Origin: Luteolibacter flavescens
GTDB taxonomy: Bacteria; Verrucomicrobiota; Verrucomicrobiia; Verrucomicrobiales; Akkermansiaceae
NCBI RefSeq assembly: GCF_025950085.1
Contig: NZ_JAPDDS010000005.1
Coordinates: 62,001 to 126,000 of the forward strand
Reading direction: 5' to 3'
DNA length: 64,000 nucleotides
Shown here: one piece after another, positions 1 through 64,000 of the stretch
Layout: each line of letters starts with the position of its first letter
How positions within the stretch are numbered: the stretch's first letter is position 1
Notes under the pieces: generated by a model
What the model was told of the DNA's origin: nothing
What the model saw: only the letters and a program-made list of their open reading frames with translations
Databases searched by the model: none
Position numbers and translations under genes: made by a program

Positions 1-1
1 G

Positions 2-181
2 GTGGTGCGGCTGAATTCCGGGGGCGGCCGCCGCTTCATGCGGATGAATGTGAGCGTGCCAGCCGGTCTCACCGCATCCGGTGCCGCGGCCTCGTTCATC
101 GCCCCCGAGGCCGCGCCCGCCGGGCGCGTGATCTCCGCCTGCGGTCATGAGGGCTGCGGCATCCGCACGCTGGTCCGATAG
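2..181 (+). CDS. C-terminal fragment of an unrecognised protein
   Basis: An open frame enters from the left edge and ends at a TAG at 179-181, giving 59 residues without a visible start. The fragment is Gly/Ala-rich in the middle and ends with a short segment holding two cysteines and a histidine (CGHEGCG), which could be a metal- or disulfide-forming tail. I do not recognise the family. It lies on the same strand as the AAA+ gene that starts about 90 bp downstream, so it may belong to the same transcription unit. Codon composition is GC-rich like its neighbours. It could also be a chance open frame at the window edge; the call rests on continuity and strand only. Confidence 0.4.
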   Translation: MVRLNSGGGRRFMRMNVSVPAGLTASGAAASFIAPEAAPAGRVISACGHEGCGIRTLVR

Positions 182-269
182 ACAGGCCATCGCCGTGGAC
201 CGATGGATGGAAAGCATCCGCCGCCTTTCCCATCGACATCGGGACTGCGGGCGGGTGTCTTCTTTATTG

Positions 270-1922
270 ATGTCTCTTCCATCCTGGGCCACCGAGGTTG
301 TCGCGCGCTATGAAAGCGGTGCGGCGGGGCAATTCATCCTCCATGGCAATGTGGCCGACCGCATGCTGCTGCGCTTGCCGGAGGGGCCGCGGCTGGGGCG
401 GCTGAATGACTACCTGTTAGATGTGTTGTTGCCGCGCTTCCAGGTGGTGCTCACCTATGATCCGGGCTTTGGCCTGCGGGTGGAGCGGGGGCAGGAGATC
501 TTCGCGGACTGGCCCGCCCTGAGGGAGATCGGCGAGCTGCCGTCGCTGCCGCTGCCCGCCATCCGGGCGATCGCGCGCTTCCTCCAGTACGCGCGGAACC
601 TGCGTGCCGTGGGCGCGAAGCCGGTGACGGTGGCCGTGGTGCTGCGGGATGCCCAGCTCTACGTGCCGGTGCTGCCGCAGACGATGAATCACGAGCTGAG
701 CGCCATCGCCTCGCTCATCCGCTCGTGGGGCGGGGATACCTCGCTGGCCGCGCACGGGCAGGCCATCTTCCTCGTGGCAGATCGCATCCACAGCCTGCAT
801 CCGCTGGTGGCGAACAATCCTCGCGCCGCGGAGATCGAGCTGCCGCTGCCGGATACCGCCGAGCTGGCCGGTGCGCTGGCGGTGCTCGCCCCCGAGTGCC
901 CGCGGGCGCTGGCGGCGGACGCGGATTTCACCCGTATCGCCTCGCGGCTCGCGGGCACTTCGATCGCCGCGCTGGAGGCTTTTCTTCGTCGGCGGAATCA
1001 CGCGGGCACGCCGCTCGCCGATGCGGATCTCGGTGACTTGCGAAAGGCCCTGGTGGAACGCGATGCCGGAGAGCTGATCGATTTCATCGAGCCGGATCGC
1101 AGCCTCGACGACGTGATCGGCCTGGAGGGCGTGAAGACGCGGCTGCGTCAGGACCTCGCGCTGTGGAAGCAGGATGAAGTCGCCGCGCTGCCCATGGGTT
1201 ATCTTTTCTGCGGACCCGTCGGCACGGGGAAGACCTACCTCGCCGAATGCCTCGCGGGAGAGGCCGGGGTGCCGGTGGTCACGCTGCGGAATTTCCGCGA
1301 TCGCTGGGTGGGCTCCACCGAGGCAAATCTGGAGAAGATCTTCGCGCTGCTACACGCGCTCGGGCGCTGCATCGTCTTCATCGACGAGGCAGACCAGGCG
1401 CTCGGCCGCCGCGCCTCGGGCAGCGGCGACTCCGGTGTCTCGAGCCGCGTTTACTCCATGCTCGCCGCGGAAATGTCCGACACGCGGAATCGCGGCAGGA
1501 TCCTCTGGGTGCTCGCCTCCAGCCGGCCGGACCTGATCGAGGTGGACCTGAAGCGCCCGGGCCGCATCGACGTGAAGGTGCCCATCTTCCCCACGGCCAC
1601 CGCGGCGGAGGGGATGGTCCTGCTGGGCGCACTGTGCAAGCGCCGCGGCATCCCGCTCGATGACGAGGCGAAGGCGGCGCTGCTGCCCCTGGTCCCGCAA
1701 TGGCTCACGCCCGGTGCCGCCGAGGCGCTCGCGGTGAAGGCGTATCGCCTCACGAAGACCGGCACGCCTTCCCCGCAGGAGGCGCTGCATGCTTGCCTGC
1801 AAGGCTACCTGCCGCCGGTCGATCCGCTCGTCATCAAGGCGCAGATGCGGCTCGCCTCGGAGGAGGCGACCGATGCCGAATTCGTCCCCGTGGAAGTCCG
1901 CAGCTACCTCGACGCATCATGA
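270..1922 (+). CDS. AAA+ family ATPase
   Basis: A 550-residue cytosolic ATPase. The C-terminal half is a classical AAA+ module: Walker A GPVGTGKT at about residues 315-322, Walker B IVFIDEAD at about 368-375, and a second-region-of-homology stretch ending in RPGRID at about 416-436 with arginines in sensor/finger positions. The N-terminal ~290 residues have no P-loop but keep an ATPase-like look (HGNV near residue 25), as in Ycf46-like and FtsH-like two-part AAA proteins. The chosen ATG at 270 removes a 41-residue Arg-rich leader. Its TGA overlaps the ATG of the next gene by 4 nt (ATGA), so the two proteins are probably coupled and may act together at the membrane. Substrate unknown. Confidence 0.85.
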   Translation: MSLPSWATEVVARYESGAAGQFILHGNVADRMLLRLPEGPRLGRLNDYLLDVLLPRFQVVLTYDPGFGLRVERGQEIFADWPALREIGELPSLPLPAIRAIARFLQYARNLRAVGAKPVTVAVVLRDAQLYVPVLPQTMNHELSAIASLIRSWGGDTSLAAHGQAIFLVADRIHSLHPLVANNPRAAEIELPLPDTAELAGALAVLAPECPRALAADADFTRIASRLAGTSIAALEAFLRRRNHAGTPLADADLGDLRKALVERDAGELIDFIEPDRSLDDVIGLEGVKTRLRQDLALWKQDEVAALPMGYLFCGPVGTGKTYLAECLAGEAGVPVVTLRNFRDRWVGSTEANLEKIFALLHALGRCIVFIDEADQALGRRASGSGDSGVSSRVYSMLAAEMSDTRNRGRILWVLASSRPDLIEVDLKRPGRIDVKVPIFPTATAAEGMVLLGALCKRRGIPLDDEAKAALLPLVPQWLTPGAAEALAVKAYRLTKTGTPSPQEALHACLQGYLPPVDPLVIKAQMRLASEEATDAEFVPVEVRSYLDAS

Positions 1923-3883
1923 CGCCGGACTACGAGCGCTTCGCGGAGCTGGCCACGCGCCCGCTGGAGTCATTGCCCGATCTCCGCGAGGAAGCGCGGG
2001 CCGAGGTGCTCTCCCGGCTCGCGCATGGTGGCCAGGAGATCCCGGCAGACGTTGCCCGCCTGGAGGCGAAGCGCCCGTCCTCCACCGGCCGATGGGCGGG
2101 TGTCGTGGCCGCGGTGATCGTCCTGCTGGGAGCCATCGCCGCTTGGCAAGGCCGGCATGCGGTCCCCGAGCTGCGGATTCTCTCGGGAATTTTCAGCACC
2201 GTGAAGATCTTCGAGTACAAGGATGGCGTGCGTGAATCGGTGGCTCCGGAGAATCGCGACTATGTTTTCGCAGGCTTCGGCTCGTACTCCGAAGCGATCA
2301 CAAATCTGGAGCGGCAATGGCAGCTCCATCCCGATGACCTCGGCATCTATGAAGAGCTGGCCCACCGGCGGCTGGCGGCGGAGCAAGGGCTGCCACCTGG
2401 TTTCAGCGAGACTTGGCAACGCCTCGACCCCGACAATGGCGTGTGGCTTTTCCTCGAAGCGATGGGCAAGCACGAGGAGTGGAAAAGCAGCGGCCCTCCT
2501 GCCGGCGAGCTCTATTCGAAGGATGCCCTAGACCTCTTGCTGAGGAGCGCGGTGGCACCGCGCCACGAGAGCCATATCCCGGCGCTCCACTCGCGGCGTT
2601 ACTCGATGATCCCCCGCTCGGAAACGGTGGCGGATAACTGCGCTCTGCTTCTCCATGCCATTTCGACCTCTTTCCTGCCGACCATGAGTAACCAGCGCGA
2701 GACGCTGGATTCTTTCAATGGCGGCGTGCAGGACGCGATCGCGAGGGATGATGGCGAGCGCCTCGCCGAGTTGATCTTGGCTTGGGAGCGTCTGATCGGC
2801 AGGAAGGGTGTTGATGCCTCATCAGTGGTGGAGCAAAGCACGGCAACCGGCAGTTGGAATCATACGGGAAAGGAGATGCAGGATGCCTGCCGGAAGCTGG
2901 GTCTGACTGACCTTGAAGCCCGCCTTGATGGCCTCCAGAAAAAGTTCTCAACCCATATGGCCATGTATAGTGGGGCCATGTATCGTGGCTTACGCCGCAT
3001 TGAGGAGATGGGTGTGCTAGCCCGGACGCTCTGGAGCGGCAGTGTGCTCCCGGTGGATCCCGAGCTTCACGCCCCGGGCCGCCTGGCCGAGTATGCCGTG
3101 ATGGAGCGGATGCTCGGCTTGGCCGCGGCGCTCATCGTGCTGCTGTTCCTCCTGGTCATGCTGATCGAGGGCGTCCGTCGCGGGCGCAGGGTCAATGGGC
3201 TGGTGGACGGCTTGTCGCCGTTGTTCCGGCTGTCGGATGTGGCGTGGATGGTCGGACTCGGGGTCGTACTGCCCGTGGTCTGGTACTTCGGGATCACGCG
3301 GTGGACCCCGCTCGGCTTGCGCGATATCGGGATGCCTCAATACACGCCGCAGCCCGTTTTGATTCAGGCTGCCGCAGGATTGGTTTTCGTCCTCCTGATG
3401 ATCGTTCAGGCGGCGCGCTGGCGTCTCGTGGCTCGTGCCGGATTTCTCGCGCTGAAGCCCGCGTGGCCGTGGGTCGGCTGGACCATGACCGCGGTCGCGG
3501 CGCTGGTGATTCCCTTGTCAGGAGCCGTGCGCTACCTACCGGGGAATGAAGAGCGATTCCTGCAGGGAGTGGCTGCCGCGGGTGGCATGGCGCTGCTGTG
3601 GCTGGTCTGGGAAGCGGGCGCGCTTGTCTTCAAGTCACGCGATACCTCGCTCGGCGGCGTCTTGCTGGCGCGGCGGATGGCGCTGCCGCTGGCATCGCTC
3701 CCGGCGCTGCTGCTCGCCTGCTGGGGACCGCTGCTCGCGACGGAGCGCCATTGGCACTCACTGGACCAGATGACGCGGGGGAACCCGGAGCGGGGCGGCC
3801 TGAACTTCACGGAATGCCGCCTCGTCGATCACATGCGCGAGAGCTTCCGGCAGGCATTTCCCGAGGCGTCGGGCACCCGTTGA
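1919..3883 (+). CDS. Polytopic membrane protein coupled to the AAA+ ATPase
   Basis: A 654-residue protein of unknown function. One transmembrane helix lies near residues 58-76, followed by a soluble, probably extracytoplasmic region of about 320 residues with short helical, TPR-like stretches. A cluster of about six hydrophobic segments then runs from residue ~397 to the C-terminus (for example the Leu/Val-rich helix at ~397-417 and others starting with VAWMVGL, PVLIQAA, WPWVGWT and FLQGVAA). The start is fixed by the 4-nt ATGA overlap with the ATPase gene. The pairing suggests a membrane client, receptor or anchor for that ATPase. I recognise no catalytic motif. Confidence 0.7.
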   Translation: MTPDYERFAELATRPLESLPDLREEARAEVLSRLAHGGQEIPADVARLEAKRPSSTGRWAGVVAAVIVLLGAIAAWQGRHAVPELRILSGIFSTVKIFEYKDGVRESVAPENRDYVFAGFGSYSEAITNLERQWQLHPDDLGIYEELAHRRLAAEQGLPPGFSETWQRLDPDNGVWLFLEAMGKHEEWKSSGPPAGELYSKDALDLLLRSAVAPRHESHIPALHSRRYSMIPRSETVADNCALLLHAISTSFLPTMSNQRETLDSFNGGVQDAIARDDGERLAELILAWERLIGRKGVDASSVVEQSTATGSWNHTGKEMQDACRKLGLTDLEARLDGLQKKFSTHMAMYSGAMYRGLRRIEEMGVLARTLWSGSVLPVDPELHAPGRLAEYAVMERMLGLAAALIVLLFLLVMLIEGVRRGRRVNGLVDGLSPLFRLSDVAWMVGLGVVLPVVWYFGITRWTPLGLRDIGMPQYTPQPVLIQAAAGLVFVLLMIVQAARWRLVARAGFLALKPAWPWVGWTMTAVAALVIPLSGAVRYLPGNEERFLQGVAAAGGMALLWLVWEAGALVFKSRDTSLGGVLLARRMALPLASLPALLLACWGPLLATERHWHSLDQMTRGNPERGGLNFTECRLVDHMRESFRQAFPEASGTR

Positions 3884-3896
3884 AAAGCCGGGCTGC

Positions 3897-5294
3897 TCAC
3901 TGATAGCGCACGTGGCGCACGGTCAGGCGGCTCAGCGCGAAGTCGCCGCCGTAGTCATTCCACAGCTCCAGCGTCGCGGGCATGCCCTGCGCCTCGGTAT
4001 CCAACTCGGCGATCGTTTCTCCCTGCGCATTCAGCCCCGCGTGCAGGCTGATGCGGCCCGCCATGGGATCGTAGCGCAGGCTCAGGTGATGCGTGTCCAG
4101 CGCGGACAGGTTCGTCAGGCTGGACTCGCGGCCTGCCACATCGTCGCGCAGCCGCCAGCAGTGCTCCTCCCGCGCGAGCGCGACCACGGAGCACAGGCGC
4201 TTGCCCTCGGCATCCAGCAGAGTGATCCGCTCGATGCCGCTGCGCCGCGTCTTCTTGTCACCCATCACGCTCGGTGGCGTGGTGGTGAAAGTGGCCACCA
4301 CCACATCGCGACCCGCGCCTGCCGGCACATCGGCAAAGACCGCGCCGAGGTGGCGGAAGCCGCCGGAGGTATCGAGCCGGTTCCCGCCCGTGGTCATCAC
4401 GCCCTGCTGCTCCACCACCTTCCACGGCTTGCCCTCGTCCGGCATCTTGTTTGCCAGCACGGTGCCCACCGGCTCGCTGAAATCATCGTCGAAGATCACC
4501 CGCTCGATCGGCGGCGTCATGCGAAAGGCCCTTGGTTCCGAGGCGGCCCGCTTGCTGGGTCCGCCGTCGCGCCATGACACGGACTCCCCCGCCACCAGCA
4601 CCAGCGTCTCCTGGCCAGGGCGGCTGATCTCCACGCTGCCGCCCATCACGTGGACGTCGCAGGAGCCGTCATCCTTCGCGCGGATGCCAAAGTCGGTGCC
4701 GACATGTCGCACCGTCGCGCCCGCCACCTGCACCTCGAAGTCCGGCCCCTCCGTTGCGGAGCGGAAGTAGGCCTTGCCGCGGCGCAGCTCCAGGTCGCCC
4801 TTGTTGTTGAGCAGCCGCAGGCTCGCCGTGCCGTCGATGTTCGCCTCGGCGGAGGCATTCAGTTGGGCGACCAGCATGCCGTCATGCACGTCGAGCACCT
4901 CGCCCTTTTTCCAAAATTCAGAAGTCGCCTCTTTCCCGTCGATGAGGAAATGGCTGTCCGCGGTGGCGGTCACGGTGACCCGCGGGCGATTCGCCTGGAT
5001 GACCAGCGCGGTGAAAATTCCGGCCATCAGCACGGCGGCCATCGCCACCAGCATCTTGCTGACCTTGCGCCGCTTCACTTCCGGCGCCGCCACCACCTTG
5101 GCATGGGCCGCCAGGTACTCCGGCATGTCATAGGTGTCCGCCAGCATCTGGTCGGTGCACACCAGCGCGTAGTAGTCGCGGCGTGCGGCGGGATCCTGGA
5201 GCAGTGCTTCCTGGAGCCTCGCGAAGTCCTCCTTGCCGATGCTGCCATCGATCAGCTCGTGGATCAGCCGCAAGGTCTCGCTGGGACGCATCAT
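3897..5294 (-). CDS. FecR-domain membrane protein, partner of ECF sigma factor
   Basis: 465 residues. The N-terminal ~80 residues are cytoplasmic and helical (LIHELIDGSI and following), like anti-sigma/FecR N-domains. One transmembrane helix follows at about 82-103 (MLVAMAAVLMAGIFTALVI). A FecR-type beta domain lies in the periplasm (GDLELRRGKAYF, HVGTDFGIRAKD, HVMGGSVEIS). The C-terminal ~200 residues look like a LamG/concanavalin-like sandwich (DDDFSEPVGT). It overlaps the upstream sigma gene by 4 nt (ATGA), so the two are co-translated. By family knowledge it controls that sigma factor in response to an envelope signal. Unlike proteobacterial FecR there is no TonB receptor gene beside it, and the lectin-like tail suggests a glycan or polymer signal; that is inference. 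Confidence 0.8.
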   Translation of the reverse strand: MMRPSETLRLIHELIDGSIGKEDFARLQEALLQDPAARRDYYALVCTDQMLADTYDMPEYLAAHAKVVAAPEVKRRKVSKMLVAMAAVLMAGIFTALVIQANRPRVTVTATADSHFLIDGKEATSEFWKKGEVLDVHDGMLVAQLNASAEANIDGTASLRLLNNKGDLELRRGKAYFRSATEGPDFEVQVAGATVRHVGTDFGIRAKDDGSCDVHVMGGSVEISRPGQETLVLVAGESVSWRDGGPSKRAASEPRAFRMTPPIERVIFDDDFSEPVGTVLANKMPDEGKPWKVVEQQGVMTTGGNRLDTSGGFRHLGAVFADVPAGAGRDVVVATFTTTPPSVMGDKKTRRSGIERITLLDAEGKRLCSVVALAREEHCWRLRDDVAGRESSLTNLSALDTHHLSLRYDPMAGRISLHAGLNAQGETIAELDTEAQGMPATLELWNDYGGDFALSRLTVRHVRYQ

Positions 5295-5824
5295 GAACTC
5301 TCGGGTTGGTGAAGCTGGCCCTCGATGCAGCGGCGGAGGCCCGCGCGGAGCTGGTGGAGCCGTGCCTTCAGGGTGCCCACGCTGCGGTGGGTATCATTCG
5401 CCAGGGTCTCCAGTGAGCCGCCGCTCCAGTAGCGGTGGCGGAGCAGCTCGGTGTCCTTCGGCGTCAGCTTGCTGAGGCAGTTGGAGAGTGCGGCGCGCCT
5501 CTCGGGGAGCTCGTCCACCGTCTCGGCGAATTCCGTCGCGAAGAGGTCGAAGAGCTTATCGTCAAAGGTCACCATCGGCGATTTCCGCTGCTTGCGCAGG
5601 TGGCTCTTCACTTCGAGCTGGGCGATCTGGAAGGACCAGTTCTTGAAGCTCGAGCCGGGGCGGAACTTCTCCCGCTTCTTCCACAGGACCATGTTCACCG
5701 CCTGGCGGATGTCGTAGGCGGCGTGCATGTCGCCGGTGAGCGCGCGGATGAAGTAGAACAAATCCATCTGGCAGCGCGTCAGTTCGCTCACGAATTCGTC
5801 GAGATTTTCGTCATTTGAGTCCAT
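5291..5824 (-). CDS. ECF sigma-70 factor, Rhodopirellula/Verrucomicrobium type
   Basis: 177 residues from the ATG at 5824. Region 2 is visible as MDLFYFIRALTGDMHAAYD followed by the Trp-rich helix, and region 4 as a helix-turn-helix near the C-terminus (SLETLANDTHRSVGTLKARL). The sequence pattern, with the QAVNMVLWKKREKF helix, fits the PVC-specific ECF subfamily. It directs RNA polymerase to extracytoplasmic-stress or surface-polymer promoters, normally held in check by the FecR-like protein encoded just downstream with a 4-nt overlap. An in-frame ATG 33 nt upstream (5857) exists but adds no conserved sequence and would leave almost no room after queG. Confidence 0.88.
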   Translation of the reverse strand: MDSNDENLDEFVSELTRCQMDLFYFIRALTGDMHAAYDIRQAVNMVLWKKREKFRPGSSFKNWSFQIAQLEVKSHLRKQRKSPMVTFDDKLFDLFATEFAETVDELPERRAALSNCLSKLTPKDTELLRHRYWSGGSLETLANDTHRSVGTLKARLHQLRAGLRRCIEGQLHQPESS

Positions 5825-5862
5825 GACTGACAAGAATGCACGGCCTGTGCCGGGCAAGGGGT

Positions 5863-6906
5863 TTAGTTCTCAGGTGGGATTTCCGCCAGCCTTCTGCGTA
5901 TCATCCCTAGTGCCCAGAGGGCGTGCTCGGAAATCAACGGGTCCGGATCGGCGGCTGCCTTCTCCAGAGCTGGCACGTCATTGGCATCCCCGGTGTTCCC
6001 GAGGACGACACAGGCATTACGCAGGAAGCGCGGCCGTTTGATCCGCTTGATGGGCGACTTTGCGAAAAGCGTGCGGAATGCCTCGTCATCCAGCGCCAGG
6101 AAGTCCCGCGTCTTCATCGCGAAAACGGCCTCCCGGGCGTGGAAGCGAGCCTCGCGGGACTCGCGGGCGAAGCGGTTCCACGGGCACACCTCCAGGCACG
6201 CGTCGCAGCCGTAGAGCCGGTCGCCGATCGCCTCGCGGAATTCCTCGGGGATCGGGCCCTTGTGCTCGATGGTCAGGTAGGAGACGCAGCGCCGCGCATC
6301 CACCCGGCGCGGGGCGGTGATGGCCTGCGTCGGGCAGGCATCGATGCAGCGCGTGCATTTCCCGCAGTGGTCGCCGAAAGGAGCGTCCGCCGGCAGGTCC
6401 AGCGTGGTCAGCAGCTCGGCGAGGAAGAACCACGTGCCGATCTCGCGGTGGATCTGCACGGTGGATTTCCCATTCCAGCCCAGCCCGGCATCGCTGGCGA
6501 AGTCCCGCTCCAGCACCGGCCCCGTGTCCACGTAGTAGCGCTGCGTGCCGCCGAGCGCCTGCATGCCCTCGTCCATGCGGCGCAGCATCTTCTCGATGAT
6601 GTCGTGGTAGTCGTCATTCCACGCGTAGCGGGCGATCCGGTAGCCCTCGCCCGCGCTACGGCCGGGATAGTAGTTCAGCGCCAGGCAGACCACGGCCTTG
6701 CAGCCGGGCAGCACCTCGCGCGGATCGCAGCGCCGCTCGGGCGTGCGTTCCATCCACGCCATCTCCCCGTGGCAGCCGTCGTCGATCCAGTCCCTGAAGG
6801 CGTCCGCATGCGTCGCCACGCGCGCCACCGCGATCCGGCAATCATCGAAGCCGGTCTCGCGGGCGAGCTGCTTGATCGCATCGGCCGGGGACATCCGGAG
6901 GACCAT
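5863..6906 (-). CDS. queG: Epoxyqueuosine reductase QueG
   Basis: About 347 residues. QueG is the cobalamin- and iron-sulfur-dependent enzyme that reduces epoxyqueuosine to queuosine in tRNA (last step of Q synthesis, cytosol). Visible signatures are the N-terminal DUF1730-type region (GCHGEMAWMERTPERRCDPR), the two ferredoxin-like clusters CGKCTRCIDACP and CDACLEVCPW, and a C-terminal HEAT-like repeat (FLRNACVVLGNTGDANDVPALE). Length fits the family. The ATG at 6906 gives MVLRMSPADAIKQLA; a further ATG four codons on (6894) is equally possible. It stands upstream of the sigma/FecR pair on the same strand with a 38-bp gap, but the functions are unrelated. Confidence 0.95.
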   Translation of the reverse strand: MVLRMSPADAIKQLARETGFDDCRIAVARVATHADAFRDWIDDGCHGEMAWMERTPERRCDPREVLPGCKAVVCLALNYYPGRSAGEGYRIARYAWNDDYHDIIEKMLRRMDEGMQALGGTQRYYVDTGPVLERDFASDAGLGWNGKSTVQIHREIGTWFFLAELLTTLDLPADAPFGDHCGKCTRCIDACPTQAITAPRRVDARRCVSYLTIEHKGPIPEEFREAIGDRLYGCDACLEVCPWNRFARESREARFHAREAVFAMKTRDFLALDDEAFRTLFAKSPIKRIKRPRFLRNACVVLGNTGDANDVPALEKAAADPDPLISEHALWALGMIRRRLAEIPPEN

Positions 6907-7028
6907 GGGGCGGGATGGCGCGGGAGACAACCGCGGCTTCTCCCGATGCCGCAACGCCGGCCCCGTCCCGGTTCCTCACCCGAATCGGTGGATTGAAATC
7001 CGCGGCGCAGCGGTCAGGCTTGGCCATC

Positions 7029-7928
7029 ATGCACCGTCGGCAATTTCTCGAATCGTCCGCCCTCGCCCTGGCCGCCACCGGCGTCGCCCCGCTTTTCGCG
7101 GCGGAGACCGCGCCTGTCGCCGCTGCCGAGCGTCCGCTCGTCGTCTTCACGAAGATGCTGGAAAAGGTCCCGGCGGACGAGCTCGCGGAGAAGGTGGCGG
7201 CGCTCGGCGTGAGCGGCATCGAGGCACCGATCCGCGCGGGCGGCCACATCGAGCCGAAGGACGTGCCGGACAAGCTCCCGGCCTTCGCCGAGGCCCTCAA
7301 GAAACGCGGGCTGGAAATCACCATCCTTTCCTCCGATGTCGATCAAGTGAATGCCGAGCAAGAGGCCGTCCTGCGCACCGCCGTCTCGCTCGGGATCAAG
7401 CGCTACCGGCTGAAGCACTACCGCTACGACCTGAAGAAACCGATCGCCCCGCAGCTCGCCGACGTGCGCGCGAAGCTCATCGACATCGCGGCGATGAACA
7501 AGGAACTCGGCATCCAGGGCCAGTACCAGAACCACCGCGGCAACGACTTCGTCGGTGCGCCGGTCTGGGACATGGTGTCCGCGCTGGATGGCATCGACCC
7601 CGCCCAACTCGGCCTCGCCTTCGACCTCGCGCACGCCACCGTCGAGGGCGGAAATGCGTGGGAGCTGAACATGCACCGCGCGGCGCAGCACATCGTCTCG
7701 GTTTATTTCAAGGACTACCGCCTCGATGGCCGCCAGTGGAACCCGTGCCCGCTGGGCGAGGGCTCCGTCAATCCGCGGTCTGCCAGGCTCGTCAGCCAGC
7801 TCCTGCCCGCCGGCACGCCGGTCTCCATCCACATCGAGTACATCGGCGGCCAGGACCACGTCGCCCGCACCTTCGATGCGATGAAGAACGACGTGGCCAC
7901 CTTGAGGAAATGGCTCGCTCCGGCGTGA
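7029..7928 (+). CDS. Tat-exported sugar phosphate isomerase/epimerase-like protein
   Basis: 299 residues. The N-terminus (MHRRQFLESSALALAATGVAPLFA) is a twin-arginine-type signal (RRQFL), so the protein is exported folded. The remainder is an AP-endonuclease-2-like TIM barrel of the xylose-isomerase-like superfamily: a GVSGIEAPIRAGGHIE strand, LGLAFDLAHATVEGG, and a late HIEYIGG strand carrying probable metal ligands (Asp, His, Glu). In PVC bacteria such proteins sit among periplasmic sugar-oxidation systems. The start at 7029 gives a clean signal peptide; an upstream in-frame ATG would add 38 unrelated residues. Substrate cannot be read from sequence. The next gene is convergent, ending only a few bases away. 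Confidence 0.85.
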   Translation: MHRRQFLESSALALAATGVAPLFAAETAPVAAAERPLVVFTKMLEKVPADELAEKVAALGVSGIEAPIRAGGHIEPKDVPDKLPAFAEALKKRGLEITILSSDVDQVNAEQEAVLRTAVSLGIKRYRLKHYRYDLKKPIAPQLADVRAKLIDIAAMNKELGIQGQYQNHRGNDFVGAPVWDMVSALDGIDPAQLGLAFDLAHATVEGGNAWELNMHRAAQHIVSVYFKDYRLDGRQWNPCPLGEGSVNPRSARLVSQLLPAGTPVSIHIEYIGGQDHVARTFDAMKNDVATLRKWLAPA

Positions 7929-7934
7929 GCCGTC

Positions 7935-10900
7935 TCACGGCCCGAAGACGAAGCGCGCGAAGAACCGGCCCTCCCCGGCGGGCGGCGTGATGCGGTAGTG
8001 GACGCGATCCACCGCCGGACTCGTGCTCACCCGCGTGCTGCCGAGGTATTGCGCGCCCGCGTCCACCTGCCATGAGGTGAGATTCGTGGAGACCTGCGGC
8101 GCGATGGTGCCGCCCTCCGCGGTGGCGCGGCGGGTGATGCTCATGAGGAAGGTGCCGTCCTGCGATCTCTCGAAGGTCGGCGCCAACGTCTGCTCCGCCA
8201 CCTGGGGATTACCGCCGAGGAAGTATTCGTCACGCGTGGTGAAGCCGTCGCCGTCGAGGTCCTCGTCGTCGGCGTGATTGCCATTCGCTGCCTTCCATGC
8301 GGCGTAGGACTCCGTGTCGGGAAGGCCCGGCGTGCCACCGCCTGCGACTGCGCTCGCGCGCCAGTTCCGGGGATCATTGTGATCCGGTGCGGACGAGGGA
8401 TTGACCAGCACCAGCGAGTAGCCGTCGCCATCCGCCTCCACCGGCCACGGCGCGGTGTCGCTGTAGGTGAAGTCGTGCAGCACGGTGCCATTCGCCGCGA
8501 CGAGGCGGATCTGCTCGCCGGAGTTGCTCAGGTTGTTCGGGAAGGTCCCCGCGATCGGCCTGCCGGTCCCGAATGCCGCATTGAAGGCAGCCGTGTCCTT
8601 CACCACCAGGATGCGCGCGCCCGCGGCCAATTGCGTGCCGCCGGGGAAGGTGAAGGTGAGCCCGGCATTGAAGTTCACGCTGCTCATGTCGAGCGTCGCA
8701 TTCGAGATGTTCGTCAGCTCGATGTACTCGGTGAGCTCGTCGCCGCCCGGCGGATTGTAGTAGATCTCCGAGACGACCAGCGTGGACGAGGTCGGGAGGG
8801 AGACTCCGCCGGTATTCGTGACCACGATGCTGTCGCTGCCGACCACGGCACCGGAGAAGTCCACGGCTTCCAGCGTGATCGCATTCGGCCCCATGGCGAC
8901 GGGCACGGCCACCTCCCACGCGGTCGATGAGGTCCACGTCACGGCCAGCGGCACGGTGGACCCGGCGAGGCGGATGTCGCGGACATTCACCCATCCCGTG
9001 CCCGCGAGCGTCACCGGGCTGAAGGGCGTCGAGAAATTCGCGCCGCCATTCGTGGTGATGTCGAAGCCGATGCTCGGCGTGTCACTCTGGATCGCGCCGA
9101 GGATGTAGTTCGAGCGCGTGTTGATGTACGAGAGGTGACCCGCGAAGTCCTCGCCGGGCAGCAGGCTGCCGAAGTGCGTCGCCCACGGACCGAGGTAGGA
9201 CTGGTTGAAGAACTTCGTGCAGATGTGATGCAGGTGGCCGAGGTAGAGGCGGCGGCGTGCGGGATTTGCCACCAGCTTCTGCAGCTCCGAGCACTCGAAG
9301 ATGTTCCGCGTCGCGTTGAACGCGTAGTCCATGTCGTGCGGGAAGTAGAGCACGCGACCATCCGGGCGGGCGTAGAAGATCCCGTTGTGGTTCGAGTTGT
9401 CGAAGAACGAGTCACCCGCGCCGGTCACGCACGCGTGGGCCAGCGCCTGCAGCCACTGGTTCACGTCGATCACGTCGGACAGCCCGTTCTCGAAGGCACT
9501 GCCGCTCTTCCCGAATTGCTTCGAGGCGGCCATGATGCGGGAGTAGTCGTCCTTGTCCTCGTTGTTCTCGAGGAGGAAATTCCAGCGGTAGTTCTCCTTG
9601 TCGTCGCCCAGGTTGGTGAGGTCGGTGCCGACGACATTGTCGGGCTGGGGCAGCTTGAAGCCGTTGGAGTCCGTGGTAGTGGGGTAGTAGATCAGCTCGT
9701 ATTCCCACGCCGTGCCGTCGCTGCCGTTGTTGAACTGCGAGTCGAGGAAGACGTCGTTGAAGCGGGCCAACTGGAGGATCGCGGAACTGGTGTGCGCGGG
9801 ATTCGGCGCGATCACCTTGCAGAGGTCGTTGTACTCCGCGGGGATGCTGCCCGCGACGGCCATCGTGTGGTCGAAGAGGATCTCCTTGCAGCCCGGCTCC
9901 TGTCCTTCCGAGCGGTCGATGGCGATGGTGCCGTGGATGCCGCGGAAAAGCTGCTGCTTGTTGAAGCCGAGATTGAAGCCGACGCGCTGCGCCTGGGGGC
10001 GGCCGCGCTGGCTGCTCTTCAGCCGCACGCCGACCTCGTAGTAGATCTCTGTCTCATTGTAGATGACCGTGCAGCCGAGGCGCTCGTTGCTCATCAGGTT
10101 GTTCGTCCGGTAGAGCAGCTCCTTGTCCGCGGGGTCCATGACGATGCGGATGTTGTGCAGGCCGTTGGTCGCGGCGAGGCCGTCATTCACCTGGTAGAGC
10201 GCGTGCGATTCCGCGCCGTCCGCAGGGAAATACGAGGTCCGCGCAGGCACCGCGGCATCGGTGGCGGAGACGTGGAAGCGCACCACGCTGGCCGCGGATT
10301 GCCCGGGGATCATGCCATTGTAGGTCGTCCCGTCGCCGACCGGGGTCATCGGCACGGTGGAGAATGCCCCGCCATCGACCGAGTAGTGGAGGGCCAGCGT
10401 GCCGATGCCATCGGGGTCCGCGACAGCCGCCGTGACCGTCACGCTCGCACCGGGTGCAGGCACCGCGGGCGAGTGGATGAATTTCGTGAAGCCGGGGCCG
10501 ACATTCGGCGCGGCGGTCGAGTTCGCCGCGCCGGGCGTGCCTGGGTTTTCCACGCGCGTCAGCTCGGTGGTCTTGGCGCAGCGGTTGAAGTAGAGGCGGG
10601 TATTCAGGCGGTTCGATCCGCCGAGCCACTTGGCGCGGTAGCGGATCTCGTAGGTGCGGCCGTTCACGACCACTTCGCCGTTGGCGAGCGTCGTCTCCAC
10701 GTGATTGTGCATGTGCTCGGTCGGCCCCTTCGCGGAAAGGTGAAGCACCGGATTCCCCGGCTGGTCCGGGTCGTCGATGATCCGGGCGTGGCGGTGATTG
10801 CCGAGGAAGCGCCAGCCATTGGTGCCGGAGCTGAAGTTCCCGTTCGCGATCATCTGCACCGCGGTCGTATCCGGGTTCTCGATGACGGCGATGTCATCGA

Positions 10901-13619
10901 TCAGCACGTCGCCACCGTCCAGCAGGCCGAAGACGAATTCGCGCCACTGGTTGTCCGGTCCCACGCTGCTGGGCGTGGCGGTCATGCGGTAGCTGTAGGT
11001 CTGCCACGTGCGGCGCGAGCTTTCATCGCTGGCGGCCCAGGACTCGGGCAGGGAATTGTCCGCGCGGGGATTGCGGAGCTCCATGGTCGAGCCCTCGCCA
11101 TCGGCGGCACCCGGCCAGCGGCCGCCGTCGAAGTATCGCACCTCGTCCGCGGGATTCCCCACGCTGTCGAGCAGTGTCACGAGTTCGCCGCTGTTGGCCA
11201 GGCTGCCGGACCACGGGCCGAGCACCGTCGTGCCGCCCGGCACGGTGAAGTTCCCCGGGCTCTTCGCGACCACGAGATAGCCGCCTGCGGGCAGCATGGT
11301 ATTCGCCGGGAAGGTGTAGGTGATCCCGCTGCTGAATCGCCATCCGCCGAGATTCACCGGTGTGGTGCCGCGGTTGAAGAGCTCGATCCACTCCTTGTCC
11401 GCGCTCGTCGGGGTCACGCCCGGTGGATTGTAGCAGAGCTCGTTGATGACGATGTTCTGCTGGAAGGAGAAGGCATTCGCCGATCCGGGCGTGGCGGTGG
11501 ACGGGTAGAGCCAGAGGCCCGGCCATGAGCTGTGGCGTCCGCGCGGGACGGCATCCGCGAGCTGCGCATCCACGGGGGCACCGCTCGGCGCGCGCAGGAT
11601 GATCTTGTCACCCGTGCCCGGGCGGAAGCCGAGCTGGACGTGATTGAAATGAAGCACGCCGCCCGCGGGGATGGTGGTGGACGGCAGGTTGTCGATGGCA
11701 TCTTCCGAGCCTGAGACTTCCAGCTTGTAGCCGCTCGCCGAGATCGGCTGCGCGGTCGGATTCCGCACCTCGATGAAGAAGGTCGCGGCACCCGATGCGG
11801 CGATTTCATTCAGCTCCAGCGTGCCCGGCAGGTCCGGGTCCACGGGCGTCTCGATGCCTCGCAGGTTTGCGGTGAAGTAGGCGGTATTGTCCGAGGCTCC
11901 CGTGTGCACGGATACGGCCAGCACGTTCGTGCCGCTGACCAGCGCGCCCGAGGGGACGGTCTGGTAGTCCGTGGTCTCCGGCGAGGCGAGGTCGGCCAGA
12001 GCGGAGGTCCCGTAGTTCGCCGTGCCCGCGGGCATGCCCTTGCGGGAGATCTCCTGGCCATTGAGGTAAAAGACCGCACCATCCGCCACCGTGTGGCCCA
12101 GCTCCAGCACCGTGCGCGCGGGGTCGCCGGTGAAGGTGAAGGATTTCCGGTAGTACGACGTCGAGGAATTCGCCGCGAGGGTCGTGCGCGCGCTGCTGTC
12201 GGGGAAGGCGGTTGTGAGACCATACTTCGCCTCGAGGTAGGCACCTGTGGCCTGAAAGTCGGATTCGCTCAGAGCGTCGCGATAGACTAGCAACTCGGCG
12301 ATATCGCCATTGAAGCCGGTATTCCCGCCACCGGCATGCCGGGCGATCACGATGGGCTGCGGCGTCAGGTTCCCACCGGTATCCGTGGAGGTGGCCTCCA
12401 TCACGCCATCCACCCAGATCTCGAAGCGGCTCGCCGCGGGATTCCGCCGCACCGCCACGATCTGGAATTGGGTGGTCGAGATCGGCGTCGTGGAGATCGG
12501 GCCGCCGATGCCGGTATTGTCGTCGTAGCGCTTCTGGAAGCCATACCGGCCATTCACCGCCTTCAGCGAGGCGAGCGGGATCTCCGACGTCGTCGTCATG
12601 CGGTCGAAGAGGAAGGCCCCGGCGCCGTCTGACATGCCGCCGCTCACGGGCGTCGCATTCGCACGGCAGACGATGAAGTAAACGAAGCCCGAGGTGGGCG
12701 CGATGCCCGGCGAGATCGAGGTGCGGAAATCGTCGTTCCCATCGAAGTCGATCGCCGGTTCACCGCTCGGCGTGGCATTCACCTCGAAGGCGGGATTGCT
12801 GCTCGCGGTGCCGTCCTGCGCCACCCCGTCGCCGGTGGCCGTGTCGTGCCACGTCGTGACGGTCTGGCCATTCGTGTAGCCCGTCACCGCCCCGGCGCGG
12901 TAGCGCTGGACGAGATCCGCAGTGACCCCGAGCACCGGCCCGGTGCCTGCGGTGGCAAAGGGGGCTTGGCCTTGCGACCAGGAGTTGTCGTTGAAATTGG
13001 TATTCACCCAGGTGCCCGCCGGACCGGAGGTCGCGTCGCGATAGCGCCACGTCGTGTTCCCGTCGGTGAGGGAGTGGATGATCGGTTGGTCGGGCGAGCG
13101 GAAATTCAGCGCGCCCGGTGTGCCAGCGGAGAAGCGCCAGTTCGCGGGATCTTCCGAGCTGGTGCCCGCGCGGCGTTTCGCGAGCGTCGCGCCTGCGCCG
13201 TCCGGAGCCACCGGCCATGGCGCGACATCGGCGTAGTCGATGCGATCCATCAGGCGGCGGGTCGGGCTCAGCAGGTCGATGGTCTCGCCGCTGTTCGAGA
13301 GGTTCCCGGCGAAGGGCCCCAGCACGCCGGGGACGCCGGCGAGCGATGCATGGCCCGGTGTCTTCGCGACCACCCGGTAGCCGCCGCCGGGGATGATGGT
13401 GCCGGGGGGGAAGACGTAGTCGATGCCATCCGACAGCGACCAGCCGGAGAGGTCGATGTTCACCGCCATCTGGTTGTGCAACTCCACCCACTCTGCGTCC
13501 TGTCCGGAGGCCGGGTTGTAGTTCAGCTCGCTGAAGGTGACCACCGCGTCGGGCGTGTCAGCGAGGAGGGGAGTGGCGGCAAAGATGCCGAGCAGAGGGA
13601 GCCATTTCGAAGGTGACAT
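7935..13619 (-). CDS. Giant secreted protein: four lamin-tail domains, LamG-like domain, CotH kinase-like domain
   Basis: 1894 residues with a signal peptide (cleavage near residue 20, ADT). Domains in order: lamin-tail (LTD) ~24-150 (ELNYNPASGQDAEWVELHN), LamG/concanavalin-like ~230-465, a beta-sandwich ~480-590, LTD-like ~598-715, LTD ~722-850, a carbohydrate-binding-like sandwich ~870-1030, an Ig-like segment ~1045-1145, a CotH-like protein-kinase domain ~1150-1510 with the acidic motif FPHDMDYAF at ~1426, LTD ~1608-1745, then a calcium-loop-like DEDLDGDGFTTRDEYF at ~1785-1800 and a C-terminal beta domain shared by many Verrucomicrobia surface proteins. CotH proteins phosphorylate spore-coat or secreted proteins. 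No exosortase tail is visible. It is probably monocistronic, with a terminator just upstream on the same strand. Confidence 0.85.
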   Translation of the reverse strand: MSPSKWLPLLGIFAATPLLADTPDAVVTFSELNYNPASGQDAEWVELHNQMAVNIDLSGWSLSDGIDYVFPPGTIIPGGGYRVVAKTPGHASLAGVPGVLGPFAGNLSNSGETIDLLSPTRRLMDRIDYADVAPWPVAPDGAGATLAKRRAGTSSEDPANWRFSAGTPGALNFRSPDQPIIHSLTDGNTTWRYRDATSGPAGTWVNTNFNDNSWSQGQAPFATAGTGPVLGVTADLVQRYRAGAVTGYTNGQTVTTWHDTATGDGVAQDGTASSNPAFEVNATPSGEPAIDFDGNDDFRTSISPGIAPTSGFVYFIVCRANATPVSGGMSDGAGAFLFDRMTTTSEIPLASLKAVNGRYGFQKRYDDNTGIGGPISTTPISTTQFQIVAVRRNPAASRFEIWVDGVMEATSTDTGGNLTPQPIVIARHAGGGNTGFNGDIAELLVYRDALSESDFQATGAYLEAKYGLTTAFPDSSARTTLAANSSTSYYRKSFTFTGDPARTVLELGHTVADGAVFYLNGQEISRKGMPAGTANYGTSALADLASPETTDYQTVPSGALVSGTNVLAVSVHTGASDNTAYFTANLRGIETPVDPDLPGTLELNEIAASGAATFFIEVRNPTAQPISASGYKLEVSGSEDAIDNLPSTTIPAGGVLHFNHVQLGFRPGTGDKIILRAPSGAPVDAQLADAVPRGRHSSWPGLWLYPSTATPGSANAFSFQQNIVINELCYNPPGVTPTSADKEWIELFNRGTTPVNLGGWRFSSGITYTFPANTMLPAGGYLVVAKSPGNFTVPGGTTVLGPWSGSLANSGELVTLLDSVGNPADEVRYFDGGRWPGAADGEGSTMELRNPRADNSLPESWAASDESSRRTWQTYSYRMTATPSSVGPDNQWREFVFGLLDGGDVLIDDIAVIENPDTTAVQMIANGNFSSGTNGWRFLGNHRHARIIDDPDQPGNPVLHLSAKGPTEHMHNHVETTLANGEVVVNGRTYEIRYRAKWLGGSNRLNTRLYFNRCAKTTELTRVENPGTPGAANSTAAPNVGPGFTKFIHSPAVPAPGASVTVTAAVADPDGIGTLALHYSVDGGAFSTVPMTPVGDGTTYNGMIPGQSAASVVRFHVSATDAAVPARTSYFPADGAESHALYQVNDGLAATNGLHNIRIVMDPADKELLYRTNNLMSNERLGCTVIYNETEIYYEVGVRLKSSQRGRPQAQRVGFNLGFNKQQLFRGIHGTIAIDRSEGQEPGCKEILFDHTMAVAGSIPAEYNDLCKVIAPNPAHTSSAILQLARFNDVFLDSQFNNGSDGTAWEYELIYYPTTTDSNGFKLPQPDNVVGTDLTNLGDDKENYRWNFLLENNEDKDDYSRIMAASKQFGKSGSAFENGLSDVIDVNQWLQALAHACVTGAGDSFFDNSNHNGIFYARPDGRVLYFPHDMDYAFNATRNIFECSELQKLVANPARRRLYLGHLHHICTKFFNQSYLGPWATHFGSLLPGEDFAGHLSYINTRSNYILGAIQSDTPSIGFDITTNGGANFSTPFSPVTLAGTGWVNVRDIRLAGSTVPLAVTWTSSTAWEVAVPVAMGPNAITLEAVDFSGAVVGSDSIVVTNTGGVSLPTSSTLVVSEIYYNPPGGDELTEYIELTNISNATLDMSSVNFNAGLTFTFPGGTQLAAGARILVVKDTAAFNAAFGTGRPIAGTFPNNLSNSGEQIRLVAANGTVLHDFTYSDTAPWPVEADGDGYSLVLVNPSSAPDHNDPRNWRASAVAGGGTPGLPDTESYAAWKAANGNHADDEDLDGDGFTTRDEYFLGGNPQVAEQTLAPTFERSQDGTFLMSITRRATAEGGTIAPQVSTNLTSWQVDAGAQYLGSTRVSTSPAVDRVHYRITPPAGEGRFFARFVFGP

Positions 13620-13684
13620 CGGGGAAAATCGGAAAGGACTGAGGGAGAAAAGATGAACGGGCGGGGAGAGATGGTGCTTTCTAT

Positions 13685-13723
13685 AAAAAAGGACTCCGCG
13701 GACCAGTGAAGGTCCGCGGAGTC
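13685..13723 (-). terminator. Rho-independent terminator downstream of the 1109-residue surface protein gene
   Basis: A perfect 13-bp stem (13692-13704 with 13711-13723) closes a 6-nt loop (AGTGAA). On the minus strand it is followed by a run of six T (13690-13685). It lies 28 bp past the stop codon at 13751 and separates the two giant surface-protein genes. Confidence 0.9.
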
Positions 13724-13750
13724 ATGTAGGTCTTCAGGAGACGGGTCCGG

Positions 13751-16700
13751 TCATTCCGTGTAGGAGATGCGGTAGAAGGCCCGCACTGCCGGTGGATCCT
13801 CGTCCAGCACGGTCACGACGCCCGATGCCGGGGCCACTTCCGTGTCCACCGTGATCCAGCTATCGGCCAGCAGCGTGGTCGAGCGTTGCAGGATGTAGGT
13901 GGCACCGGGAGTGCCGGTGAAGGTGCCGGTGACGCTTCCGCCGGTCAGGTCCACTGCCAGGGTCATCTGGCCGGGAGCTCCGCTTGCGGCGGCGGTCACG
14001 TTGATGAGCACGCTGCCGACCGAGGAGATACCGCCCCATCCGTCATTCACCGTGTAGGTGAAGCCGTCCAGGCCGGTGAAGCCGGGTGCCGGGGTGTAGT
14101 AGAGGTAGCCCCCGTCGCGGGTGACCGTGCCGCCGTTGAAGCTGGTGGCGCCGAAGGTCTCCAGCTCCAGCGTGTCATTGTCGGCATCGGTATCGTTGGC
14201 GAGCATCTGCGCGTTGATGTCGATCTCGAGCTGTGTGCCCACCGTGGTGCTGAGGCTGTCATCGACCACCACCGGGATGGCATTGGTGACCGCGACGGTC
14301 GCCACGTTGCTATCGACGGAGGACACGCTGTTCGTCACGCGCACCTTGTAGTCCGCGCCGTCCGATATGTCGGAGATAATCACGTCCAGGGTGGGCTGGT
14401 CCGCGCCGGGGATCGGGGTAGTCCCACGATACCACTGGTAAGTCAGCGGGGCCGAGCCGGTGGCTCCTGCAACCAGCGTGATGTTGCCGTTGTGCACGCC
14501 CGGTCCACCCTGCGGCTGCAGCGTGATGTGCGGCGGGGTGCCCGCGGGGATGATGCCGGCGGCACGGAAGTCCACGACATGCAGGCCGGTGTAGCCCTGC
14601 TGCGCATCCGCATTGTTGACCACGAAGTCAATGGTGTTGACTCCAGCGATCAATCCTGGGGCGTTGGTTGTGTTGATCGTGAAGGGAAGCAACTCACCGA
14701 AGGTGTTTCCGGTGTGGGTCAGGCCGGTTGCCACGGTGTTCACGCGGATCGCGACCCCGTTGTTGTCGGATGCCCAGCGTCCCGTGATCTGCACCGTTGA
14801 GATGTCGTAGCCCGTCAGGTCGACGGTCGTGCGGTAGACATAGGTGCCGGGGCCTTCGCCTGCATCTGCATTCAAGCCGGCTGCGCCACCGGTGAAAGCA
14901 CGCGGTCCGATCCAAGTGGAGGTGCCGGTGTGCGGCACCCATGGCGGGGTCGGGATCGGATTCTGAACGAAGGCCATGGTGCTCCCGATATTGTCGGGAT
15001 TCGCGAGCAGGGTGTAGTGGGTATCGACGGTGCCCTGGGCTAGGGCAACACCGAGATTGTCGACACCGGTGTTGAAGAGGCCAGGTGCGCGTTGCAGGAC
15101 GGTGATCACGGCCGGGTTGCTCGTCGTGGAGGAGACGCTGTTCGTCGACACCAGCGTGTAGCTGCCGGCATCCGCGAGCTGGATGTCTACAAGCTCGAGC
15201 TCAGGTTGGTCAGCACCCGGGATGTCCACGTTGTTGCGCTTCCACTGGTAGGTCAGCGTGGAGCTGCCGTTCGCGGCCCCGCGCAGGATGAAGCTGCCGC
15301 CCTCGCTGATGGTAGTGCCGAGCGGCTGGAGCGTGAAGCTGGGAGCCACTCCGACCATCGCATCCACCTCGCGGTTCGAGGAGGCATAGACGTGGATCGT
15401 CTTGTTCCCGTCGGTGGCGTAGTCGATACCGAAGTCCTTGATCTTCGCCGTGCCACTGGCATCCGCCGTGTAGACGCAGTCGAAGCGCGCCCCGCGGTTG
15501 TCGCCATACTGGTCCTGATTGAGAATCTGTGCGTTCTCGCCCGGAGCGCCATACATCGCTCCCTGGCGGACGCCGGTTTCCCAGCCGACGGTGTAGAGGG
15601 AGAAGACATACTGCTTCCCTGGGGTCAATCCGCTCAGGCTGAAGGTGCTAGGGGCACCGCCATGAATGAAGTCCTTAGCGATGGTGGCCGAGTAGCCAGT
15701 GATGGTGTTTGCGTCATTCGTGTAGACACCCGGCATGCCTGTGACGGCGCAGTTCGTACCGGAGGGATTCTGCCCTCCGATGCCCACGAAGTTCACGCCG
15801 TTGATGTTCTGGCTGACCGTGGAGGCGTAGCTCTGGGCGTGGGTGTAGACGTGGTTCGGGCTGGCGCCGGAGTCCGCGTCGTTGTTCCACTCATGGATGG
15901 TCCAGTTGACGGCCGGCGGCCTTGCCGTGGCCTCGCGGTTGCAGAAGGCGCTGACGTGGAAGTCGAGGCTCTGCGACAGCGCGGGGAAGGAGACCGTGAC
16001 CGGGGTGCCGGTCGCATCCGTCGTATAGGTGTACTTCACCTTCAGGCCCTTGTTCTGGCCGTATTGGTTCAGGTTGACGCTGTAGGGCGTCCCTCCGAGG
16101 CTGCTGTTGAAGGTGACCGTGCGGTGCGGGGTCGAGCCCGTCGCCGAGTCCCAGGCGACACCATAGACGGTGAAGACGTACTGGGTATTCGGCTTCAGGT
16201 TTTCCAGCGTCAGCGACGGCAGCGCGCCGTAGCGGAAGGGCGTGGCAAGTGCTGCGCTGTCCCCGGTGATCTGGACGACTCCGGCCCCGAACTGTGCGGT
16301 GGAATTCAGCCCGTTCCACGTGAAGAGACCCGGCAGGGTGCCCTGGCGACCGAAGAACTGCACGCCATTGACGGTGGTGTTCGTCGTGTTGCCCAGCTTG
16401 AAGGCGTGGGTGTAGATGAAGCTGGAGTCGATCCCCGAGTCCGCGTCGCCCGTCCATGCCGAGTGGCTCCAGGCATTGCTCGAGGGCACCACGCTCACAT
16501 TGTCGAGGAGCAGCGTGTGGTCGCCCGAGGTGCGCGCGTTCTCAAAGGTGAGCTCGTGGCTCGTGCCGGTGGCCGTGAATTCGAAGGCCGCGGTCCGGTA
16601 GGGAGTGGCGTCCACCGCCGTCGCGACGCGCGACACTTCCGCGATGACCGGATCACCCGTGCCGTCCGACGACATCCGGAGGTATGGCAGGTTGATCGGG

Positions 16701-17080
16701 GTGTTCGAGCGGGCGTTCACGCGGACGGTGACGGTGTACTTCGTCCCGATGGTCAGGCCGGTCACCGTGGTCTTCAGCGTGGACGTGGTCGTGCCGCCGG
16801 ACTGTAGGAAGCCGACATTCACGCCGCCGGGAATCGCGCCGTTGTTCGCAAAGGGCGAGCTGGTCGCGGGGTTCTGGCCCACGCGGTCGGCGGGAGAGCC
16901 CGTCCAACCGGTGATGGGGCCGTTGGCCGCTCCGCTGATGTAGCCTGGGAACGTGCTGAAATTGTTGGACTCGAAACCCGGGTTGGTGAGCGTCTGCGCC
17001 ACCACCGGGTTTGGGGAGAGCAGGAGCACCGAGGCGAGACTACTCGCCAGTGCCCCCGTGTAGCTGAGGGTTGGTTTCAT
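13751..17080 (-). CDS. Large secreted multidomain protein with Ig-like domains and a tandem duplicated module
   Basis: 1109 residues. Signal peptide to about residue 28 (VVAQT). Next is a CBM-like sandwich ~30-198 (LTNPGFESNNF, ending LLLDNVSVVPS). Two related ~180-residue modules follow at ~202-385 and ~392-572, both opening with W..H.W..DADSG and a YTHA motif and both closing with a YVF.LY.V.W core and a basic NRE tail. Then come an Ig-like domain ~577-662, a sandwich ~667-845, a second Ig-like domain ~848-932, a cadherin-like VCBS-type repeat ~935-1030 (NDTDADNDT), and the C-terminal beta domain ending FYRISYTE that is common at the ends of Verrucomicrobia exported proteins. No enzyme motif was seen; it is a probable adhesin or glycan-binding surface protein. 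A strong terminator follows. Confidence 0.8.
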   Translation of the reverse strand: MKPTLSYTGALASSLASVLLLSPNPVVAQTLTNPGFESNNFSTFPGYISGAANGPITGWTGSPADRVGQNPATSSPFANNGAIPGGVNVGFLQSGGTTTSTLKTTVTGLTIGTKYTVTVRVNARSNTPINLPYLRMSSDGTGDPVIAEVSRVATAVDATPYRTAAFEFTATGTSHELTFENARTSGDHTLLLDNVSVVPSSNAWSHSAWTGDADSGIDSSFIYTHAFKLGNTTNTTVNGVQFFGRQGTLPGLFTWNGLNSTAQFGAGVVQITGDSAALATPFRYGALPSLTLENLKPNTQYVFTVYGVAWDSATGSTPHRTVTFNSSLGGTPYSVNLNQYGQNKGLKVKYTYTTDATGTPVTVSFPALSQSLDFHVSAFCNREATARPPAVNWTIHEWNNDADSGASPNHVYTHAQSYASTVSQNINGVNFVGIGGQNPSGTNCAVTGMPGVYTNDANTITGYSATIAKDFIHGGAPSTFSLSGLTPGKQYVFSLYTVGWETGVRQGAMYGAPGENAQILNQDQYGDNRGARFDCVYTADASGTAKIKDFGIDYATDGNKTIHVYASSNREVDAMVGVAPSFTLQPLGTTISEGGSFILRGAANGSSTLTYQWKRNNVDIPGADQPELELVDIQLADAGSYTLVSTNSVSSTTSNPAVITVLQRAPGLFNTGVDNLGVALAQGTVDTHYTLLANPDNIGSTMAFVQNPIPTPPWVPHTGTSTWIGPRAFTGGAAGLNADAGEGPGTYVYRTTVDLTGYDISTVQITGRWASDNNGVAIRVNTVATGLTHTGNTFGELLPFTINTTNAPGLIAGVNTIDFVVNNADAQQGYTGLHVVDFRAAGIIPAGTPPHITLQPQGGPGVHNGNITLVAGATGSAPLTYQWYRGTTPIPGADQPTLDVIISDISDGADYKVRVTNSVSSVDSNVATVAVTNAIPVVVDDSLSTTVGTQLEIDINAQMLANDTDADNDTLELETFGATSFNGGTVTRDGGYLYYTPAPGFTGLDGFTYTVNDGWGGISSVGSVLINVTAAASGAPGQMTLAVDLTGGSVTGTFTGTPGATYILQRSTTLLADSWITVDTEVAPASGVVTVLDEDPPAVRAFYRISYTE

Positions 17081-17341
17081 GGGTAACTGGGTTCTTCATC
17101 CTGTAGTCCGGCCAAACAAGGAGACCGGCACCGATGAACCCCGCTTTTAGCCTGAGTCCCGTGGGAGGCGACGGAATTGGATTCCCAATCCGTGCCAAAA
17201 TGCGCGCATTTGTTAGAACAGGGCGGCTTCCCTTGTAGGCCGGGACTTCGCCATGCGTGCATGTGCGTGGGGATCGGCGAGGCGCTGTATCGCTTTGGCG
17301 TCAAGCGCGTCCTGTGGCTGTGGGGAATCCCGGAAGCAAAG

Positions 17342-17354
17342 TATGATCCTCACA
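17342..17354 (+). promoter_or_regulatory. Candidate -10 box next to a possible leaderless start
   Basis: TATGAT at 17342-17347 resembles a sigma-70 -10 hexamer, and an in-frame ATG follows at 17354, seven bases after the box, with no Shine-Dalgarno sequence between. No good -35 hexamer is seen 16-19 bp upstream. If used, the DUF4240 protein would start at 17354 on a leaderless mRNA. Confidence 0.3.
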
Positions 17355-17401
17355 TGTTTTCGCTTTCCGCCGCCGTCTCATCTGCTTTCGTCGCGGCCCG
17401 C

Positions 17402-17890
17402 ATGGACAAGAACGCTTTCTGGAAACTGCTCGACGGCCTCGACGCCGAGGATGCCGCCGCTGAACTCGCCGCCCGTCTCGAAGACCTCGAACCGGCGGAG
17501 ATCGCGGAATTCCAGCGCCACTTCGACGAAGCCCACGAAGCCGCCTACATCTGGTCGCTGTGGGGTGCCGCCTACCTCATGGAGGGTGGCTGCTCGGACG
17601 ATGGCTTCATGGACTTCCGCTACGGCCTGATCTCCCGCGGACAGAAAGTCTACGAGGCCGCGCTGGCCGATCCCGACACGCTCGCCGACCTGGTGGGCGA
17701 TGACGACTTCATCTCGAACGAGGAATTCGGCTACGTCGCGGGGCAGGTGTACCAGTCGATCACCGACGAGGAGATCCCACGCTCCGACAACCCGCCGGCC
17801 CTGGAGCCGACGGGTGAAGAGTGGGACTTCGAGGATATGGACCTCAATGCCGAGAAGCTGCCGAAGCTGACGGCGAAGTTCGGCGATTGA
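17402..17890 (+). CDS. DUF4240 domain protein
   Basis: 162 residues from the ATG at 17402. The N-terminal MDKNAFWKLLDGL and the EFQRHFDEAHEAAYIWSLWGAAYLMEGG and SDDGFMDFRYGLISRG stretches match the DUF4240 pattern of small acidic cytosolic proteins of unknown function. An alternative in-frame ATG at 17354 would add 16 residues and sits 7 bases after a TATGAT box; the family start favours 17402 but transcription evidence is needed. The gene is isolated: about 320 bp separate it from the divergent surface-protein gene (17081-17401, where I see no other gene), and the DUF1501 gene is convergent downstream. Confidence 0.8.
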   Translation: MDKNAFWKLLDGLDAEDAAAELAARLEDLEPAEIAEFQRHFDEAHEAAYIWSLWGAAYLMEGGCSDDGFMDFRYGLISRGQKVYEAALADPDTLADLVGDDDFISNEEFGYVAGQVYQSITDEEIPRSDNPPALEPTGEEWDFEDMDLNAEKLPKLTAKFGD

Positions 17891-17921
17891 GGCCCGGAAC
17901 CGGGTGGCCCGCGGGGCGGCC

Positions 17922-19343
17922 TTACGCCCCGAACAAGCTCATCACGGGTTTGCCCTTTCCGTCCTCGGTGACGTAGAAGGGGCGCTTCTCGATGTCATAG
18001 ACCATCTTCGGGCTGATGCCCATCGCGGTGAAGATGGTGGCGTGGAGGTCGGTGATATTCACCGGGTCCTTCACGGCGACCAGCGGGCGCTCGTCCGCGG
18101 TCGCGCCGTGGATGTGGCCCTTCTTCACGCCGCCGCCAAACATGACGACGGACGAGCCGCCGGTGAAGTGGCGGTGCAGGCCGTAGTGGGTGGCATTCTC
18201 CAGCGTGTCGGACTTCACCGTGGCCTGGTCCTTCGCCTCGGAGCCGGGGACGCCCTCGATCATCATGTCGCGGCTGAATTCCGTGGCGATGATGACCAGC
18301 GTGCGGTCCAGCATCTTCCGTTCCTCAAGGTCGCGGATCAGGCGGGCGATGGGGCGGTCGATTTCCTGCTTCAGGCGGACGGTGGTCTCGTGGCCGTTCT
18401 CGTGGGTGTCCCAGTGGAGGAAGGGGACATACTCGGTGGTCACCTCGATGAAGCGGGCACCGGCTTCCGCCATGCGGCGGGCGAGCAGGCAGCCGCGGCC
18501 GAAGCGGCCCGGGCCGTAGGCATCCAGCGTGGCCTTTGACTCGCGGGTCAGGTCGAAGGCTTCCTTCTCCTTCGAGCCGAGCAGGCGGTGGGCATTCTCC
18601 AGCGAGCGGAGCATGGACTCCTGCTGGTGGTCGCTCATGAAGTCGCGCTGCGGATTGGCATCCACGAGCTTGCGGTAGAGCTTGTAGCGGTTCGCGAAGC
18701 GACCGGCGTCCATGCCTTCCGGCGGGCGCACGGAGCGTGCGGCCTCGTCGGGGTAGGGGAGATTGAAGGGACCGTACTCCGCGCCGAAGAATCCGGCGGT
18801 GGTGAAGGCCTTCAGCTCCTCGCTCTCGCCGATGCCTTCCAGGCGCTGGCCGATATTCACGAAGGCAGGCATCACCGGATTCCGCGGGCCGAGCACGCGC
18901 GCCATCCATGCGCCGATGTGGGGCGCGGCGACGGTCTGCGGCGGCACGTAGCCGGTGTGCCAGTGGTACTGGTGGCGCGAGTGGAGGATGGAGCCCAGGT
19001 CGGGCTGCACGTGCGAGCGGATCACCGTGGCGCGGTCCATCAGCTTCGCGATTTCCTCGAGGCCCTTGCTGATCTTCAGACCGTCCACCGAGGTATCGAT
19101 CTCGGGGAAGGTGCTGAGGATCTTCTCGATGGGCAGGCCTTTCTCGTAGGGGCGGTAGCCCTTCGGGTCAAAGGTCTCCGGGGAGGCCATGCCGCCCGCC
19201 ATCCAGAGCAGGATGCAGCAGTCGGCGGTGGCCTTCGGATGGACGACCTCTTCATTGCCATAGGCGCGCGGCGCGCCGGACATGGCTGCTGCGAGGCTGG
19301 AGGCGGAGAGGGCCTTGAGGAACGTACGACGGGTATGGTCCAT
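17922..19343 (-). CDS. DUF1501 domain protein, Tat-exported
   Basis: 473 residues from the ATG at 19343. The N-terminus DHTRRTFLKALSASSLAAAM is a Tat signal (RRTFLK). The body follows the DUF1501 alkaline-phosphatase/sulfatase-like fold: CCILLWMAGGMASPETFDPK, the ARFIEVTTEYVPFLHWDTHENG histidine/aspartate region, TLVIIATEFSRD and the GGGVKKGHIHGATAD metal region near the C-terminus. DUF1501 genes in Planctomycetes and Verrucomicrobia almost always pair with a PSD1/DUF1553 cytochrome gene, and here that gene lies 50 bp upstream on the same strand. The activity is not established for the family; a periplasmic hydrolase acting on sulfated or complex polysaccharide is a common suggestion. Confidence 0.92.
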   Translation of the reverse strand: MDHTRRTFLKALSASSLAAAMSGAPRAYGNEEVVHPKATADCCILLWMAGGMASPETFDPKGYRPYEKGLPIEKILSTFPEIDTSVDGLKISKGLEEIAKLMDRATVIRSHVQPDLGSILHSRHQYHWHTGYVPPQTVAAPHIGAWMARVLGPRNPVMPAFVNIGQRLEGIGESEELKAFTTAGFFGAEYGPFNLPYPDEAARSVRPPEGMDAGRFANRYKLYRKLVDANPQRDFMSDHQQESMLRSLENAHRLLGSKEKEAFDLTRESKATLDAYGPGRFGRGCLLARRMAEAGARFIEVTTEYVPFLHWDTHENGHETTVRLKQEIDRPIARLIRDLEERKMLDRTLVIIATEFSRDMMIEGVPGSEAKDQATVKSDTLENATHYGLHRHFTGGSSVVMFGGGVKKGHIHGATADERPLVAVKDPVNITDLHATIFTAMGISPKMVYDIEKRPFYVTEDGKGKPVMSLFGA

Positions 19344-19393
19344 GGGAAACGTGGCAGGAAAGCAGGTGAGTGAATCGGGATCTGCCGACAGGG

Positions 19394-21823
19394 TCAGCGG
19401 ACGAATTGGAACTCCGGCAGGAGGATGACCATCCAGAGAAGGTCCTCGATGGCCTGTGTTGTCGGTTGCATGCCCAGCGTGCTGCCGAGCCCGTTCTTCT
19501 CCGAGGCGGTGGCACGGCGGCCGAGCGCACGCATGAAGACGTGGTCGATGAGCTCCGGCGTCGGCTTCCTCAGTGCGTGGAGGTCGGCGGCTCCCTTTTT
19601 CAGGAGGCCGGCGAGCTGCTCGCCATTGGCCAGGTCGATCGCTTCCAGCGTCGTGATATTGTCCGGACGCATGCTGACGATCTGCTCGCGGTTCGGGCGG
19701 CCGAGGGCGCGCATCAGCATGTCCGAGGGCACCAGCGAGGCGCGGACCATCGGCGCGGGCTCCGAGGAAAGCGGAGGCATCGCGGCGACGAAGCGGTCCC
19801 ACACTCCCGGATTTGCGAGCACCTGGGCTGGCTGCCAGTCCTGCGGAGCGCGGGCGAAGCGGCCCTTCTCATCCGGCAGGCTGGACGTCCATTTCCAGGA
19901 GGGGCCGCTGGCGATGGTCACGGGCTTGCCGTCCGGCATCTCGATGCGGCCTTCCAGCAGGAAGCCCGCGGGATTCGGGCCGCTGCCGCCATTGCGGACC
20001 ACGGCGAGGATGGAGTTCTTCCCGGCGCGGAGACCCTGCAGGTCCACGGACACACCGCGGGGGCCTTCCGGGTGGGCGGTCTCGCGGACCACGGAGCGGC
20101 CATTGATGAAGATCTCGGCCTCGTTGTCGGCGATGAAGACGGCCTTCGCCGCTGCCGGGGCGGAGGGCAGAGTGACCTCGGTGCCGAGCGTGATGGTGTG
20201 GCCGGAGGGCATGGACGCCGAGGCGGATGCCTGCGACCAGATCCAGCGGGCGGTGAGAGGGGCAGCACCCGCACCCTTGCCGCGCGGCACGGCGTCGCTC
20301 GCCTTGTCAGGCGCGGTGCCGGTGAGGGTCCACACGGCATCCACGAATTGCTCGGCGCTCATGCGCTTCGCCAGCGGGCCGCGGAAGACATTCTGGTCCG
20401 CATTCTCGGCGGTCACCACCGGCTGCGACTGGTAGATCTCCGAGGAGGCGATGAAGGCGAGCGCCTTCTTCAGGTCATAGCCATCCTCGGCGAAGCGCAC
20501 GGCCAGGAAGTCCAGCAGGTCCTCGTTCCACGGCTCGGTGTCCATGGCATCCACCGGGTGGACGATGCCGCGGCCCATCAGGCGGTGCCACAGGCGGTTG
20601 ACGATGGTGCGGGTGAAGCGGCCGTTCTCCGGGTGGGTCATCAGGCCGGCGAGCTGCTTCAGGCGCTCCGGCTGCGGTGCATTTGCATCCACTTCGCCGA
20701 GTTCCGGGAAGATCCAGCCGGGCTTGGCCATGCGGCCGGTCGGCTTGTCGCAGCGCGCGATTTCCAGCGGCTGCTCGGCGTAGATGGCGGCGAGTCCGTA
20801 GGCCTCGTCGAGCTTCCAGCGGTCCACGAAGCTGTCGTGGCACGAGGCGCACTTCATGTTCAGGCCGAGGAAGGTCTGAGAGACGGATTGCGAGAACTGG
20901 ATCTCGCGGACCTGCGAGGCATTCACGCTGCCGCGCCACTGGATGCCATCGATGAAGCCGCGCGATGCCGGTGTGGGCGGTGCGAGCAGCTCGCGGGCGA
21001 ATTCATCGTAGGGCTTGTTGGAGACCAGCGACTCGTAGAGCCAGCCGGTGATGGGCGAGCGGCCGCCATCGATGTAGCCGGTGCCCTGGTAATCATTCCG
21101 CAGCAGGTCATTCCAGAAGCTCAGCCAGTGCTCCGCGTAGTCCGTGTCGCGGGCGAGCGTGGACTCGATGAGCTTCGCACGCTTGTCCGGCGCCTTGTCC
21201 GCCACGAAGGCATCGATGGCCTCCGGGGTGGGCAGCAGTCCGGTGAAGTCGAGCGTGATGCGGCGGATGAAGGCGGCATCGCCCAGCGGCTGCGGGCGCG
21301 TCACCTTCTTGTTCACGAAGTAGGCGTCGATCAACCGGTCGACCGGGTGCTCGCGGCCATCGGCCACCGCGGGCAACTCCGGGTGGCGCGGCTTCAAGGG
21401 CGGCTCGTAGGACTGCTCGCCGAAGCTGAAGCCCGGCTGCCATTTCATCCCCTCGTCGATCCACTGCCTGAGGATCTCGGCCTGGTCCGCAGGGACACGC
21501 GGTCCCTTGGGAGGCATCCTCTCCACCTTGTCGTCGGTGAGGATGCTCTCCAGCAAGAGACTTTCGTGGGCCTTGCCCGGCTCGACGATCGCGCCGTTCT
21601 CAGACCCCTCGAGCAGCGTCTCCCGCGTGTTCATGGAGAGGCCGCCTTTCTTGGCTCCCTCCATGTGGCACTTGGAGCAGTGCTCCTTCAGGATGGGGAC
21701 CACCTGATGGGCGAAGTCCACCTCCGCACTGGCGGTGACGGGTGCCAGCAGGAGCAGGGGCAGAAGACGGGGCAGAAGGGACAAGTCCTCCCGCACGGGG
21801 GCTGTTTTGACAGACCGTGGCAT
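19394..21823 (-). CDS. PSD1 planctomycete cytochrome protein (DUF1549/DUF1553) with beta-sandwich insertion
   Basis: 809 residues, secreted (hydrophobic leader to about residue 32). An N-terminal planctomycete cytochrome c domain carries CSKCH (residues 49-53) and a PPKGPR distal loop. DUF1549 runs ~155-365 and has a second haem motif, CASCH at 325-329. DUF1553 starts near 385 (GRFTRTIVNRLWHRLMGRGIV). From ~522 to ~685 DUF1553 is interrupted by a beta-sandwich (AVFIADNEAEIFINGRSV), after which DUF1553 resumes to the end (MLMRALGRPNREQIVS). The inserted module resembles residues 241-390 of the protein encoded just upstream. By family knowledge it is an exported c-type cytochrome oxidoreductase working with DUF1501. 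The start at 21823 lies 46 bp after the upstream stop. Confidence 0.92.
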   Translation of the reverse strand: MPRSVKTAPVREDLSLLPRLLPLLLLAPVTASAEVDFAHQVVPILKEHCSKCHMEGAKKGGLSMNTRETLLEGSENGAIVEPGKAHESLLLESILTDDKVERMPPKGPRVPADQAEILRQWIDEGMKWQPGFSFGEQSYEPPLKPRHPELPAVADGREHPVDRLIDAYFVNKKVTRPQPLGDAAFIRRITLDFTGLLPTPEAIDAFVADKAPDKRAKLIESTLARDTDYAEHWLSFWNDLLRNDYQGTGYIDGGRSPITGWLYESLVSNKPYDEFARELLAPPTPASRGFIDGIQWRGSVNASQVREIQFSQSVSQTFLGLNMKCASCHDSFVDRWKLDEAYGLAAIYAEQPLEIARCDKPTGRMAKPGWIFPELGEVDANAPQPERLKQLAGLMTHPENGRFTRTIVNRLWHRLMGRGIVHPVDAMDTEPWNEDLLDFLAVRFAEDGYDLKKALAFIASSEIYQSQPVVTAENADQNVFRGPLAKRMSAEQFVDAVWTLTGTAPDKASDAVPRGKGAGAAPLTARWIWSQASASASMPSGHTITLGTEVTLPSAPAAAKAVFIADNEAEIFINGRSVVRETAHPEGPRGVSVDLQGLRAGKNSILAVVRNGGSGPNPAGFLLEGRIEMPDGKPVTIASGPSWKWTSSLPDEKGRFARAPQDWQPAQVLANPGVWDRFVAAMPPLSSEPAPMVRASLVPSDMLMRALGRPNREQIVSMRPDNITTLEAIDLANGEQLAGLLKKGAADLHALRKPTPELIDHVFMRALGRRATASEKNGLGSTLGMQPTTQAIEDLLWMVILLPEFQFVR

Positions 21824-21869
21824 GACGAGCCGGATGATAGTGGTGTGTTCTAAAGGGGAATTCTTCGGA

Positions 21870-24800
21870 TTACTTCGCTAGGAGGTAGGCGAGGAGGTCC
21901 TTCAGTTCTTCCGGGTTGAGGCGATTGATCAGGCCTGCAGGCATCGGGGATACCGGCGAGGGCTTGATGTCCTTGATCTGGCTGCGCTCGATCTCGCTCG
22001 TGGAGCTGAAGTCGAACGGGCTGGTGGCGATGATCCAGTGCTCGTCCTTCTCCTCGATCAGCTTGCCGACGACCTGCGAGCCGTCGTGCTTGATGATGGT
22101 GTCGAAGGCATACTGGTCGGAGACGACCAGGCTGGGCTCCAGGATGGACTCGGCGAGGTCCTTCACCGAGAAGCGTCCGCCCACGGCGGTGAGGTCGGGA
22201 CCCGCGGAGCCGCCCTCGCCATCGAAGCGGTGGCATGCGGCGCAGAGCGATGCCTGATACATCTTCTTGCCGTTCTCCTTGTCGCGGCCTTCGAGGCCGT
22301 CGGCAGCGAGCTTTTCGATCTCGGCCACGGTCCACTCACGGCCCGGACCCTGCACGGGCGGCAGGTTGGCAAGCGGGTTCGCGGTGACCACGGGTGCCAT
22401 CTTCTCGATCCACTCGCGCTCTTCCGGCGTGGCGCTTTCCAGCGTCTGCTTGCGCAGGTCCTGGATGAAGCCGGCATAGCTGGCACCGCCGCTCTTTTCG
22501 ACCAGGCGGCCGAACCATGCGAAGAAGCGCTTGCGCTCGTCCTGGCTCCACGGGCCCTTCACCACACGCAGGCAATACATGTAGTGGATGACCTGTGCGG
22601 GCGGCAGGTTGTTGATCATCTTCTCGACGTCGGCACCGTACTGCGTGTTGCGCTTGGCGACCTCGAGCCAGTCAGGGGCGGGCGAGGGGCCGGTGGTGTC
22701 CATCAGCGCCAGCGTGCGGCCGACGATGCCGGGAGCCTGCAGGTAGCTGAGCATGCGGCAGAGCTCGCGGTCCACGTCGGCTTGGTTCGACGGGAAGGCG
22801 GTGTCGATCTTGGCGAGCATCTTGGTGCGCTCGTCGGCGGTCGGCTCGCCATGGCGGGCGAAGGCGAGGCCGGCGGCACGCAGCCAGTTGATCTTCTGCT
22901 GGGTGTCCAGCTTCGTCCAGTCGAGGCCAAGCAGGGCGTCGAGCGCGATGCCGCGCTGCGCTGCGGTGCCGGTGCGGGCGAGGGCCATGGAGCCGCCAAT
23001 CACCTTCCAGGCATCCTTTTCCCCGGCGAGCTTCTGGGCGATGGGGCCGGCACCGACGTGTTCGATCGCGGTGCGGGAGTTGAAGCGCTCCACGCGGTCC
23101 TTCGAGCCGAGGCCTTCCCAGGCGCCTTCCTTCGGTGCGAGCTCGGCTTCCTTCGCGGCGTAGGCCACGGGGGCGACAGGCTCGGTGCCGGTGTAGGTGA
23201 CGCGCCAGAGGGCGGATGCCGTGCGGCGGCCGCCGGTCATGAAGTACATCGCGCCGTCCTTGCCGATGGCGGCGTCGGTCAGCGGCAAGCCGGAGCCGGC
23301 GAGGAATTCCTCACGCTCGGTCTTGTACGTCGCGCCGTCCGGGGTGAGGTGGATGGCGTGGATGGTGGCGTAGGTCCAGTCGAAGGCGTAGAGCGCGCGC
23401 TGGTACTTCGCGGGGAATTTCGCGTCCTTGCCGGCGAGCATGCCGGTGGGGGAGCCGGGTCCCAGCTCGACCAGAGGAGGCATGCTGTCCTCGTAGTAGG
23501 CGGGCCATGGGCCGGTGCCGTGGCGCCAGCCGTACTCGGCTCCGGGGACGATCTGGCCGATGCGGGTGGGGCGATACCACGGCATGCCGAGGTCCCACTC
23601 CATGTCGGAATCGTAGCCGAAGAGGTCGCCCTTGTCATTGAAGGCGATGTCATAGGTATTCCGCATGCCCATGCCGACGAGCGTCCAATTCGAGCCGTCC
23701 AGATCGCAGCGTGCGACCCAGCCGCCTGGGGCGAAGCGGTCCTGTGCGTGGCCGCGGGCGTCGGGACGGCGTGGCAGGAGCTGGTCTTCCTTCCAGACCT
23801 TCGGGACCATCGAGCCCTTCATTTCCGGCAGGTCGGTGAAGTTGCCTGCGACGAAGTAGATGTATTTGCCATCCGGCGAGGGGACCAGCGCATGCGGGCC
23901 GTGCTCGCCATTGCCGCCCACGGTCAGGACGCGCTCGGCCTTGTCCGGCTCGCCATCGCGGTCGGTGTCGATGACGCGATAGACACCGGCAGGCTCGGGG
24001 CCTTCATTCACGGTGACCCAGAGGACACCCTGGTGCCACAGCAGGCCGTGTGCACCCGCGAGCGGGATGGAGGTCGGCGTGACGATGGTCTCCTGGTCCG
24101 GAGTGGCGGCCGGGGTGACGCGGTAGATCTTGCCATACTGGTCGGCGCAGAGCAGGCGGCCCGAGCCATCGATGGTCATGGCCACCCAGGATCCCTGCAC
24201 GTTCGGCACCTGATAGAGGCGCTCCAGCTTGAAGCCGGGGAGAAGCTGATACTTGTCGGTGACATCGACGGGGATGGCGCCGCCCTCGGGGTCCGGCTGG
24301 ATGACCATGCCCCACGGGCTGTCGCCCATCTTCGCGACCACGGTGGCTGGCTTCCAGTCGCGCGGGGTGAAGCGTGGCTCCTGCCATCCGCGCGGGGCCT
24401 CGAGCGAGGTGACCCACTTGTCATCGGAGACGATCCATGCCTTGCGTCCGCCCTTCACGGTGGCGGAGAAGCGCAGTGCCATGCCGGCGCTGCCGTCCTG
24501 GTTGCGGCCTTCCACGGCGATCACGTTGCGTCCGCCCTGCACGAGGTGCTGGGTGACGTCGTGGTTCGCGGGGGAGCCCCACTCGCTCGTCCAGCCGAGG
24601 TCCTTGCCATTGATCCAGACGCGCTGCCAGTTGTCGCAGGTGACGGCGAGCGATGCCGAGATGACATCGCGCGGCAGGGCGAATTCGCGGCGGAAGTGGA
24701 CCTTCTGGTTTGCGCCGGGATTCGCATTCTCCCAGATCCAGGAGATGTCCGGCTCGACGGCTTTGGCTGCATTCGCCTTGGCCGGTGCCGCGACGGGTGC

Positions 24801-25466
24801 GGGCTTGAAGGTGCGGATGCGCAGGCCCTTGAACTCCGCCTTCATCGAAGGACCGGCGTGGACCTGCAGCGCGAGCACGCCTTTCAGCGAGCGCTTCGCC
24901 GCATCCACGTCGCGGATCTCGGCGACGGGCTTGTCATTGATGTAATGGGTGACGGTGTCTCCCTTCGCCACGATGCGATAGGTATTCCACTCGGAGAGGG
25001 TGGTCGCCGGACGCTGGAGCGAGCCGGTCACCTTCGGCTTGTCGGCCAAGTCCACCTTCTGTCCGCTTTCGCAGGCGATGCCGCGGCCCTGCTCTTCATA
25101 GAGCATACCGAGGTACTGCGGCGCGGGGTGCAGGTCCATCTGGTATCCACCCACGGACCACTGTTTCGGATCGATGATGCGGCTGCGGTACTGCACGCCG
25201 GAATTGTTATCTCCGGTGACGCGTGCCTGGTACTCGAACTCGAAGTCGGCGACATCGCCACCTTCCCAGATGAGGAAGGAGTTCGCGCCGATCTTGCGGT
25301 CACCATCATTGGTCTCACCGGTGAGCACGCCGCCTTCGACACGCCACAGGCGCGGGTCGCCGGACCAGCCATCCAGATTGCGACCATTGAAGATCGGCTT
25401 CCACTCCTGACCATGGAGTGAAGTGGCGACGAAAAACAGGGAGAGTGTGGATACGAATCGTTGCAT
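21870..25466 (-). CDS. DUF1080 domain fused to PVC-type dehydrogenase propeller and c-type cytochrome
   Basis: 1198 residues. Signal peptide 1-20 (TSLHGQ). DUF1080 / 3-keto-disaccharide hydrolase domain ~22-220 (FNGRNLDGWSGD, SGVQYRSRI). Beta-sandwich ~241-390. A PVC-type sorbosone-dehydrogenase-like beta-propeller runs from ~405 (LLPGFKLERLYQVP) to ~760. A helical HEAT-like region follows, and the C-terminus is the PVC haem-binding domain with CAACH (C1075, C1078, H1079), QVVGKLIEEKDEHW and a final Lys-rich tail. This combines carbohydrate cleavage, oxidation and electron transfer in one periplasmic polypeptide. It is followed 46 bp later by the PSD1 gene and then DUF1501. Family functions are known only in part; the fused order is what the sequence shows. 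Confidence 0.92.
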   Translation of the reverse strand: MQRFVSTLSLFFVATSLHGQEWKPIFNGRNLDGWSGDPRLWRVEGGVLTGETNDGDRKIGANSFLIWEGGDVADFEFEYQARVTGDNNSGVQYRSRIIDPKQWSVGGYQMDLHPAPQYLGMLYEEQGRGIACESGQKVDLADKPKVTGSLQRPATTLSEWNTYRIVAKGDTVTHYINDKPVAEIRDVDAAKRSLKGVLALQVHAGPSMKAEFKGLRIRTFKPAPVAAPAKANAAKAVEPDISWIWENANPGANQKVHFRREFALPRDVISASLAVTCDNWQRVWINGKDLGWTSEWGSPANHDVTQHLVQGGRNVIAVEGRNQDGSAGMALRFSATVKGGRKAWIVSDDKWVTSLEAPRGWQEPRFTPRDWKPATVVAKMGDSPWGMVIQPDPEGGAIPVDVTDKYQLLPGFKLERLYQVPNVQGSWVAMTIDGSGRLLCADQYGKIYRVTPAATPDQETIVTPTSIPLAGAHGLLWHQGVLWVTVNEGPEPAGVYRVIDTDRDGEPDKAERVLTVGGNGEHGPHALVPSPDGKYIYFVAGNFTDLPEMKGSMVPKVWKEDQLLPRRPDARGHAQDRFAPGGWVARCDLDGSNWTLVGMGMRNTYDIAFNDKGDLFGYDSDMEWDLGMPWYRPTRIGQIVPGAEYGWRHGTGPWPAYYEDSMPPLVELGPGSPTGMLAGKDAKFPAKYQRALYAFDWTYATIHAIHLTPDGATYKTEREEFLAGSGLPLTDAAIGKDGAMYFMTGGRRTASALWRVTYTGTEPVAPVAYAAKEAELAPKEGAWEGLGSKDRVERFNSRTAIEHVGAGPIAQKLAGEKDAWKVIGGSMALARTGTAAQRGIALDALLGLDWTKLDTQQKINWLRAAGLAFARHGEPTADERTKMLAKIDTAFPSNQADVDRELCRMLSYLQAPGIVGRTLALMDTTGPSPAPDWLEVAKRNTQYGADVEKMINNLPPAQVIHYMYCLRVVKGPWSQDERKRFFAWFGRLVEKSGGASYAGFIQDLRKQTLESATPEEREWIEKMAPVVTANPLANLPPVQGPGREWTVAEIEKLAADGLEGRDKENGKKMYQASLCAACHRFDGEGGSAGPDLTAVGGRFSVKDLAESILEPSLVVSDQYAFDTIIKHDGSQVVGKLIEEKDEHWIIATSPFDFSSTSEIERSQIKDIKPSPVSPMPAGLINRLNPEELKDLLAYLLAK

Positions 25467-25495
25467 GAGACGGGTGAGACAGAGAACGGAGCAAG

Positions 25496-26191
25496 TTAAG
25501 GATTCTTTCCAGATGTCGTGCGATGATCTGGAAAACCGAGCACGCGCGGTGTGCGGCTGCCACCTTCATTGATGACGAAGAGAAGCGTGCGGGCTGCGGG
25601 ATCGTGATTCCACTGGGTCTCGCAGAGAGGGTAGTTCGCTTCCTTGCCGGGGATGCGGAAGTTGAGGCTCACATGATAGGGCTCCACCGCGGAAGCGGGC
25701 GCATCGGTGATGACCTTCGAGCGAGCCTTCAGGACGAGCTTCTGCTTGCCCACGGTACCGGCCACGTCATTTGGCGTGAGATTGAACCACTGCATCTGGC
25801 CGGCCTTGAAGCGCTCCGCGGTCGCATCGATGATCTGCATGCGCACCGGCACGGTCTTGTTCGTCGGGTCCGGGCTGAGCACGAGGTAGAAGTCACCCAC
25901 GGTCTCCGCGACGGTGGCGGACGGTGCACCCGCGGGCACGGGCTGATCCTTTGCCGGGGCAGCGGTCAGCATGCGGAGAGTGATGGCACCGGACGGGACC
26001 TCATAGACCTTCGAGAGATTCATCCGTGGCAGCTCCACCTCGGTGGCGGCGGTGCCGTCGTGAAGGAAGAGGGTCTCGGGATCGGACGCTGCCGCGCCCA
26101 AGAAAAGGACACGGCAGGTTCGTTCGCCCTTCTTTTCCTGGGCGGAGAGAGACAGCGGAAGGAGGCAGCAGATAAAGGCGAGGATTCGCAT
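25496..26191 (-). CDS. Secreted hypothetical protein
   Basis: 231 residues with a signal peptide (MRILAFICCLLPLSLSAQ). The mature part is beta-rich with alternating hydrophobics (CRVLFLGAA, DFYLVLSP, VPVRMQIIDA) and a VGKQKLVLKARSKVI segment; no enzyme motif or metal cluster is seen. It lies 29 bp upstream of the DUF1080/cytochrome gene and 12 bp downstream of the pseudopilin-like gene on the same strand, so it is probably co-transcribed with both. The spacing suggests a structural or surface role linked to the pseudopilin-like protein, but this is inference only. I do not recognise the family. Confidence 0.75.
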   Translation of the reverse strand: MRILAFICCLLPLSLSAQEKKGERTCRVLFLGAAASDPETLFLHDGTAATEVELPRMNLSKVYEVPSGAITLRMLTAAPAKDQPVPAGAPSATVAETVGDFYLVLSPDPTNKTVPVRMQIIDATAERFKAGQMQWFNLTPNDVAGTVGKQKLVLKARSKVITDAPASAVEPYHVSLNFRIPGKEANYPLCETQWNHDPAARTLLFVINEGGSRTPRVLGFPDHRTTSGKNP

Positions 26192-26203
26192 GGGAACAAT
26201 CTG

Positions 26204-29200
26204 TCAAATCTCCGCGGGGTTTAGCCAGCGGAAGCTCACCACCTCGAAGCGGCGGCCAAAGGTTTTGTTGAGATCGGACTTCGGTGGCGTGACGAGGTCG
26301 GCGGCATCCGTGGAATCGACGTAGTCGCGGGTGCGGCGGACGATGGCCTCGCACACCGCGCGGCTGACCACGTTGCCCTTTTCATCGCGGGCATCGCCAT
26401 GGGCGCGGATCACGAAGGTATCGTCACGGGCGGACAGGATGGGAGCGATGGGGCGGAGGATGTCCGCCTGGCGCGTCCAGCCTGGCAGGCCGTAGGCGCT
26501 CCAGCCCTCGGCTGCAGCGGGGAAGCGGTAGGCGGCGTCATTCAGGCGCGGCAGTTTGGAGGCGCTGGCCTTCTCTCCCTGGATCGACATGAGGGCCTCC
26601 ATTTCGGCGAAGGGATTCGCGCTGCCCTTCGATGCCTCATTCATCGCCGCCTGCACGGCACCGGCGAGGGCGAGGTCCCCGGAGGAAAGCTGGCGGTTCA
26701 CGAATTCAGCGAGCGAGAGGAAGGGGCCGCGTGCGCGCACCTGCTTCACGATCTCTTCGGCGAGCTGGTCGATGAATTCCTCATCGAGCACGCGGTAGCC
26801 GGCGAATTCCGTCGCTTCCGGGAAGATGCCCGCGCCGCCCGACTTGCCGGCTTCCACGTCACCAGCGATGGAGAAGCGGCTGACGGCATAGTTGGTCTCG
26901 CCCGAGAGATCCACATTCCAAGTGCTTCCGCTGTCTCGGATGAAGGGGACGCGCTGGTTCCGCGCGTGGCCGAGCAGCGCGCGCCAAGCGACCACGGAGG
27001 TGGAGTTCACGTTGAACATTCCTTCGACATCGAAGCGCGAGGCGATGTTGCGGTAGGCGTCGTTCCTCCTCACGTACTGGTCGTAGAGGGTATTGGCATT
27101 CCCCTCCGCTGCCGCTGCGAATGCCTTGTCCTCGGTGATCGCGTGGTAGGCCCGGTTCGCGAGGGGCGAGGTGCCGGAGACGAAGCTGGTGTAGGTCGTC
27201 TGGAGGTTCTTCCCGGCGTTGCCGTAGGTATTCGGATCAGGCGCGATCGAGGAGAAGAACCAGTCGTCGAAGAGCACGTGGTTCGCGCAGTAGCTGTCGT
27301 CGTGCTGGAGGTTGGTCGCCAGGTTCGTGTAGGTCGTGTTCACTACCGCATTCGCGGGAAGCAGCGGGCTCGCGTCGCTGTTGCCGATCAGGTTGAAGGC
27401 GAAGGGCGGGATGGGATTCTCGTAGCGCAGGTCCCAGTTCTGCAACTCGGCGAGGGACGCCAGCGGACGCACGGGGATCTCCGCGATCACGCAGCGCGAG
27501 AGGCCGTCGGCACTGCTGAAGCCGGTGACGATGTAGCCCTTCGTGTCGTTCGAGTTGGGGAACATGCTGTCGTTTGCGGACAGCGAGGTGAAGCTGTAGT
27601 CGAAGGGCGAGTTCACCGGGTGATTGGTGCCGCTGTAGTCGATGCCGATGGTCGATTCCGCGATGTCCTTCGAGCCCATCGCCGTGTAGTTCACGAGCGG
27701 GCTGGACTGCACGAAGCCCTTCGCTGGCAGGTGAGTGTTGCTGGCCATGCGTGCTCCGAAGACCGTGGCCATGAAGGGCACCGGATTCGTGGAGGAAGCC
27801 GCGAGGGTGGCACTGGCGAGCTGGGTGAGCGGCTTGTACACCTCGTTGGCGATCGTCGGGGTGTAGGTCATCCGGTAAACGAGATGCCGCTCGTTGTTGA
27901 TGTTCATGTCCAGATAGATGCCGACACCGGTCTGGCCTCCATCATCGTAGGTCGTGTCGAATTTCGCGTCAGCCTTGATGGTGGAGCTTCCGGGGGCGGT
28001 GAAGGTCTGGCCCGCGGAGTTCTTCACGTCGAAGAAATGACCGCCCTTGTGACGGAAGCCCGGCTGGAGTTCCACTTCCTGATCGGAAGCCACGATGCCG
28101 GCGGTGGTGCTGGGGCTGAAAACCCGGGCTTCACCCGGCTTCAGCGTGAACTGTGTCGTGATCCTGTAACGCAGCGCGCTGGATGCGGAGAGGGATGGCG
28201 TGTTGGTCAGGTTGCCGGAAGTGAGGGAATTGTAGACGGTATTCGTGGCACTTCCCACGGTGTATCGCAGGGCGACAGGCAGTGGCTTGGCGACCGAGAA
28301 GTGGAGGGCGCTGGTCGGCGAGGAAAGCTCGACACTGTAGGGATTCCACATGGTCACCACGGGAGTGAGCAGCATGCGTGGATTATAGAGAGTTTCACCC
28401 GAGCCTCCCGCTCCTGCAGTGGTGGCGTAGTGGGAAAAGACCCACTGGACACGAGCGACCAAAGGCAGGCGCCGGACGCGGTGGAGGAAGTTGTATGCAT
28501 TGCCCGTGGCATCCACGGAGATCGAGTTGCTGGCGATGCGATTGCGACCGGTGGAGCTGGAGGTGATCGTCTTGTAAAGGGTCGCGTAGTCGCGGAGGTT
28601 TTCCCAACTGCTGACCGGACCGTGGCGGTACATTGGTGGGTCGGAGGGACCACCGCGGTAGGAGGCCCATGGGTAGAGCATGGAGCGCTCGGCCGTCGGG
28701 TTGCTCGTGGCCTTGGCGGCGGTGCCGTCCCGTTCCGGCGTGAGGCGGAAGAAGGGAAGATTGGAAGAGGGCAGGGAGGCCCAGTTCTCCGTCACCAGCG
28801 AGAGGTCCTTGCGCCAGCCGCCGGTGGCAGTGTTAGTGAGGAGGCCGGTCGAGGTGGTGGAGAGATCGTGGAAGAATTCCTGCGAGGCATTCAGGTCGCC
28901 CTTGTCCGCGACCAGGTCGCTGAGCATCAGGCTGACGGTGCGGTCGCTGAGGGTGGGGTCATTGATCAGTTCCTCCATGCGCAGCGGCTTGGGGTCGGCC
29001 ACGGCGTGTGACTTCGCGACCACCGCCCAGCGGGGTGCGGTGTCTTCTTCGGGCTTGTGGGGCTTGGGCAGGCGGGCCTTCTGGTTCTCGCCGCCGATCC
29101 ACCAGGCGAAGCCACCGTTGTCCTTGCCAGCGGTCACGCTCTGCGCGTCCAGGTGCACCTGCAGCTTCTCGCGGCCGGTGCCGGTGCCCACGGTGCGCTC

Positions 29201-29668
29201 GCCGAGGAGTGCCACGCTGCCCATGCGCTGCTTCGTGTCGGGCATGGTCTTCATGTCCGGGCCGGAGGTCATCCAGCCGAGGAAGCGTGCTTCCTTCTTC
29301 GAGGCGTAGTTGCCGGGGGAGATCGGGCGTCCCTTCGAGTCGTGATTGGTTCCTTCCCAGCTCTTCCACACGCCGAGCACGGGTGGATTGTTCTCGTTGA
29401 GGATGTCGGCGCGCGCGGTCACGCGGGTGTCCGCGCCTGCCTGCTTCTGCAGTTGTCCGATGGCGAGGCTAAGGGCCATGCGGGCATTCGCGCGGGCCTG
29501 TGCAGCGTATTCGTCGCGGCTGCCTCCGCGCAGCGAGATGGTGGACAGGCCGATCAAGCCGGTGACCAGCACCATGATCAGCACCATCAGTGACAGCGAG
29601 ATGATCAGGGCAAAGCCTCGTGGCTGCCGCTGGCGGATGGGAAAGTGATTACGGGAAGAAGTTGTCAT
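26204..29668 (-). CDS. Verru_Chthon cassette protein A-like pseudopilin protein
   Basis: 1154 residues from the ATG at 29668. The N-terminus is basic, then RGFALIISLSLMVLIMVLVTGLIGLS (residues ~16-41), a type IV prepilin-like membrane helix but without the canonical G^FTLIE glutamate; RGFALII is the form seen in Verru_Chthon cassette protein A. A long extracytoplasmic region follows, with conserved-looking NARMALSLAIGQLQKQAG after the helix, a WWIGGENQKARL motif and many Asn/Ser/Thr-rich beta stretches. Family members usually come with cassette proteins B, C and D; none is present here. An open frame extends upstream through the AraC gene but has no start supported by content. It heads the five-gene minus-strand cluster down to 17922. 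Confidence 0.85.
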   Translation of the reverse strand: MTTSSRNHFPIRQRQPRGFALIISLSLMVLIMVLVTGLIGLSTISLRGGSRDEYAAQARANARMALSLAIGQLQKQAGADTRVTARADILNENNPPVLGVWKSWEGTNHDSKGRPISPGNYASKKEARFLGWMTSGPDMKTMPDTKQRMGSVALLGERTVGTGTGREKLQVHLDAQSVTAGKDNGGFAWWIGGENQKARLPKPHKPEEDTAPRWAVVAKSHAVADPKPLRMEELINDPTLSDRTVSLMLSDLVADKGDLNASQEFFHDLSTTSTGLLTNTATGGWRKDLSLVTENWASLPSSNLPFFRLTPERDGTAAKATSNPTAERSMLYPWASYRGGPSDPPMYRHGPVSSWENLRDYATLYKTITSSSTGRNRIASNSISVDATGNAYNFLHRVRRLPLVARVQWVFSHYATTAGAGGSGETLYNPRMLLTPVVTMWNPYSVELSSPTSALHFSVAKPLPVALRYTVGSATNTVYNSLTSGNLTNTPSLSASSALRYRITTQFTLKPGEARVFSPSTTAGIVASDQEVELQPGFRHKGGHFFDVKNSAGQTFTAPGSSTIKADAKFDTTYDDGGQTGVGIYLDMNINNERHLVYRMTYTPTIANEVYKPLTQLASATLAASSTNPVPFMATVFGARMASNTHLPAKGFVQSSPLVNYTAMGSKDIAESTIGIDYSGTNHPVNSPFDYSFTSLSANDSMFPNSNDTKGYIVTGFSSADGLSRCVIAEIPVRPLASLAELQNWDLRYENPIPPFAFNLIGNSDASPLLPANAVVNTTYTNLATNLQHDDSYCANHVLFDDWFFSSIAPDPNTYGNAGKNLQTTYTSFVSGTSPLANRAYHAITEDKAFAAAAEGNANTLYDQYVRRNDAYRNIASRFDVEGMFNVNSTSVVAWRALLGHARNQRVPFIRDSGSTWNVDLSGETNYAVSRFSIAGDVEAGKSGGAGIFPEATEFAGYRVLDEEFIDQLAEEIVKQVRARGPFLSLAEFVNRQLSSGDLALAGAVQAAMNEASKGSANPFAEMEALMSIQGEKASASKLPRLNDAAYRFPAAAEGWSAYGLPGWTRQADILRPIAPILSARDDTFVIRAHGDARDEKGNVVSRAVCEAIVRRTRDYVDSTDAADLVTPPKSDLNKTFGRRFEVVSFRWLNPAEI

Positions 29669-29733
29669 GGGGTTCTTTTGCTTCACGACCAGGGAGCCGT
29701 GTTTGGGTTTCAGGCCGAGGGAGCCCGGGGGTA

Positions 29734-30225
29734 TCAGGCCGCTCCGCTGCGGCGTCCGTGGAAGGACTCCTTCCACTGTCCGGGTGTCTGGCCGAAGTGC
29801 TCGCGGAAGAGCCGGCACAGGTTCTTGGCATTGCCGAGGCCGGTCTCGATGGCCACGGGCTCCAGCTTCACATTGTCCTCGCGCAGCATCGTCGCGGCGG
29901 CTTCCACCCGCCGGGCGATGAGGTCCTGGCCGATCGTATTCCCGGTGGCGGAGCGGTACAGCCGGTGCAGGGAGCGCACGGACATGCCGCACTCGCGTGC
30001 CAGCGAGGTGACGGTCAGCGGACGCGAATACTCGTCACGGATGGTGCGGATCGCCTTGCGGATGCCAGGGTTGTTGCACTCCGGCATCGCAGCCATCCCG
30101 GCACGGGAGGATCCCTCCTTCGTCCGGGAGTCATTCCAATCGAACTCTCCGCCGACAGGGGTGGCGGGAGCTACGATCGTGTCCGCGCCTCCGGCGGACT
30201 CATCATGGCATGCTTCGAGTTTCAT
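29734..30225 (-). CDS. AraC-family transcriptional regulator (DNA-binding domain only)
   Basis: 163 residues. The C-terminal ~105 residues form the double helix-turn-helix of AraC/XylS regulators (PLTVTSLARECGMSVRSLHRL for helix-turn-helix 1, then VAIETGLGNAKNLCRLFREHFGQTPGQW). The ~50-residue N-terminal part has no ligand-binding cupin and is probably disordered. It starts at the ATG at 30225 with no good ribosome site. The gene lies 65 bp upstream of the pseudopilin-like gene and on the same strand, and is a good candidate regulator of that operon. Three imperfect 11-bp repeats sit about 65-95 bp upstream (30289-30319), which could be its own operator. Confidence 0.9.
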   Translation of the reverse strand: MKLEACHDESAGGADTIVAPATPVGGEFDWNDSRTKEGSSRAGMAAMPECNNPGIRKAIRTIRDEYSRPLTVTSLARECGMSVRSLHRLYRSATGNTIGQDLIARRVEAAATMLREDNVKLEPVAIETGLGNAKNLCRLFREHFGQTPGQWKESFHGRRSGAA

Positions 30226-30288
30226 GGGGTTTTAGCCCGCCGGATTTCTCCAGTGGACTGTGATCCCCTACCCGAATGCTTATGCTTT

Positions 30289-30319
30289 GGATACCTAGGT
30301 GAATACCTAGTGAATACGT
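30289..30319. repeat. Three imperfect 11-bp direct repeats upstream of the AraC-type gene
   Basis: Units GGATACCTAGGT (30289-30300), GAATACCTAGT (30301-30311) and the partial GAATACG (30312-30318) follow head to tail in an AT-rich 158-bp gap (30226-30383). An inverted repeat, ATCGCT/AGCGAT (30322-30327 and 30335-30340), lies beside them. The helical spacing of about 11 bp suits a tandem operator. The regulatory role is inferred. Confidence 0.4.
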
Positions 30320-30383
30320 AAATCGCTATTTATGAGCGATATGCGTTTTTTAAAAAAGTGAAAGAACGTTGAAAGGGCTAGCG

Positions 30384-31046
30384 TTAATTTCCCTCCGCCT
30401 CGCGCTTCATGTATTTCAGGACGGCTTCCGTCCGGGTCCTTACGTGGAGCTTCCGGTAGATATTACCAAGGTGGAAGCTCACCGTTTCCATGCGCACTCC
30501 CAACTCGTGGGCGATCTCCTTGTAGAGATATCCCTTCGCCAGCAGGTCGAGCGTTTCCTTCTCCCGCTGGGTCAGGTGGTAGTCTTCCACCGGTTCGGCG
30601 ACGGGCAGTTGCACGGGCAGTTGGAAATGCTGCACCACCTTGCGGGCGATGCCGCTGGACATCGGCGAGCCGCCGGCCACGACGTCATCCAGCGACTCCA
30701 GCAGCCGCTCGTCGATGTCGCGCTTCAGCACGTACCCGGACGCACCCGCGGCGAGGGCTTCGAAGACGCGGTCGGCATCCTCGAAGACGGTCACCATGAG
30801 GAACTGGGTATTCGGGCACAGCGGCTTCACCTTCCGCAGGAGCTGGATGCCGGAGAGGCCGGGGAGCTGGATGTCCACGACGCAGGCTTCCGGTGCATCC
30901 TTCTGCAGGCCTTCCAGTGCCGTCTCGGCGCGGCCATAGCAGCCGGTGACGGTCCACTTGTCGGAGGCGGACAGTGTTTCTCGGAAGGACTCCCGCAGCA
31001 GCGAGTCATCCTCGACGATGGCAATGGTGCGCTTGGCCGAAGTCAT
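30384..31046 (-). CDS. NarL/LuxR-family response regulator
   Basis: 220 residues from the ATG at 31046. Receiver domain ~1-125 with the acidic pocket E12-D13-D14, phosphoacceptor D58 (VVDIQLPG), the conserved Thr in MVTVFED and Lys in YVLKRD. The C-terminal LuxR/NarL helix-turn-helix is at ~155-215 (LTQREKETLDLLAKGYLYKEIAHELGV, then GNIYRKLHVRTRTEAV). Its start overlaps the kinase stop by 4 nt (ATGA at 31046-31043), so kinase and regulator are co-translated and form a cognate two-component pair. An upstream in-frame start at 31082 lies inside the kinase gene and adds no domain sequence. Confidence 0.95.
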   Translation of the reverse strand: MTSAKRTIAIVEDDSLLRESFRETLSASDKWTVTGCYGRAETALEGLQKDAPEACVVDIQLPGLSGIQLLRKVKPLCPNTQFLMVTVFEDADRVFEALAAGASGYVLKRDIDERLLESLDDVVAGGSPMSSGIARKVVQHFQLPVQLPVAEPVEDYHLTQREKETLDLLAKGYLYKEIAHELGVRMETVSFHLGNIYRKLHVRTRTEAVLKYMKREAEGN

Positions 31047-33559
31047 GCACCCGGCAATGCCGGAACTTTCGGGATCTGGCAACGGAAGATCGCACGCGTG
31101 CCTTCCCCGGGCGAAGATTCGATCACGCAGGTGCCGCCGAGTTCGGTGAAGCGCGCGGCGAGATTCACCAGGCCATTGCCCTCGCGCGGGATCGCAGTGT
31201 CAAAGCCTTGTCCCTTGTCGGAGATTTCCGCGACCAGGTCGCCGTGGTCGAGATGCAGCGCGAAGGTGGCCTCGCACGCGCCCGCGTGTTTCAGGATATT
31301 GTGCAGCGCTTCCTTCACCCCGAGCGCGAAGTGATGGCGGAAATCCGACCGCAGCGTGAGCGGCGGCAGATCGTCCGCGATGTCGATCCGCAGGCGCACC
31401 GGGCTGTCGCGGAAGATTTCCTGCGCCACGGCGGAAAGGTGCGTGGCCAGGTGGTCCAGCGTGTCGTTCTTCGGATTCACCGCCCACACCAGGCCGTCCA
31501 TCGCGGTGACCAGATCGCGAGCGGCGGACTCCAGGCGCACGACCTGCTGGCGCGCCCGCTCCGGATCGCCATCGATCGCGCGGCGCACGAAGGAGGCCGC
31601 CAGATTCAGCACCGTCACGCGCGTACCGAGGTCATCATGCATGTCGCGGGCGATGCGGGCGCGGTCGCGCTCCACCGCGTGCTGCAGCTTGATCTCCGCC
31701 AGCCGGTGGCGGGCGCGGCGGCGATATGCGGCGAAGAAGAGCAGCGCCGTCCCCATGACGCCGGCCGCCACGGCCAGGGGAGCAAACCAGTCGCGCTCCC
31801 AGATGGGGCGCTTCACGCGCAGGGGAAAGGTCAGGCTGGCCGTCGCGGGCTGTGGCTCCGATCCCATGGCGATGGCCTGGAAGGCATACTCGCCCGGCGG
31901 CACATTCAGATAGCTGGCGCGGAGGGATGCGCCGGGGATCACATTGAAAGCTTCCGTCCAGCTCAGCAGGAAGGTCTCGCCTCCTTTCGCCGGTCTCACG
32001 CCCAGGTCGCGCGTGGAGGTCCACAGCGCGGAGTGCTCCTGCTCGGCATCCAGCAGGCCGAGCGAGACACCGCGCATCTGCATCAGGCGTGCGATGGCGG
32101 GCTCGGTGCCGCGCCTTTCCCAGTAGAGCGGGATGCCGCCGATTTGGTTCATGCGCTCGCCTTCCTGGAAGCCGCCGTCTTCCCACAGGTTGTTCAGCGG
32201 GTCCGCCGAGCGGGCGAGGACGATGTCGTCGATGACCCAGGTGCCCGTGGTATCCGGCGCGCCGGAGGAGAGGGTTACGCGGATCTTCCGCGTCCCCTCG
32301 GGGATGAAGATCGGCTCGGTGCGTGGCACCATGGGGGAGCTCAGCGCATCGATCTGCCAGCCGGCGCTCGATCCCGTATTCGCGAAGACGCGCTGCGTGA
32401 GGACGGTCCCTGCGGCATCCAGCATCTCCCACTCCATGGTCATGCCGCGCGCGGCCGGGTGCCACTCATCGCCCAGGCCCTCCAGCCGGCAGCGCACGGC
32501 CAGCGGGTCCGCGGTCACGCCGGGGAGGAAGCTGAAGTCGAAGTCCAGCCGGTGGAGGCCGGGCCCCAGCACGAGCGGCTGCCCGGGCTTTGGCAGCACC
32601 ACCGGCACCTCGCCCACCTGGATCTGCTGGAGCATCATCCCCAGCGGGGGCACCTGCGGCGGGGTGCGGCGCATGATCTCGTCGAGGCGGTTCTTTTCCT
32701 CCTCGCTCACGAAGCAGAAGTCGTACGGCGCGCGGGCGATGCTGCTGATGCGGACCTCGTCGATGAGACCGGGGAAGAACTCCCGCGGGGCGTGTCCGGT
32801 CTGGCGGTTCCCGGTATTCCCGATCGCGAAGTCGGCGAGCTGGCGGCCGAGGTCGGCGGTCAGGGTGCCGCGGCCGATCATGTTCGCGCCCGTGTGGCCG
32901 GATTCCAGCTTCGTCCAGTAGAGCTTCAGGTTGTTCACCGCACCCTCGCGCCCGTCGTAGGCCACGGCGGCGTGGAACCAGTCCGTGGTATTCGCCGCGT
33001 GCGGGCCGGAGGTCGGCAGGGTGGCGAGGCCACCGCCACGCACGGCACTGCCGCTGATGGGCAGGAAGCAGAGGAAGCCCGGCTTCTCGACGCGGAAGAT
33101 GAAGACGCGGTTCGCCGTCACCTCGTCGTCCATGCTGACGATGTCGAAGGCGAGGCCCTCGGCATCCGCGGGCATCACCTCGAACTTCACCAGCGCCTCG
33201 ATGGTGAAGGCCCCGTCGATCCCCATGATCGGGAAGGGCGGATCGACATTGTCCTTCGGCCCGTAGTCCAGCTCGGGCTTCGCCAGCAGGATGGGACCGT
33301 AGTCCCGGTCACCCCCCGGCTCGGGCTGGAAGGAAATCGCCGCGCCAAAGCCGGGGTAGGGCGGCTGCCCTGCCTTCGCGCCATTCAGCAGGCCGAGCAG
33401 CGGGGTGGGGCTTACGCCGTCGTCCTTGAAGGGCGGGCCCGCCTCGTCGAGGTGCCAGAGGTGGAGGGTATGCTCGTCCGGTTCGTAGGGCTGTATCGCC
33501 ATCGCGGCATTCGCTGCCACCACCGCCGTCGCCACCACCTTGACCAGAAGCTTCCACAT
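31043..33559 (-). CDS. Sensor histidine kinase (HisKA_3) with LamG-like and Y_Y_Y-like sensor
   Basis: 838 residues from the ATG at 33559. Signal/anchor helix at 1-22. A LamG/concanavalin-like domain covers ~27-250 (HTLHLWHLDEAGPPFKDDG). A second sensor region follows with the RLEGLGDEWHPAARG pattern and a Y_Y_Y-like strand (NVPPGEYAFQAIAMG). A transmembrane helix (APLAVAAGVMGTALLFFAAYRR) precedes a NarX/DesK-type HisKA_3 dimerisation domain with phospho-accepting H641 (RARIARDMHDDLG). The ATPase has an N-box (KEALHNILKHAGA) and G-boxes (DKGQGFD, GNGLVNLAARF). Known HisKA_3 kinases phosphorylate NarL-type regulators, here the co-translated downstream protein. A lectin-like periplasmic part suggests a polysaccharide signal; that is inference. 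Confidence 0.93.
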   Translation of the reverse strand: MWKLLVKVVATAVVAANAAMAIQPYEPDEHTLHLWHLDEAGPPFKDDGVSPTPLLGLLNGAKAGQPPYPGFGAAISFQPEPGGDRDYGPILLAKPELDYGPKDNVDPPFPIMGIDGAFTIEALVKFEVMPADAEGLAFDIVSMDDEVTANRVFIFRVEKPGFLCFLPISGSAVRGGGLATLPTSGPHAANTTDWFHAAVAYDGREGAVNNLKLYWTKLESGHTGANMIGRGTLTADLGRQLADFAIGNTGNRQTGHAPREFFPGLIDEVRISSIARAPYDFCFVSEEEKNRLDEIMRRTPPQVPPLGMMLQQIQVGEVPVVLPKPGQPLVLGPGLHRLDFDFSFLPGVTADPLAVRCRLEGLGDEWHPAARGMTMEWEMLDAAGTVLTQRVFANTGSSAGWQIDALSSPMVPRTEPIFIPEGTRKIRVTLSSGAPDTTGTWVIDDIVLARSADPLNNLWEDGGFQEGERMNQIGGIPLYWERRGTEPAIARLMQMRGVSLGLLDAEQEHSALWTSTRDLGVRPAKGGETFLLSWTEAFNVIPGASLRASYLNVPPGEYAFQAIAMGSEPQPATASLTFPLRVKRPIWERDWFAPLAVAAGVMGTALLFFAAYRRRARHRLAEIKLQHAVERDRARIARDMHDDLGTRVTVLNLAASFVRRAIDGDPERARQQVVRLESAARDLVTAMDGLVWAVNPKNDTLDHLATHLSAVAQEIFRDSPVRLRIDIADDLPPLTLRSDFRHHFALGVKEALHNILKHAGACEATFALHLDHGDLVAEISDKGQGFDTAIPREGNGLVNLAARFTELGGTCVIESSPGEGTRAIFRCQIPKVPALPGA

Positions 33560-33637
33560 CCGCCCCAACTGAAACACCTGCCGTCCGCGTGGCAAGCTGC
33601 GAACATTGGGAGCCCCGGCGCCCAGCATGATCCCTTG

Positions 33638-33667
33638 TTGACGGCGCACGTCGGGAGGGGATGGTAT
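33638..33667 (+). promoter_or_regulatory. Candidate sigma-70 promoter giving a near-leaderless mRNA
   Basis: TTGACG (33638-33643), 18-bp spacer, TGGTAT (33662-33667), then the ATG of the next gene at 33674, seven bases after the -10 box. A purine run GGGAGGGG (33653-33660) lies inside the spacer and would not be transcribed from this promoter. Confidence 0.4.
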
Positions 33668-33673
33668 GACGCC

Positions 33674-34270
33674 ATGAGTTCAATGGCATCCACACCCATC
33701 ACCCGGGCCGGGGTGATGCTGGGCATCTCGTTCCTCTGTGCGACGGGCCAGGTCGCATCGGCAGAGGGAGAGCTGGCCCTGCCGGATGTCCGGGCCGAGT
33801 CGATGTTCGACCTGCCCGGGAGTCTGGACAAATCGAAGGCACCCGCTTTGTCGATCACCGGCAACCTGACGCTCGGCGACATGGGCTACTGGATGGGGCA
33901 GCTTCATCTGAAGAAGGAAGGCGCGACCGCTCCCGGCATCGCTGTGGAATACACCTACACGGCCTCCGGCACCCTCACGGATTTCTTCGCCACCTACCGC
34001 GAGGGGAATTACTTCTACAAGTGGATGGTGATCGGGAAGGACGGCAAGTATCTCGCCCAGCGGAAGAAGTGGAATGTGAAGGGCATCGACAAAGTGGACC
34101 GCGACGGCAGCGGGATGCTGGTGAAAGTCGAAAGCCTGGCCCTCGGGCTGGAAGAGCGGAAGAAGGACGCGACCCCGGTGGAGCAGGAGCTTTACAAGCT
34201 GCTCGATGCCATCCGCGCCGATCACGCGGCGAAGAACCCACCTAAGAAGGACGACGGGAAGAAGGACTGA
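33674..34270 (+). CDS. Small secreted protein of unknown function
   Basis: 198 residues from the ATG at 33674. Signal peptide ~1-30 (VMLGISFLCATGQVASA). The mature part is beta-rich with a repeated aromatic pattern (MGYWMGQLHLKKEG, VEYTYTASGTLTDFFATY, NYFYKWMVIGKDGKYLAQRKKW) and a highly charged Lys/Asp tail (KNPPKKDDGKKD). No family recognised. It diverges from the sensor kinase gene with 114 bp between the starts. A much longer open frame continues upstream on this strand but only mirrors the kinase gene. Confidence 0.7.
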   Translation: MSSMASTPITRAGVMLGISFLCATGQVASAEGELALPDVRAESMFDLPGSLDKSKAPALSITGNLTLGDMGYWMGQLHLKKEGATAPGIAVEYTYTASGTLTDFFATYREGNYFYKWMVIGKDGKYLAQRKKWNVKGIDKVDRDGSGMLVKVESLALGLEERKKDATPVEQELYKLLDAIRADHAAKNPPKKDDGKKD

Positions 34271-34326
34271 CGCGGCTTCGCTGGATGGGCATTCGACGGG
34301 GGCGGAAAGCCTGTCATGGTGGAGGC

Positions 34327-34803
34327 ATGTCCCACGCCGATCCCCGCTTCATGCGCCGCGCCATCGAGCTCGCCCGCACGGGCATGAATGCAGGCGCGGG
34401 CGGTCCCTTCGGCGCGGTGGTGGTGAGGGACGGCGAGATCGTCGGCGAGGGATACAACCGGGTGGTCGCCACGAATGACCCCACGGCCCACGGTGAAGTC
34501 GTCGCCATCCGCGACGCGTGCGCGCGTCTCGGCACCTTCAGCCTCGCGGGATGCGAGATCCACACGACCGGCGAGCCCTGCCCGATGTGCCTCGGCGCGA
34601 TCCACTGGGCGCGCATCGGCCGCATCTACTATGGATTCAGTATTTCGGACGCCGCGGCCATCGGCTTCGACGACCGGGAATTCTACCGGCAGTTCTCCCT
34701 CCCGCTGCACGAGCGCGAGGTGCCGGTCCACGAGTCACCCGGCCAAGAGGCGAAGGAGCTGCTGGCGGAGTACCTCGCCCTGCCGGCCCGGCGGGCTTAC
34801 TAG
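34327..34803 (+). CDS. Nucleoside deaminase (guanine/cytidine deaminase superfamily)
   Basis: 158 residues. Zinc-binding deaminase motifs are plain: HGE with H55 and catalytic E57 (TAHGEVVAIRDAC), and PCPMC with C85 and C88 (GEPCPMCLGAIHWARI). The pattern with AGGPFGAVVVRDGEIVGEGYN at the N-terminus and the FDDREFYRQF tail fits the guanine-deaminase-like branch (purine salvage: guanine to xanthine, cytosolic) rather than TadA. The ATG at 34327 is preceded by a GGAGG sequence (34321-34325) too close for ideal spacing. Monocistronic: it follows the small secreted protein gene after 56 bp. Confidence 0.9.
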   Translation: MSHADPRFMRRAIELARTGMNAGAGGPFGAVVVRDGEIVGEGYNRVVATNDPTAHGEVVAIRDACARLGTFSLAGCEIHTTGEPCPMCLGAIHWARIGRIYYGFSISDAAAIGFDDREFYRQFSLPLHEREVPVHESPGQEAKELLAEYLALPARRAY

Positions 34804-34817
34804 CCCGTCCCGACTTC

Positions 34818-35372
34818 TCAAAAAATCCCGAAGAACCACTTCCGCTTCGCGCTGCGCTTGTAGTCGCCATCGCCGACGGAGAGGACCTTCACCTCCACCT
34901 CGGCGAGTCCCTGGTCGCGGAAGCCGATCTTCTTCGCGGCGCGTGGCGAGAGGTCGATGATGCGGTCGCCGATGAAGGGCCCGCGGTCGTTCACGCGGCA
35001 CTTCACGGACTTGCCGTTCTGCAGGTTCGTCACCTGCACCACGCAGGGCAGGGGCAGCGTCTTGTGCGCGGCGATGAGGTGCCAGGGCATCACCTTCTCG
35101 CCCAGCGAGGTCTGGCCGCGCTTCAACCCCAAGAAACTAGATTCATCGTACCACGAGGCGGTGCCCGTCTCCACGTGGTGGATCGCCTGGTCCACGCCCA
35201 TGGGGTAGTAGGTCTGCCCGCGGACGTGATAGGACTTCGTCATGTAGCCCTGGTAATCCCCGCCGGGGTAGGCGCAGGAGGCCAGGAGCAAGAACGGAAA
35301 AAGCCGGAGCAACGCCCCGCGGCCCGCGTGCGGGCCGCCATCGGGAGTCCTCCGGCGTGGGAAATCGCGCAT
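34818..35372 (-). CDS. rlpA: RlpA-like lipoprotein
   Basis: 184 residues. A basic N-terminus and hydrophobic stretch end in a lipobox (LLLASCAYP), so the protein should be lipidated. The double-psi beta-barrel of RlpA follows: GTASWYDESSFLGLKRGQTSLGE, HKTLPLPCVVQVTN and CRVNDRGPFIGDRIIDLS, holding the catalytic-type Asp. Other RlpA proteins cleave denuded peptidoglycan glycan strands and often add a SPOR domain; there is no SPOR domain here. The start at 35372 lies only 5 bp after the stop of the HU gene on the same strand, so the two may be co-transcribed. Confidence 0.9.
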   Translation of the reverse strand: MRDFPRRRTPDGGPHAGRGALLRLFPFLLLASCAYPGGDYQGYMTKSYHVRGQTYYPMGVDQAIHHVETGTASWYDESSFLGLKRGQTSLGEKVMPWHLIAAHKTLPLPCVVQVTNLQNGKSVKCRVNDRGPFIGDRIIDLSPRAAKKIGFRDQGLAEVEVKVLSVGDGDYKRSAKRKWFFGIF

Positions 35373-35376
35373 TACC

Positions 35377-35694
35377 TCACTTGTCGCGCTCGCGGATCAT
35401 CGGGAGGGTGCGTGCCACCTGCTCCTTCATTTCCTTGCCCGGCTTGAACTTCACGACGGCGCGGGCCGGGATCGGCACATCCTTGTCCGGATCCTTCGGG
35501 TTGCGGCCGATCTTCGCCTTCGTCTCCTTCACCTGGAAGGCGCCGAAATTCCGCATCACCACCGTGTCACCGTTGGAAAGAGAGTCGGTGATGGAATCGA
35601 GGGTCTTCTGGATCACGTCGAACACCTGCTGTTGGGTGAGGCCGGTTTCGTTGGAGATTTTGATGACGAGCTCGCGTTTGGTGATGGTTGCCAT
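35377..35694 (-). CDS. HU/IHF-family DNA-binding protein
   Basis: 105 residues from the ATG at 35694. The fold is complete: MATITKRELVIKISNETGL helix pair, VMRNFGAFQVKETKAKIGRNP beta-arm region and PARAVVKFKPGKEMKEQV ending. It is slightly longer than typical HU (about 90). It binds and bends DNA and organises the nucleoid. The gene is 115 bp downstream of the RNase HIII gene on the same strand. A longer frame to 35880 adds residues with no HU similarity. HU versus IHF-like subtype cannot be settled by eye. Confidence 0.95.
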   Translation of the reverse strand: MATITKRELVIKISNETGLTQQQVFDVIQKTLDSITDSLSNGDTVVMRNFGAFQVKETKAKIGRNPKDPDKDVPIPARAVVKFKPGKEMKEQVARTLPMIRERDK

Positions 35695-35809
35695 GGCTTT
35701 ACGGGTGAAGGTGGTTCTGCGTGCGGCGCGGGGATTGGACACCACACAGGGCGGAGTTTGTCCCGCGAAAAAGTGCGAAAAATCATGCTGGTTCCGTGCC
35801 AGCGGCGTT

Positions 35810-36724
35810 TCAATCGCCTGTGACGGCAGACGTAGTCTTGAAATGCAGTTTTGCAACCTTGCCAAGGGCTTCGGTTCCATGTTTGGCCACCACTTGCCTC
35901 GCGGCCTCGATGACCGCGGCGGATGCGCCCAGCGGCAGCAGGATGCCTCCGGCGGCGGAGGTCTTGTCCATCCACTCCACGAAGCGTTCGCGCGCGAGGA
36001 TGGAGGCGGCGGCCACCGCGATGTCGGATTCGCCCTTCGTCCGCTGGTCGAGCTGGATGGATAAATTTTGCTGCTTCAGCGCGCGGGCGAGCACGTCCGG
36101 CCGGGCGAATTGGTCGCTCAGCGCGCGCGGGCACTGCGGCCGCTGGCTTGCAAGATTTGCAATGACCTTGGCGTGGCCCCACGCGAGCAATCGGTTCAGG
36201 TTCCCGAAGGAAGTGAACATCTCGTTGTAGCGTTCCGGGCCGATCGCCACCACGGAAGTCGCCACGCCGGGCACGTCGCGGATCCTCGCGGCGAGGTCGC
36301 GGATGCGCTTCGCGCTGGAGATACGCTTCGAGTCCATCACGCCGGCGGTCATCAGCGCGCGCGCGACGGAGGCATCTGTATATACACCGGCGATGACGAG
36401 CGGGCCGAAGTAGTCGCCCTTGCCGCTCTCATCGATGCCGAAGTGCGGGGCAAACATCTCCGGATCCAGCTCCTCCTCGTAGCCGAGCTTCGCCTCGCCG
36501 AGCACCTCGGGCTCCAGGATGAAGCGGATGAAGTCCTCCGTCTCCTTTCCCTGCACCAGCACCTTCGGCCCCTTTTCATAGACCGAGACATTAAGCTTCC
36601 CCTTTTTCGCGGCGTAGAGCGTGTATGGCTTCGCCTCGAATTCATAGCCGCGCTCCTCCAGCACCTCCCGCAGGCGGGCGGCCTGGGCGGCGGTGAGCGG
36701 CGCGGTATGCGAGGTCAGGGACAC
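35810..36724 (-). CDS. rnhC: Ribonuclease HIII
   Basis: 304 residues. RNase HIII cleaves RNA in RNA-DNA hybrids (replication primers, R-loops). The N-terminal TBP-like substrate-binding domain is ~1-85 (YTLYAAKKGKLNVSVYEKGPK). The catalytic domain opens with GIDESGKGDYFGP (D98, E99), has AGVMDSKRIS with the third acidic residue, and continues with DQRTKGESDIAVAAASILARERF carrying the last carboxylates. Length fits RnhC. The ATG at 36724 is the first in frame. It is followed by the HU gene on the same strand. Most Gram-negatives use HI and HII, so HIII agrees with the PVC placement. Confidence 0.95.
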   Translation of the reverse strand: MSLTSHTAPLTAAQAARLREVLEERGYEFEAKPYTLYAAKKGKLNVSVYEKGPKVLVQGKETEDFIRFILEPEVLGEAKLGYEEELDPEMFAPHFGIDESGKGDYFGPLVIAGVYTDASVARALMTAGVMDSKRISSAKRIRDLAARIRDVPGVATSVVAIGPERYNEMFTSFGNLNRLLAWGHAKVIANLASQRPQCPRALSDQFARPDVLARALKQQNLSIQLDQRTKGESDIAVAAASILARERFVEWMDKTSAAGGILLPLGASAAVIEAARQVVAKHGTEALGKVAKLHFKTTSAVTGD

Positions 36725-36802
36725 GCCCGCTAGGGAACCGTCCCGGCGCGGTGAGCGCCAAGGTTTTTCGTCGGAAACGCCGCAGCTTGTATTGCCTGGG
36801 AA

Positions 36803-37420
36803 ATGAACCTTGAATGCGGAGGAATGGCGCTCAAATCACGGATTGTCTTCTTGTCTGCCGGTCTCCTCGCGGGTGGTGCCGTCGGCTCCCTCGTGACTTA
36901 CCGGCAGATGTATGTCCCTCCCGCGCCGAAACACGAGGTGAGGTATGCTGCACCGGAGTTCGATTCGATGCCCGAGCAGATGCTGTTTCCAGCGGGTTTT
37001 ACCTTGGATAGGAATGTCAATGATCCCGAGCTGCTTGAGGCGATGTTGGAGCCCGATGCCATGAGCATCCACCTCCAGGACGATACAGGGAATCTGGTAT
37101 TCGATGACTGGAGATTCGCATCCCAGGGCGTGGCACCGGACAAGGAAACCTTCGACCGCCTGAAGCGGGCACTCGGATCGGTCAGTTCCTATGAGCCTCC
37201 CGGGAAATTATGTGTCTTCCACCCGGACGTATTGCTGCGTCTTGAGAAAGGAGGACGCGATCACGACATCGTCTTTTGCTTCGGCTGCTCGCAGACCACC
37301 GCTTTCCTCGATCTCTCCGTTCAGGGAAAGAAGACCTTTCTGAAAGCCTTCTGCGACACCCTGCCCCAGGCGGAGCGCTTGCATGATATCAGGGAGGCAT
37401 TTGAGAAGAGACCCCGATGA
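36803..37420 (+). CDS. Small membrane-anchored protein of unknown function
   Basis: 205 residues. An N-terminal signal-anchor (SRIVFLSAGLLAGGAVGSLV) is followed by a soluble domain with acidic and aromatic stretches (SIHLQDDTGNLVFDDWRFAS) and a Cys pair in VFCFGCSQTT. No family recognised. The ATG at 36803 is ten bases after a TGTATT -10-like box (36788-36793) with TTTTCG 17 bp upstream. The alternative ATG at 36824 has GGAGG placed too close to work normally. The gene is divergent from RNase HIII and convergent with a DUF1501 gene. Confidence 0.7.
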   Translation: MNLECGGMALKSRIVFLSAGLLAGGAVGSLVTYRQMYVPPAPKHEVRYAAPEFDSMPEQMLFPAGFTLDRNVNDPELLEAMLEPDAMSIHLQDDTGNLVFDDWRFASQGVAPDKETFDRLKRALGSVSSYEPPGKLCVFHPDVLLRLEKGGRDHDIVFCFGCSQTTAFLDLSVQGKKTFLKAFCDTLPQAERLHDIREAFEKRPR

Positions 37421-37444
37421 GGAGAGTCTTTCTCCAATGGTGGC

Positions 37445-38911
37445 TCACGCGAAGATCTCCTTCACCACGCGCGAGGGCTTGGTGACGTTCGACAGCCGTT
37501 GGTCGAGCCCTTGGAATGGATAGGTCAGCCGCTTGTGGTCGAAGCCGAGCAGCGTCATCAGCGTGGCGTGGAAGTCGTGGGCGCTGACCTTGTCGATGAT
37601 GGCGTCGTAGCCCACCGGGTCCGTCTCGCCATATGAGAAGCCGGGCTTCACGCCGCCACCGGCGACCCACACGGTGAAGGCACCGGTATGATGATCCCGG
37701 CCGACGAAGGGCATCTCCACGCCGCCGCGATTCTCACGCATCGGCGTGCGTCCGAATTCACCGCTCCAGATGACGAGCGTTTCTTCTAACAAGCCTCGCT
37801 GCTTGAGGTCCTTCAGCAGCGCGGCGATGGGCCGGTCGATCTCGTTGCACTTGTCCACGAAGCCCTGCTTCAGGTCCGTGCCCTTGTCCGTGCCGTGCGA
37901 GTCCCAGCCCCAGTCGAAGAGCTGGATGAAGCGCACGCCGCGCTCCGCCAGGCGACGTGCGAGCAGGCAATTGTTTGCGAAGGATTCCTGCCCCGGGCGG
38001 GTGCCGTAGAGCCGGTGCGTCGCCTCGGACTCGTGCTTCATGTCAAAGGCGTCCGACGCATGGATCTGCATGCGGAAGGCCATCTCGTACTGGGCGATGC
38101 GCGTGACCGTCTCGGGATCGCCGAAGTCGGTGGCGACCCGCTGGTTCAGGTCATTGAGCGCGTCGAGCGTCTTCCGGCGCAGCGCCTGCGAGACGCCGTC
38201 GGGATTGCTCAGGTAAAGCACCGGCTCGCCCTGCGAGCGGCATTGCACGCCCTGGTAAACGCTGGGCAGATAGCCGGCACCCCAGACGGATTTCCCCGCG
38301 TCCGGATTCTTCCCGCCGGACGTGAGCACGATGAAGCCGGGCAGATTCGAATTCTCCGAGCCGAGCCCGTAGGTGGACCATGCACCGGCCGATGGCGAGC
38401 CGGGGATCTGGCTGCCGGTGTGCATCAGGAGCTGCGCCGGGCCGTGGTTGAATTGGTCGGTCCACATCGACTTGATGAAGCACACGTCGTCGATGACTTC
38501 CTCGAAGTGCGGCAGGCGGTCGGAGATCCACTGGCCGCTTTGCCCTGCCCGGTGAAAGGGGAATTGCGAGCCGAGCATTTTTGGCACGCCTTGGATGAAG
38601 GCGAATTGCTTGCCTGCGAGGAATTCCTGCGGGCAGTCCTTGCCATCCAGCTTCGCGAGTTCCGGCTTGTGGTCGAAGAGCTCGAGCTGGCTCGGCGAGC
38701 CGGCCATGTGGAGGTAGATCACGCGCTTCGCCTTTGGCGCGAAGTGGGAGAGGTCCGGCATCAGCGGATTGGCCGGGTCTTTCCTCAAGGTGGCACCCTG
38801 CGCCTGCGTGCCCAGCCACATCCCGCCGAGACCGATGGAGCAGTTCTGCAGGAAGTGCCGACGGGTCAGGTGCCGCGCGCGATCCAGATGGAGTTGTTGG
38901 AAGACATTCAT
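37445..38911 (-). CDS. DUF1501 domain protein, Tat-exported (second copy)
   Basis: 488 residues from the ATG at 38911, with AAAGGA about ten bases upstream. Tat-type signal LTRRHFLQNCSIGLGGMW. DUF1501 signatures: VIYLHMAGSPSQLELFDHKPEL, MLGSQFPFHRAGQSGQWISDRLPHF, FIQLFDWGWDSHGTDKG, LVIWSGEFGRTPM and GRDHHTGAFTVWVAGGGVKPG. It is closer to the canonical planctomycete DUF1501 than the protein at 17922-19343. Unusually, no PSD1/DUF1553 gene sits next to it on either side; its upstream gap instead holds a large palindromic repeat element (39017-39231). Confidence 0.93.
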   Translation of the reverse strand: MNVFQQLHLDRARHLTRRHFLQNCSIGLGGMWLGTQAQGATLRKDPANPLMPDLSHFAPKAKRVIYLHMAGSPSQLELFDHKPELAKLDGKDCPQEFLAGKQFAFIQGVPKMLGSQFPFHRAGQSGQWISDRLPHFEEVIDDVCFIKSMWTDQFNHGPAQLLMHTGSQIPGSPSAGAWSTYGLGSENSNLPGFIVLTSGGKNPDAGKSVWGAGYLPSVYQGVQCRSQGEPVLYLSNPDGVSQALRRKTLDALNDLNQRVATDFGDPETVTRIAQYEMAFRMQIHASDAFDMKHESEATHRLYGTRPGQESFANNCLLARRLAERGVRFIQLFDWGWDSHGTDKGTDLKQGFVDKCNEIDRPIAALLKDLKQRGLLEETLVIWSGEFGRTPMRENRGGVEMPFVGRDHHTGAFTVWVAGGGVKPGFSYGETDPVGYDAIIDKVSAHDFHATLMTLLGFDHKRLTYPFQGLDQRLSNVTKPSRVVKEIFA

Positions 38912-39016
38912 CGCGGCAGGGTCCTTTGATTCGGTGCTTTCGACGTTTAATTGGTAGTGGTGCCCCGGCGTGGCGGTCAAGGATCTCCGGCCGCATGACA
39001 GCCAGGATCTGGGACG

Positions 39017-39231
39017 GCGTAGCGGTCAAGGACGGTAGCCGTGGGTTTCAACCCACGGAGGTTTTCGAGGCGGTGCGAGTTGTCGCGTAGTGACAATGGA
39101 ACCCGACCTTTGAAGTCCCCTTCGGTGGTACGGGATCGCACGTGATGGTTCCGGTGTCACTACGCAACACGTTGCGGCGTCTTGTCATTCCGGGGGCTGA
39201 AGCCCCCGGCTACCATCCTTGACCGCTACGC
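39017..39231. repeat. Composite palindromic element with two inverted ~87-bp arms (MITE/BIME-like)
   Basis: The left arm (39017-39103) and right arm (39147-39231) are near inverted copies: GTAGCGGTCAAGGA at the left edge against TCCTTGACCGCTAC at the right edge, with one C/T difference over the outermost 23 bp, and GCGTAGTGACA against TGTCACTACGC near the centre. Each arm carries a hairpin: CCGTGGGTTTCAACCCACGG at 39039-39058 and CCGGGGGCTGAAGCCCCCGG at 39190-39209. A 43-bp unpaired core separates the arms. A partial third copy of the edge (GGCGGTCAAGGAT) occurs at about 38972-38984. No transposase or open frame lies inside. It fills most of the 38912-39275 gap. Confidence 0.8.
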
Positions 39232-39275
39232 GGTCGGAGAGGTGCGAGCCAGGAGATGGGGCGCTGGCGATGCTA

Positions 39276-40520
39276 TCAATACCTCTCCACCGCCAGCCGT
39301 ATGCCTGCGGCCTTGTGCAGCGTTTCCTCGTATTCCGTCTCCGGCTCGGAGTCGGCCACGATGCCGGCACCGACGTGGTAGCTCAGCGTTTCGCCGTCGC
39401 GGATGAGGGTGCGGATGGCGATATTGAACTGGCTCTCGCCGTGGTAGCCGAGATACCCGATGCCGCCGCAGTAGATGCCGCGCGGCTCCTCCTCCAGCTC
39501 CGCGATGATTTCCATGGCTCGCTTCTTCGGCGCGCCGGTGATGCTGCCGCCGGGGAAGCACGCGGCGATGGCGTCCACGTGGTCCGTATCGCCACGCAGG
39601 GTGCCGGTGACGGTGGAGACCAGGTGATGCACCTGCGCGAGCGTCTCGAGCTGGAGCATTTCCGCGACCTGCACGCTGCCGTATTCGCAGACCTGGCCGA
39701 GGTCGTTCCGCAGCAGGTCGGTGATCATCACCAGCTCGGCGATTTCCTTCGGGCTGGTCTGGAGCTCGTAGGCGGAGCGCCGGTCCTCGTCGGGATCGGC
39801 GAAGCGCGGGCGCGTGCCCTTGATCGGGCGCGTCTCGATGCCCCGGCCGGAGAGCCGCAGGAAGGTCTCCGGCGAGGAGGAAAGGATCTCCTTACCCCCG
39901 AGCGAGAGGTAGGCGGCCAGCGGGGCGGGGGAGCACTCGCGCAGCGTCTCGTAAAGGCCGTAGAGGTGCTCGCCGCGCACCTCCGCGACGAAGGCCTGCG
40001 TGAGATTCACCTGATAGATGTCACCCGCCACGATCCACTCGTGGATGCGTCGCACGGCCGCGAGGAAGGTGTCCCGCGCCATCAGCGGGCGAAAGCTGCC
40101 GATCCGCGGGCGCGGCATCGGCGCGGTGCGGCGCTCCGCGGAAAGCGTGCCTGCCTCGTGCCAACGTCCGCTGCGGTGGTCGTGGACGAGCATTCCCGGG
40201 AAGTCGCCGAAGACGAAATCGCCGCCGTAGCCGATCCATCCGCACAGCCCGCCGAGCGGGAATCCACGGTCCGGCGCTGGCAAGGCAGCACCCCTCGCGA
40301 GCGCGGCCCGCAGCCTCGCCCGGTCCGCCGCATTATTGATGGATCCCTCCAGCAGCTCGCGCGGGCGCGCGGCGATGATGGAGACGGGCGCGCCGTAGCT
40401 CGAAGGCAGGTTCCCCGAGGTGTCGAAGAAGACCAGGCCCGGCAAGTGCGCGAGCGAGCCCGCGACCTCGGCAGGCGTCAGGCCGTCGAGCGGGGCTAGG
40501 GCGGTGGCGGCGTGGTCCAC
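39276..40520 (-). CDS. pabB: Aminodeoxychorismate synthase component I (PabB-like)
   Basis: About 414 residues from a GTG at 40520. It converts chorismate plus ammonia to aminodeoxychorismate on the folate route (cytosol, with a PabA glutamine amidotransferase not found here). Chorismate-binding motifs: GDIYQVNLTQAF, SSSPETFLRLSGRGIETRPIKGTRPR, LVMITDLLRNDLGQVC, FPGGSITGAPKKRAMEIIAELE and GESQFNIAIRTLIR. PIKGT is characteristic of PabB, where anthranilate synthase TrpE has PIAGT. The exact start is unsure because no ATG is near and the frame stays open a few codons upstream. It lies 46 bp after the formylglycine-factor-like gene. Confidence 0.92.
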   Translation of the reverse strand: MDHAATALAPLDGLTPAEVAGSLAHLPGLVFFDTSGNLPSSYGAPVSIIAARPRELLEGSINNAADRARLRAALARGAALPAPDRGFPLGGLCGWIGYGGDFVFGDFPGMLVHDHRSGRWHEAGTLSAERRTAPMPRPRIGSFRPLMARDTFLAAVRRIHEWIVAGDIYQVNLTQAFVAEVRGEHLYGLYETLRECSPAPLAAYLSLGGKEILSSSPETFLRLSGRGIETRPIKGTRPRFADPDEDRRSAYELQTSPKEIAELVMITDLLRNDLGQVCEYGSVQVAEMLQLETLAQVHHLVSTVTGTLRGDTDHVDAIAACFPGGSITGAPKKRAMEIIAELEEEPRGIYCGGIGYLGYHGESQFNIAIRTLIRDGETLSYHVGAGIVADSEPETEYEETLHKAAGIRLAVERY

Positions 40521-40566
40521 GGCGCGGAAGGTGGTGGCGACCGCCCCGGAATTCCAAGTCAGAAAA

Positions 40567-41682
40567 TCACTCCGTGGGTCCCGGGCCGGTATTCCACATG
40601 CGGTGCATCTCCTTCACCTCCGGCACCTTCATCGGGCGCACCACGCGGAGGCCGATGTACTGGCAGCTCGTGAGGTACCAGATGGACTTCGGGTTCTGCG
40701 GGTCGATCGCCTTCCACGAGGGATCGGACGGGACGCGCGCGGCGGAGCGCAGGGTCTCCGGGCCGCCGTCGTAGTAGTGGCCGCCGCGCGTGACGTGCGG
40801 GTAGCGGTTCACCGCCGGGTGCCATGGGCCCTTGTCGCCGGGCTTCCACTTCGCATAGGCGTCGGGCAGGTAGGCATCCAGGCACCACTCGGAGACATTC
40901 CCGTGCATGTCGTGGATGCCCCAGGGATTCGGCTTCTTCTGGCCCACCTTCTGGTAGGTGTACTCCGCATTGTCCATGGACCACGCGTAGTCGCCGAGCT
41001 GGGCGGGATCATCGCCAAAGGAGTATGCGGTGGTGGTGCCGGCGCGGCAGGCATACTCCCACTCCGCCTCGGTCGGCAGGCGGTAGTAGTGGCCGGTCTG
41101 GGCGGTCAGCCATTCGCAGAACTTGCTGGCGGCGTGATGCGTCATCGCGATGGCCGGCCATCCCGCGCCGTAGCCGTCGCCCATGCTGAAGTGCATCGGC
41201 ACGTAGGGCGGCGTCGGCTGGCTGACCACGTCCACGAGCGTCTCGCCTTCCTTGATCTCCGGCGCTTCGGAGGTCTTCAGGTCGGAGTCGCGGTTCAGCG
41301 TGCCGTCCTTGTTGCGCGCCTTCCCGTTTTCCATGAAGGCGCGGTAGATGTCCCAGGTCATCTCGAACTTGCCGATCCAGAAGGGCTCCAGCGCCACCTT
41401 CACCTGCGGGCCTTCATTGTCCTTCCGGCCAGCCTCGCCCGCGGGCGAGCCGATGGTGAATTCACCGCCCGGCACCGCGACCATGTCGAAGGTGCCGTCA
41501 TTCGCCAGCGGCACCTTTTCCGTGTAGGCCTTCATGTCCGCGGCGGTGGCGGGTGCTCCCTCCTTCTTCGTCACCAGCGCGTGGATCTGCTCGGTCACGG
41601 GCAAGTACTGCGGGCTTGGTACTTCGGGCTCCTTTGCATGGAGAGGCACGGCGAGCAGGGGCAGGAGGGCGAGGCGTTTCAT
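40567..41682 (-). CDS. Secreted SUMF1/EgtB-type formylglycine-generating-like protein
   Basis: 371 residues with a signal peptide (MKRLALLPLLAVPLHA). The FGE-sulfatase fold is clear: FDMVAVPGGEFTIGSP, WIGKFEMTWDIYRAFMENG, GWPAIAMTHHAASKFCEWLTAQTGHYYRLPTEAEWEYACRAGT, GNVSEWCLDAY, THVTRGGHYY-like end region and a final YIGLRVVRP. Family proteins include sulfatase-activating enzymes and sulfoxide synthases. The cysteine pair used by aerobic sulfatase-modifying enzymes is not obvious near the end, where only SCQYIGLR is seen, so a non-catalytic or different role is possible. It sits between a Gfo/Idh/MocA gene and pabB. Confidence 0.85.
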   Translation of the reverse strand: MKRLALLPLLAVPLHAKEPEVPSPQYLPVTEQIHALVTKKEGAPATAADMKAYTEKVPLANDGTFDMVAVPGGEFTIGSPAGEAGRKDNEGPQVKVALEPFWIGKFEMTWDIYRAFMENGKARNKDGTLNRDSDLKTSEAPEIKEGETLVDVVSQPTPPYVPMHFSMGDGYGAGWPAIAMTHHAASKFCEWLTAQTGHYYRLPTEAEWEYACRAGTTTAYSFGDDPAQLGDYAWSMDNAEYTYQKVGQKKPNPWGIHDMHGNVSEWCLDAYLPDAYAKWKPGDKGPWHPAVNRYPHVTRGGHYYDGGPETLRSAARVPSDPSWKAIDPQNPKSIWYLTSCQYIGLRVVRPMKVPEVKEMHRMWNTGPGPTE

Positions 41683-41785
41683 CTCGGGATGGGTCGGGAA
41701 AGGAGCGGGCGGGGATGAATCAGGCGCGGACCGGAACGGATGTCCGGCACGCGCCTGATGTGGGAAAGGTCGGGCGGGGCGGGTA

Positions 41786-43090
41786 TCAGGCGAGCTTGTG
41801 CTTCCCGGGCACCGGCACCGGCGCGATCTCGAAGCTGTCCGCCATGGCCAGCGTGTCCGGTGCCTGGTCCTGCGTGGACTTCCACATCTCGTCCCAGGTG
41901 ATGCGCTGGCCGGTGTGGGCGGCCTCGCGGCCCAGGATGCCGAGCATGGTGCTGTTCGCCATGTACTCGCCGGTATTGATGATCTCGCCCTTGCGGAGCG
42001 CGGCGAAGAATTCGTTGTGGCAGACCTGATACATGTTTTGCTCCACGCCGGGCTGGGCGCGATACATCCACGTGCGCTTCTTGCCGTCCGGTCCGAGGAC
42101 CATCGGGGTGTCCGGCGCCACGGCGATGCCCTTTTCACAGTAGATGCGGTCGATCACCTCGGTGTGGCAGCCGGGGAACTGGCGCTCGCCCACGTGGCAC
42201 ATCACGCCGCCGGGGTATTCGAAGACGATGTTGTAGTGGTCGTACACATTGCCCGCGTCGGTGCGGGTGGCGCGGCCGCCATTTGCCACGGCGGCGATCG
42301 GCGCGACATCACCCATGGCCCAGGCGATCTTGTCCACGGTGTGGATGGCCTGCTCCAGCAGCGGGCCGCCGCTGATCCACTCGAAATTCGTCCACCAGCG
42401 CATCTGCCACTCCACGTCGGCCATGCCGTCCGGCTTCTTCATGCCCGGCTGCAGCGGCTTCGGCGCGACGCCCATGTAGGTGCCGTAGACGGAGTGGACC
42501 TTGCCCAGCTCGCCGGAGGTGATCTTGCCGTAGAGCTCGCGCACGCCCGGGGCGAAGCGCCAGCAGTAGCCGTGCTGGATGGCCACGCCCTTCTCCTTCG
42601 CCAGCTTCGCGGACTCCATCACGGAGCGCACGCCGGTCGCGTCCACGGCCATCGGCTTCTCGGCGAAGACGTGCTTGCCCGCCTCGATCGCCGCGCGCAG
42701 GTGCTGCGGGCGGAATCCCGGAGGAGCCGCGAGCAGGACGACGTCCACGCCGCTGTCGATGACCTTTTGATACGCATCCAGGCCCACGAACTGGCGCTCG
42801 GTGGGCACGTCCACCTTGCCGCCGAATTTCTTCAGGCCATTCAGGCTGCCCGGGATGGCCTCCGCGAAGGCATCACCTACGGCCCACAGCACCACATTCG
42901 GGTCCGCGGACAGCGCCTGCTCGGCGGAGCCGGTGCCACGTCCGCCGCAGCCGATGAGGCCGACCTTCAGCTTGGCAGTGCTGGCGGCATCCTGCGCGAG
43001 CAGGAGATTCGGGAAGCTGGCGAGCGCCGCGGTGGCGGCAGACCCGGCAAGGACGCGACGACGGGAAAGGGGCAGAGATGTCGGACTCAT
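41786..43090 (-). CDS. Gfo/Idh/MocA oxidoreductase, Tat-exported
   Basis: 434 residues. Tat signal (SRRRVLAGSAATAALASF). Rossmann NAD(P) site VGLIGCGGRGTGSA, then HVFAEKPMAVD with the family Lys (EKP), GWMxx-like GGPLLEQAIHTVDKIAW and C-terminal GFO_IDH_MocA substrate domain. Exported members are typical of PVC sugar-oxidation loci; the cofactor is thought to be carried through Tat in the folded protein. The start at 43090 gives the signal sequence directly. It heads the minus-strand group with the SUMF1-like gene and pabB, and diverges from the MFS gene on the plus strand (181 bp gap). Confidence 0.93.
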   Translation of the reverse strand: MSPTSLPLSRRRVLAGSAATAALASFPNLLLAQDAASTAKLKVGLIGCGGRGTGSAEQALSADPNVVLWAVGDAFAEAIPGSLNGLKKFGGKVDVPTERQFVGLDAYQKVIDSGVDVVLLAAPPGFRPQHLRAAIEAGKHVFAEKPMAVDATGVRSVMESAKLAKEKGVAIQHGYCWRFAPGVRELYGKITSGELGKVHSVYGTYMGVAPKPLQPGMKKPDGMADVEWQMRWWTNFEWISGGPLLEQAIHTVDKIAWAMGDVAPIAAVANGGRATRTDAGNVYDHYNIVFEYPGGVMCHVGERQFPGCHTEVIDRIYCEKGIAVAPDTPMVLGPDGKKRTWMYRAQPGVEQNMYQVCHNEFFAALRKGEIINTGEYMANSTMLGILGREAAHTGQRITWDEMWKSTQDQAPDTLAMADSFEIAPVPVPGKHKLA

Positions 43091-43271
43091 GGCAGTTGCA
43101 ATGACAAACGGGCCGCAAATACGACCCCAAGGCAAGCCGGGCTTTCACGAGATCAGCAGAAAATTTCAGGAAAGGTCGTTTTTCATGAGAGAACGGGACA
43201 AATTACGCCGAATAGGAATCGTTGATCCTGCTTGCCGCCGCGAGGGGGGGTTGCCGAATCTCAGTCCAGTT

Positions 43272-44663
43272 ATGGAAAAAGCTGCTTCGCCTTCCGCGCT
43301 GCCTCGTTTGTCAGTGATGATGTTCCTCCAGTTCTTCGCGTGGGGGTCTTGGTTTGCCACCCTCGCGCTGGCGATGGGTGGAAATGGTCTCGGAGATTTC
43401 ATCGGCCGTGCGTATGAGAGTGCGCCCCTCGGCGCGATCTTCGCCCCGCTCTTCCTCGGCCTCGTGGCCGACCGCCTGTTCTCCTCGGAGCGGGTCATGG
43501 GCGTCCTCATGATCATCGGCAGCCTCCTCGTCGGGGCCGTGGCCTTGATCTCCCCGCAAGGCGCGGCAAAGGGCGACATGATGGTCTGGCTGATGATCGG
43601 CTACATGCTCTGCTACATGCCGACCCTTGGCCTGGGGAATACGATCACCTTCACGCACCTGAAGCAGGAGGATTTCCCGAAGGCGCGCGTCTGGGGCACC
43701 ATCGGCTGGATCGTCGCCGGTCTCGGCGTGGGCGCTGTCGGCTGGTCCGCCTCGCTGAATATCTTCTGGCTCGGTGCCGCCTCCAGCCTCGCGCTCGGCC
43801 TCTACAGCTTCACGCTGCCGAATACCCCGCCGCCTGCAAAGGGCAAGCCGCTCGACCTCGGCTCGCTGCTCATGGTGGATGCCTTCAAGCTGCTGAAGAA
43901 CCCGCCCTTCCTGGTCTTCGCGATGTGCTCGATGCTGATCTGCATCCCGCTCGCCTACTACTACGGCCAGACCTCCGCCTACCTCGGTGCCGCCGGCTTC
44001 AAGCAAGCCGCCGCGACCATGACCCTCGGCCAGATGTCCGAGATCTTCTTCATGCTCCTCATCCCCTTCTTCTTCCGCAAGCTCGGGGTGAAGATGATGC
44101 TGCTCATCGGCATGCTCTCCTGGGTGGCCCGCTATGCCCTCTTTGCCTTCGGTGCGCCTGACCAGGTCGCCTGGATGCTCCTCCTCGGCGTGGCCCTTCA
44201 CGGCATCTGCTACGACTTCTTCTTCGTCACCGGCTTCATCTACACGGACAAGAAGGCTCCGGCCGAGATCCGCGGCCAGGCCCAGTCCCTGCTCGTCTTC
44301 CTGACGCAGGGCCTTGGCATGTTCTTCGGCTTCCGCATGGCCTTCGGCCAGACCTTCCCCTTCACCGATGCCAAGCTGCCGAATACCCTCGGTGCCTACG
44401 GCGCCGCGCCTGCCGAGCACGGCGAGCTGATCGGCCAGATCAAGGATCTCTCCGGCTCCGCCACCCCGGGCTTCTTGGAAAGCCTCGCCGGCATGTTCGG
44501 CAAGGCCTACCCCGCCGGCATCGACACCGCCCTCGTCACCAAGGTCCTGACCGACTGGAAGAACTACTGGATCTTCCCCGCCGGCATGGCCGCTGTCATC
44601 GCCATCATCTTCTTCCTCGGCTTCTGGGACAAGTCTGCGGACGGCGGTGATGCGAAACACTGA
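43272..44663 (+). CDS. MFS transporter, nucleoside:H+ symporter (NupG-like)
   Basis: 463 residues, about 12 transmembrane helices. The opening RLSVMMFLQFFAWGSWFATLA, the DFIGRAYESAPLGAIFAPLFLGLVADRLFSSER loop and QARVWGTIGWIVAGLGVG-like segment (KARVWGTIGWI) match the NupG/XapB nucleoside permease group that is common in Verrucomicrobia and Bacteroidetes. The cytoplasmic loop is short (NTPPPAKGKPLDL). It imports nucleosides or related small glycosides by proton symport; substrate by family only. The gene is followed after 9 bp by a Gfo/Idh/MocA gene, so the two are probably co-transcribed and may handle the same sugar-derived substrate. A long upstream frame mirrors the divergent oxidoreductase gene. 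Confidence 0.88.
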   Translation: MEKAASPSALPRLSVMMFLQFFAWGSWFATLALAMGGNGLGDFIGRAYESAPLGAIFAPLFLGLVADRLFSSERVMGVLMIIGSLLVGAVALISPQGAAKGDMMVWLMIGYMLCYMPTLGLGNTITFTHLKQEDFPKARVWGTIGWIVAGLGVGAVGWSASLNIFWLGAASSLALGLYSFTLPNTPPPAKGKPLDLGSLLMVDAFKLLKNPPFLVFAMCSMLICIPLAYYYGQTSAYLGAAGFKQAAATMTLGQMSEIFFMLLIPFFFRKLGVKMMLLIGMLSWVARYALFAFGAPDQVAWMLLLGVALHGICYDFFFVTGFIYTDKKAPAEIRGQAQSLLVFLTQGLGMFFGFRMAFGQTFPFTDAKLPNTLGAYGAAPAEHGELIGQIKDLSGSATPGFLESLAGMFGKAYPAGIDTALVTKVLTDWKNYWIFPAGMAAVIAIIFFLGFWDKSADGGDAKH

Positions 44664-44672
44664 TCCACTCCC

Positions 44673-45941
44673 ATGAATCTATCCCGCCGCCAGACCCTCA
44701 AATCGCTCGCCGCACTGGCGACCATCCAGATCGTCCCGAGCCGCGTGCTCGGCCTCAATGGCCAGACACCGCCGTCCGGGGAGATCACAAAGGCGATCAT
44801 CGGCTGCGGCGGGATTTCCGCCTCCCACCTGCCCATGCCGGGCAAGCTTCTCGCGCTGTGCGACGTGGACGAGAGCCACCTCGCCCAGCGGATGAAGCAG
44901 GCCGGCGGCGAGGAAAAGGGAGTGAAGGGCTACCGTGACTTCCGCGAGGTGCTGGAGCGGAAGGACATCGACGTCATCCACGTCGCCACCCCGCCGCATT
45001 GGCACGCGCTCATGTCCATCGCCGCGGCGAAGTCCGGCAAGGACGTGTGGTGCGAGAAGCCCATGAGCCGCACCATCGGCGAGGGCATCGCCATGGTGAA
45101 GGCGGTGGAGAAGTACGAGCGCGTCTTCCGCCTCAATACCTGGTTCCGCTTCCAGGACAATTTCTACGGCATGGGCGTGCCGGTGAAGCAGATCAAGAAG
45201 GCCGCCATGCACGACGTGCTCGGCTGGCCGCTCACCATCACCGTGGGCGCCCACACCGGCTTTGACTGGAAGCTGGGCATCTGGACCGGCCAGAAGGGCC
45301 TGAAGGAAGAGCCCGTGCCCGCCTCGCTGGACTACGATCTCTGGCTCGGCCCCGCACCGAAGAAGCCGTACAATCCGAACCGCGTGCACGCGAAATTCCG
45401 CGGCTACTGGGACTACGATGGCGGCGGCCTCGGCGACATGGGCCAGCATTACCTGGACCCCGCCCAGTACATCCTGGGGAAGGACGACACCGCGCCCGTC
45501 TCCGTGGAGATCGATGCCGACCCGCAGGACCCCGATGCCATCGGCACGTGGCGTCGCATCGAATTCACCTACGCCGACGGCTGCAAGATCGTGCTCGATG
45601 GCGACAACAGCCTGAAGGACGCCGCCTACATCCAGGGGCCGAAGGGGAAGATCACCAAGGGCTTCCAGACCGACATCCCGGACCTGGAAAAGAAGCTCGC
45701 CTCGCTGCCCGATCCCGAGCCGCAGATCACCGATTTCCACGAGAGCATCCGCACGCGGAAGAAATTCGCGCTCAACGAGCGGAATGGCTTCTGGTCCTGC
45801 ACGATCGTGAACATGGGCGTCACGGCCCACCGCTTGAACAAGAACCTCAAGTTCGACCCCAAGACGCTGAAATTCGACGACGCCGAGGCGAACAAGCTCA
45901 TCGACCAGCCCATGCGCGGGCCATGGAAGATCGAGGTGTGA
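44673..45941 (+). CDS. Gfo/Idh/MocA oxidoreductase, Tat-exported (second)
   Basis: 422 residues. Tat signal (LSRRQTLKSLAALATIQI). Nucleotide-binding KAIIGCGGISASHL, HVATPPHWHALMSIAAAKSGKDVWCEKPMSR with the conserved EKP lysine, and YWDYDGGGLGDMGQHYLDPAQYI in the active-site region. The domain order and length match PVC exported oxidoreductases. It begins 9 bp after the MFS permease stop, so an uptake-plus-oxidation operon is likely. It is only distantly similar to the protein at 41786-43090, so the two are separate lineages rather than a recent duplication. The downstream gap 45942-46454 holds repeats only. Confidence 0.93.
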   Translation: MNLSRRQTLKSLAALATIQIVPSRVLGLNGQTPPSGEITKAIIGCGGISASHLPMPGKLLALCDVDESHLAQRMKQAGGEEKGVKGYRDFREVLERKDIDVIHVATPPHWHALMSIAAAKSGKDVWCEKPMSRTIGEGIAMVKAVEKYERVFRLNTWFRFQDNFYGMGVPVKQIKKAAMHDVLGWPLTITVGAHTGFDWKLGIWTGQKGLKEEPVPASLDYDLWLGPAPKKPYNPNRVHAKFRGYWDYDGGGLGDMGQHYLDPAQYILGKDDTAPVSVEIDADPQDPDAIGTWRRIEFTYADGCKIVLDGDNSLKDAAYIQGPKGKITKGFQTDIPDLEKKLASLPDPEPQITDFHESIRTRKKFALNERNGFWSCTIVNMGVTAHRLNKNLKFDPKTLKFDDAEANKLIDQPMRGPWKIEV

Positions 45942-45975
45942 GATTGGGGTAGAGCGCGGCGGGAAAGCCGTCCAA

Positions 45976-46086
45976 TCACGAAAAAGCCGCCCGCGGTTTC
46001 CCACGGGCGGCTCCTTCAAATCGTGGCTCCGGCATCCTGCCGGAAGCCTGCCCAAGCCCGGGCGCCGCGACCTGGTGGCCGCATGC
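45976..46086. repeat. Direct repeat, first copy, containing a terminator-like hairpin
   Basis: About 110 bp nearly identical to 46328-46437 (starting A-run then CCGCCCGCGGTTTCCCACGG, ending GGCCGC...GCC). The hairpin GCCGCCCG/CGGGCGGC (45986-45993 and 46004-46011) is followed on the minus strand by five T (45985-45981). The two copies flank the palindromic element at 46097-46290. Confidence 0.75.
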
Positions 46087-46096
46087 CTCCGCTCCA

Positions 46097-46290
46097 CAGG
46101 GCCAAAGGCCCGGCCATCCCTCAGCCCCGGCCATCGGCCGGGGTAGGGGGGCGACGCGGGACGGCGGCCTGAAGGGGCGCGATATGGGGCGGGCCGGTAA
46201 CGTATCGCGTCCCTTCAGGCCGCCACGCTTCACGGACGCTTTTTCCCGGGCCGTTGGCCCGGGCTGAGGGATGGCCGGGCCGTTGGCCCT
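46097..46290. repeat. Large palindromic element, copy A
   Basis: Left arm 46097-46197 and right arm 46201-46290 face each other around a 3-bp centre (TAA). The left arm contains GGGCCAAAGGCCCGG and CCCCGGCCATCGGCCGGGG hairpins and the conserved core CGGCCTGAAGGGGCGCGATA; the right arm carries the inverse core TATCGCGTCCCTTCAGGCCG and CCCGGGCCGTTGGCCCGGG. Both arms recur in opposite orientation at 50386-50673. No coding content. Confidence 0.85.
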
Positions 46291-46327
46291 GAAACCGCCG
46301 CTGAAAAACCGCCCTTGATCGCGAACG

Positions 46328-46437
46328 AACAAAAAAACCGCCCGCGGTTTCCCACGGGCGGCTTCTTCAAATCGTGGCTCCGGCATCTTGCCAGTAGCCT
46401 GCCAAAGCCCGGGCACCGCGACCAGATGGCCGCACGC
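46328..46437. repeat. Direct repeat, second copy; likely terminator of the degenerate protease gene
   Basis: Nearly identical to 45976-46086. The stem CCGCCCG/CGGGCGG (46338-46344 and 46355-46361) is followed on the minus strand by seven T (46337-46331), about 95 bp past the stop of the gene ending at 46455. This copy is probably the working terminator and the other a duplicate. Confidence 0.75.
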
Positions 46438-46454
46438 CCGGAGTCTGCTCAGGC

Positions 46455-47336
46455 TTACTCGCCAGCCTTGTCTTCGGCGGGCTTGTCCTCAGCGGCCTTC
46501 TCCTCGGTGGCAGCAGGCTCCACGGCCTTCGCTTCCTTCGCCTGCGCGGCCACCTTGGCGATGTCCGCGGCGGGCAGGATAATGGGCGAGATCTGGATCT
46601 GGCCACCGCGTGCGGCAGCGCCCTTCGGGCTGCGCAGCACGGACACGCCGAGCAGCTTGCCATTCGCCAGATAGACCGGGCAGCCCACGCTGTCCGTGGC
46701 CACGCGGTAGAAGGTGCGCGGGCGGGTGGTGATGCCGGAGATCTCCGTGGTCAGCAGGCTGGACTCGCGGTTCAGCGACTCGTCCAGGCGGCCCAGCGCG
46801 ATGCACTCGTCGAGCACCTCGCCCTTCGCCGAATCCGCCAGGTCGATGGACTGGAGCTCCACGCCCTTCGCTTCCTCGCTGTCCATGCGGACCTTGATGA
46901 ATGCCAGGCCGAGGTCGGAATCCTTCAGCACCAGATCCGCCGGGATCTCGGAGCCATCGGCCATGATGACCTTCACTTCCTTGATCTCGGAGTTCGACTT
47001 CAGCTTGATCGGGCCGGCGGGGGTAGGGACCGTCTGGCCATCGACCATGGACGACTTGTCGAGGCCGCCGAGGGCGGTGACGATGAGGCCGCTGGAGTCG
47101 ATGATGGTGCCGGTCGTCTCGCTCTTCTCTTCCTTTTCCTGCGCGGCGAGCGCGGCCTTGAGCTGGGCGGGCACGTCGCCATCGGCGGACATGCTCACCT
47201 TTGCCAGCACGGAGAGCCAGACGATGGCATCCTTGTGATCGGCGGAGAGCTTCCTGGCGGTGTCACGGAGTTCCGCGGTGGAGGCGGAGACGAGGGTGGT
47301 GGTCGCCGCGAGGGCGAGAGCGATGGAGCGGAACAT
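46455..47336 (-). CDS. Degenerate trypsin-like (pseudo-HtrA) secreted protein
   Basis: 293 residues with a signal peptide (~1-21). The trypsin-like pattern of the neighbouring HtrA is visible: TGTIIDSSGLIVTALGGLD where TNHHV is expected, KDSDLGLAFIKV where DLAVLK is expected, and TDSVGCPVYLANGKLLGV where GNSGGP is expected. Only the Asp (D141) of the triad remains; the His position is Gly (G90) and the Ser position is Val (V217). It should therefore not be proteolytic. The C-terminus is an Ala/Glu/Lys/Pro tail (EEKAAEDKPAEDK). There is no PDZ domain. It lies downstream of the active HtrA gene on the same strand, after a repetitive AT-rich gap. Confidence 0.8.
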   Translation of the reverse strand: MFRSIALALAATTTLVSASTAELRDTARKLSADHKDAIVWLSVLAKVSMSADGDVPAQLKAALAAQEKEEKSETTGTIIDSSGLIVTALGGLDKSSMVDGQTVPTPAGPIKLKSNSEIKEVKVIMADGSEIPADLVLKDSDLGLAFIKVRMDSEEAKGVELQSIDLADSAKGEVLDECIALGRLDESLNRESSLLTTEISGITTRPRTFYRVATDSVGCPVYLANGKLLGVSVLRSPKGAAARGGQIQISPIILPAADIAKVAAQAKEAKAVEPAATEEKAAEDKPAEDKAGE

Positions 47337-47342
47337 GGTCGG

Positions 47343-47482
47343 AGATGATGGATGTGGGATGGGAGACGGTAGATATGAGATGATAGATGTCAGATCGTGG
47401 ATTTCAGAGCAGAGGTGAAATTTCGGATATGAGATTTCAGATATGAAATTTTAGATCTGAGATTTTCAGATTTGAGATCTTG
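47343..47482. repeat. AT-rich degenerate heptamer-like repeat tract
   Basis: A 140-bp stretch rich in the words GAGATTT, CAGATAT, GATATGA and GATCTGA in varied order, in sharp contrast to the GC-rich surroundings. It covers nearly the whole gap 47337-47500 between the HtrA gene and the degenerate protease gene, so the latter's promoter, if separate, must lie inside it. Confidence 0.7.
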
Positions 47483-47500
47483 AAGGCGGGGTCGTGGGGA

Positions 47501-49564
47501 TCACCAGCGGGGCTCGATTTCGAGGAACCAGGTGCGCGGGCCGCGGCGGATGCCGAAGACGACGCTGCGTGGCTTCGTGTCGCGCAGCGAGACCAGCTTG
47601 CCCTTCAGCTCCTCGATCTCGTTCATCGGCTTGCCGTCGATGGTGAGGATCACGTCGTCCGGGGCGAGTCCGCCGAGGGCGGCCCAGCCGCTGGGCTCCA
47701 CCTTCATCACGGAGATGCCGGCAGGCTCCTCGCCCAGGTCCGTCTTCAGCTTGTCGCGCTGGGCGGTGGAGAGCTGGCGGGCGGTGAATTCGAAGAGCTC
47801 GTCCTTGTACTCGCGCAGCTCGCTGTCATCCGTCGGGCGCGGGGCCAGGGAGACATTCCACGTCTGCGGCTTGCCGTCGCGGATGCCGGCCAGCTCCAGC
47901 GTGGCGTCCACCGGGTAGGCCAGGATGAGCTCCGGGAAGACCTCCGAGTCCTCCTGGCGGCGGGCATTGATGATCTTGCCATCCAGCTTCAGCAGCAGGT
48001 CGCCCTCCAGCAGGCCGGCGCGCTTTGCTGGGGAATCCGGGGCGAGCGAGGTCACGCGGACGCCCTTCTTGCCTGCAATGCCCAGCGCGCTCGCGAGGTC
48101 ATCCGTGAGCACCTGCGTGGACAGGCCCATCCAGGCCTTCTCCGCCAGGCGCGGCTTCACCGGCTCCTTCGGCGGGCCCACCTTCACGACGGTGGCGTAC
48201 TTCTGGCGGTCGCGCTCGAATTCCACGAGCACCGGCTTCGGCTCGGTGAGGCCCTTCACGAAGTCCGCGGTGAAGGCGATCAGCTCGGCGCGGTTCTTCA
48301 CCTCCTGGCCGCCCACCTTCACGATCACGTCGCCGCTGCGCAGCGCGGGCTTCGCCTCGGAGGCCGGGCCGCCGCCGCGGGTGGTGTCCACCAGCACGCC
48401 GTCCTTGCTGTCGCGGGATTTCTCGAGCGCGGACACTTGGGTGAAGTTGCGGGTCGTCAGGCCCCACTCGCGGATCTCCGCTTCCTTGTCCAGGGTGGGC
48501 TCGCGCAGCACCGTGGTCAGCTTCCACGTGTGCGGCTGGCCGTCGCGGATGCCTGCCAGCGTCACCTCCGTGCCCGGGGTGGTGTTCAGGATCATTGCAT
48601 TGAAGACCGGCAGATCCTCCGCCGCGTGGCAGTCCGGCAGCGCGGTGCCCTGGTAGGCGGTGATGAAGTCACCGGGCTTGATGCCGGCCTTCTCCGCCGG
48701 GCTGCCCTTCCACACGGAAGCGACCAGCGCGCCCTTCTCGTCCGCCATGCTGCGCAGCAGTGGCTGGGCCTCCAGGCCGATCCAGCTTCGCGTCACGTGG
48801 CCCTTGTCGATGAGTTCCGCGGCCACCTTCTTCGCCAGGTTTGAAGGGATCGCGCCGCCCAGGCTGGCGATGCCCACTTCGTTCACGCCGATGATCTCGC
48901 CGGCCGGATTGACCAGCGGTCCGCCGCTGTTGCCGGGGAAGATGATCGCGTCGTGGCCGATCCAGCGGACCAGTTCGCCGACCTTCTCGCCATCGAGCGT
49001 CAGGCCGATCTGGTGGCGCGGGACGATCATCTCGGTATTCGCGACGATGCCGCGTGTCACCGATTGCGACAGGCCACCCGGGCTGCCCATCGCGAAGACG
49101 AGGTCGCCGGTCTTCAGCGTGTCCGAGTCGCCGAAGCCCGCCACGGCCAGCGGCTGGTCCTTGAAGCGGCGGGTATCCAGGTCCAGCTTCAGCACTGCCA
49201 GGTCGGACAGCGCGTCCGTGCCCACCAGCGTGGCGTCCACCTCATCGTGATTCGACAGCGTGCACACGAAGCGCGTGCCGCGGCCCGCCACGTGGTGATT
49301 CGTCAGCACGTGGCCCTCGGGCGAGATGATCGCGCCGCTGCCGCTGCCTTGCATCTTTTTCATCGAGCCGTCGGCCCCTTCCTCCATCACCACGTAGATG
49401 CGGACGAGGGCGGGATAGACCTTCTTGATCGCGTCGGAGACCTCGGCGGACGGGGCGGCTGCCGGTGCGGTGGCGGCGGCATCTTGGGCGAAAACTGGCA
49501 GCGTCTGGCAGGTCGCAAGCGCGAGCACCAGCAGGGCGGAACGGCAGGAAGACATCGGGGTCAT
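47501..49564 (-). CDS. HtrA/Deg serine protease with several PDZ domains
   Basis: 687 residues with a signal peptide (~1-26, VFAQ). Periplasmic trypsin-like protease with the full triad: H91 (TNHHVAG), D121 (SDLAVLK) and S213 (GNSGGP). At least three PDZ-like domains follow: ~265-360 (GSPAEKAGIKPGDFITAYQG), ~480-580 (SPAKRAGLLEGDLLLKLDG) and ~615-680 (GLAPDDVILTIDGKPM); a segment at ~390-460 (KPALRSGDVIVKVGG) looks like a fourth. DegP usually has two, so this is an extended form. Family role: degrading or refolding damaged envelope proteins. It is the first of two same-strand genes; the second is a triad-less relative. Confidence 0.92.
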   Translation of the reverse strand: MTPMSSCRSALLVLALATCQTLPVFAQDAAATAPAAAPSAEVSDAIKKVYPALVRIYVVMEEGADGSMKKMQGSGSGAIISPEGHVLTNHHVAGRGTRFVCTLSNHDEVDATLVGTDALSDLAVLKLDLDTRRFKDQPLAVAGFGDSDTLKTGDLVFAMGSPGGLSQSVTRGIVANTEMIVPRHQIGLTLDGEKVGELVRWIGHDAIIFPGNSGGPLVNPAGEIIGVNEVGIASLGGAIPSNLAKKVAAELIDKGHVTRSWIGLEAQPLLRSMADEKGALVASVWKGSPAEKAGIKPGDFITAYQGTALPDCHAAEDLPVFNAMILNTTPGTEVTLAGIRDGQPHTWKLTTVLREPTLDKEAEIREWGLTTRNFTQVSALEKSRDSKDGVLVDTTRGGGPASEAKPALRSGDVIVKVGGQEVKNRAELIAFTADFVKGLTEPKPVLVEFERDRQKYATVVKVGPPKEPVKPRLAEKAWMGLSTQVLTDDLASALGIAGKKGVRVTSLAPDSPAKRAGLLEGDLLLKLDGKIINARRQEDSEVFPELILAYPVDATLELAGIRDGKPQTWNVSLAPRPTDDSELREYKDELFEFTARQLSTAQRDKLKTDLGEEPAGISVMKVEPSGWAALGGLAPDDVILTIDGKPMNEIEELKGKLVSLRDTKPRSVVFGIRRGPRTWFLEIEPRW

Positions 49565-49618
49565 GGGTAAGGTGGTCTGGACGGGACGCCAAGTAGCGAT
49601 GAACGCGGGGCGGCTTGT

Positions 49619-49918
49619 TCAAGTTAATCCGCAGGGCCCGCCAATCCCGGGACAAACCGCTGGCGGAGCGGGATGAAGGCGGCGATTCCCGAGGTGATTT
49701 GCGGCATTTCCCGGCCTGTTGGCAATCCCGCAGGCTGCCGGGAACCCACCTGCCGGGGTGTCCGGTGACGCCGCGATCTCCGGGAAATCCAGCTCCCCGG
49801 TGGACGCGGAAACGCCTTCGCCCCGAGCGGCCATGCCGGTGAATCCCACCCCTGCCCCACCTCCGGACTCCGGGGCCAAGCCCCACACCACGAGCAACAC
49901 CGCGAACAAAAATGCCAT
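49619..49918 (-). CDS. Possible small secreted protein
   Basis: A 99-residue frame with a hydrophobic signal-like start (MAFLFAVLLVVWGLAP) followed by a Gly/Pro/Ala-rich, low-complexity body. No family, no ribosome site, and an equally open frame exists on the opposite strand (49719-49934). It is the only frame in the 49565-50687 gap with any protein-like character; the body resembles random GC-rich translation. Treat as doubtful. Confidence 0.2.
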   Translation of the reverse strand: MAFLFAVLLVVWGLAPESGGGAGVGFTGMAARGEGVSASTGELDFPEIAASPDTPAGGFPAACGIANRPGNAANHLGNRRLHPAPPAVCPGIGGPCGLT

Positions 49919-50036
49919 CGATCTGATGCGATGAAATTACCCCGGCCGCCGCTCCGAAACAATGCGAAGTTCGGAAAGTTGTGGCCCCCCGGGAGTCACG
50001 ATCCCGGACCTGCGGAGCGAGGGCAGGGGCTCGCGC

Positions 50037-50095
50037 GCGCTCTCTCTCTCTTTCTTTTCCTTACATTCCCTTCCTTTTCCTTTCCTTACGCTTTC
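50037..50095. repeat. Pyrimidine-rich tract
   Basis: About 55 bp almost wholly C/T on the plus strand (CTCTCTCTCTTTCTTTTCC and similar, interrupted by TTACA and TTACG). It could form an unusual DNA structure or an S1-type ribosome-recruiting leader. No gene follows directly on the plus strand. Confidence 0.5.
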
Positions 50096-50121
50096 CGATA
50101 TTGGTTCCGACGTTGGTTCCA

Positions 50122-50147
50122 AGCAATAACCGACGTTGGTTATTGCT
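50122..50147. repeat. 10-bp inverted repeat
   Basis: AGCAATAACC (50122-50131), a 6-nt loop GACGTT, then GGTTATTGCT (50138-50147). No T-run follows on either strand, so it is not a classical terminator. It lies in an AT-richer stretch of the 1.1-kb gap 49565-50687, which otherwise holds the pyrimidine tract, the doubtful small frame and palindromic element copy B. Confidence 0.5.
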
Positions 50148-50385
50148 GCCGGTCCTGTTCGAGGTGGCGGGCTGCATTTGGTATATCTGCCTGTGGGTTA
50201 TTTGGGTGTGGTAATTGATTTGGAGGAGATAATTCTTTGGAGTGTGGTTCGCTTCTGGTTGATGAGTGATTGATGTACTAAAAATGAATCAATATCCGAC
50301 GGTTTCGAAAGGTCCACGCGGCGTATCGAGCGAAGCCTTGCGGTAGTCGCACTGTTGGAAATGCCGCGGGCTGCCGACTGCCTTG

Positions 50386-50673
50386 AGGGCCAACGGCCCG
50401 GCCATTCCTCAGCCCGGGCCATCGGCCCGGGAAAAACGTCCGTGAAGCGTGGCGGCCTGAAGGGACGCGATACGTGACTGGCCCGCCTATGGGAAGGCGA
50501 CGATGCCCGCGCGCGACGTGCAGATTCGCGCGCCAATGCGGGGAAGGTTTGGGATCGTTTTCTTGGAAAACCGGCCGGCCCCATATCGCGGCCCTTCAGG
50601 CCGCCGACTCGGCCAGGATTGCCTGACCCCGGCCGATGGCCGGGGCTGAGGGATGGTCGGGCCTTTGGCCCTC
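50386..50673. repeat. Large palindromic element, copy B
   Basis: Left arm 50386-50474 is the reverse complement of the copy A right arm with one single-base indel and a few mismatches; right arm 50573-50673 is the reverse complement of the copy A left arm. The arms are separated by a ~98-bp unrelated centre (50475-50572), compared with 3 bp in copy A. The right arm ends within about 15 bp of the dus stop codon and could act as a transcription end for that gene. Confidence 0.85.
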
Positions 50674-50687
50674 ACGAGGCTCCGCCC

Positions 50688-51752
50688 TCACTCCGCCAGC
50701 AATTCGCTGAAGCCACAAAACACTCTGGAGCCTTCCTGCGGGGCGGCGGGGACCGGGGCGTCGCGGTCCAGGTGATCCCGGCATGCGGAGTGAAAGTCCT
50801 CAGGTGTCTTCGCCCGGCGCACGCGGAATTCGAAATCCGCATCATGCCCCTGCGTGACGAAGACCATCGTCTTCTTCATCCGTTGCACATGCCCCACGGG
50901 GTCAAAGGTCTCCGTGTGCGCCGCGAGTTCATCATAGAGCCGCCCGACGTACTCCAGCATGTCCCGGCAGCCCGGGTGCGACACCGTCTCCCCGGCGAAG
51001 GCGGAGCGGAGTTGGGAAAAGAGCCACGGATTCCGGATCGCCCCGCGCCCGATCATCAGCCCGGCGGCCTGCGATTTCTCCCGGTAGGCCAGGCCGGTGG
51101 GGACATCCACCACGTTGCCATTCGCGATCACGGGGCAGGGGAGCGTCTCCACGGCCATCTTCACGCAGTCCGGGTGAACCGGCGTCGAGTAGCGCTCCTC
51201 CACCGTGCGCCCGTGGATGGCCAGCACGTCGATGGCGTGCTTGCGGAAGATCTCCAGGAGTTGGGGGAATTCATCGTGATGATGATAGCCGATCCGTGTC
51301 TTCACGGTGAAGCGCGTGGGGATGGCATCCCGCAGCGCGCCCAGGATGCTGTCCACCTTTGGCAAGTTCCGCAGCAGGCCCCCGCCGGCCTCCTTCTTGC
51401 ACACCACCGGTGCGGGGCAGCCGAGATTCAGGTCGATGCCCGCCACCGGGTGCTCCAGCAGGCGCTTCGCCGTGCGCACCAGCGCCTCGATGTCCTGGCC
51501 GATCATCTGGGCGAAGATCGGCCTGCCCGTCGGGTTTTCGTCGATCGACCGCAGGATCCACGCGCTCGGCCGCGAGTCATTGTGCACGCGGAAGTACTCC
51601 GTGACGTAAATGTCCGCGCCGCCGTAGGGATGGATCACCTTCAGGAAAGGAAGGTCCGTCACATCCTGCATCGGGGCGAGATAGAGCGCCGGGCGTCCGG
51701 CGGTAAGGAGATCGGTCATCGCGGGGCCCGGCCCTTGTCGCGTCTCTGTCAT
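50688..51752 (-). CDS. tRNA-dihydrouridine synthase
   Basis: 354 residues from 51752, or 343 from the ATG at 51719. Dus enzymes reduce uridine to dihydrouridine in tRNA with FMN. Seen: APMQDVTDLPFLKVIHPYGGADIYVTEYFR, GIDLNLGCPAPVVCKKEAGGGLLRN with the catalytic Cys in GCP, FTVKTRIGYHHHDEF, LAIHGRTVEERYSTPVHPD, CPVIANGNVVD and GLMIGRGAIRNPWLF. Length fits the family; the branch (A, B or C) is not assigned here. The stop lies about 15 bp from the palindromic element to its left. It diverges from the GNAT gene with about 60 bp between starts. Confidence 0.95.
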   Translation of the reverse strand: MTETRQGPGPAMTDLLTAGRPALYLAPMQDVTDLPFLKVIHPYGGADIYVTEYFRVHNDSRPSAWILRSIDENPTGRPIFAQMIGQDIEALVRTAKRLLEHPVAGIDLNLGCPAPVVCKKEAGGGLLRNLPKVDSILGALRDAIPTRFTVKTRIGYHHHDEFPQLLEIFRKHAIDVLAIHGRTVEERYSTPVHPDCVKMAVETLPCPVIANGNVVDVPTGLAYREKSQAAGLMIGRGAIRNPWLFSQLRSAFAGETVSHPGCRDMLEYVGRLYDELAAHTETFDPVGHVQRMKKTMVFVTQGHDADFEFRVRRAKTPEDFHSACRDHLDRDAPVPAAPQEGSRVFCGFSELLAE

Positions 51753-51774
51753 CCGGCGGCAAGCAAAGTAACTT

Positions 51775-51804
51775 TTGCCATCCCGCGAGTTCTTACACTA
51801 GTCT
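51775..51804 (+). promoter_or_regulatory. Candidate sigma-70 promoter of the GNAT gene, near-leaderless
   Basis: TTGCCA (51775-51780), 18-bp spacer, TAGTCT (51799-51804), then the ATG at 51812, eight bases past the -10 box. There is no Shine-Dalgarno sequence in the seven bases between box and start codon. Confidence 0.45.
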
Positions 51805-51811
51805 TAGAAGT

Positions 51812-52246
51812 ATGACCCTCCTGCCAATCACCCGAGAGTTGGAATTCGACTGCAAGAACTACGAGGCAGTCTCTGGAATCATGATGGAAGTGATCGAGAG
51901 CACCCTCGCCCAGGGGACCGTGCCGCCCTGGTGCGGCTATCTCGCGCTCACGGAGGGCCGGGAGGTGGTCGGCACCTGTGCTTTCAAGGGGCCGCCGGAC
52001 GAGAGCGGCGAGGTGGAGCTCGCGTGGTTCACTTTCCCCCGCTACGAGCGCCGCGGCCACGGCACCCGGATGGCCCGCATGCTGGTGGAAGTCGCTGAAA
52101 ATACGGGCTCGGGAGCCACGCTCGTCGCCCACACCGCGCCGGAAAAGGACGCCTCCAGCCGGATCTGCGAGCACGCCGGATTCACCTGCGAGGGCGAGGT
52201 CGAGCTGCCCGACGACGGACCGGTGTGGCGCTGGAAACGCGGTTAG
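51812..52246 (+). CDS. GNAT-family acetyltransferase
   Basis: 144 residues. The GNAT core is recognisable: VVGTCAFKGPPDESGEVELAWFTFPRYERRGHGTRMARMLVEVAENTG, with the acetyl-CoA-binding R/Q-x-x-G-x-G/A pattern as RRGHGT, and a terminal HTAPEKDASSRICEHAGF strand-helix-strand. Substrate unknown. It precedes the exosortase gene by 38 bp on the same strand and may share its transcript; an involvement in modifying surface polymer or protein is possible but only by position. Confidence 0.85.
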   Translation: MTLLPITRELEFDCKNYEAVSGIMMEVIESTLAQGTVPPWCGYLALTEGREVVGTCAFKGPPDESGEVELAWFTFPRYERRGHGTRMARMLVEVAENTGSGATLVAHTAPEKDASSRICEHAGFTCEGEVELPDDGPVWRWKRG

Positions 52247-52284
52247 ATCCCGCGCCGACCGGGGCGTTGACAGGTCGGGGCGAA

Positions 52285-53292
52285 ATGGGAATTCTCCCGG
52301 CGATGCACGGGGAAACCCAAGACAGCTCCGCGGACCGCGGACTCGCGAAGCCCGGGCCTATCCCGAGGGGTTCCCTTGCCATCTGCCTCGCCTGTCTGGC
52401 CGTGGTGGTGGTCTTCTACTGCTTCGTCCCTGCCAGCGGCTGGGGCGGCATTTCCACGGCCGCATGGTGGGAGTCCACGTGGAATTCCGAGAATGACTAC
52501 GAGCACGGCTACCTCGTCCCCGTGATCATGATCGGCCTGATCGCCTCGCAGTGGAAAAAGCTGCGCGAGGTCGCGGGCCAGGGCCACTGGATCGGACTGC
52601 TCGTCCTGCTGCTCGGCTGTCTCTTCTACCTCGCCGGCCAGCGCAGCGGCCAGCCGCGCCTGACGGTGGGCGGCCTCCCGATGATACTGTGGGGCGGCTC
52701 GCTCTTCCTGTGGGGCTGGCGGGTTGGCTGGAAGCTGTTTTTCCCTTTCTTCATCCTCTGGCTGGCCATCCCGGTGCCGGAGTTCCAGCAGGCGACCACC
52801 CACCTCCAGATCCTCTCGACCAAGCTCGCGCAGTGGGGCTCGAATCTCTTCGGCATCGAGACCGTGGTGCGCGGCACCCAGATCCACTCCGTCTCGGAGA
52901 AGTGGTCCGCGCTGGAGATCGACGACGGTTGCAGCGGCATCCGCTCGCTCATGGCGCTCATCCTGATTTCCACCGTGTGGGCCTATCTCGCACCCATCTC
53001 GCTGTGGAAGAAGGCCATCCTCTGCTTTTCGGCCCTGCCCCTCGCCATCATCGGGAACATGATGCGGCTCACCTCGATCTTCGTCCTGTCCGAGTATGGC
53101 GACTACAAGTTCGCCGCGGGCACCTGGCACGACTGGGCAGGCCTGCTCCTTTTCTACCCCATCTCGCTGGTCATGCTGCTCGGCGTCCACTCCGTCCTCG
53201 AGGGCGGCCTGCCGTGGAAGCGGCCGAAGAAGGTGGCCGTCCGGAAAACGGTGGTCAGCCAACAGGGAGGGGAGGCCCTTGAAGCCCGATGA
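52285..53292 (+). CDS. Exosortase (transmembrane cysteine peptidase/transpeptidase)
   Basis: 335 residues, about eight transmembrane helices. The exosortase/archaeosortase triad is complete: C216 (DDGCSGIRS), R261 (NMMRLTS) and H282 (GTWHDWAG). Exosortases cleave PEP-CTERM-type tails of exported proteins and are linked with exopolysaccharide synthesis. The ATG at 52285 follows a G-rich ribosome site (GGTCGGGG) with 4-5 bp spacing; an earlier in-frame start (52225) would overlap the GNAT gene. The stop overlaps the ATG of the EpsI-like gene by 4 nt. The specific exosortase subtype cannot be named by eye, and no tail with a sorting signal was found among the proteins of this window. Confidence 0.93.
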   Translation: MGILPAMHGETQDSSADRGLAKPGPIPRGSLAICLACLAVVVVFYCFVPASGWGGISTAAWWESTWNSENDYEHGYLVPVIMIGLIASQWKKLREVAGQGHWIGLLVLLLGCLFYLAGQRSGQPRLTVGGLPMILWGGSLFLWGWRVGWKLFFPFFILWLAIPVPEFQQATTHLQILSTKLAQWGSNLFGIETVVRGTQIHSVSEKWSALEIDDGCSGIRSLMALILISTVWAYLAPISLWKKAILCFSALPLAIIGNMMRLTSIFVLSEYGDYKFAAGTWHDWAGLLLFYPISLVMLLGVHSVLEGGLPWKRPKKVAVRKTVVSQQGGEALEAR

Positions 53293-54026
53293 AACGTGAA
53301 CTCGTCCTGCTCGGCTGCCTCGTCGCCGGATTGTCCGCGGTCTTCCTGCTGCCGGACTTCAAGACCGCCGAGTCCGCCCTGTCGCGGAATATCCCCAAGC
53401 AACTCGGACTCTGGGAGACCCACGGCTACGAGGCGTCCGTGGCCGAGCAGAAGACTCTCGCGAAGGATACCCTTTTCTCAAAGGCTGCCTGTCTCCGGTC
53501 CCGCACGGACTCGTTCTTCGACACCGGCCCGCAGGACCGCGCCGACATGTCCATCGTGATGTCGGGCATCGACCTGGCGAACTCGATCCACCGCCCGGAG
53601 CGCTGCATGCCGGCCCAAGGGCACAATATCTACAGCTCGTCCACCGCCATGGTGTCGGTGCCGAATGGCCACGAGGTCCCGGCCCGCCGCCTGCTCTCGA
53701 AGCAGGCGATCCCCATCGACGAGACCGGGAAGTCCGTCATCTCGCGGGAGACGGTCACCTACTACTTCTTCGTCGGGAGCGGCCGGATCACCGAGAACCA
53801 CACGAAGCGCACGCTCCTCGACATCCAGGACCGCCTGCTGAAAGGCGAGGCGCAGAAGTGGGCCTACGTCTCCGTCTCGATGTGGTTCAATGGCGAGCAC
53901 GGCACGCCGAACCCGGACCTGCTGAGCTTCGACGAAGCGGACCAGAAGGTGCGCGATCTCCTCGGCCAGCTCGCCGAGAAGAACATCGACTGGTCGAAGA
54001 TCCAGAGCACGCAGACCCCCGGTTGA
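53289..54026 (+). CDS. EpsI-like exosortase-associated protein
   Basis: 245 residues. A single N-terminal membrane anchor (LVLLGCLVAGLSAVFLLP), then an extracytoplasmic domain with the EpsI pattern: LGLWETHGYEAS, NSIHRPERCMPAQGHNI with the conserved HxPExCxP-like motif, PARRLLSKQ and SRETVTYYFFVGSGR. EpsI domains are often fused to the exosortase C-terminus; here they are two genes joined by a 4-nt overlap. The function is not defined beyond support of exosortase or polysaccharide export. The next gene is convergent with an 18-bp gap. Confidence 0.9.
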   Translation: MKRELVLLGCLVAGLSAVFLLPDFKTAESALSRNIPKQLGLWETHGYEASVAEQKTLAKDTLFSKAACLRSRTDSFFDTGPQDRADMSIVMSGIDLANSIHRPERCMPAQGHNIYSSSTAMVSVPNGHEVPARRLLSKQAIPIDETGKSVISRETVTYYFFVGSGRITENHTKRTLLDIQDRLLKGEAQKWAYVSVSMWFNGEHGTPNPDLLSFDEADQKVRDLLGQLAEKNIDWSKIQSTQTPG

Positions 54027-54044
54027 GGGTCGCCTCGCCGGGCC

Positions 54045-56015
54045 TCAGTCCCCTTTGACCGGCTCCGGCTTGACCTGGGCTCCTTCCAGGAAGCGGATGG
54101 TCTCATCGAGGCCCGTCGTTAGCTCCTTGGCGTCTTTCTCGATGCGGCTGAAGCCTCCTTGGTTGCCGGATTCTTTCAGCAGGTCGCGGGCGCGGATGAA
54201 TTGGCCGAGCGCTTCTCCGGCACGGCGCTCCTTCGTCCACGCGTCATACCAGCGGCGGTAGAGGTGGGTGGCGAAGTGGTAGCGGGCGCGGAAATTCCGC
54301 TCGGCTCCGCCTTGCCTCTCGATGGCTCGCTCGAATTCCCGCTCCGCCTCGGCATTCCGCCCGAGCAGTGAGAGCGCCGAGGCGCGGTTCACCGGCCACT
54401 CCGGGTCATAGGGATTCAGCTTCGCGGCGGTGGCGTAGAGGTCTGCGGCGTTCGTGAGCCATTCCTTCTTTTCGGACGCGGGCAGCTCCTCAAGCGCGGC
54501 GACGGTGGTGGAGATGTGGCCGGCTCTTCCCGCCAGCTCGGAGCCCGGCCACTGCTGCATGGCGCGCTGGATGTCGGCCACGGCCAGCCCCGGGGCCGTC
54601 ACTGAAAGCATTTCCTTCCCAAAGAGCGCGGGCCACAGCGTGCGGTAGGCCATGCTGCCCTGCCACCCGGCGATGGCCAGCACGGCGGCCACCGGCAGGA
54701 CCAGCAGGCAGGGGGCGAAGCGCACCGGCCCGATCATCTCCGGCAGCTCGCGGCGGTCGCGCTTCGGCAGGGCGAAGCCGAATGCCAGCCCGAGATACAT
54801 CGCGCCGGGCAGCGTGTGCGTGACGAAGCTGAAATTCGAGTGAAGCAGCGTGCCCGCCATCGCCGCCAGACCGCCGCAGGCCAGCGCATCCAGCGAGGAC
54901 CCGGTGGCGGCGTCCGCCTCATCGCGACCCGCCAGTCCGGCCACGCCCGCGAGGCCCGTGACCATCACTGCACCCACCACCAGCAGCGCACCGCCCCAGC
55001 CGTAGTCCACCGCGGCCTGCAGCAGCTCGTTGTGGACGTAGTCGTCATTGTAGCGGTCCCAGTACTTGTCCTGCTCGGGATCGGAGGCGGAGTTCTTTTT
55101 CCAGCCAAAGCTGCGGCTGCCGCTGCCGGTCAGGACGGACTCGGTGGTGGAGATCTTGATCGCGAAGCTGGCCATGGTCAGGCGGAAGCGGTCGTCCGCC
55201 GCCCCGGCCACCGAGCTGTCCCTTGCACCGCGCCGCTCCTGAAGCTTCGAGAAGATCAGCGGGGAAAGCAGGGCGATGACGAGCGGGACGATGACCGCGA
55301 TGGCGGTGACCACGCCGCGGTTCCGCTTCTTGTCCCGCCATGCGAGGATGCCCCAGCAGAGGAAGAGCACCGCGATCCCCGCCCCGAGGCTCACCGCCCC
55401 GCCACGCGAGTGCGACATCACCACGCAGACGACCGATGCCACCACGCCGAGCGCGTGGAAGACCCGCTCCGCGATGTGGTCCTGCCCCCAGATCGCCCGG
55501 GCGGCGAGGAGCAGCGAGGAGACCTGCGCGAAGTCCGCGAGGTGATTGTAGTGGCCGAAGAGCCCGGACGGATAGAGCACCGGGCGACCTGCGAAAGGCC
55601 ACGCGAACGCCGGATCGCCCGCCTGCACCAGGCAGATCCCCAGATTCACCACGCCGAGCAGCGCCAGCGTCGCCATCATGAGACGGACCGCCGTCCCCCG
55701 TGCGGGCATCATCCACGCCCACACGCAGCAGAGCAGCGCACCGGAGACGAGCAGCGCGTCCGACCGGCCATACTCGCTCACCGGGCTGCCCCAGCAGCGC
55801 CACAGGAACCACCCGCTGGCGATGAGGATGAGCGCGAAGGCGAACCACGCGGAGCGCGGCTGCTTGCCCAACCGCCATGCCTGCACGCCGCCGGTGGCCA
55901 TGGCCAGCGCGAGCGCCACCAGTGCCGGGCCCCAGGTGTAGTCGATGGTCTGGCCACCGAGGACCACGGCCAAGACGAGCGAGAGGGAGAGGAAGATGCC
56001 GGAGAGAGCTTGCAT
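54045..56015 (-). CDS. O-antigen ligase/polymerase-like membrane protein with TPR tail
   Basis: About 656 residues from the ATG at 56015. Roughly 10-12 transmembrane helices (residues ~1-440) with a Wzy_C/WaaL-like periplasmic region: YPSGLFGHYNHLADFAQVSSLLL, the MSHSRGGAVSLG motif, and DKYWDRYNDDYVHNELLQAAVDYGW. The C-terminal ~190 residues are helical repeats resembling TPRs (AADLYATAAKLNPYDPEWPVNRASALSLLGRNAEAEREFERAIERQ). By family it joins sugar repeat units to a carrier or polymerises them at the outer face of the inner membrane. It is divergent from the VanZ-like gene (60 bp between starts) and next to the exosortase pair. Confidence 0.88.
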   Translation of the reverse strand: MQALSGIFLSLSLVLAVVLGGQTIDYTWGPALVALALAMATGGVQAWRLGKQPRSAWFAFALILIASGWFLWRCWGSPVSEYGRSDALLVSGALLCCVWAWMMPARGTAVRLMMATLALLGVVNLGICLVQAGDPAFAWPFAGRPVLYPSGLFGHYNHLADFAQVSSLLLAARAIWGQDHIAERVFHALGVVASVVCVVMSHSRGGAVSLGAGIAVLFLCWGILAWRDKKRNRGVVTAIAVIVPLVIALLSPLIFSKLQERRGARDSSVAGAADDRFRLTMASFAIKISTTESVLTGSGSRSFGWKKNSASDPEQDKYWDRYNDDYVHNELLQAAVDYGWGGALLVVGAVMVTGLAGVAGLAGRDEADAATGSSLDALACGGLAAMAGTLLHSNFSFVTHTLPGAMYLGLAFGFALPKRDRRELPEMIGPVRFAPCLLVLPVAAVLAIAGWQGSMAYRTLWPALFGKEMLSVTAPGLAVADIQRAMQQWPGSELAGRAGHISTTVAALEELPASEKKEWLTNAADLYATAAKLNPYDPEWPVNRASALSLLGRNAEAEREFERAIERQGGAERNFRARYHFATHLYRRWYDAWTKERRAGEALGQFIRARDLLKESGNQGGFSRIEKDAKELTTGLDETIRFLEGAQVKPEPVKGD

Positions 56016-56075
56016 GGGTCGGGTCGCTGGGCGGGAAAGCTGAGGCACGGACAGCGTAGGAGCCGCATTTCAGGG

Positions 56076-57449
56076 ATGTCGAGCCGTCGTGCCGGAAAGG
56101 GTTCGCACGGGGCGGCCCGGGCTGTTGTCCTCTCCGGCGTGCGCCGCGCGATCCTGCCCCTCCTCACGCTGTCCTTTCTCCTGCTGCTCGGCGGGACGTG
56201 GCTGACGTGGCAGCATCGCTTCGAGATCGATCCTGCCTACCCGCGCTGGTCGCTGGAGGACCTCGGTGACGATTTCGTCCTCTCGCCCCATGCGAAGCGC
56301 GACGATGGCCCGGCGGGCAAGGGCGGGCTCGTCCTCACCGCTAGCACCCCGACCGACCTCGGCATCCAGATGATCCCGCTGCCTCATGGCGGGCCGGTCA
56401 GGTTCCTCATGATGGGCTTTTCCATCCGCCCGGTGGCTCTGGAGCCCGGCGGGCAGGTATGGTCGGACGGGCGGCTGATGATGATGTGGCAGGTCGAGGG
56501 TGGGCCGCTGCTGCCCCAATACATTTCCTCCACCCGGCACGATCTCGTGATCACGGTGCCCAGTGTCGTCGCTCCCTCTCCCGCCGGGCTCGCCGCTCCC
56601 ATCCTGCGGGTGGAGCACCTCGGCCGCGGCGGCACCTTCCACCTCGACTACTGCCACATCGATGTGGTCCGCGAGACCGCGTGGTGGCGTGCGGGCCGCT
56701 GGGTGCTGCCCATCGTCTGGTTCGCATGGGCGGTGGCGTTCGCGAAAGCAGGGCATGCCTCCGGCCTCATCCGTCCCCTCCTGGCCGGGGCGCTGTGGGT
56801 CGCCTGCATCGCCGAGCTGGCGGTGCCCGGCCCTTGGCCACTCGTCCGTCCGCTCGGCCCGCCGCTACAGGTCGGCGAGCCTGTGGTCAAAGCCCTGCCG
56901 CCACCCGAATCTCCACCTCCGGCTCCGGTCCCCACGCCGGAACCACCGCCACCGCAGCCTCCTGCCGCGACACCTCCGGCCCCGGCTCCCACTCCCGTGC
57001 CTGCACCCGATGTGCCGGTCGCGCCTCCTCCGGCAGCTCCGCCGGTGTCACCGGCACCCGCCGCTCCGGAGCCCGAAAAACCCGTCGCGCCGCCCGTTCC
57101 CCAGGCCATCGATCAATCGACGATCAAGGGAAACATCCTGCTTCAGATCAAGAACCGCATCGAAGCCGCACGCCCGCTCTTCCATATGCTGATGTTCTTC
57201 GGGCCGACCATCCTGCTCGCCTTCATGGTCGGCAGGTGGAAGAGCTTTGTCTTCGCCGCGCTGCTCGCCGCTGCCATCGAGGGATCGCAGTACCTCTTCG
57301 GCTACGGCTTCGATGGCTCGGACTGCCTCGACCTGACCTACGATGCGATGGGAGTCGCCGCCGCCCTCATCGTGCACGCCCGCATCACCCGCTGGTGGCA
57401 GTCGCGAGGAAAGAATGCTTCTAACAGCTCAACCGCCCAGCCTGCCTAG
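56076..57449 (+). CDS. Membrane protein with proline-rich hinge and VanZ-like C-terminus
   Basis: 457 residues. A transmembrane anchor lies at ~26-45. A beta-rich extracytoplasmic domain follows (~46-200). Two hydrophobic helices come at ~205-250 (RWVLPIVWFAWAVAFA). A striking Pro/Ala/Val hinge occupies ~275-343 (dozens of prolines in PPP, PAP and PVP runs). Helices at ~370-435 then match the VanZ-like fold: FFGPTILLAFMVGRWKSF, AALLAAAIEGSQYLFG and the DCLDLTYDAMGVAAALIVH signature with acidic residues. VanZ-like proteins are linked to polysaccharide and glycopeptide processes but the mechanism is unclear. The 3-prime end overlaps the GT2 gene on the opposite strand by 21 bp. Confidence 0.75.
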   Translation: MSSRRAGKGSHGAARAVVLSGVRRAILPLLTLSFLLLLGGTWLTWQHRFEIDPAYPRWSLEDLGDDFVLSPHAKRDDGPAGKGGLVLTASTPTDLGIQMIPLPHGGPVRFLMMGFSIRPVALEPGGQVWSDGRLMMMWQVEGGPLLPQYISSTRHDLVITVPSVVAPSPAGLAAPILRVEHLGRGGTFHLDYCHIDVVRETAWWRAGRWVLPIVWFAWAVAFAKAGHASGLIRPLLAGALWVACIAELAVPGPWPLVRPLGPPLQVGEPVVKALPPPESPPPAPVPTPEPPPPQPPAATPPAPAPTPVPAPDVPVAPPPAAPPVSPAPAAPEPEKPVAPPVPQAIDQSTIKGNILLQIKNRIEAARPLFHMLMFFGPTILLAFMVGRWKSFVFAALLAAAIEGSQYLFGYGFDGSDCLDLTYDAMGVAAALIVHARITRWWQSRGKNASNSSTAQPA

Positions 57450-58343
57450 CCTCGCCTGCCAGCCATCGAGGAAGGCCCGCCACACCAGCGGCAGCCGCTT
57501 CGGCCCATCGACCTTGGCCACGCACAGCGCGTAGGCCAGCGCCATCGCGAGCGCGCCCGCGGCACCGGCCTGCCGGCGCTTCAGCCAAACCATGTTCCGC
57601 ACCTTGTAGTGCAGCTTCCAGTCGGCCAGCCCGCGCTCGAGGAAGAGCCGCTTGCCGAGGAAGCGCCACTCCACCAGATCCGCCGGGCCGGGGTGATCCA
57701 TCACCGCGGCAGGCACCGCATAGGTGGCGTAGCCCGCCTTCTCGATCCGCCACGGATATTCCTCGTCCTCGCCGCGGATGAAGAGTTCGCCGAGCACCGG
57801 GCCCGCGCCGTCTCGCACCTTCTTCGGCACCATCGCGCCGGTCCACACACCGCGGCTGCGGACCAGCGGCTGCGCGGGCATTTCATCGCGCGTGTAGATC
57901 AGCGAGGGCGTGCCATCGTGGGCCAGGATCTGCAGCGGCCAGGTGAAGCGGCCCGTCTTGGGGTCCTCTTGCAAAGGATGGATCACCACGTCGTCGCGCC
58001 ACGGCGTGCGCAGCATTTCCTCCAGCGCATCCGGTCGCGGCCACGAGTCATCGTCGAGGATCCACACCGCATCCATGCCCTCGGCATACGCGTGCTCCAT
58101 CGCCGCGAGCACGCCGCCGGCATTGCCGAGATTGTCGCCGATATCCAGCACCTCCAGCGCGTCCCAGCCGAGCGCCTTCAAGGCTTCTGCCGAGCCATCG
58201 GTCGAGGCATTGTCCGCCACGATCAGCCGGTCGAGCGGACGCGTCTGCGCCCTCAGGCGGCGCGCGCATTCCACCGCGGTCTCGCGGCGGTTGTAGCAGG
58301 CGAAGACCGCCGCCACGCGGGGAGTCGGGGAGGAAGGAGTCAT
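57429..58343 (-). CDS. Family 2 glycosyltransferase (rhamnosyltransferase-like)
   Basis: 304 residues from the ATG at 58343. The N-terminal GT-A fold is visible (AAVFACYNRRETAVECARRL; RLIVADNASTDGSAEALKAL; DAVWILDDDSWPRPDAL with the DXD-like DDD). The GEDEEYPWRIEKAGY acceptor-site motif matches the WbbL/rhamnosyl group. A membrane-proximal C-terminus follows (AGALAMALAYALCV). It transfers a sugar from a nucleotide donor to the growing polymer at the cytosolic face. The start overlaps the preceding gene's stop by 4 nt (ATGA) and it is the last gene of the operon. The tail overlaps the VanZ-like gene (opposite strand) by 21 bp. Confidence 0.9.
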   Translation of the reverse strand: MTPSSPTPRVAAVFACYNRRETAVECARRLRAQTRPLDRLIVADNASTDGSAEALKALGWDALEVLDIGDNLGNAGGVLAAMEHAYAEGMDAVWILDDDSWPRPDALEEMLRTPWRDDVVIHPLQEDPKTGRFTWPLQILAHDGTPSLIYTRDEMPAQPLVRSRGVWTGAMVPKKVRDGAGPVLGELFIRGEDEEYPWRIEKAGYATYAVPAAVMDHPGPADLVEWRFLGKRLFLERGLADWKLHYKVRNMVWLKRRQAGAAGALAMALAYALCVAKVDGPKRLPLVWRAFLDGWQARLGRLGG

Positions 58344-59173
58344 TTTCCCAGGGTTCGCATCGCCATCTTCCAGCCGCGCGCCGCGATCCACAGCACGCCA
58401 TCCGCGAGGCCGTTCAGATAGGGGTCGTCGAAGAGTGTGATGCCGTACGCGCGGCGGATCGCGCGGGATTCCACGTGCTGGCGTTCCGCGCGGAGGATCA
58501 CTTCCAGGTCGCGCGACTTGCCGAGGTGGCGCATCGAGGCATTCCCGCCGTGCAGGCGGAAGTCCGCCACCGTCACCGGCACGTGGCCGAAGCTCAGGCC
58601 CGCCGCGTGCAGGCGTGCGTAGTACTCGCCATCCATCACGTAGCGGAAGTCCTCGCGCAGGCGATACCCCGCCGCGATGACCGACGAGCGCCGGTAGAAG
58701 GCCGCCGTCGAGCCGATGTAGCAATGGTGGTGCACGTGGACGAAGGGCGACCACCCAGGCAGCCGCACCGTGCGCAGGTGCGTGCCCGCTTCATCCGTGA
58801 AATCGAAGTCGCCATATACGATGTCCATCGTACTTGCGCGCAGGTGCTCCAGCATCGCGGCCAGCGCCCCGGGCTTCAGGCGGTCGTCGGCATTCAGCCA
58901 CATGACCCACTCGCCCTGCGCCGCGTCGAAGCCACGGTTGATCGCCTGCGACATCCCGTTGTCCTGCGCCTGCACCCACCGGGCGTGCGGATGGCGTGCC
59001 GCCACCGCGGCGCTGTCGTCCGTCGAGCCGCCGTCATGGACCAGGTGCTCCACGGTCACACCTTCCTGCGCGGCCACGCTGGCCAGGCAATCGCCGAGGA
59101 AGCGACCGTAGTTCAGGCTGGGCGTGACGATGGTGAAGTCCACGGGGCGCGGGGATTGAATGCCGGGGCTCAC
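58340..59173 (-). CDS. Family 2 glycosyltransferase
   Basis: 277 residues from a GTG at 59173. GT-A motifs: TIVTPSLNYGRFLGDCLASVAAQ, EHLVHDGGSTDDSA, ARWVQAQDNGMSQAINRGFDAAQGEWVMWLNADDRL with the D-x-D catalytic aspartates, and EYYARLHAAG. A soluble cytosolic enzyme. The GTG start overlaps the stop of the YfhO-like gene (GTGA) and its own stop overlaps the next gene's ATG (ATGA), so translation is coupled through the operon. Sugar donor and linkage cannot be told from sequence. Confidence 0.92.
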   Translation of the reverse strand: MSPGIQSPRPVDFTIVTPSLNYGRFLGDCLASVAAQEGVTVEHLVHDGGSTDDSAAVAARHPHARWVQAQDNGMSQAINRGFDAAQGEWVMWLNADDRLKPGALAAMLEHLRASTMDIVYGDFDFTDEAGTHLRTVRLPGWSPFVHVHHHCYIGSTAAFYRRSSVIAAGYRLREDFRYVMDGEYYARLHAAGLSFGHVPVTVADFRLHGGNASMRHLGKSRDLEVILRAERQHVESRAIRRAYGITLFDDPYLNGLADGVLWIAARGWKMAMRTLGK

Positions 59174-61539
59174 GCCGTGCCAAGGCTGCGCGTGCGGATG
59201 CGTGCCATGCTCGCGATCACGGCACCCGCCAGCGTCAGCACCAGCGCCGCTGCGGAAATGATGAAGCCCGTGCGGCGCAGCGGTGGATCATACTCCATCA
59301 CCACCGTCGTCGGTTGGCCGGTCGGCAGATGGTCCAGCGGCAGCAGCATGCTCGCATCCGGCGCGCGCAGCACCGGGTGCCAGGCTTCGGTGGAGCCGGC
59401 CACGCGATATTTCCATCCGCTGCCCTCGTTCTCCGCGATGCGGATCCAGCGCGTGCCCGCCGGGACCTCGATGGAGCGCATGTTTTCGCGGCCCAGCGTT
59501 TCCCGCAGCGCCATGCCATTCGACGCCTCTTCGTTACCGAGAAATGCATCCTTCGCGCCGTCACTGGTGAAGCCCATGTAGCGCGGCACCGCGTCGTGAT
59601 TGCGGTAGAGCTCCATCACGTCGCTCGACCACACCTTCTCCCACGCGGGCTCCTGCGGGGCATTGCCGGGTGCGGTGACGATGTGGGTCACGCCCGCGCG
59701 TCCCAGCGTGCGCGGGTCCGCCTTCAGCGTGGCGGGCGAGAGCATGCCATCCTTCGCGATGCTGTCGAAGCCGCCGATGGTCGCGATGCCGTAGGCCGTG
59801 AGCGTGTTCGGCACGAAGGGCGTCTCCGCCATGTGCGTCTCCAGCGACTTGATCGAGGTGAAGATGCGGTCGTCCTTCTTCACGTGCTGCTGGAGCGCCG
59901 CGGCCTCCGGCGTCACGGGGAAGAGCGGATACTTCGCCAGGTCCGACCACGTCACCCAGCGGCTGCTGAAGACCATCAGCTCCGCGAGCATGGCCACCGC
60001 CACGATGCCCGATCCCGCGAGGCGGCGCTTGTCGGAGATGCTGGCTGTTAGGGCCAGCCCGCCGAGCGAGATGAAGAGCAGCGCAAGCGGCACGAGCTGC
60101 TGCGGGCTCCAGATCAGGCAGTCATTCACGAAGCCATCCAGCCGTCCCTGCATCCATGGCTTGAAGAGCCCGAAGGCCCCGCCGCCACCGTCGTTGAGGA
60201 ATTTCCCGTGCAGCATCTCCGTCACCTGCCCGCGCTTCATCGCGAGGCCGATGCTGGCGAGCGTCCACAGGACCACCACGGCACCCGCGCCAATACCTGC
60301 CAGCTTTGCGATCCGCAGCCGCGTCGTCGGGCCGGAGCGCTGCATGAAATCCGCGAAGGCGAAGATGCCGCCGACGATCCACACCAGCAGCATGCGCTGG
60401 TAGAGATACTTCACCATCGGCGTCAGCGGGAGCAGCAGGCCGATCAGGATGAGCAGCCTCGCGAGCGGCGGCACGTTCTTGCGGAAGCACGCGAGGAAGG
60501 CGATCAGCACCGGCAGCGAGCCGAAATACGCCACGAAGAAGAGTTCGCTCTTCAGCACCTTCAGCGCGTCCATCGTGCTCGGACGGCCCACCACCGAGGG
60601 GAAGACCTGCGCGGCATACGCGATGAGATTCAGCACCGGCTGGAGCATGCCCTTCGGATACAGCCCCATGTTTGCCGTCGAGTGCAGGCCGAGCGCGCTG
60701 CTCTCGCGATACGCGGCGATGGCCGGCAGCAGCAGCATGGCGGCCATGCCCGTGCCCAGCACGCCCCACGCGACGTAGCGGCCCAGCACCTGGGCCTGCC
60801 GAGCCCACGACCGGCCCGCCTTGATCGCTTCCTCGCCCCACAGCGCCGCCACCACCAGCGCGACGAATGCCGAGTGCTGCAACGAGCCACCGAGGAAGCC
60901 CATGGCGATGAAGGCGGGGACAAGCGCCCACATCGGCTTGCGCCCGCGCTTGTAGCAATCGACGGCCCACAAGATCCATGGCACCCAGCAAAAGGCGCTC
61001 AGTGCCCAGCGATGGTAGATCCAGATGATGAATTGCGTGTTCGCCGCGTAGGCCAGCGCGCCGCAGGTGGACCACAGCGGCCCGATATTCCGCCCCCGCA
61101 GGAAAAGCAGCATGCCCAGCGACGCGAGCAGGAATTGGCCGATGAGCCCGAGGTGCCACGCGGTCCAGAAGTCGAACCACCGGTGAAGCTGCATCGTCCA
61201 GTCGTAGTAGAGCGCCATGGTATTGGCGTACTGGTGCGTGCCGCCGTAGGTTAGCGTGCTCCAGCCGAGCCAGCCTTCCTGGTGATAGCTGTCCGCGGCG
61301 GTGATGCGGTAGGTCAGGTAGTTGTCCACGGCATCGACCACGAAGTGGTTCTTCACCGCCACCTCGGTATCGGTGCCACGCCACGGCTGCATCATCTCGT
61401 GCATCACATCGAGCGGCGCGAGCACCTTGCCGCCCAGCCACCATGGCGAGAACCACGCGAGGACCGCGGCCACGCAGATGCAGGCGCAGACCAAGGTGTG
61501 CTTGCGCCGGGGTGATGTATCCTTCGTTTCCACGCTCAT
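59170..61539 (-). CDS. YfhO-family membrane protein
   Basis: 789 residues from the ATG at 61539. Multi-spanning protein of about 12 helices with YfhO-like character: LAPLDVMHEMMQPWRGTD near the start, GGTHQYANTMALYYDW, RALAYAANTQFIIWIYHRWALSAFCWVPW-type segment, then a C-terminal soluble beta domain (WIRIAENEGSGWKYRV). YfhO proteins are proposed lipid-linked glycosyltransferases of the GT-C type that glycosylate polymers. Both ends overlap the neighbouring genes by 4 nt. A frame extending further upstream lacks family content and overlaps the fucosyltransferase gene. Confidence 0.85.
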   Translation of the reverse strand: MSVETKDTSPRRKHTLVCACICVAAVLAWFSPWWLGGKVLAPLDVMHEMMQPWRGTDTEVAVKNHFVVDAVDNYLTYRITAADSYHQEGWLGWSTLTYGGTHQYANTMALYYDWTMQLHRWFDFWTAWHLGLIGQFLLASLGMLLFLRGRNIGPLWSTCGALAYAANTQFIIWIYHRWALSAFCWVPWILWAVDCYKRGRKPMWALVPAFIAMGFLGGSLQHSAFVALVVAALWGEEAIKAGRSWARQAQVLGRYVAWGVLGTGMAAMLLLPAIAAYRESSALGLHSTANMGLYPKGMLQPVLNLIAYAAQVFPSVVGRPSTMDALKVLKSELFFVAYFGSLPVLIAFLACFRKNVPPLARLLILIGLLLPLTPMVKYLYQRMLLVWIVGGIFAFADFMQRSGPTTRLRIAKLAGIGAGAVVVLWTLASIGLAMKRGQVTEMLHGKFLNDGGGGAFGLFKPWMQGRLDGFVNDCLIWSPQQLVPLALLFISLGGLALTASISDKRRLAGSGIVAVAMLAELMVFSSRWVTWSDLAKYPLFPVTPEAAALQQHVKKDDRIFTSIKSLETHMAETPFVPNTLTAYGIATIGGFDSIAKDGMLSPATLKADPRTLGRAGVTHIVTAPGNAPQEPAWEKVWSSDVMELYRNHDAVPRYMGFTSDGAKDAFLGNEEASNGMALRETLGRENMRSIEVPAGTRWIRIAENEGSGWKYRVAGSTEAWHPVLRAPDASMLLPLDHLPTGQPTTVVMEYDPPLRRTGFIISAAALVLTLAGAVIASMARIRTRSLGTA

Positions 61540-62420
61540 TTCATTTCGTTTCCGGAGGGATCCACGATCTCCCAGCCGTCGCATTGCTTTTCGTCGATCG
61601 GTGCGTGGATGCCGCGCTGCCATTCGTGCGGCATCATCACGCGCTGTCCTTCTTTCTTCCCCAGCCATGCGGCCCACCACGAGTAGCTGCTGTTCGCGAT
61701 CACATGGTGCCCGGCGAGGCTCATCAGGTGGAGATCCACCAGCGGCGATTGGGAAGGGGGAGCGGTCACGACGGTCATGTCCGCACCGCGGAAGCGGTCC
61801 GCGCACCACGCCGGGTCATCGGAAAAGATGTGGAAACGCGCTCCGGGAACCGCCGCGCGCATCCTGCGGATCGCCTCCGCATAGTAGTCCGGCCCGCAGA
61901 TATCGAGCCGCGGATTCCCCGCATAGTCGCCGCGGCGGACATGCACGGCCACGCTGCCGGGCGCGCGAAGTTTCTCCGCCAATTCCTCGCGGCCTTTCTC
62001 CAGCCCGAGGCCGTGGGTGTTCAATTCCTCGCGCAGCGATGCCTCGATGCCGGAGAAGTAGAGCGGCGTCTGAAAGTAGCCGAAGAGCAGCGCATCCGCG
62101 GGGACATCGAAGACGCGCGGGTCGAAGGCATGGTCATCGTCCCGCTCCGTGAATCCCGGGATGCCGCGCAATTGCCAGCGGTGCTTTCCCGTGGCCTTCC
62201 GCAGCGCGCGCGATGCCAACGTGAGCGGACGTACGATGCGGGCCTTGCCCGAGGCCGGGCCGGGCAGGTCGCGCAGGCACTTCACCTCGCCCCAGCCTTC
62301 GGCATTGAACCACGACGCATCCATCACCAGCGGCACGCCATGCTTTTCCGACAGCACCCGCCCCAGCGCATACTGGAAGAGGTTGTTGCCGAGGCGGCCG
62401 AGCATCACGACGCGGATCAT
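61536..62420 (-). CDS. Alpha-1,2-fucosyltransferase-like (GT11)
   Basis: 294 residues from the ATG at 62420. GT11 marks: RLGNNLFQYALGRVLSEKHG at the N-terminus, FGYFQTPLYFSG, HVRRGDYAGNP (the HxRRxDY donor-binding motif), FHIFSDDPAWC, and LHLMSLAGHHVIANSSYSWWAAWLG. The family transfers fucose (or a related deoxyhexose) from GDP-sugar to a hydroxyl. Start and stop overlap the neighbours by 4 nt each. The gene implies that the locus makes a fucose-type side branch, provided a GDP-fucose supply exists elsewhere in the genome. Confidence 0.92.
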   Translation of the reverse strand: MIRVVMLGRLGNNLFQYALGRVLSEKHGVPLVMDASWFNAEGWGEVKCLRDLPGPASGKARIVRPLTLASRALRKATGKHRWQLRGIPGFTERDDDHAFDPRVFDVPADALLFGYFQTPLYFSGIEASLREELNTHGLGLEKGREELAEKLRAPGSVAVHVRRGDYAGNPRLDICGPDYYAEAIRRMRAAVPGARFHIFSDDPAWCADRFRGADMTVVTAPPSQSPLVDLHLMSLAGHHVIANSSYSWWAAWLGKKEGQRVMMPHEWQRGIHAPIDEKQCDGWEIVDPSGNEMK

Positions 62421-63679
62421 CCTTGTGTCGCCTTTCGCGATGGAATCGCCAGCCATGCCGGAAGCGTGCGGCCGAAGAGGAACATCAGCCCGAGGAAGAC
62501 CGCCCAATTCGCGCCCTCGTCGATCACCACGCTGGCCTGGCTGCCATGGGGGATGCCGCGCAGCACGCCCCAGATCCCGATGGACCAGCAGGACGCGAGG
62601 ATGCAGGCGAGCATCAGCAGGGATGACCACTTCACCACCGGAGACGCCTGGCGGCACATCGCCGCGAGCAGAGGGATCGTGAAGGCGAGGAACATCAGCC
62701 GGTAGTCCCAATTGCTGCCGAGCAGGAAGGTCCCGCAGTAGATCATCGCCCCGGCGCGGAAGGCGGTGATGGCGCGTGCATCCGCGCCGATGCCTTCACG
62801 CTTCCCGGTGAATGCGCCGAGGGCCAGTAGGCCGATCCCCACGGCGGTCATCGCGTGGGAGCCGATGCGGGCCGCATTCGCGAGGTGTGGCAGCTCCTCC
62901 GCCACGCGCAGCGCGGTCACGTCCCGGCCATAGGATGCGGCGATGCCGACCGGCGTGGTGCTCTTGATCCGCTGGAGCTCGCCAAGCTGCGTCCACCCGT
63001 AGATGCCCGTGCCCAGCACGAGGATGGCGCAGAGCCACAGGCACAGCCGCTTCCGGAAGCCGAGGATAGCCGCGAGCCCGAAGGCCGGGAACATCTTCAG
63101 CACGAAGGCCGCGACAATGGCCGAGACGCCGGCGACCTGGGCCGCCCCGCGCGAGTGCGAGATCCCCACGATGCCCAGCGCCACGAGGAAGAACATGAAC
63201 TGGTCGATATTTCCCGCCTTCACCCCCATCATCACCGCGGGCGACATCATCACCAGCAGCAGGCAGATCGCGGGGAACCACCCGGTGCGCCTGCCGGGGA
63301 AAACGAGGAAGCCGAGGAAGAGCGATGCCGTGAGCCAGAGCGCCAGCTCACCGGTGCGGGATTGGTCGAAGCCGAATTCCCCGAGCGCGAGCCAGACGAG
63401 CGGGTAGTTGAAGGGGCGTCCCCATGGGTCGCGCGGATTCGCGACGGTGGGGTCGATGCCTTCCCGCACGCTCTCGATCGCGGAGGTGATGCTGCGCGCA
63501 TCCTCGAAGTCGGGCGTGTGGACATTCAGCCCCCACGCGCCGAAGACACGCACCTGTCCGGACACCTGCAGCGCGATGGCGAAGAGCAGGATCGCGGGTA
63601 TCGCGAGCAGCCACCACTTCCAGCCGCCACGCTGCCGCGTCACGGTCGCGTCGATCCCGTCATCCTTCATCTGCTGCAC
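62417..63679 (-). CDS. GT87-like (DUF2029) membrane glycosyltransferase
   Basis: 420 residues with about 10-12 helices. The first loop holds DFEDARSITSAIESVREGIDP and PFNYPLVWLALG, typical of DUF2029/GT87 polyprenyl-phosphate mannosyltransferase-like proteins where an early Asp is catalytic, and a later VKAGNIDQFMFFLVALG. It probably uses a lipid-linked sugar on the outer face of the inner membrane. The stop overlaps the fucosyltransferase ATG by 4 nt, and the start is 3 bp after the next gene's stop. An alternative start at 63670 is possible. Confidence 0.82.
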   Translation of the reverse strand: MQQMKDDGIDATVTRQRGGWKWWLLAIPAILLFAIALQVSGQVRVFGAWGLNVHTPDFEDARSITSAIESVREGIDPTVANPRDPWGRPFNYPLVWLALGEFGFDQSRTGELALWLTASLFLGFLVFPGRRTGWFPAICLLLVMMSPAVMMGVKAGNIDQFMFFLVALGIVGISHSRGAAQVAGVSAIVAAFVLKMFPAFGLAAILGFRKRLCLWLCAILVLGTGIYGWTQLGELQRIKSTTPVGIAASYGRDVTALRVAEELPHLANAARIGSHAMTAVGIGLLALGAFTGKREGIGADARAITAFRAGAMIYCGTFLLGSNWDYRLMFLAFTIPLLAAMCRQASPVVKWSSLLMLACILASCWSIGIWGVLRGIPHGSQASVVIDEGANWAVFLGLMFLFGRTLPAWLAIPSRKATQG

Positions 63680-63682
63680 AGC

Positions 63683-64000
63683 TTACGAGGGTTTCGTCCA
63701 CGTGATGAGCGTCACGCCGCCGAGGTGGTCGCTCGGGCCGAGCAGGTCGCTGGCGGGATCGAGCCTGGCGGGGATGCCTGCCGCGTGCAGCGCCGCGACG
63801 AGGGCATTGTCGTCACGGCCACCGATGGAGCGCGCGAAGACATTCGCATTGCTGACGATCATGCCCGAGGTGGATGCCCGGAGATAGCGACCGATGTAGT
63901 GGTCCTGCAACTCGCCGGTCAGCTCGGTGAAGGCGTAGTTCGAGATCACGCAGTAGTCACCGTCGGGTCCGCTGTCGGTGGCGGGTGTGGCAAATTCCGC
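63683..64000 (-). CDS. C-terminal part of a putative sugar O-methyltransferase (runs off window)
   Basis: 106 codons remain from the right edge to the stop at 63683. CVISNYAFTEL, then DHYIGRYLRAS, is the pattern seen in putative sugar O-methyltransferases of polysaccharide loci. The frame is open to the edge, so the start and any Rossmann SAM-binding domain lie outside. It precedes the GT87-like gene by 3 bp, on the same strand, and is probably co-transcribed with it. Confidence 0.65.
   Translation of the reverse strand, partial: AEFATPATDSGPDGDYCVISNYAFTELTGELQDHYIGRYLRASTSGMIVSNANVFARSIGGRDDNALVAALHAAGIPARLDPASDLLGPSDHLGGVTLITWTKPS

Follow-up and report, generated by a model that had tools for sequence, protein, structure and literature searches.

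A giant GspK-like protein, its partner gene and neighbouring PSCyt/PSD1 and DUF1501 genes in Luteolibacter flavescens

Tip pilins and the five-gene block

How the tip of a type II secretion machine selects what it meets is an open question. According to the available part of PMC6211770, XcpX (GspK) sits atop the pseudopilus tip complex. The available parts of two further papers describe related arrangements: modular pilins, among which GspK is cited, are thought to show their extra module at filament tips (PMC8179133), while the minor pilin of type IVb pili binds a soluble protein encoded in the same operon and is proposed to carry this protein through the secretin (PMC9565799). For the PSCyt proteins, the available part of PMC5615132 predicts a periplasmic or cytoplasmic location and states that PSCyt2 and PSCyt3 genes usually adjoin unknown gene families, with nothing known of their functions.

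The window analysed here is a stretch of 64,000 nucleotides from Luteolibacter flavescens (assembly GCF_025950085.1, contig NZ_JAPDDS010000005.1, positions 62,001 to 126,000). It contains a block of five minus-strand genes on contig C5 of the 5.9 Mb genome, denoted K, S, C, D and T in the order of transcription and listed with their neighbours in Table 1. The initial annotation had described five genes on one strand with gaps of 12-50 bp, and this agrees with the gene coordinates, the gaps being 12, 29, 46 and 50 bp. One promoter-like site was found compared with 1.1 expected, and 7 terminator-like sites compared with 8.4 expected. The DUF1080 domain of C, fused to the other domains given in the table, represents the 3-keto-disaccharide hydrolase family. 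C and D have Sec-type starts as judged by eye, and T is a DUF1501 protein with a TAT-like start, its matches scoring below the curated cut-offs. Both C and D also carry a stretch partly matching the alpha-L-rhamnosidase model NF041573, far below its cut-off; that of D sits between its two PSD1 pieces. That C, D and T oxidise polysaccharide is a guess.

In titles and the starts of abstracts on GspK, modular pilins, PSD1, DUF1501, Luteolibacter and Verrucomicrobia, nothing was found on a K-S pair, and no paper was found by name on the Verru_Chthon cassette, although subscription papers lay mostly outside the search and both absences are weak.

Table 1. Genes of the block and its surroundings, with positions in the window
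Feature	Position	Strand	Basis or remark
K: putative giant GspK-type minor pseudopilin, 1154 aa	26204-29668	minus	profiles, predicted model
S: secreted (signal peptide by eye), predicted two-domain beta-sandwich protein, 231 aa, partner of K	25496-26191	minus	
C: DUF1080 + GH2-N-like + Piru_Ver + TIGR02603 haem-binding fusion, 1198 aa	21870-25466	minus	
D: PSCyt1-PSCyt2-PSD1 protein, 809 aa	19394-21823	minus	
T: DUF1501 protein, 473 aa, TAT-like start	17922-19343	minus	
AraC-type helix-turn-helix protein, directly upstream of K	29734-30225	minus	conserved in L112 and L139
LuxR-type response regulator	30384-31046	minus	collinear in L112 (89%)
Histidine kinase with LamG-like region (below cut-off)	31043-33559	minus	collinear in L112 (71%)
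Ig/cadherin-like secreted protein	13751-17080	minus	after T in L112 and L139 (54%)
1894-aa protein with lamin-tail domains, LamG-like and CotH-like domain	7935-13619		relative follows the block in L139 (68%)
Second DUF1501 protein, other type (about 29% to T orthologues)	37445-38980		no K or S nearby

Identity of K and its pairing with S

The initial annotation took the first gene for Verru_Chthon cassette protein A, and the profile searches do not confirm this assignment. K scores 24.0 bits against TIGR02600, whose curated cut-off is 332.3 bits, and the match is confined to residues 18-77; the model of type II secretion GspK (NF037980) matches the same stretch at 24.3 bits, covering residues 17-87 only and not reaching its own cut-off of 130. 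Seven true Verru_Chthon A copies, those with an unbroken match, reach 952-1432 bits. None of the 14 matches to TIGR02600 in the source genome exceeds the cut-off, and members over it were found in 2 of the 145 phylum genomes searched; as these searches scored no more than 4-5 candidates in each genome for K and Verru_Chthon A, they serve as evidence of presence only. At all six true A loci examined, three short pilin-like genes adjoin A and none of the loci contains S; when cassette genes B, C and D were looked for among the neighbours of K in the window, no pilin-type gene was found. When profiles of 72 K and six true A are compared, only 66 N-terminal columns align. With cut profiles, the C-terminus gave E of 0.03-0.05 and a 24-column motif E of 0.003, at probabilities of 11% or less. 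Full-length homology between K and Verru_Chthon A was rejected, as nothing beyond the 66 columns aligns above chance. Judged by sequence, the Verru_Chthon A label of K is misleading, since it rests on 60 residues, and this family label is corrected here.

On the other hand, the pseudopilin-like nature proposed for K is upheld, and the predicted model sharpens it to the GspK type. The AlphaFold model, built from an alignment of 72 K, has a mean pLDDT of 91.8 and a pTM of 0.90. When compared with 3ci0_K, the GspK tip pseudopilin of type II secretion, it gave a Z of 11.5 with an rmsd of 3.1 over 235 of 280 residues (model range 47-1154), against 4.8 for the next-best chain; these values come from a second aligner run on Foldseek's list, and by Foldseek alone GspK ranked fourth with an E of 0.11, which is not significant. 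No Pfam family, N_methyl included, was found in K at E up to 0.1, and no relative of K or S among the PDB sequences at E up to 1. K has a prepilin-type site at G18/F19, and by eye the G-F-A motif is invariant across the 15 paralogues of the source genome, with no Glu at +5. GspK itself is not known to carry Glu at +5.

A profile built from three short relatives (412-422 aa) aligns with K over residues 14-164, 881-901 and 1068-1153. What sets the giant form apart is thus a large central part, which lies between about residues 165-290 and 881 and is missing from the short relatives; in the comparison of the whole K model, this part gave weak beta-sandwich matches with Z up to 4.8, and it is not put forward as a new fold. 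The predicted model and the short relatives both agree with the composition of a modular pilin, i.e. a pilin module plus an extra bulky module. From the model, K looks like a minor pseudopilin of the GspK type, enlarged by its huge central part. No other pseudopilin is encoded beside K in the window; such genes are present in relatives of another family.

Neither is K an orphan cassette gene, as had been supposed, because the second gene, S, is its partner and the genome contains 14 further paralogues. S, encoding a secreted protein of about 230 residues, lies directly downstream of 12 of the 15 K genes in the source genome (at L056 as a weak match, E 1.6e-4), the exceptions being L046, L047 and L055. 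In the best 80 of 549 GTDB relatives, S is the next gene in the same orientation, at a distance of -11 to 208 bp, for 72 of the 83 K genes that have room for a neighbour, 9 further K having no such room. Ten genomes of other families contributed 40 loci, picked from hit lists and not a random sample, where S accompanies 35 of the 42 K genes. These three counts are also those of gene pairs with both partners in one cluster, as in CofB-CofJ. Within the phylum, K was found in 37 of 145 genomes and S in at least 16 of them, a lower bound because the S search is limited in reach and misses G018, whose S adjoins K; all genomes with a detected S bear K, and S was found in none of the 108 genomes without K. 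For the 12 pairs of the source genome, the distances among K and among S correlate (Pearson 0.58, Spearman 0.38, Mantel p 5e-5), so that the pairs have diverged together. K-S is a real two-gene module, general and widespread.

Some K genes have no adjacent S: 3 of 15 in the source genome, 11 of 83 and 7 of 42 in the two sets above, and 5 of 30 giants in the set described next. For genus g2 of the same family, K is present in 14 of 15 genomes and S was detected in none, L206-L208 being examples of giant K without S. Also, in the source genome S and K of L055/L060 (C19, about 55-69 kb) are set apart by two large divergent genes (1413 and 1450 aa), and an S gene at C11:132297-132941 lies about 7 kb upstream of the L047 K, which has no S directly after it. 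In L128, L144, L156, L295 and L314, K or K-S units stand in tandem, two or three at a time, and seem to have arisen by duplication of the unit.

A related family of the same class has K at the end of an operon that contains up to five pilin-type genes, of which two are GspG-like by partial match. The short K there (386-433 aa where the gene caller found them; those of L244, L245 and L255 were missed and recovered by six-frame search) have S in 0 of 17 cases, while the giant K in the same set (907-1094 aa, one from another family) have it in 25 of 30 and lack it in five; one giant without S, L261, is near a contig end. On a tree built from the shared columns, all short K fall in one clade (98/98), and the link between K size and S therefore represents one evolutionary event. 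The tree's counts of S changes may be off through L200 (G134, 812 aa, no S), a long branch that is outside the 17 and 30 counted but was mislabelled as S-bearing in the tree; the short-K clade is unaffected.

The model of S (pLDDT 91.7) has two beta-sandwich domains, preceded by an N-terminal helix that resembles a signal peptide. The predicted domain arrangement is that of the PepT2 extracellular domain (5a9i; Z 12.8, rmsd 3.2, 174 residues). The second domain also matches AlgF, HGSNAT and domains of pore-forming toxins at Z of about 7-9; deriving a function of S from these matches was rejected, as this range is common.

Linkage of K-S to the enzyme genes

A search of gene neighbourhoods, which the initial annotation had named as a check, found PSD1 and DUF1501 genes together with K-S in five other records and in two gene orders, namely K-S-[C]-D-T in L080, L112 and L139, and D-T-K-S in L111 and L157. 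Luteolibacter marinus L112 is collinear at 54-89% identity, from kinase, regulator and AraC protein through K, S, C, D and T to the Ig-like protein. The conserved block in L112 is thus longer than five genes, corresponding to the window genes from the kinase group (29734-33559) through the Ig/cadherin-like gene (13751-17080). L139 retains AraC, K, S, D and T together with the two genes that follow, and L080 keeps K, S, D and T. The kinase, the LuxR-type regulator and the small AraC-type protein may control the block. The D orthologues beside K-S have 51-73% identity and the T orthologues 70-87%; for L111, T is at 82% and K at 49%, and for L157 the values are 70% and 32%. In L335, K follows T. 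Because orthologous D and T are found beside K-S in two gene orders, and T-K in L335, the linkage is not due to chance. From the 244 genomes of the family, T orthologues (at least 57% among the matches listed) are set apart from other DUF1501 proteins (at most 40%). Within flanks of 1.5 kb, which are too short to reach a K upstream of D, D is upstream of T in 30 of 30 T orthologues and K is just after T in one (L335).

The linkage has its limits. In the source genome, no match to D or T was found in the stretches around the other 14 K genes, and 9 of the 10 PSD1 genes lie away from any K. For the best 80 loci, D or T accounts for 15 of 241 genes within two of K or S, compared with 0 of 363 at four or more, in a test that treats genes as independent and includes the three closest orthologues; the former count becomes 10 of 229 without them. 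D or T is within two genes of K or S in 8 of the 80 loci, three of these having other D/T types (25-33% identity). When the 40 loci of other families are considered, the counts are 1 of 159 near and 0 of 221 far, and D or T is near K in 1 of 40 loci. The linkage of K-S to PSD1/DUF1501 is real but lineage-specific.

No enriched neighbour family of K-S in general was shown against control genes. Sulfatases account for 4 of the 56 downstream neighbours of K-S and 3 of the 47 upstream ones; the control genes, four or more positions away, include 3 among 91, so that we claim no enrichment of sulfatases. PSD1 was counted in 3 of 56 downstream and DUF1501 in 2 of 47 upstream, together with many singletons that include housekeeping genes. 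These counts use 56 of 62, 47 of 50 and 91 of 112 genes, those left out being mostly short or at the end of a contig. One cargo for all K-S pairs was rejected, as the neighbouring families are mixed.

Proposed mechanism and comparison with known systems

We give a probability of about 0.6 to the reading that K is a tip pseudopilin with a bulky module on which S docks, the tips probably being alternatives for few machines. K would cap a short type IV filament (pseudopilus), with its pilin helix and GspK-like body plugging into the filament, and the central part of several hundred residues would be the bulky binding module carried at the tip. S, a soluble protein, would dock on this module, as CofJ does on CofB, and be exported together with it or shown at the tip. 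The many K-S pairs would probably be alternative tips for few filament machines, and in the lineage of the window one tip may be tied to the PSCyt/PSD1-DUF1501 pair, a two-component sensor and the AraC protein. Against its 15 K, the source genome contains GspF/PilC-type genes at four places and four secretins; it also has a separate operon with a secretin, pilin-type genes and an ordinary GspK of 311 aa. Fifteen K for few machines suggest exchangeable tips. The display of the central module and the docking of S are proposed by analogy with the described systems; the tip position, the sharing of machines and any link to glycans are likewise inferred. The fuller version, with about 15 interchangeable giant tips, most with their own partner and some with regulators or enzymes, sharing few type II/IV machines and with the window copy tied to PSCyt/PSD1-DUF1501, is more tentative and we lean somewhat against it. 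If it is true, one machine would gain many specificities by tip swapping.

Other readings were weighed on the same evidence. S might act in the periplasm as a chaperone that helps the giant K to fold or assemble, and be neither displayed nor exported. Beta-sandwich chaperones are common, the K and S genes are adjacent and co-diverging, and S is missing where the central part of K is missing; since K of similar size occurs without S in genus g2 and elsewhere, we consider this reading improbable. Even less probable is that K is a periplasmic receptor whose pilin-like N-terminus is only a membrane anchor and never enters a filament. It would suit the K genes of the window genome, which stand alone without other pilins, but the prepilin-type site is invariant in 15 paralogues, the predicted fold is that of GspK, and K is part of a pilin operon in the related family.

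The initial annotation had suggested a pseudopilus or scaffold dedicated to the neighbouring enzymes, here taken as one that exports or docks the PSD1, DUF1501 and DUF1080 proteins. Its claim of dedication stands in part. The orthologues of D and T beside K-S in L080, L112, L139, L111 and L157, the T-K order in L335, and the excess of D and T near K or S (15/241 versus 0/363) all speak for it. However, D or T is near K or S in 8 of 80 loci only, with 10/229 after removal of the three closest orthologues; other families show 1/159 near and 0/221 far, i.e. 1 of 40 loci, and 9 of 10 PSD1 genes in the source genome are off K. Also, the TAT-like start of T and the Sec-type starts of C and D suit the periplasm, and PSCyt proteins are predicted to be periplasmic or cytoplasmic in the available part of PMC5615132. 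Dedicated export or docking is therefore considered unlikely. Compared with these alternatives, we prefer the tip pseudopilin with a docked partner. With at least a dozen giant GspK-like proteins in a genome, most of them accompanied by a partner gene, this group of bacteria provides natural variants for testing whether the tip sets specificity, and K-S is a first testable neighbour for the PSCyt/PSD1-DUF1501 proteins.

When compared with GspK/XcpX, K shares the pilin helix and GspK body of the predicted model, the lack of Glu at +5 and, in its relatives, the position as last gene of a pilin-type operon. It differs in its length, about four times that of GspK, and its huge central part, in its 15 copies, in its pairing with S, in standing alone as a gene in the window genome and in scoring below the cut-off of the GspK model. 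Verru_Chthon A (TIGR02600) belongs to the same length class and shares the first 66 columns of the pilin-type N-terminus; unlike K, true A has B, C and D genes beside it, and true cassettes have no S. In CofB-CofJ and TcpB-TcpF, a minor pilin and a soluble secreted protein likewise come from one cluster (PMC9565799, available part), whereas K-S, with its putative contact between the two proteins, occurs as many pairs per genome, has a conserved predicted two-domain fold in S and has no full pilus operon beside it in the window genome. Modular pilins such as PilB of Streptococcus sanguinis, ComZ and CofB also have a bulky module on a pilin for presumed display at the tip, and K exceeds the 860-residue case named as the most extreme in the available part of PMC8179133. 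Unlike them, K would place its module on a GspK body, is multiplied in one genome and has a fixed neighbour gene. K-S thus appears to be a modular-pilin variant that was mislabelled because of the N-terminus of K, and its general mechanism would be the one proposed above.
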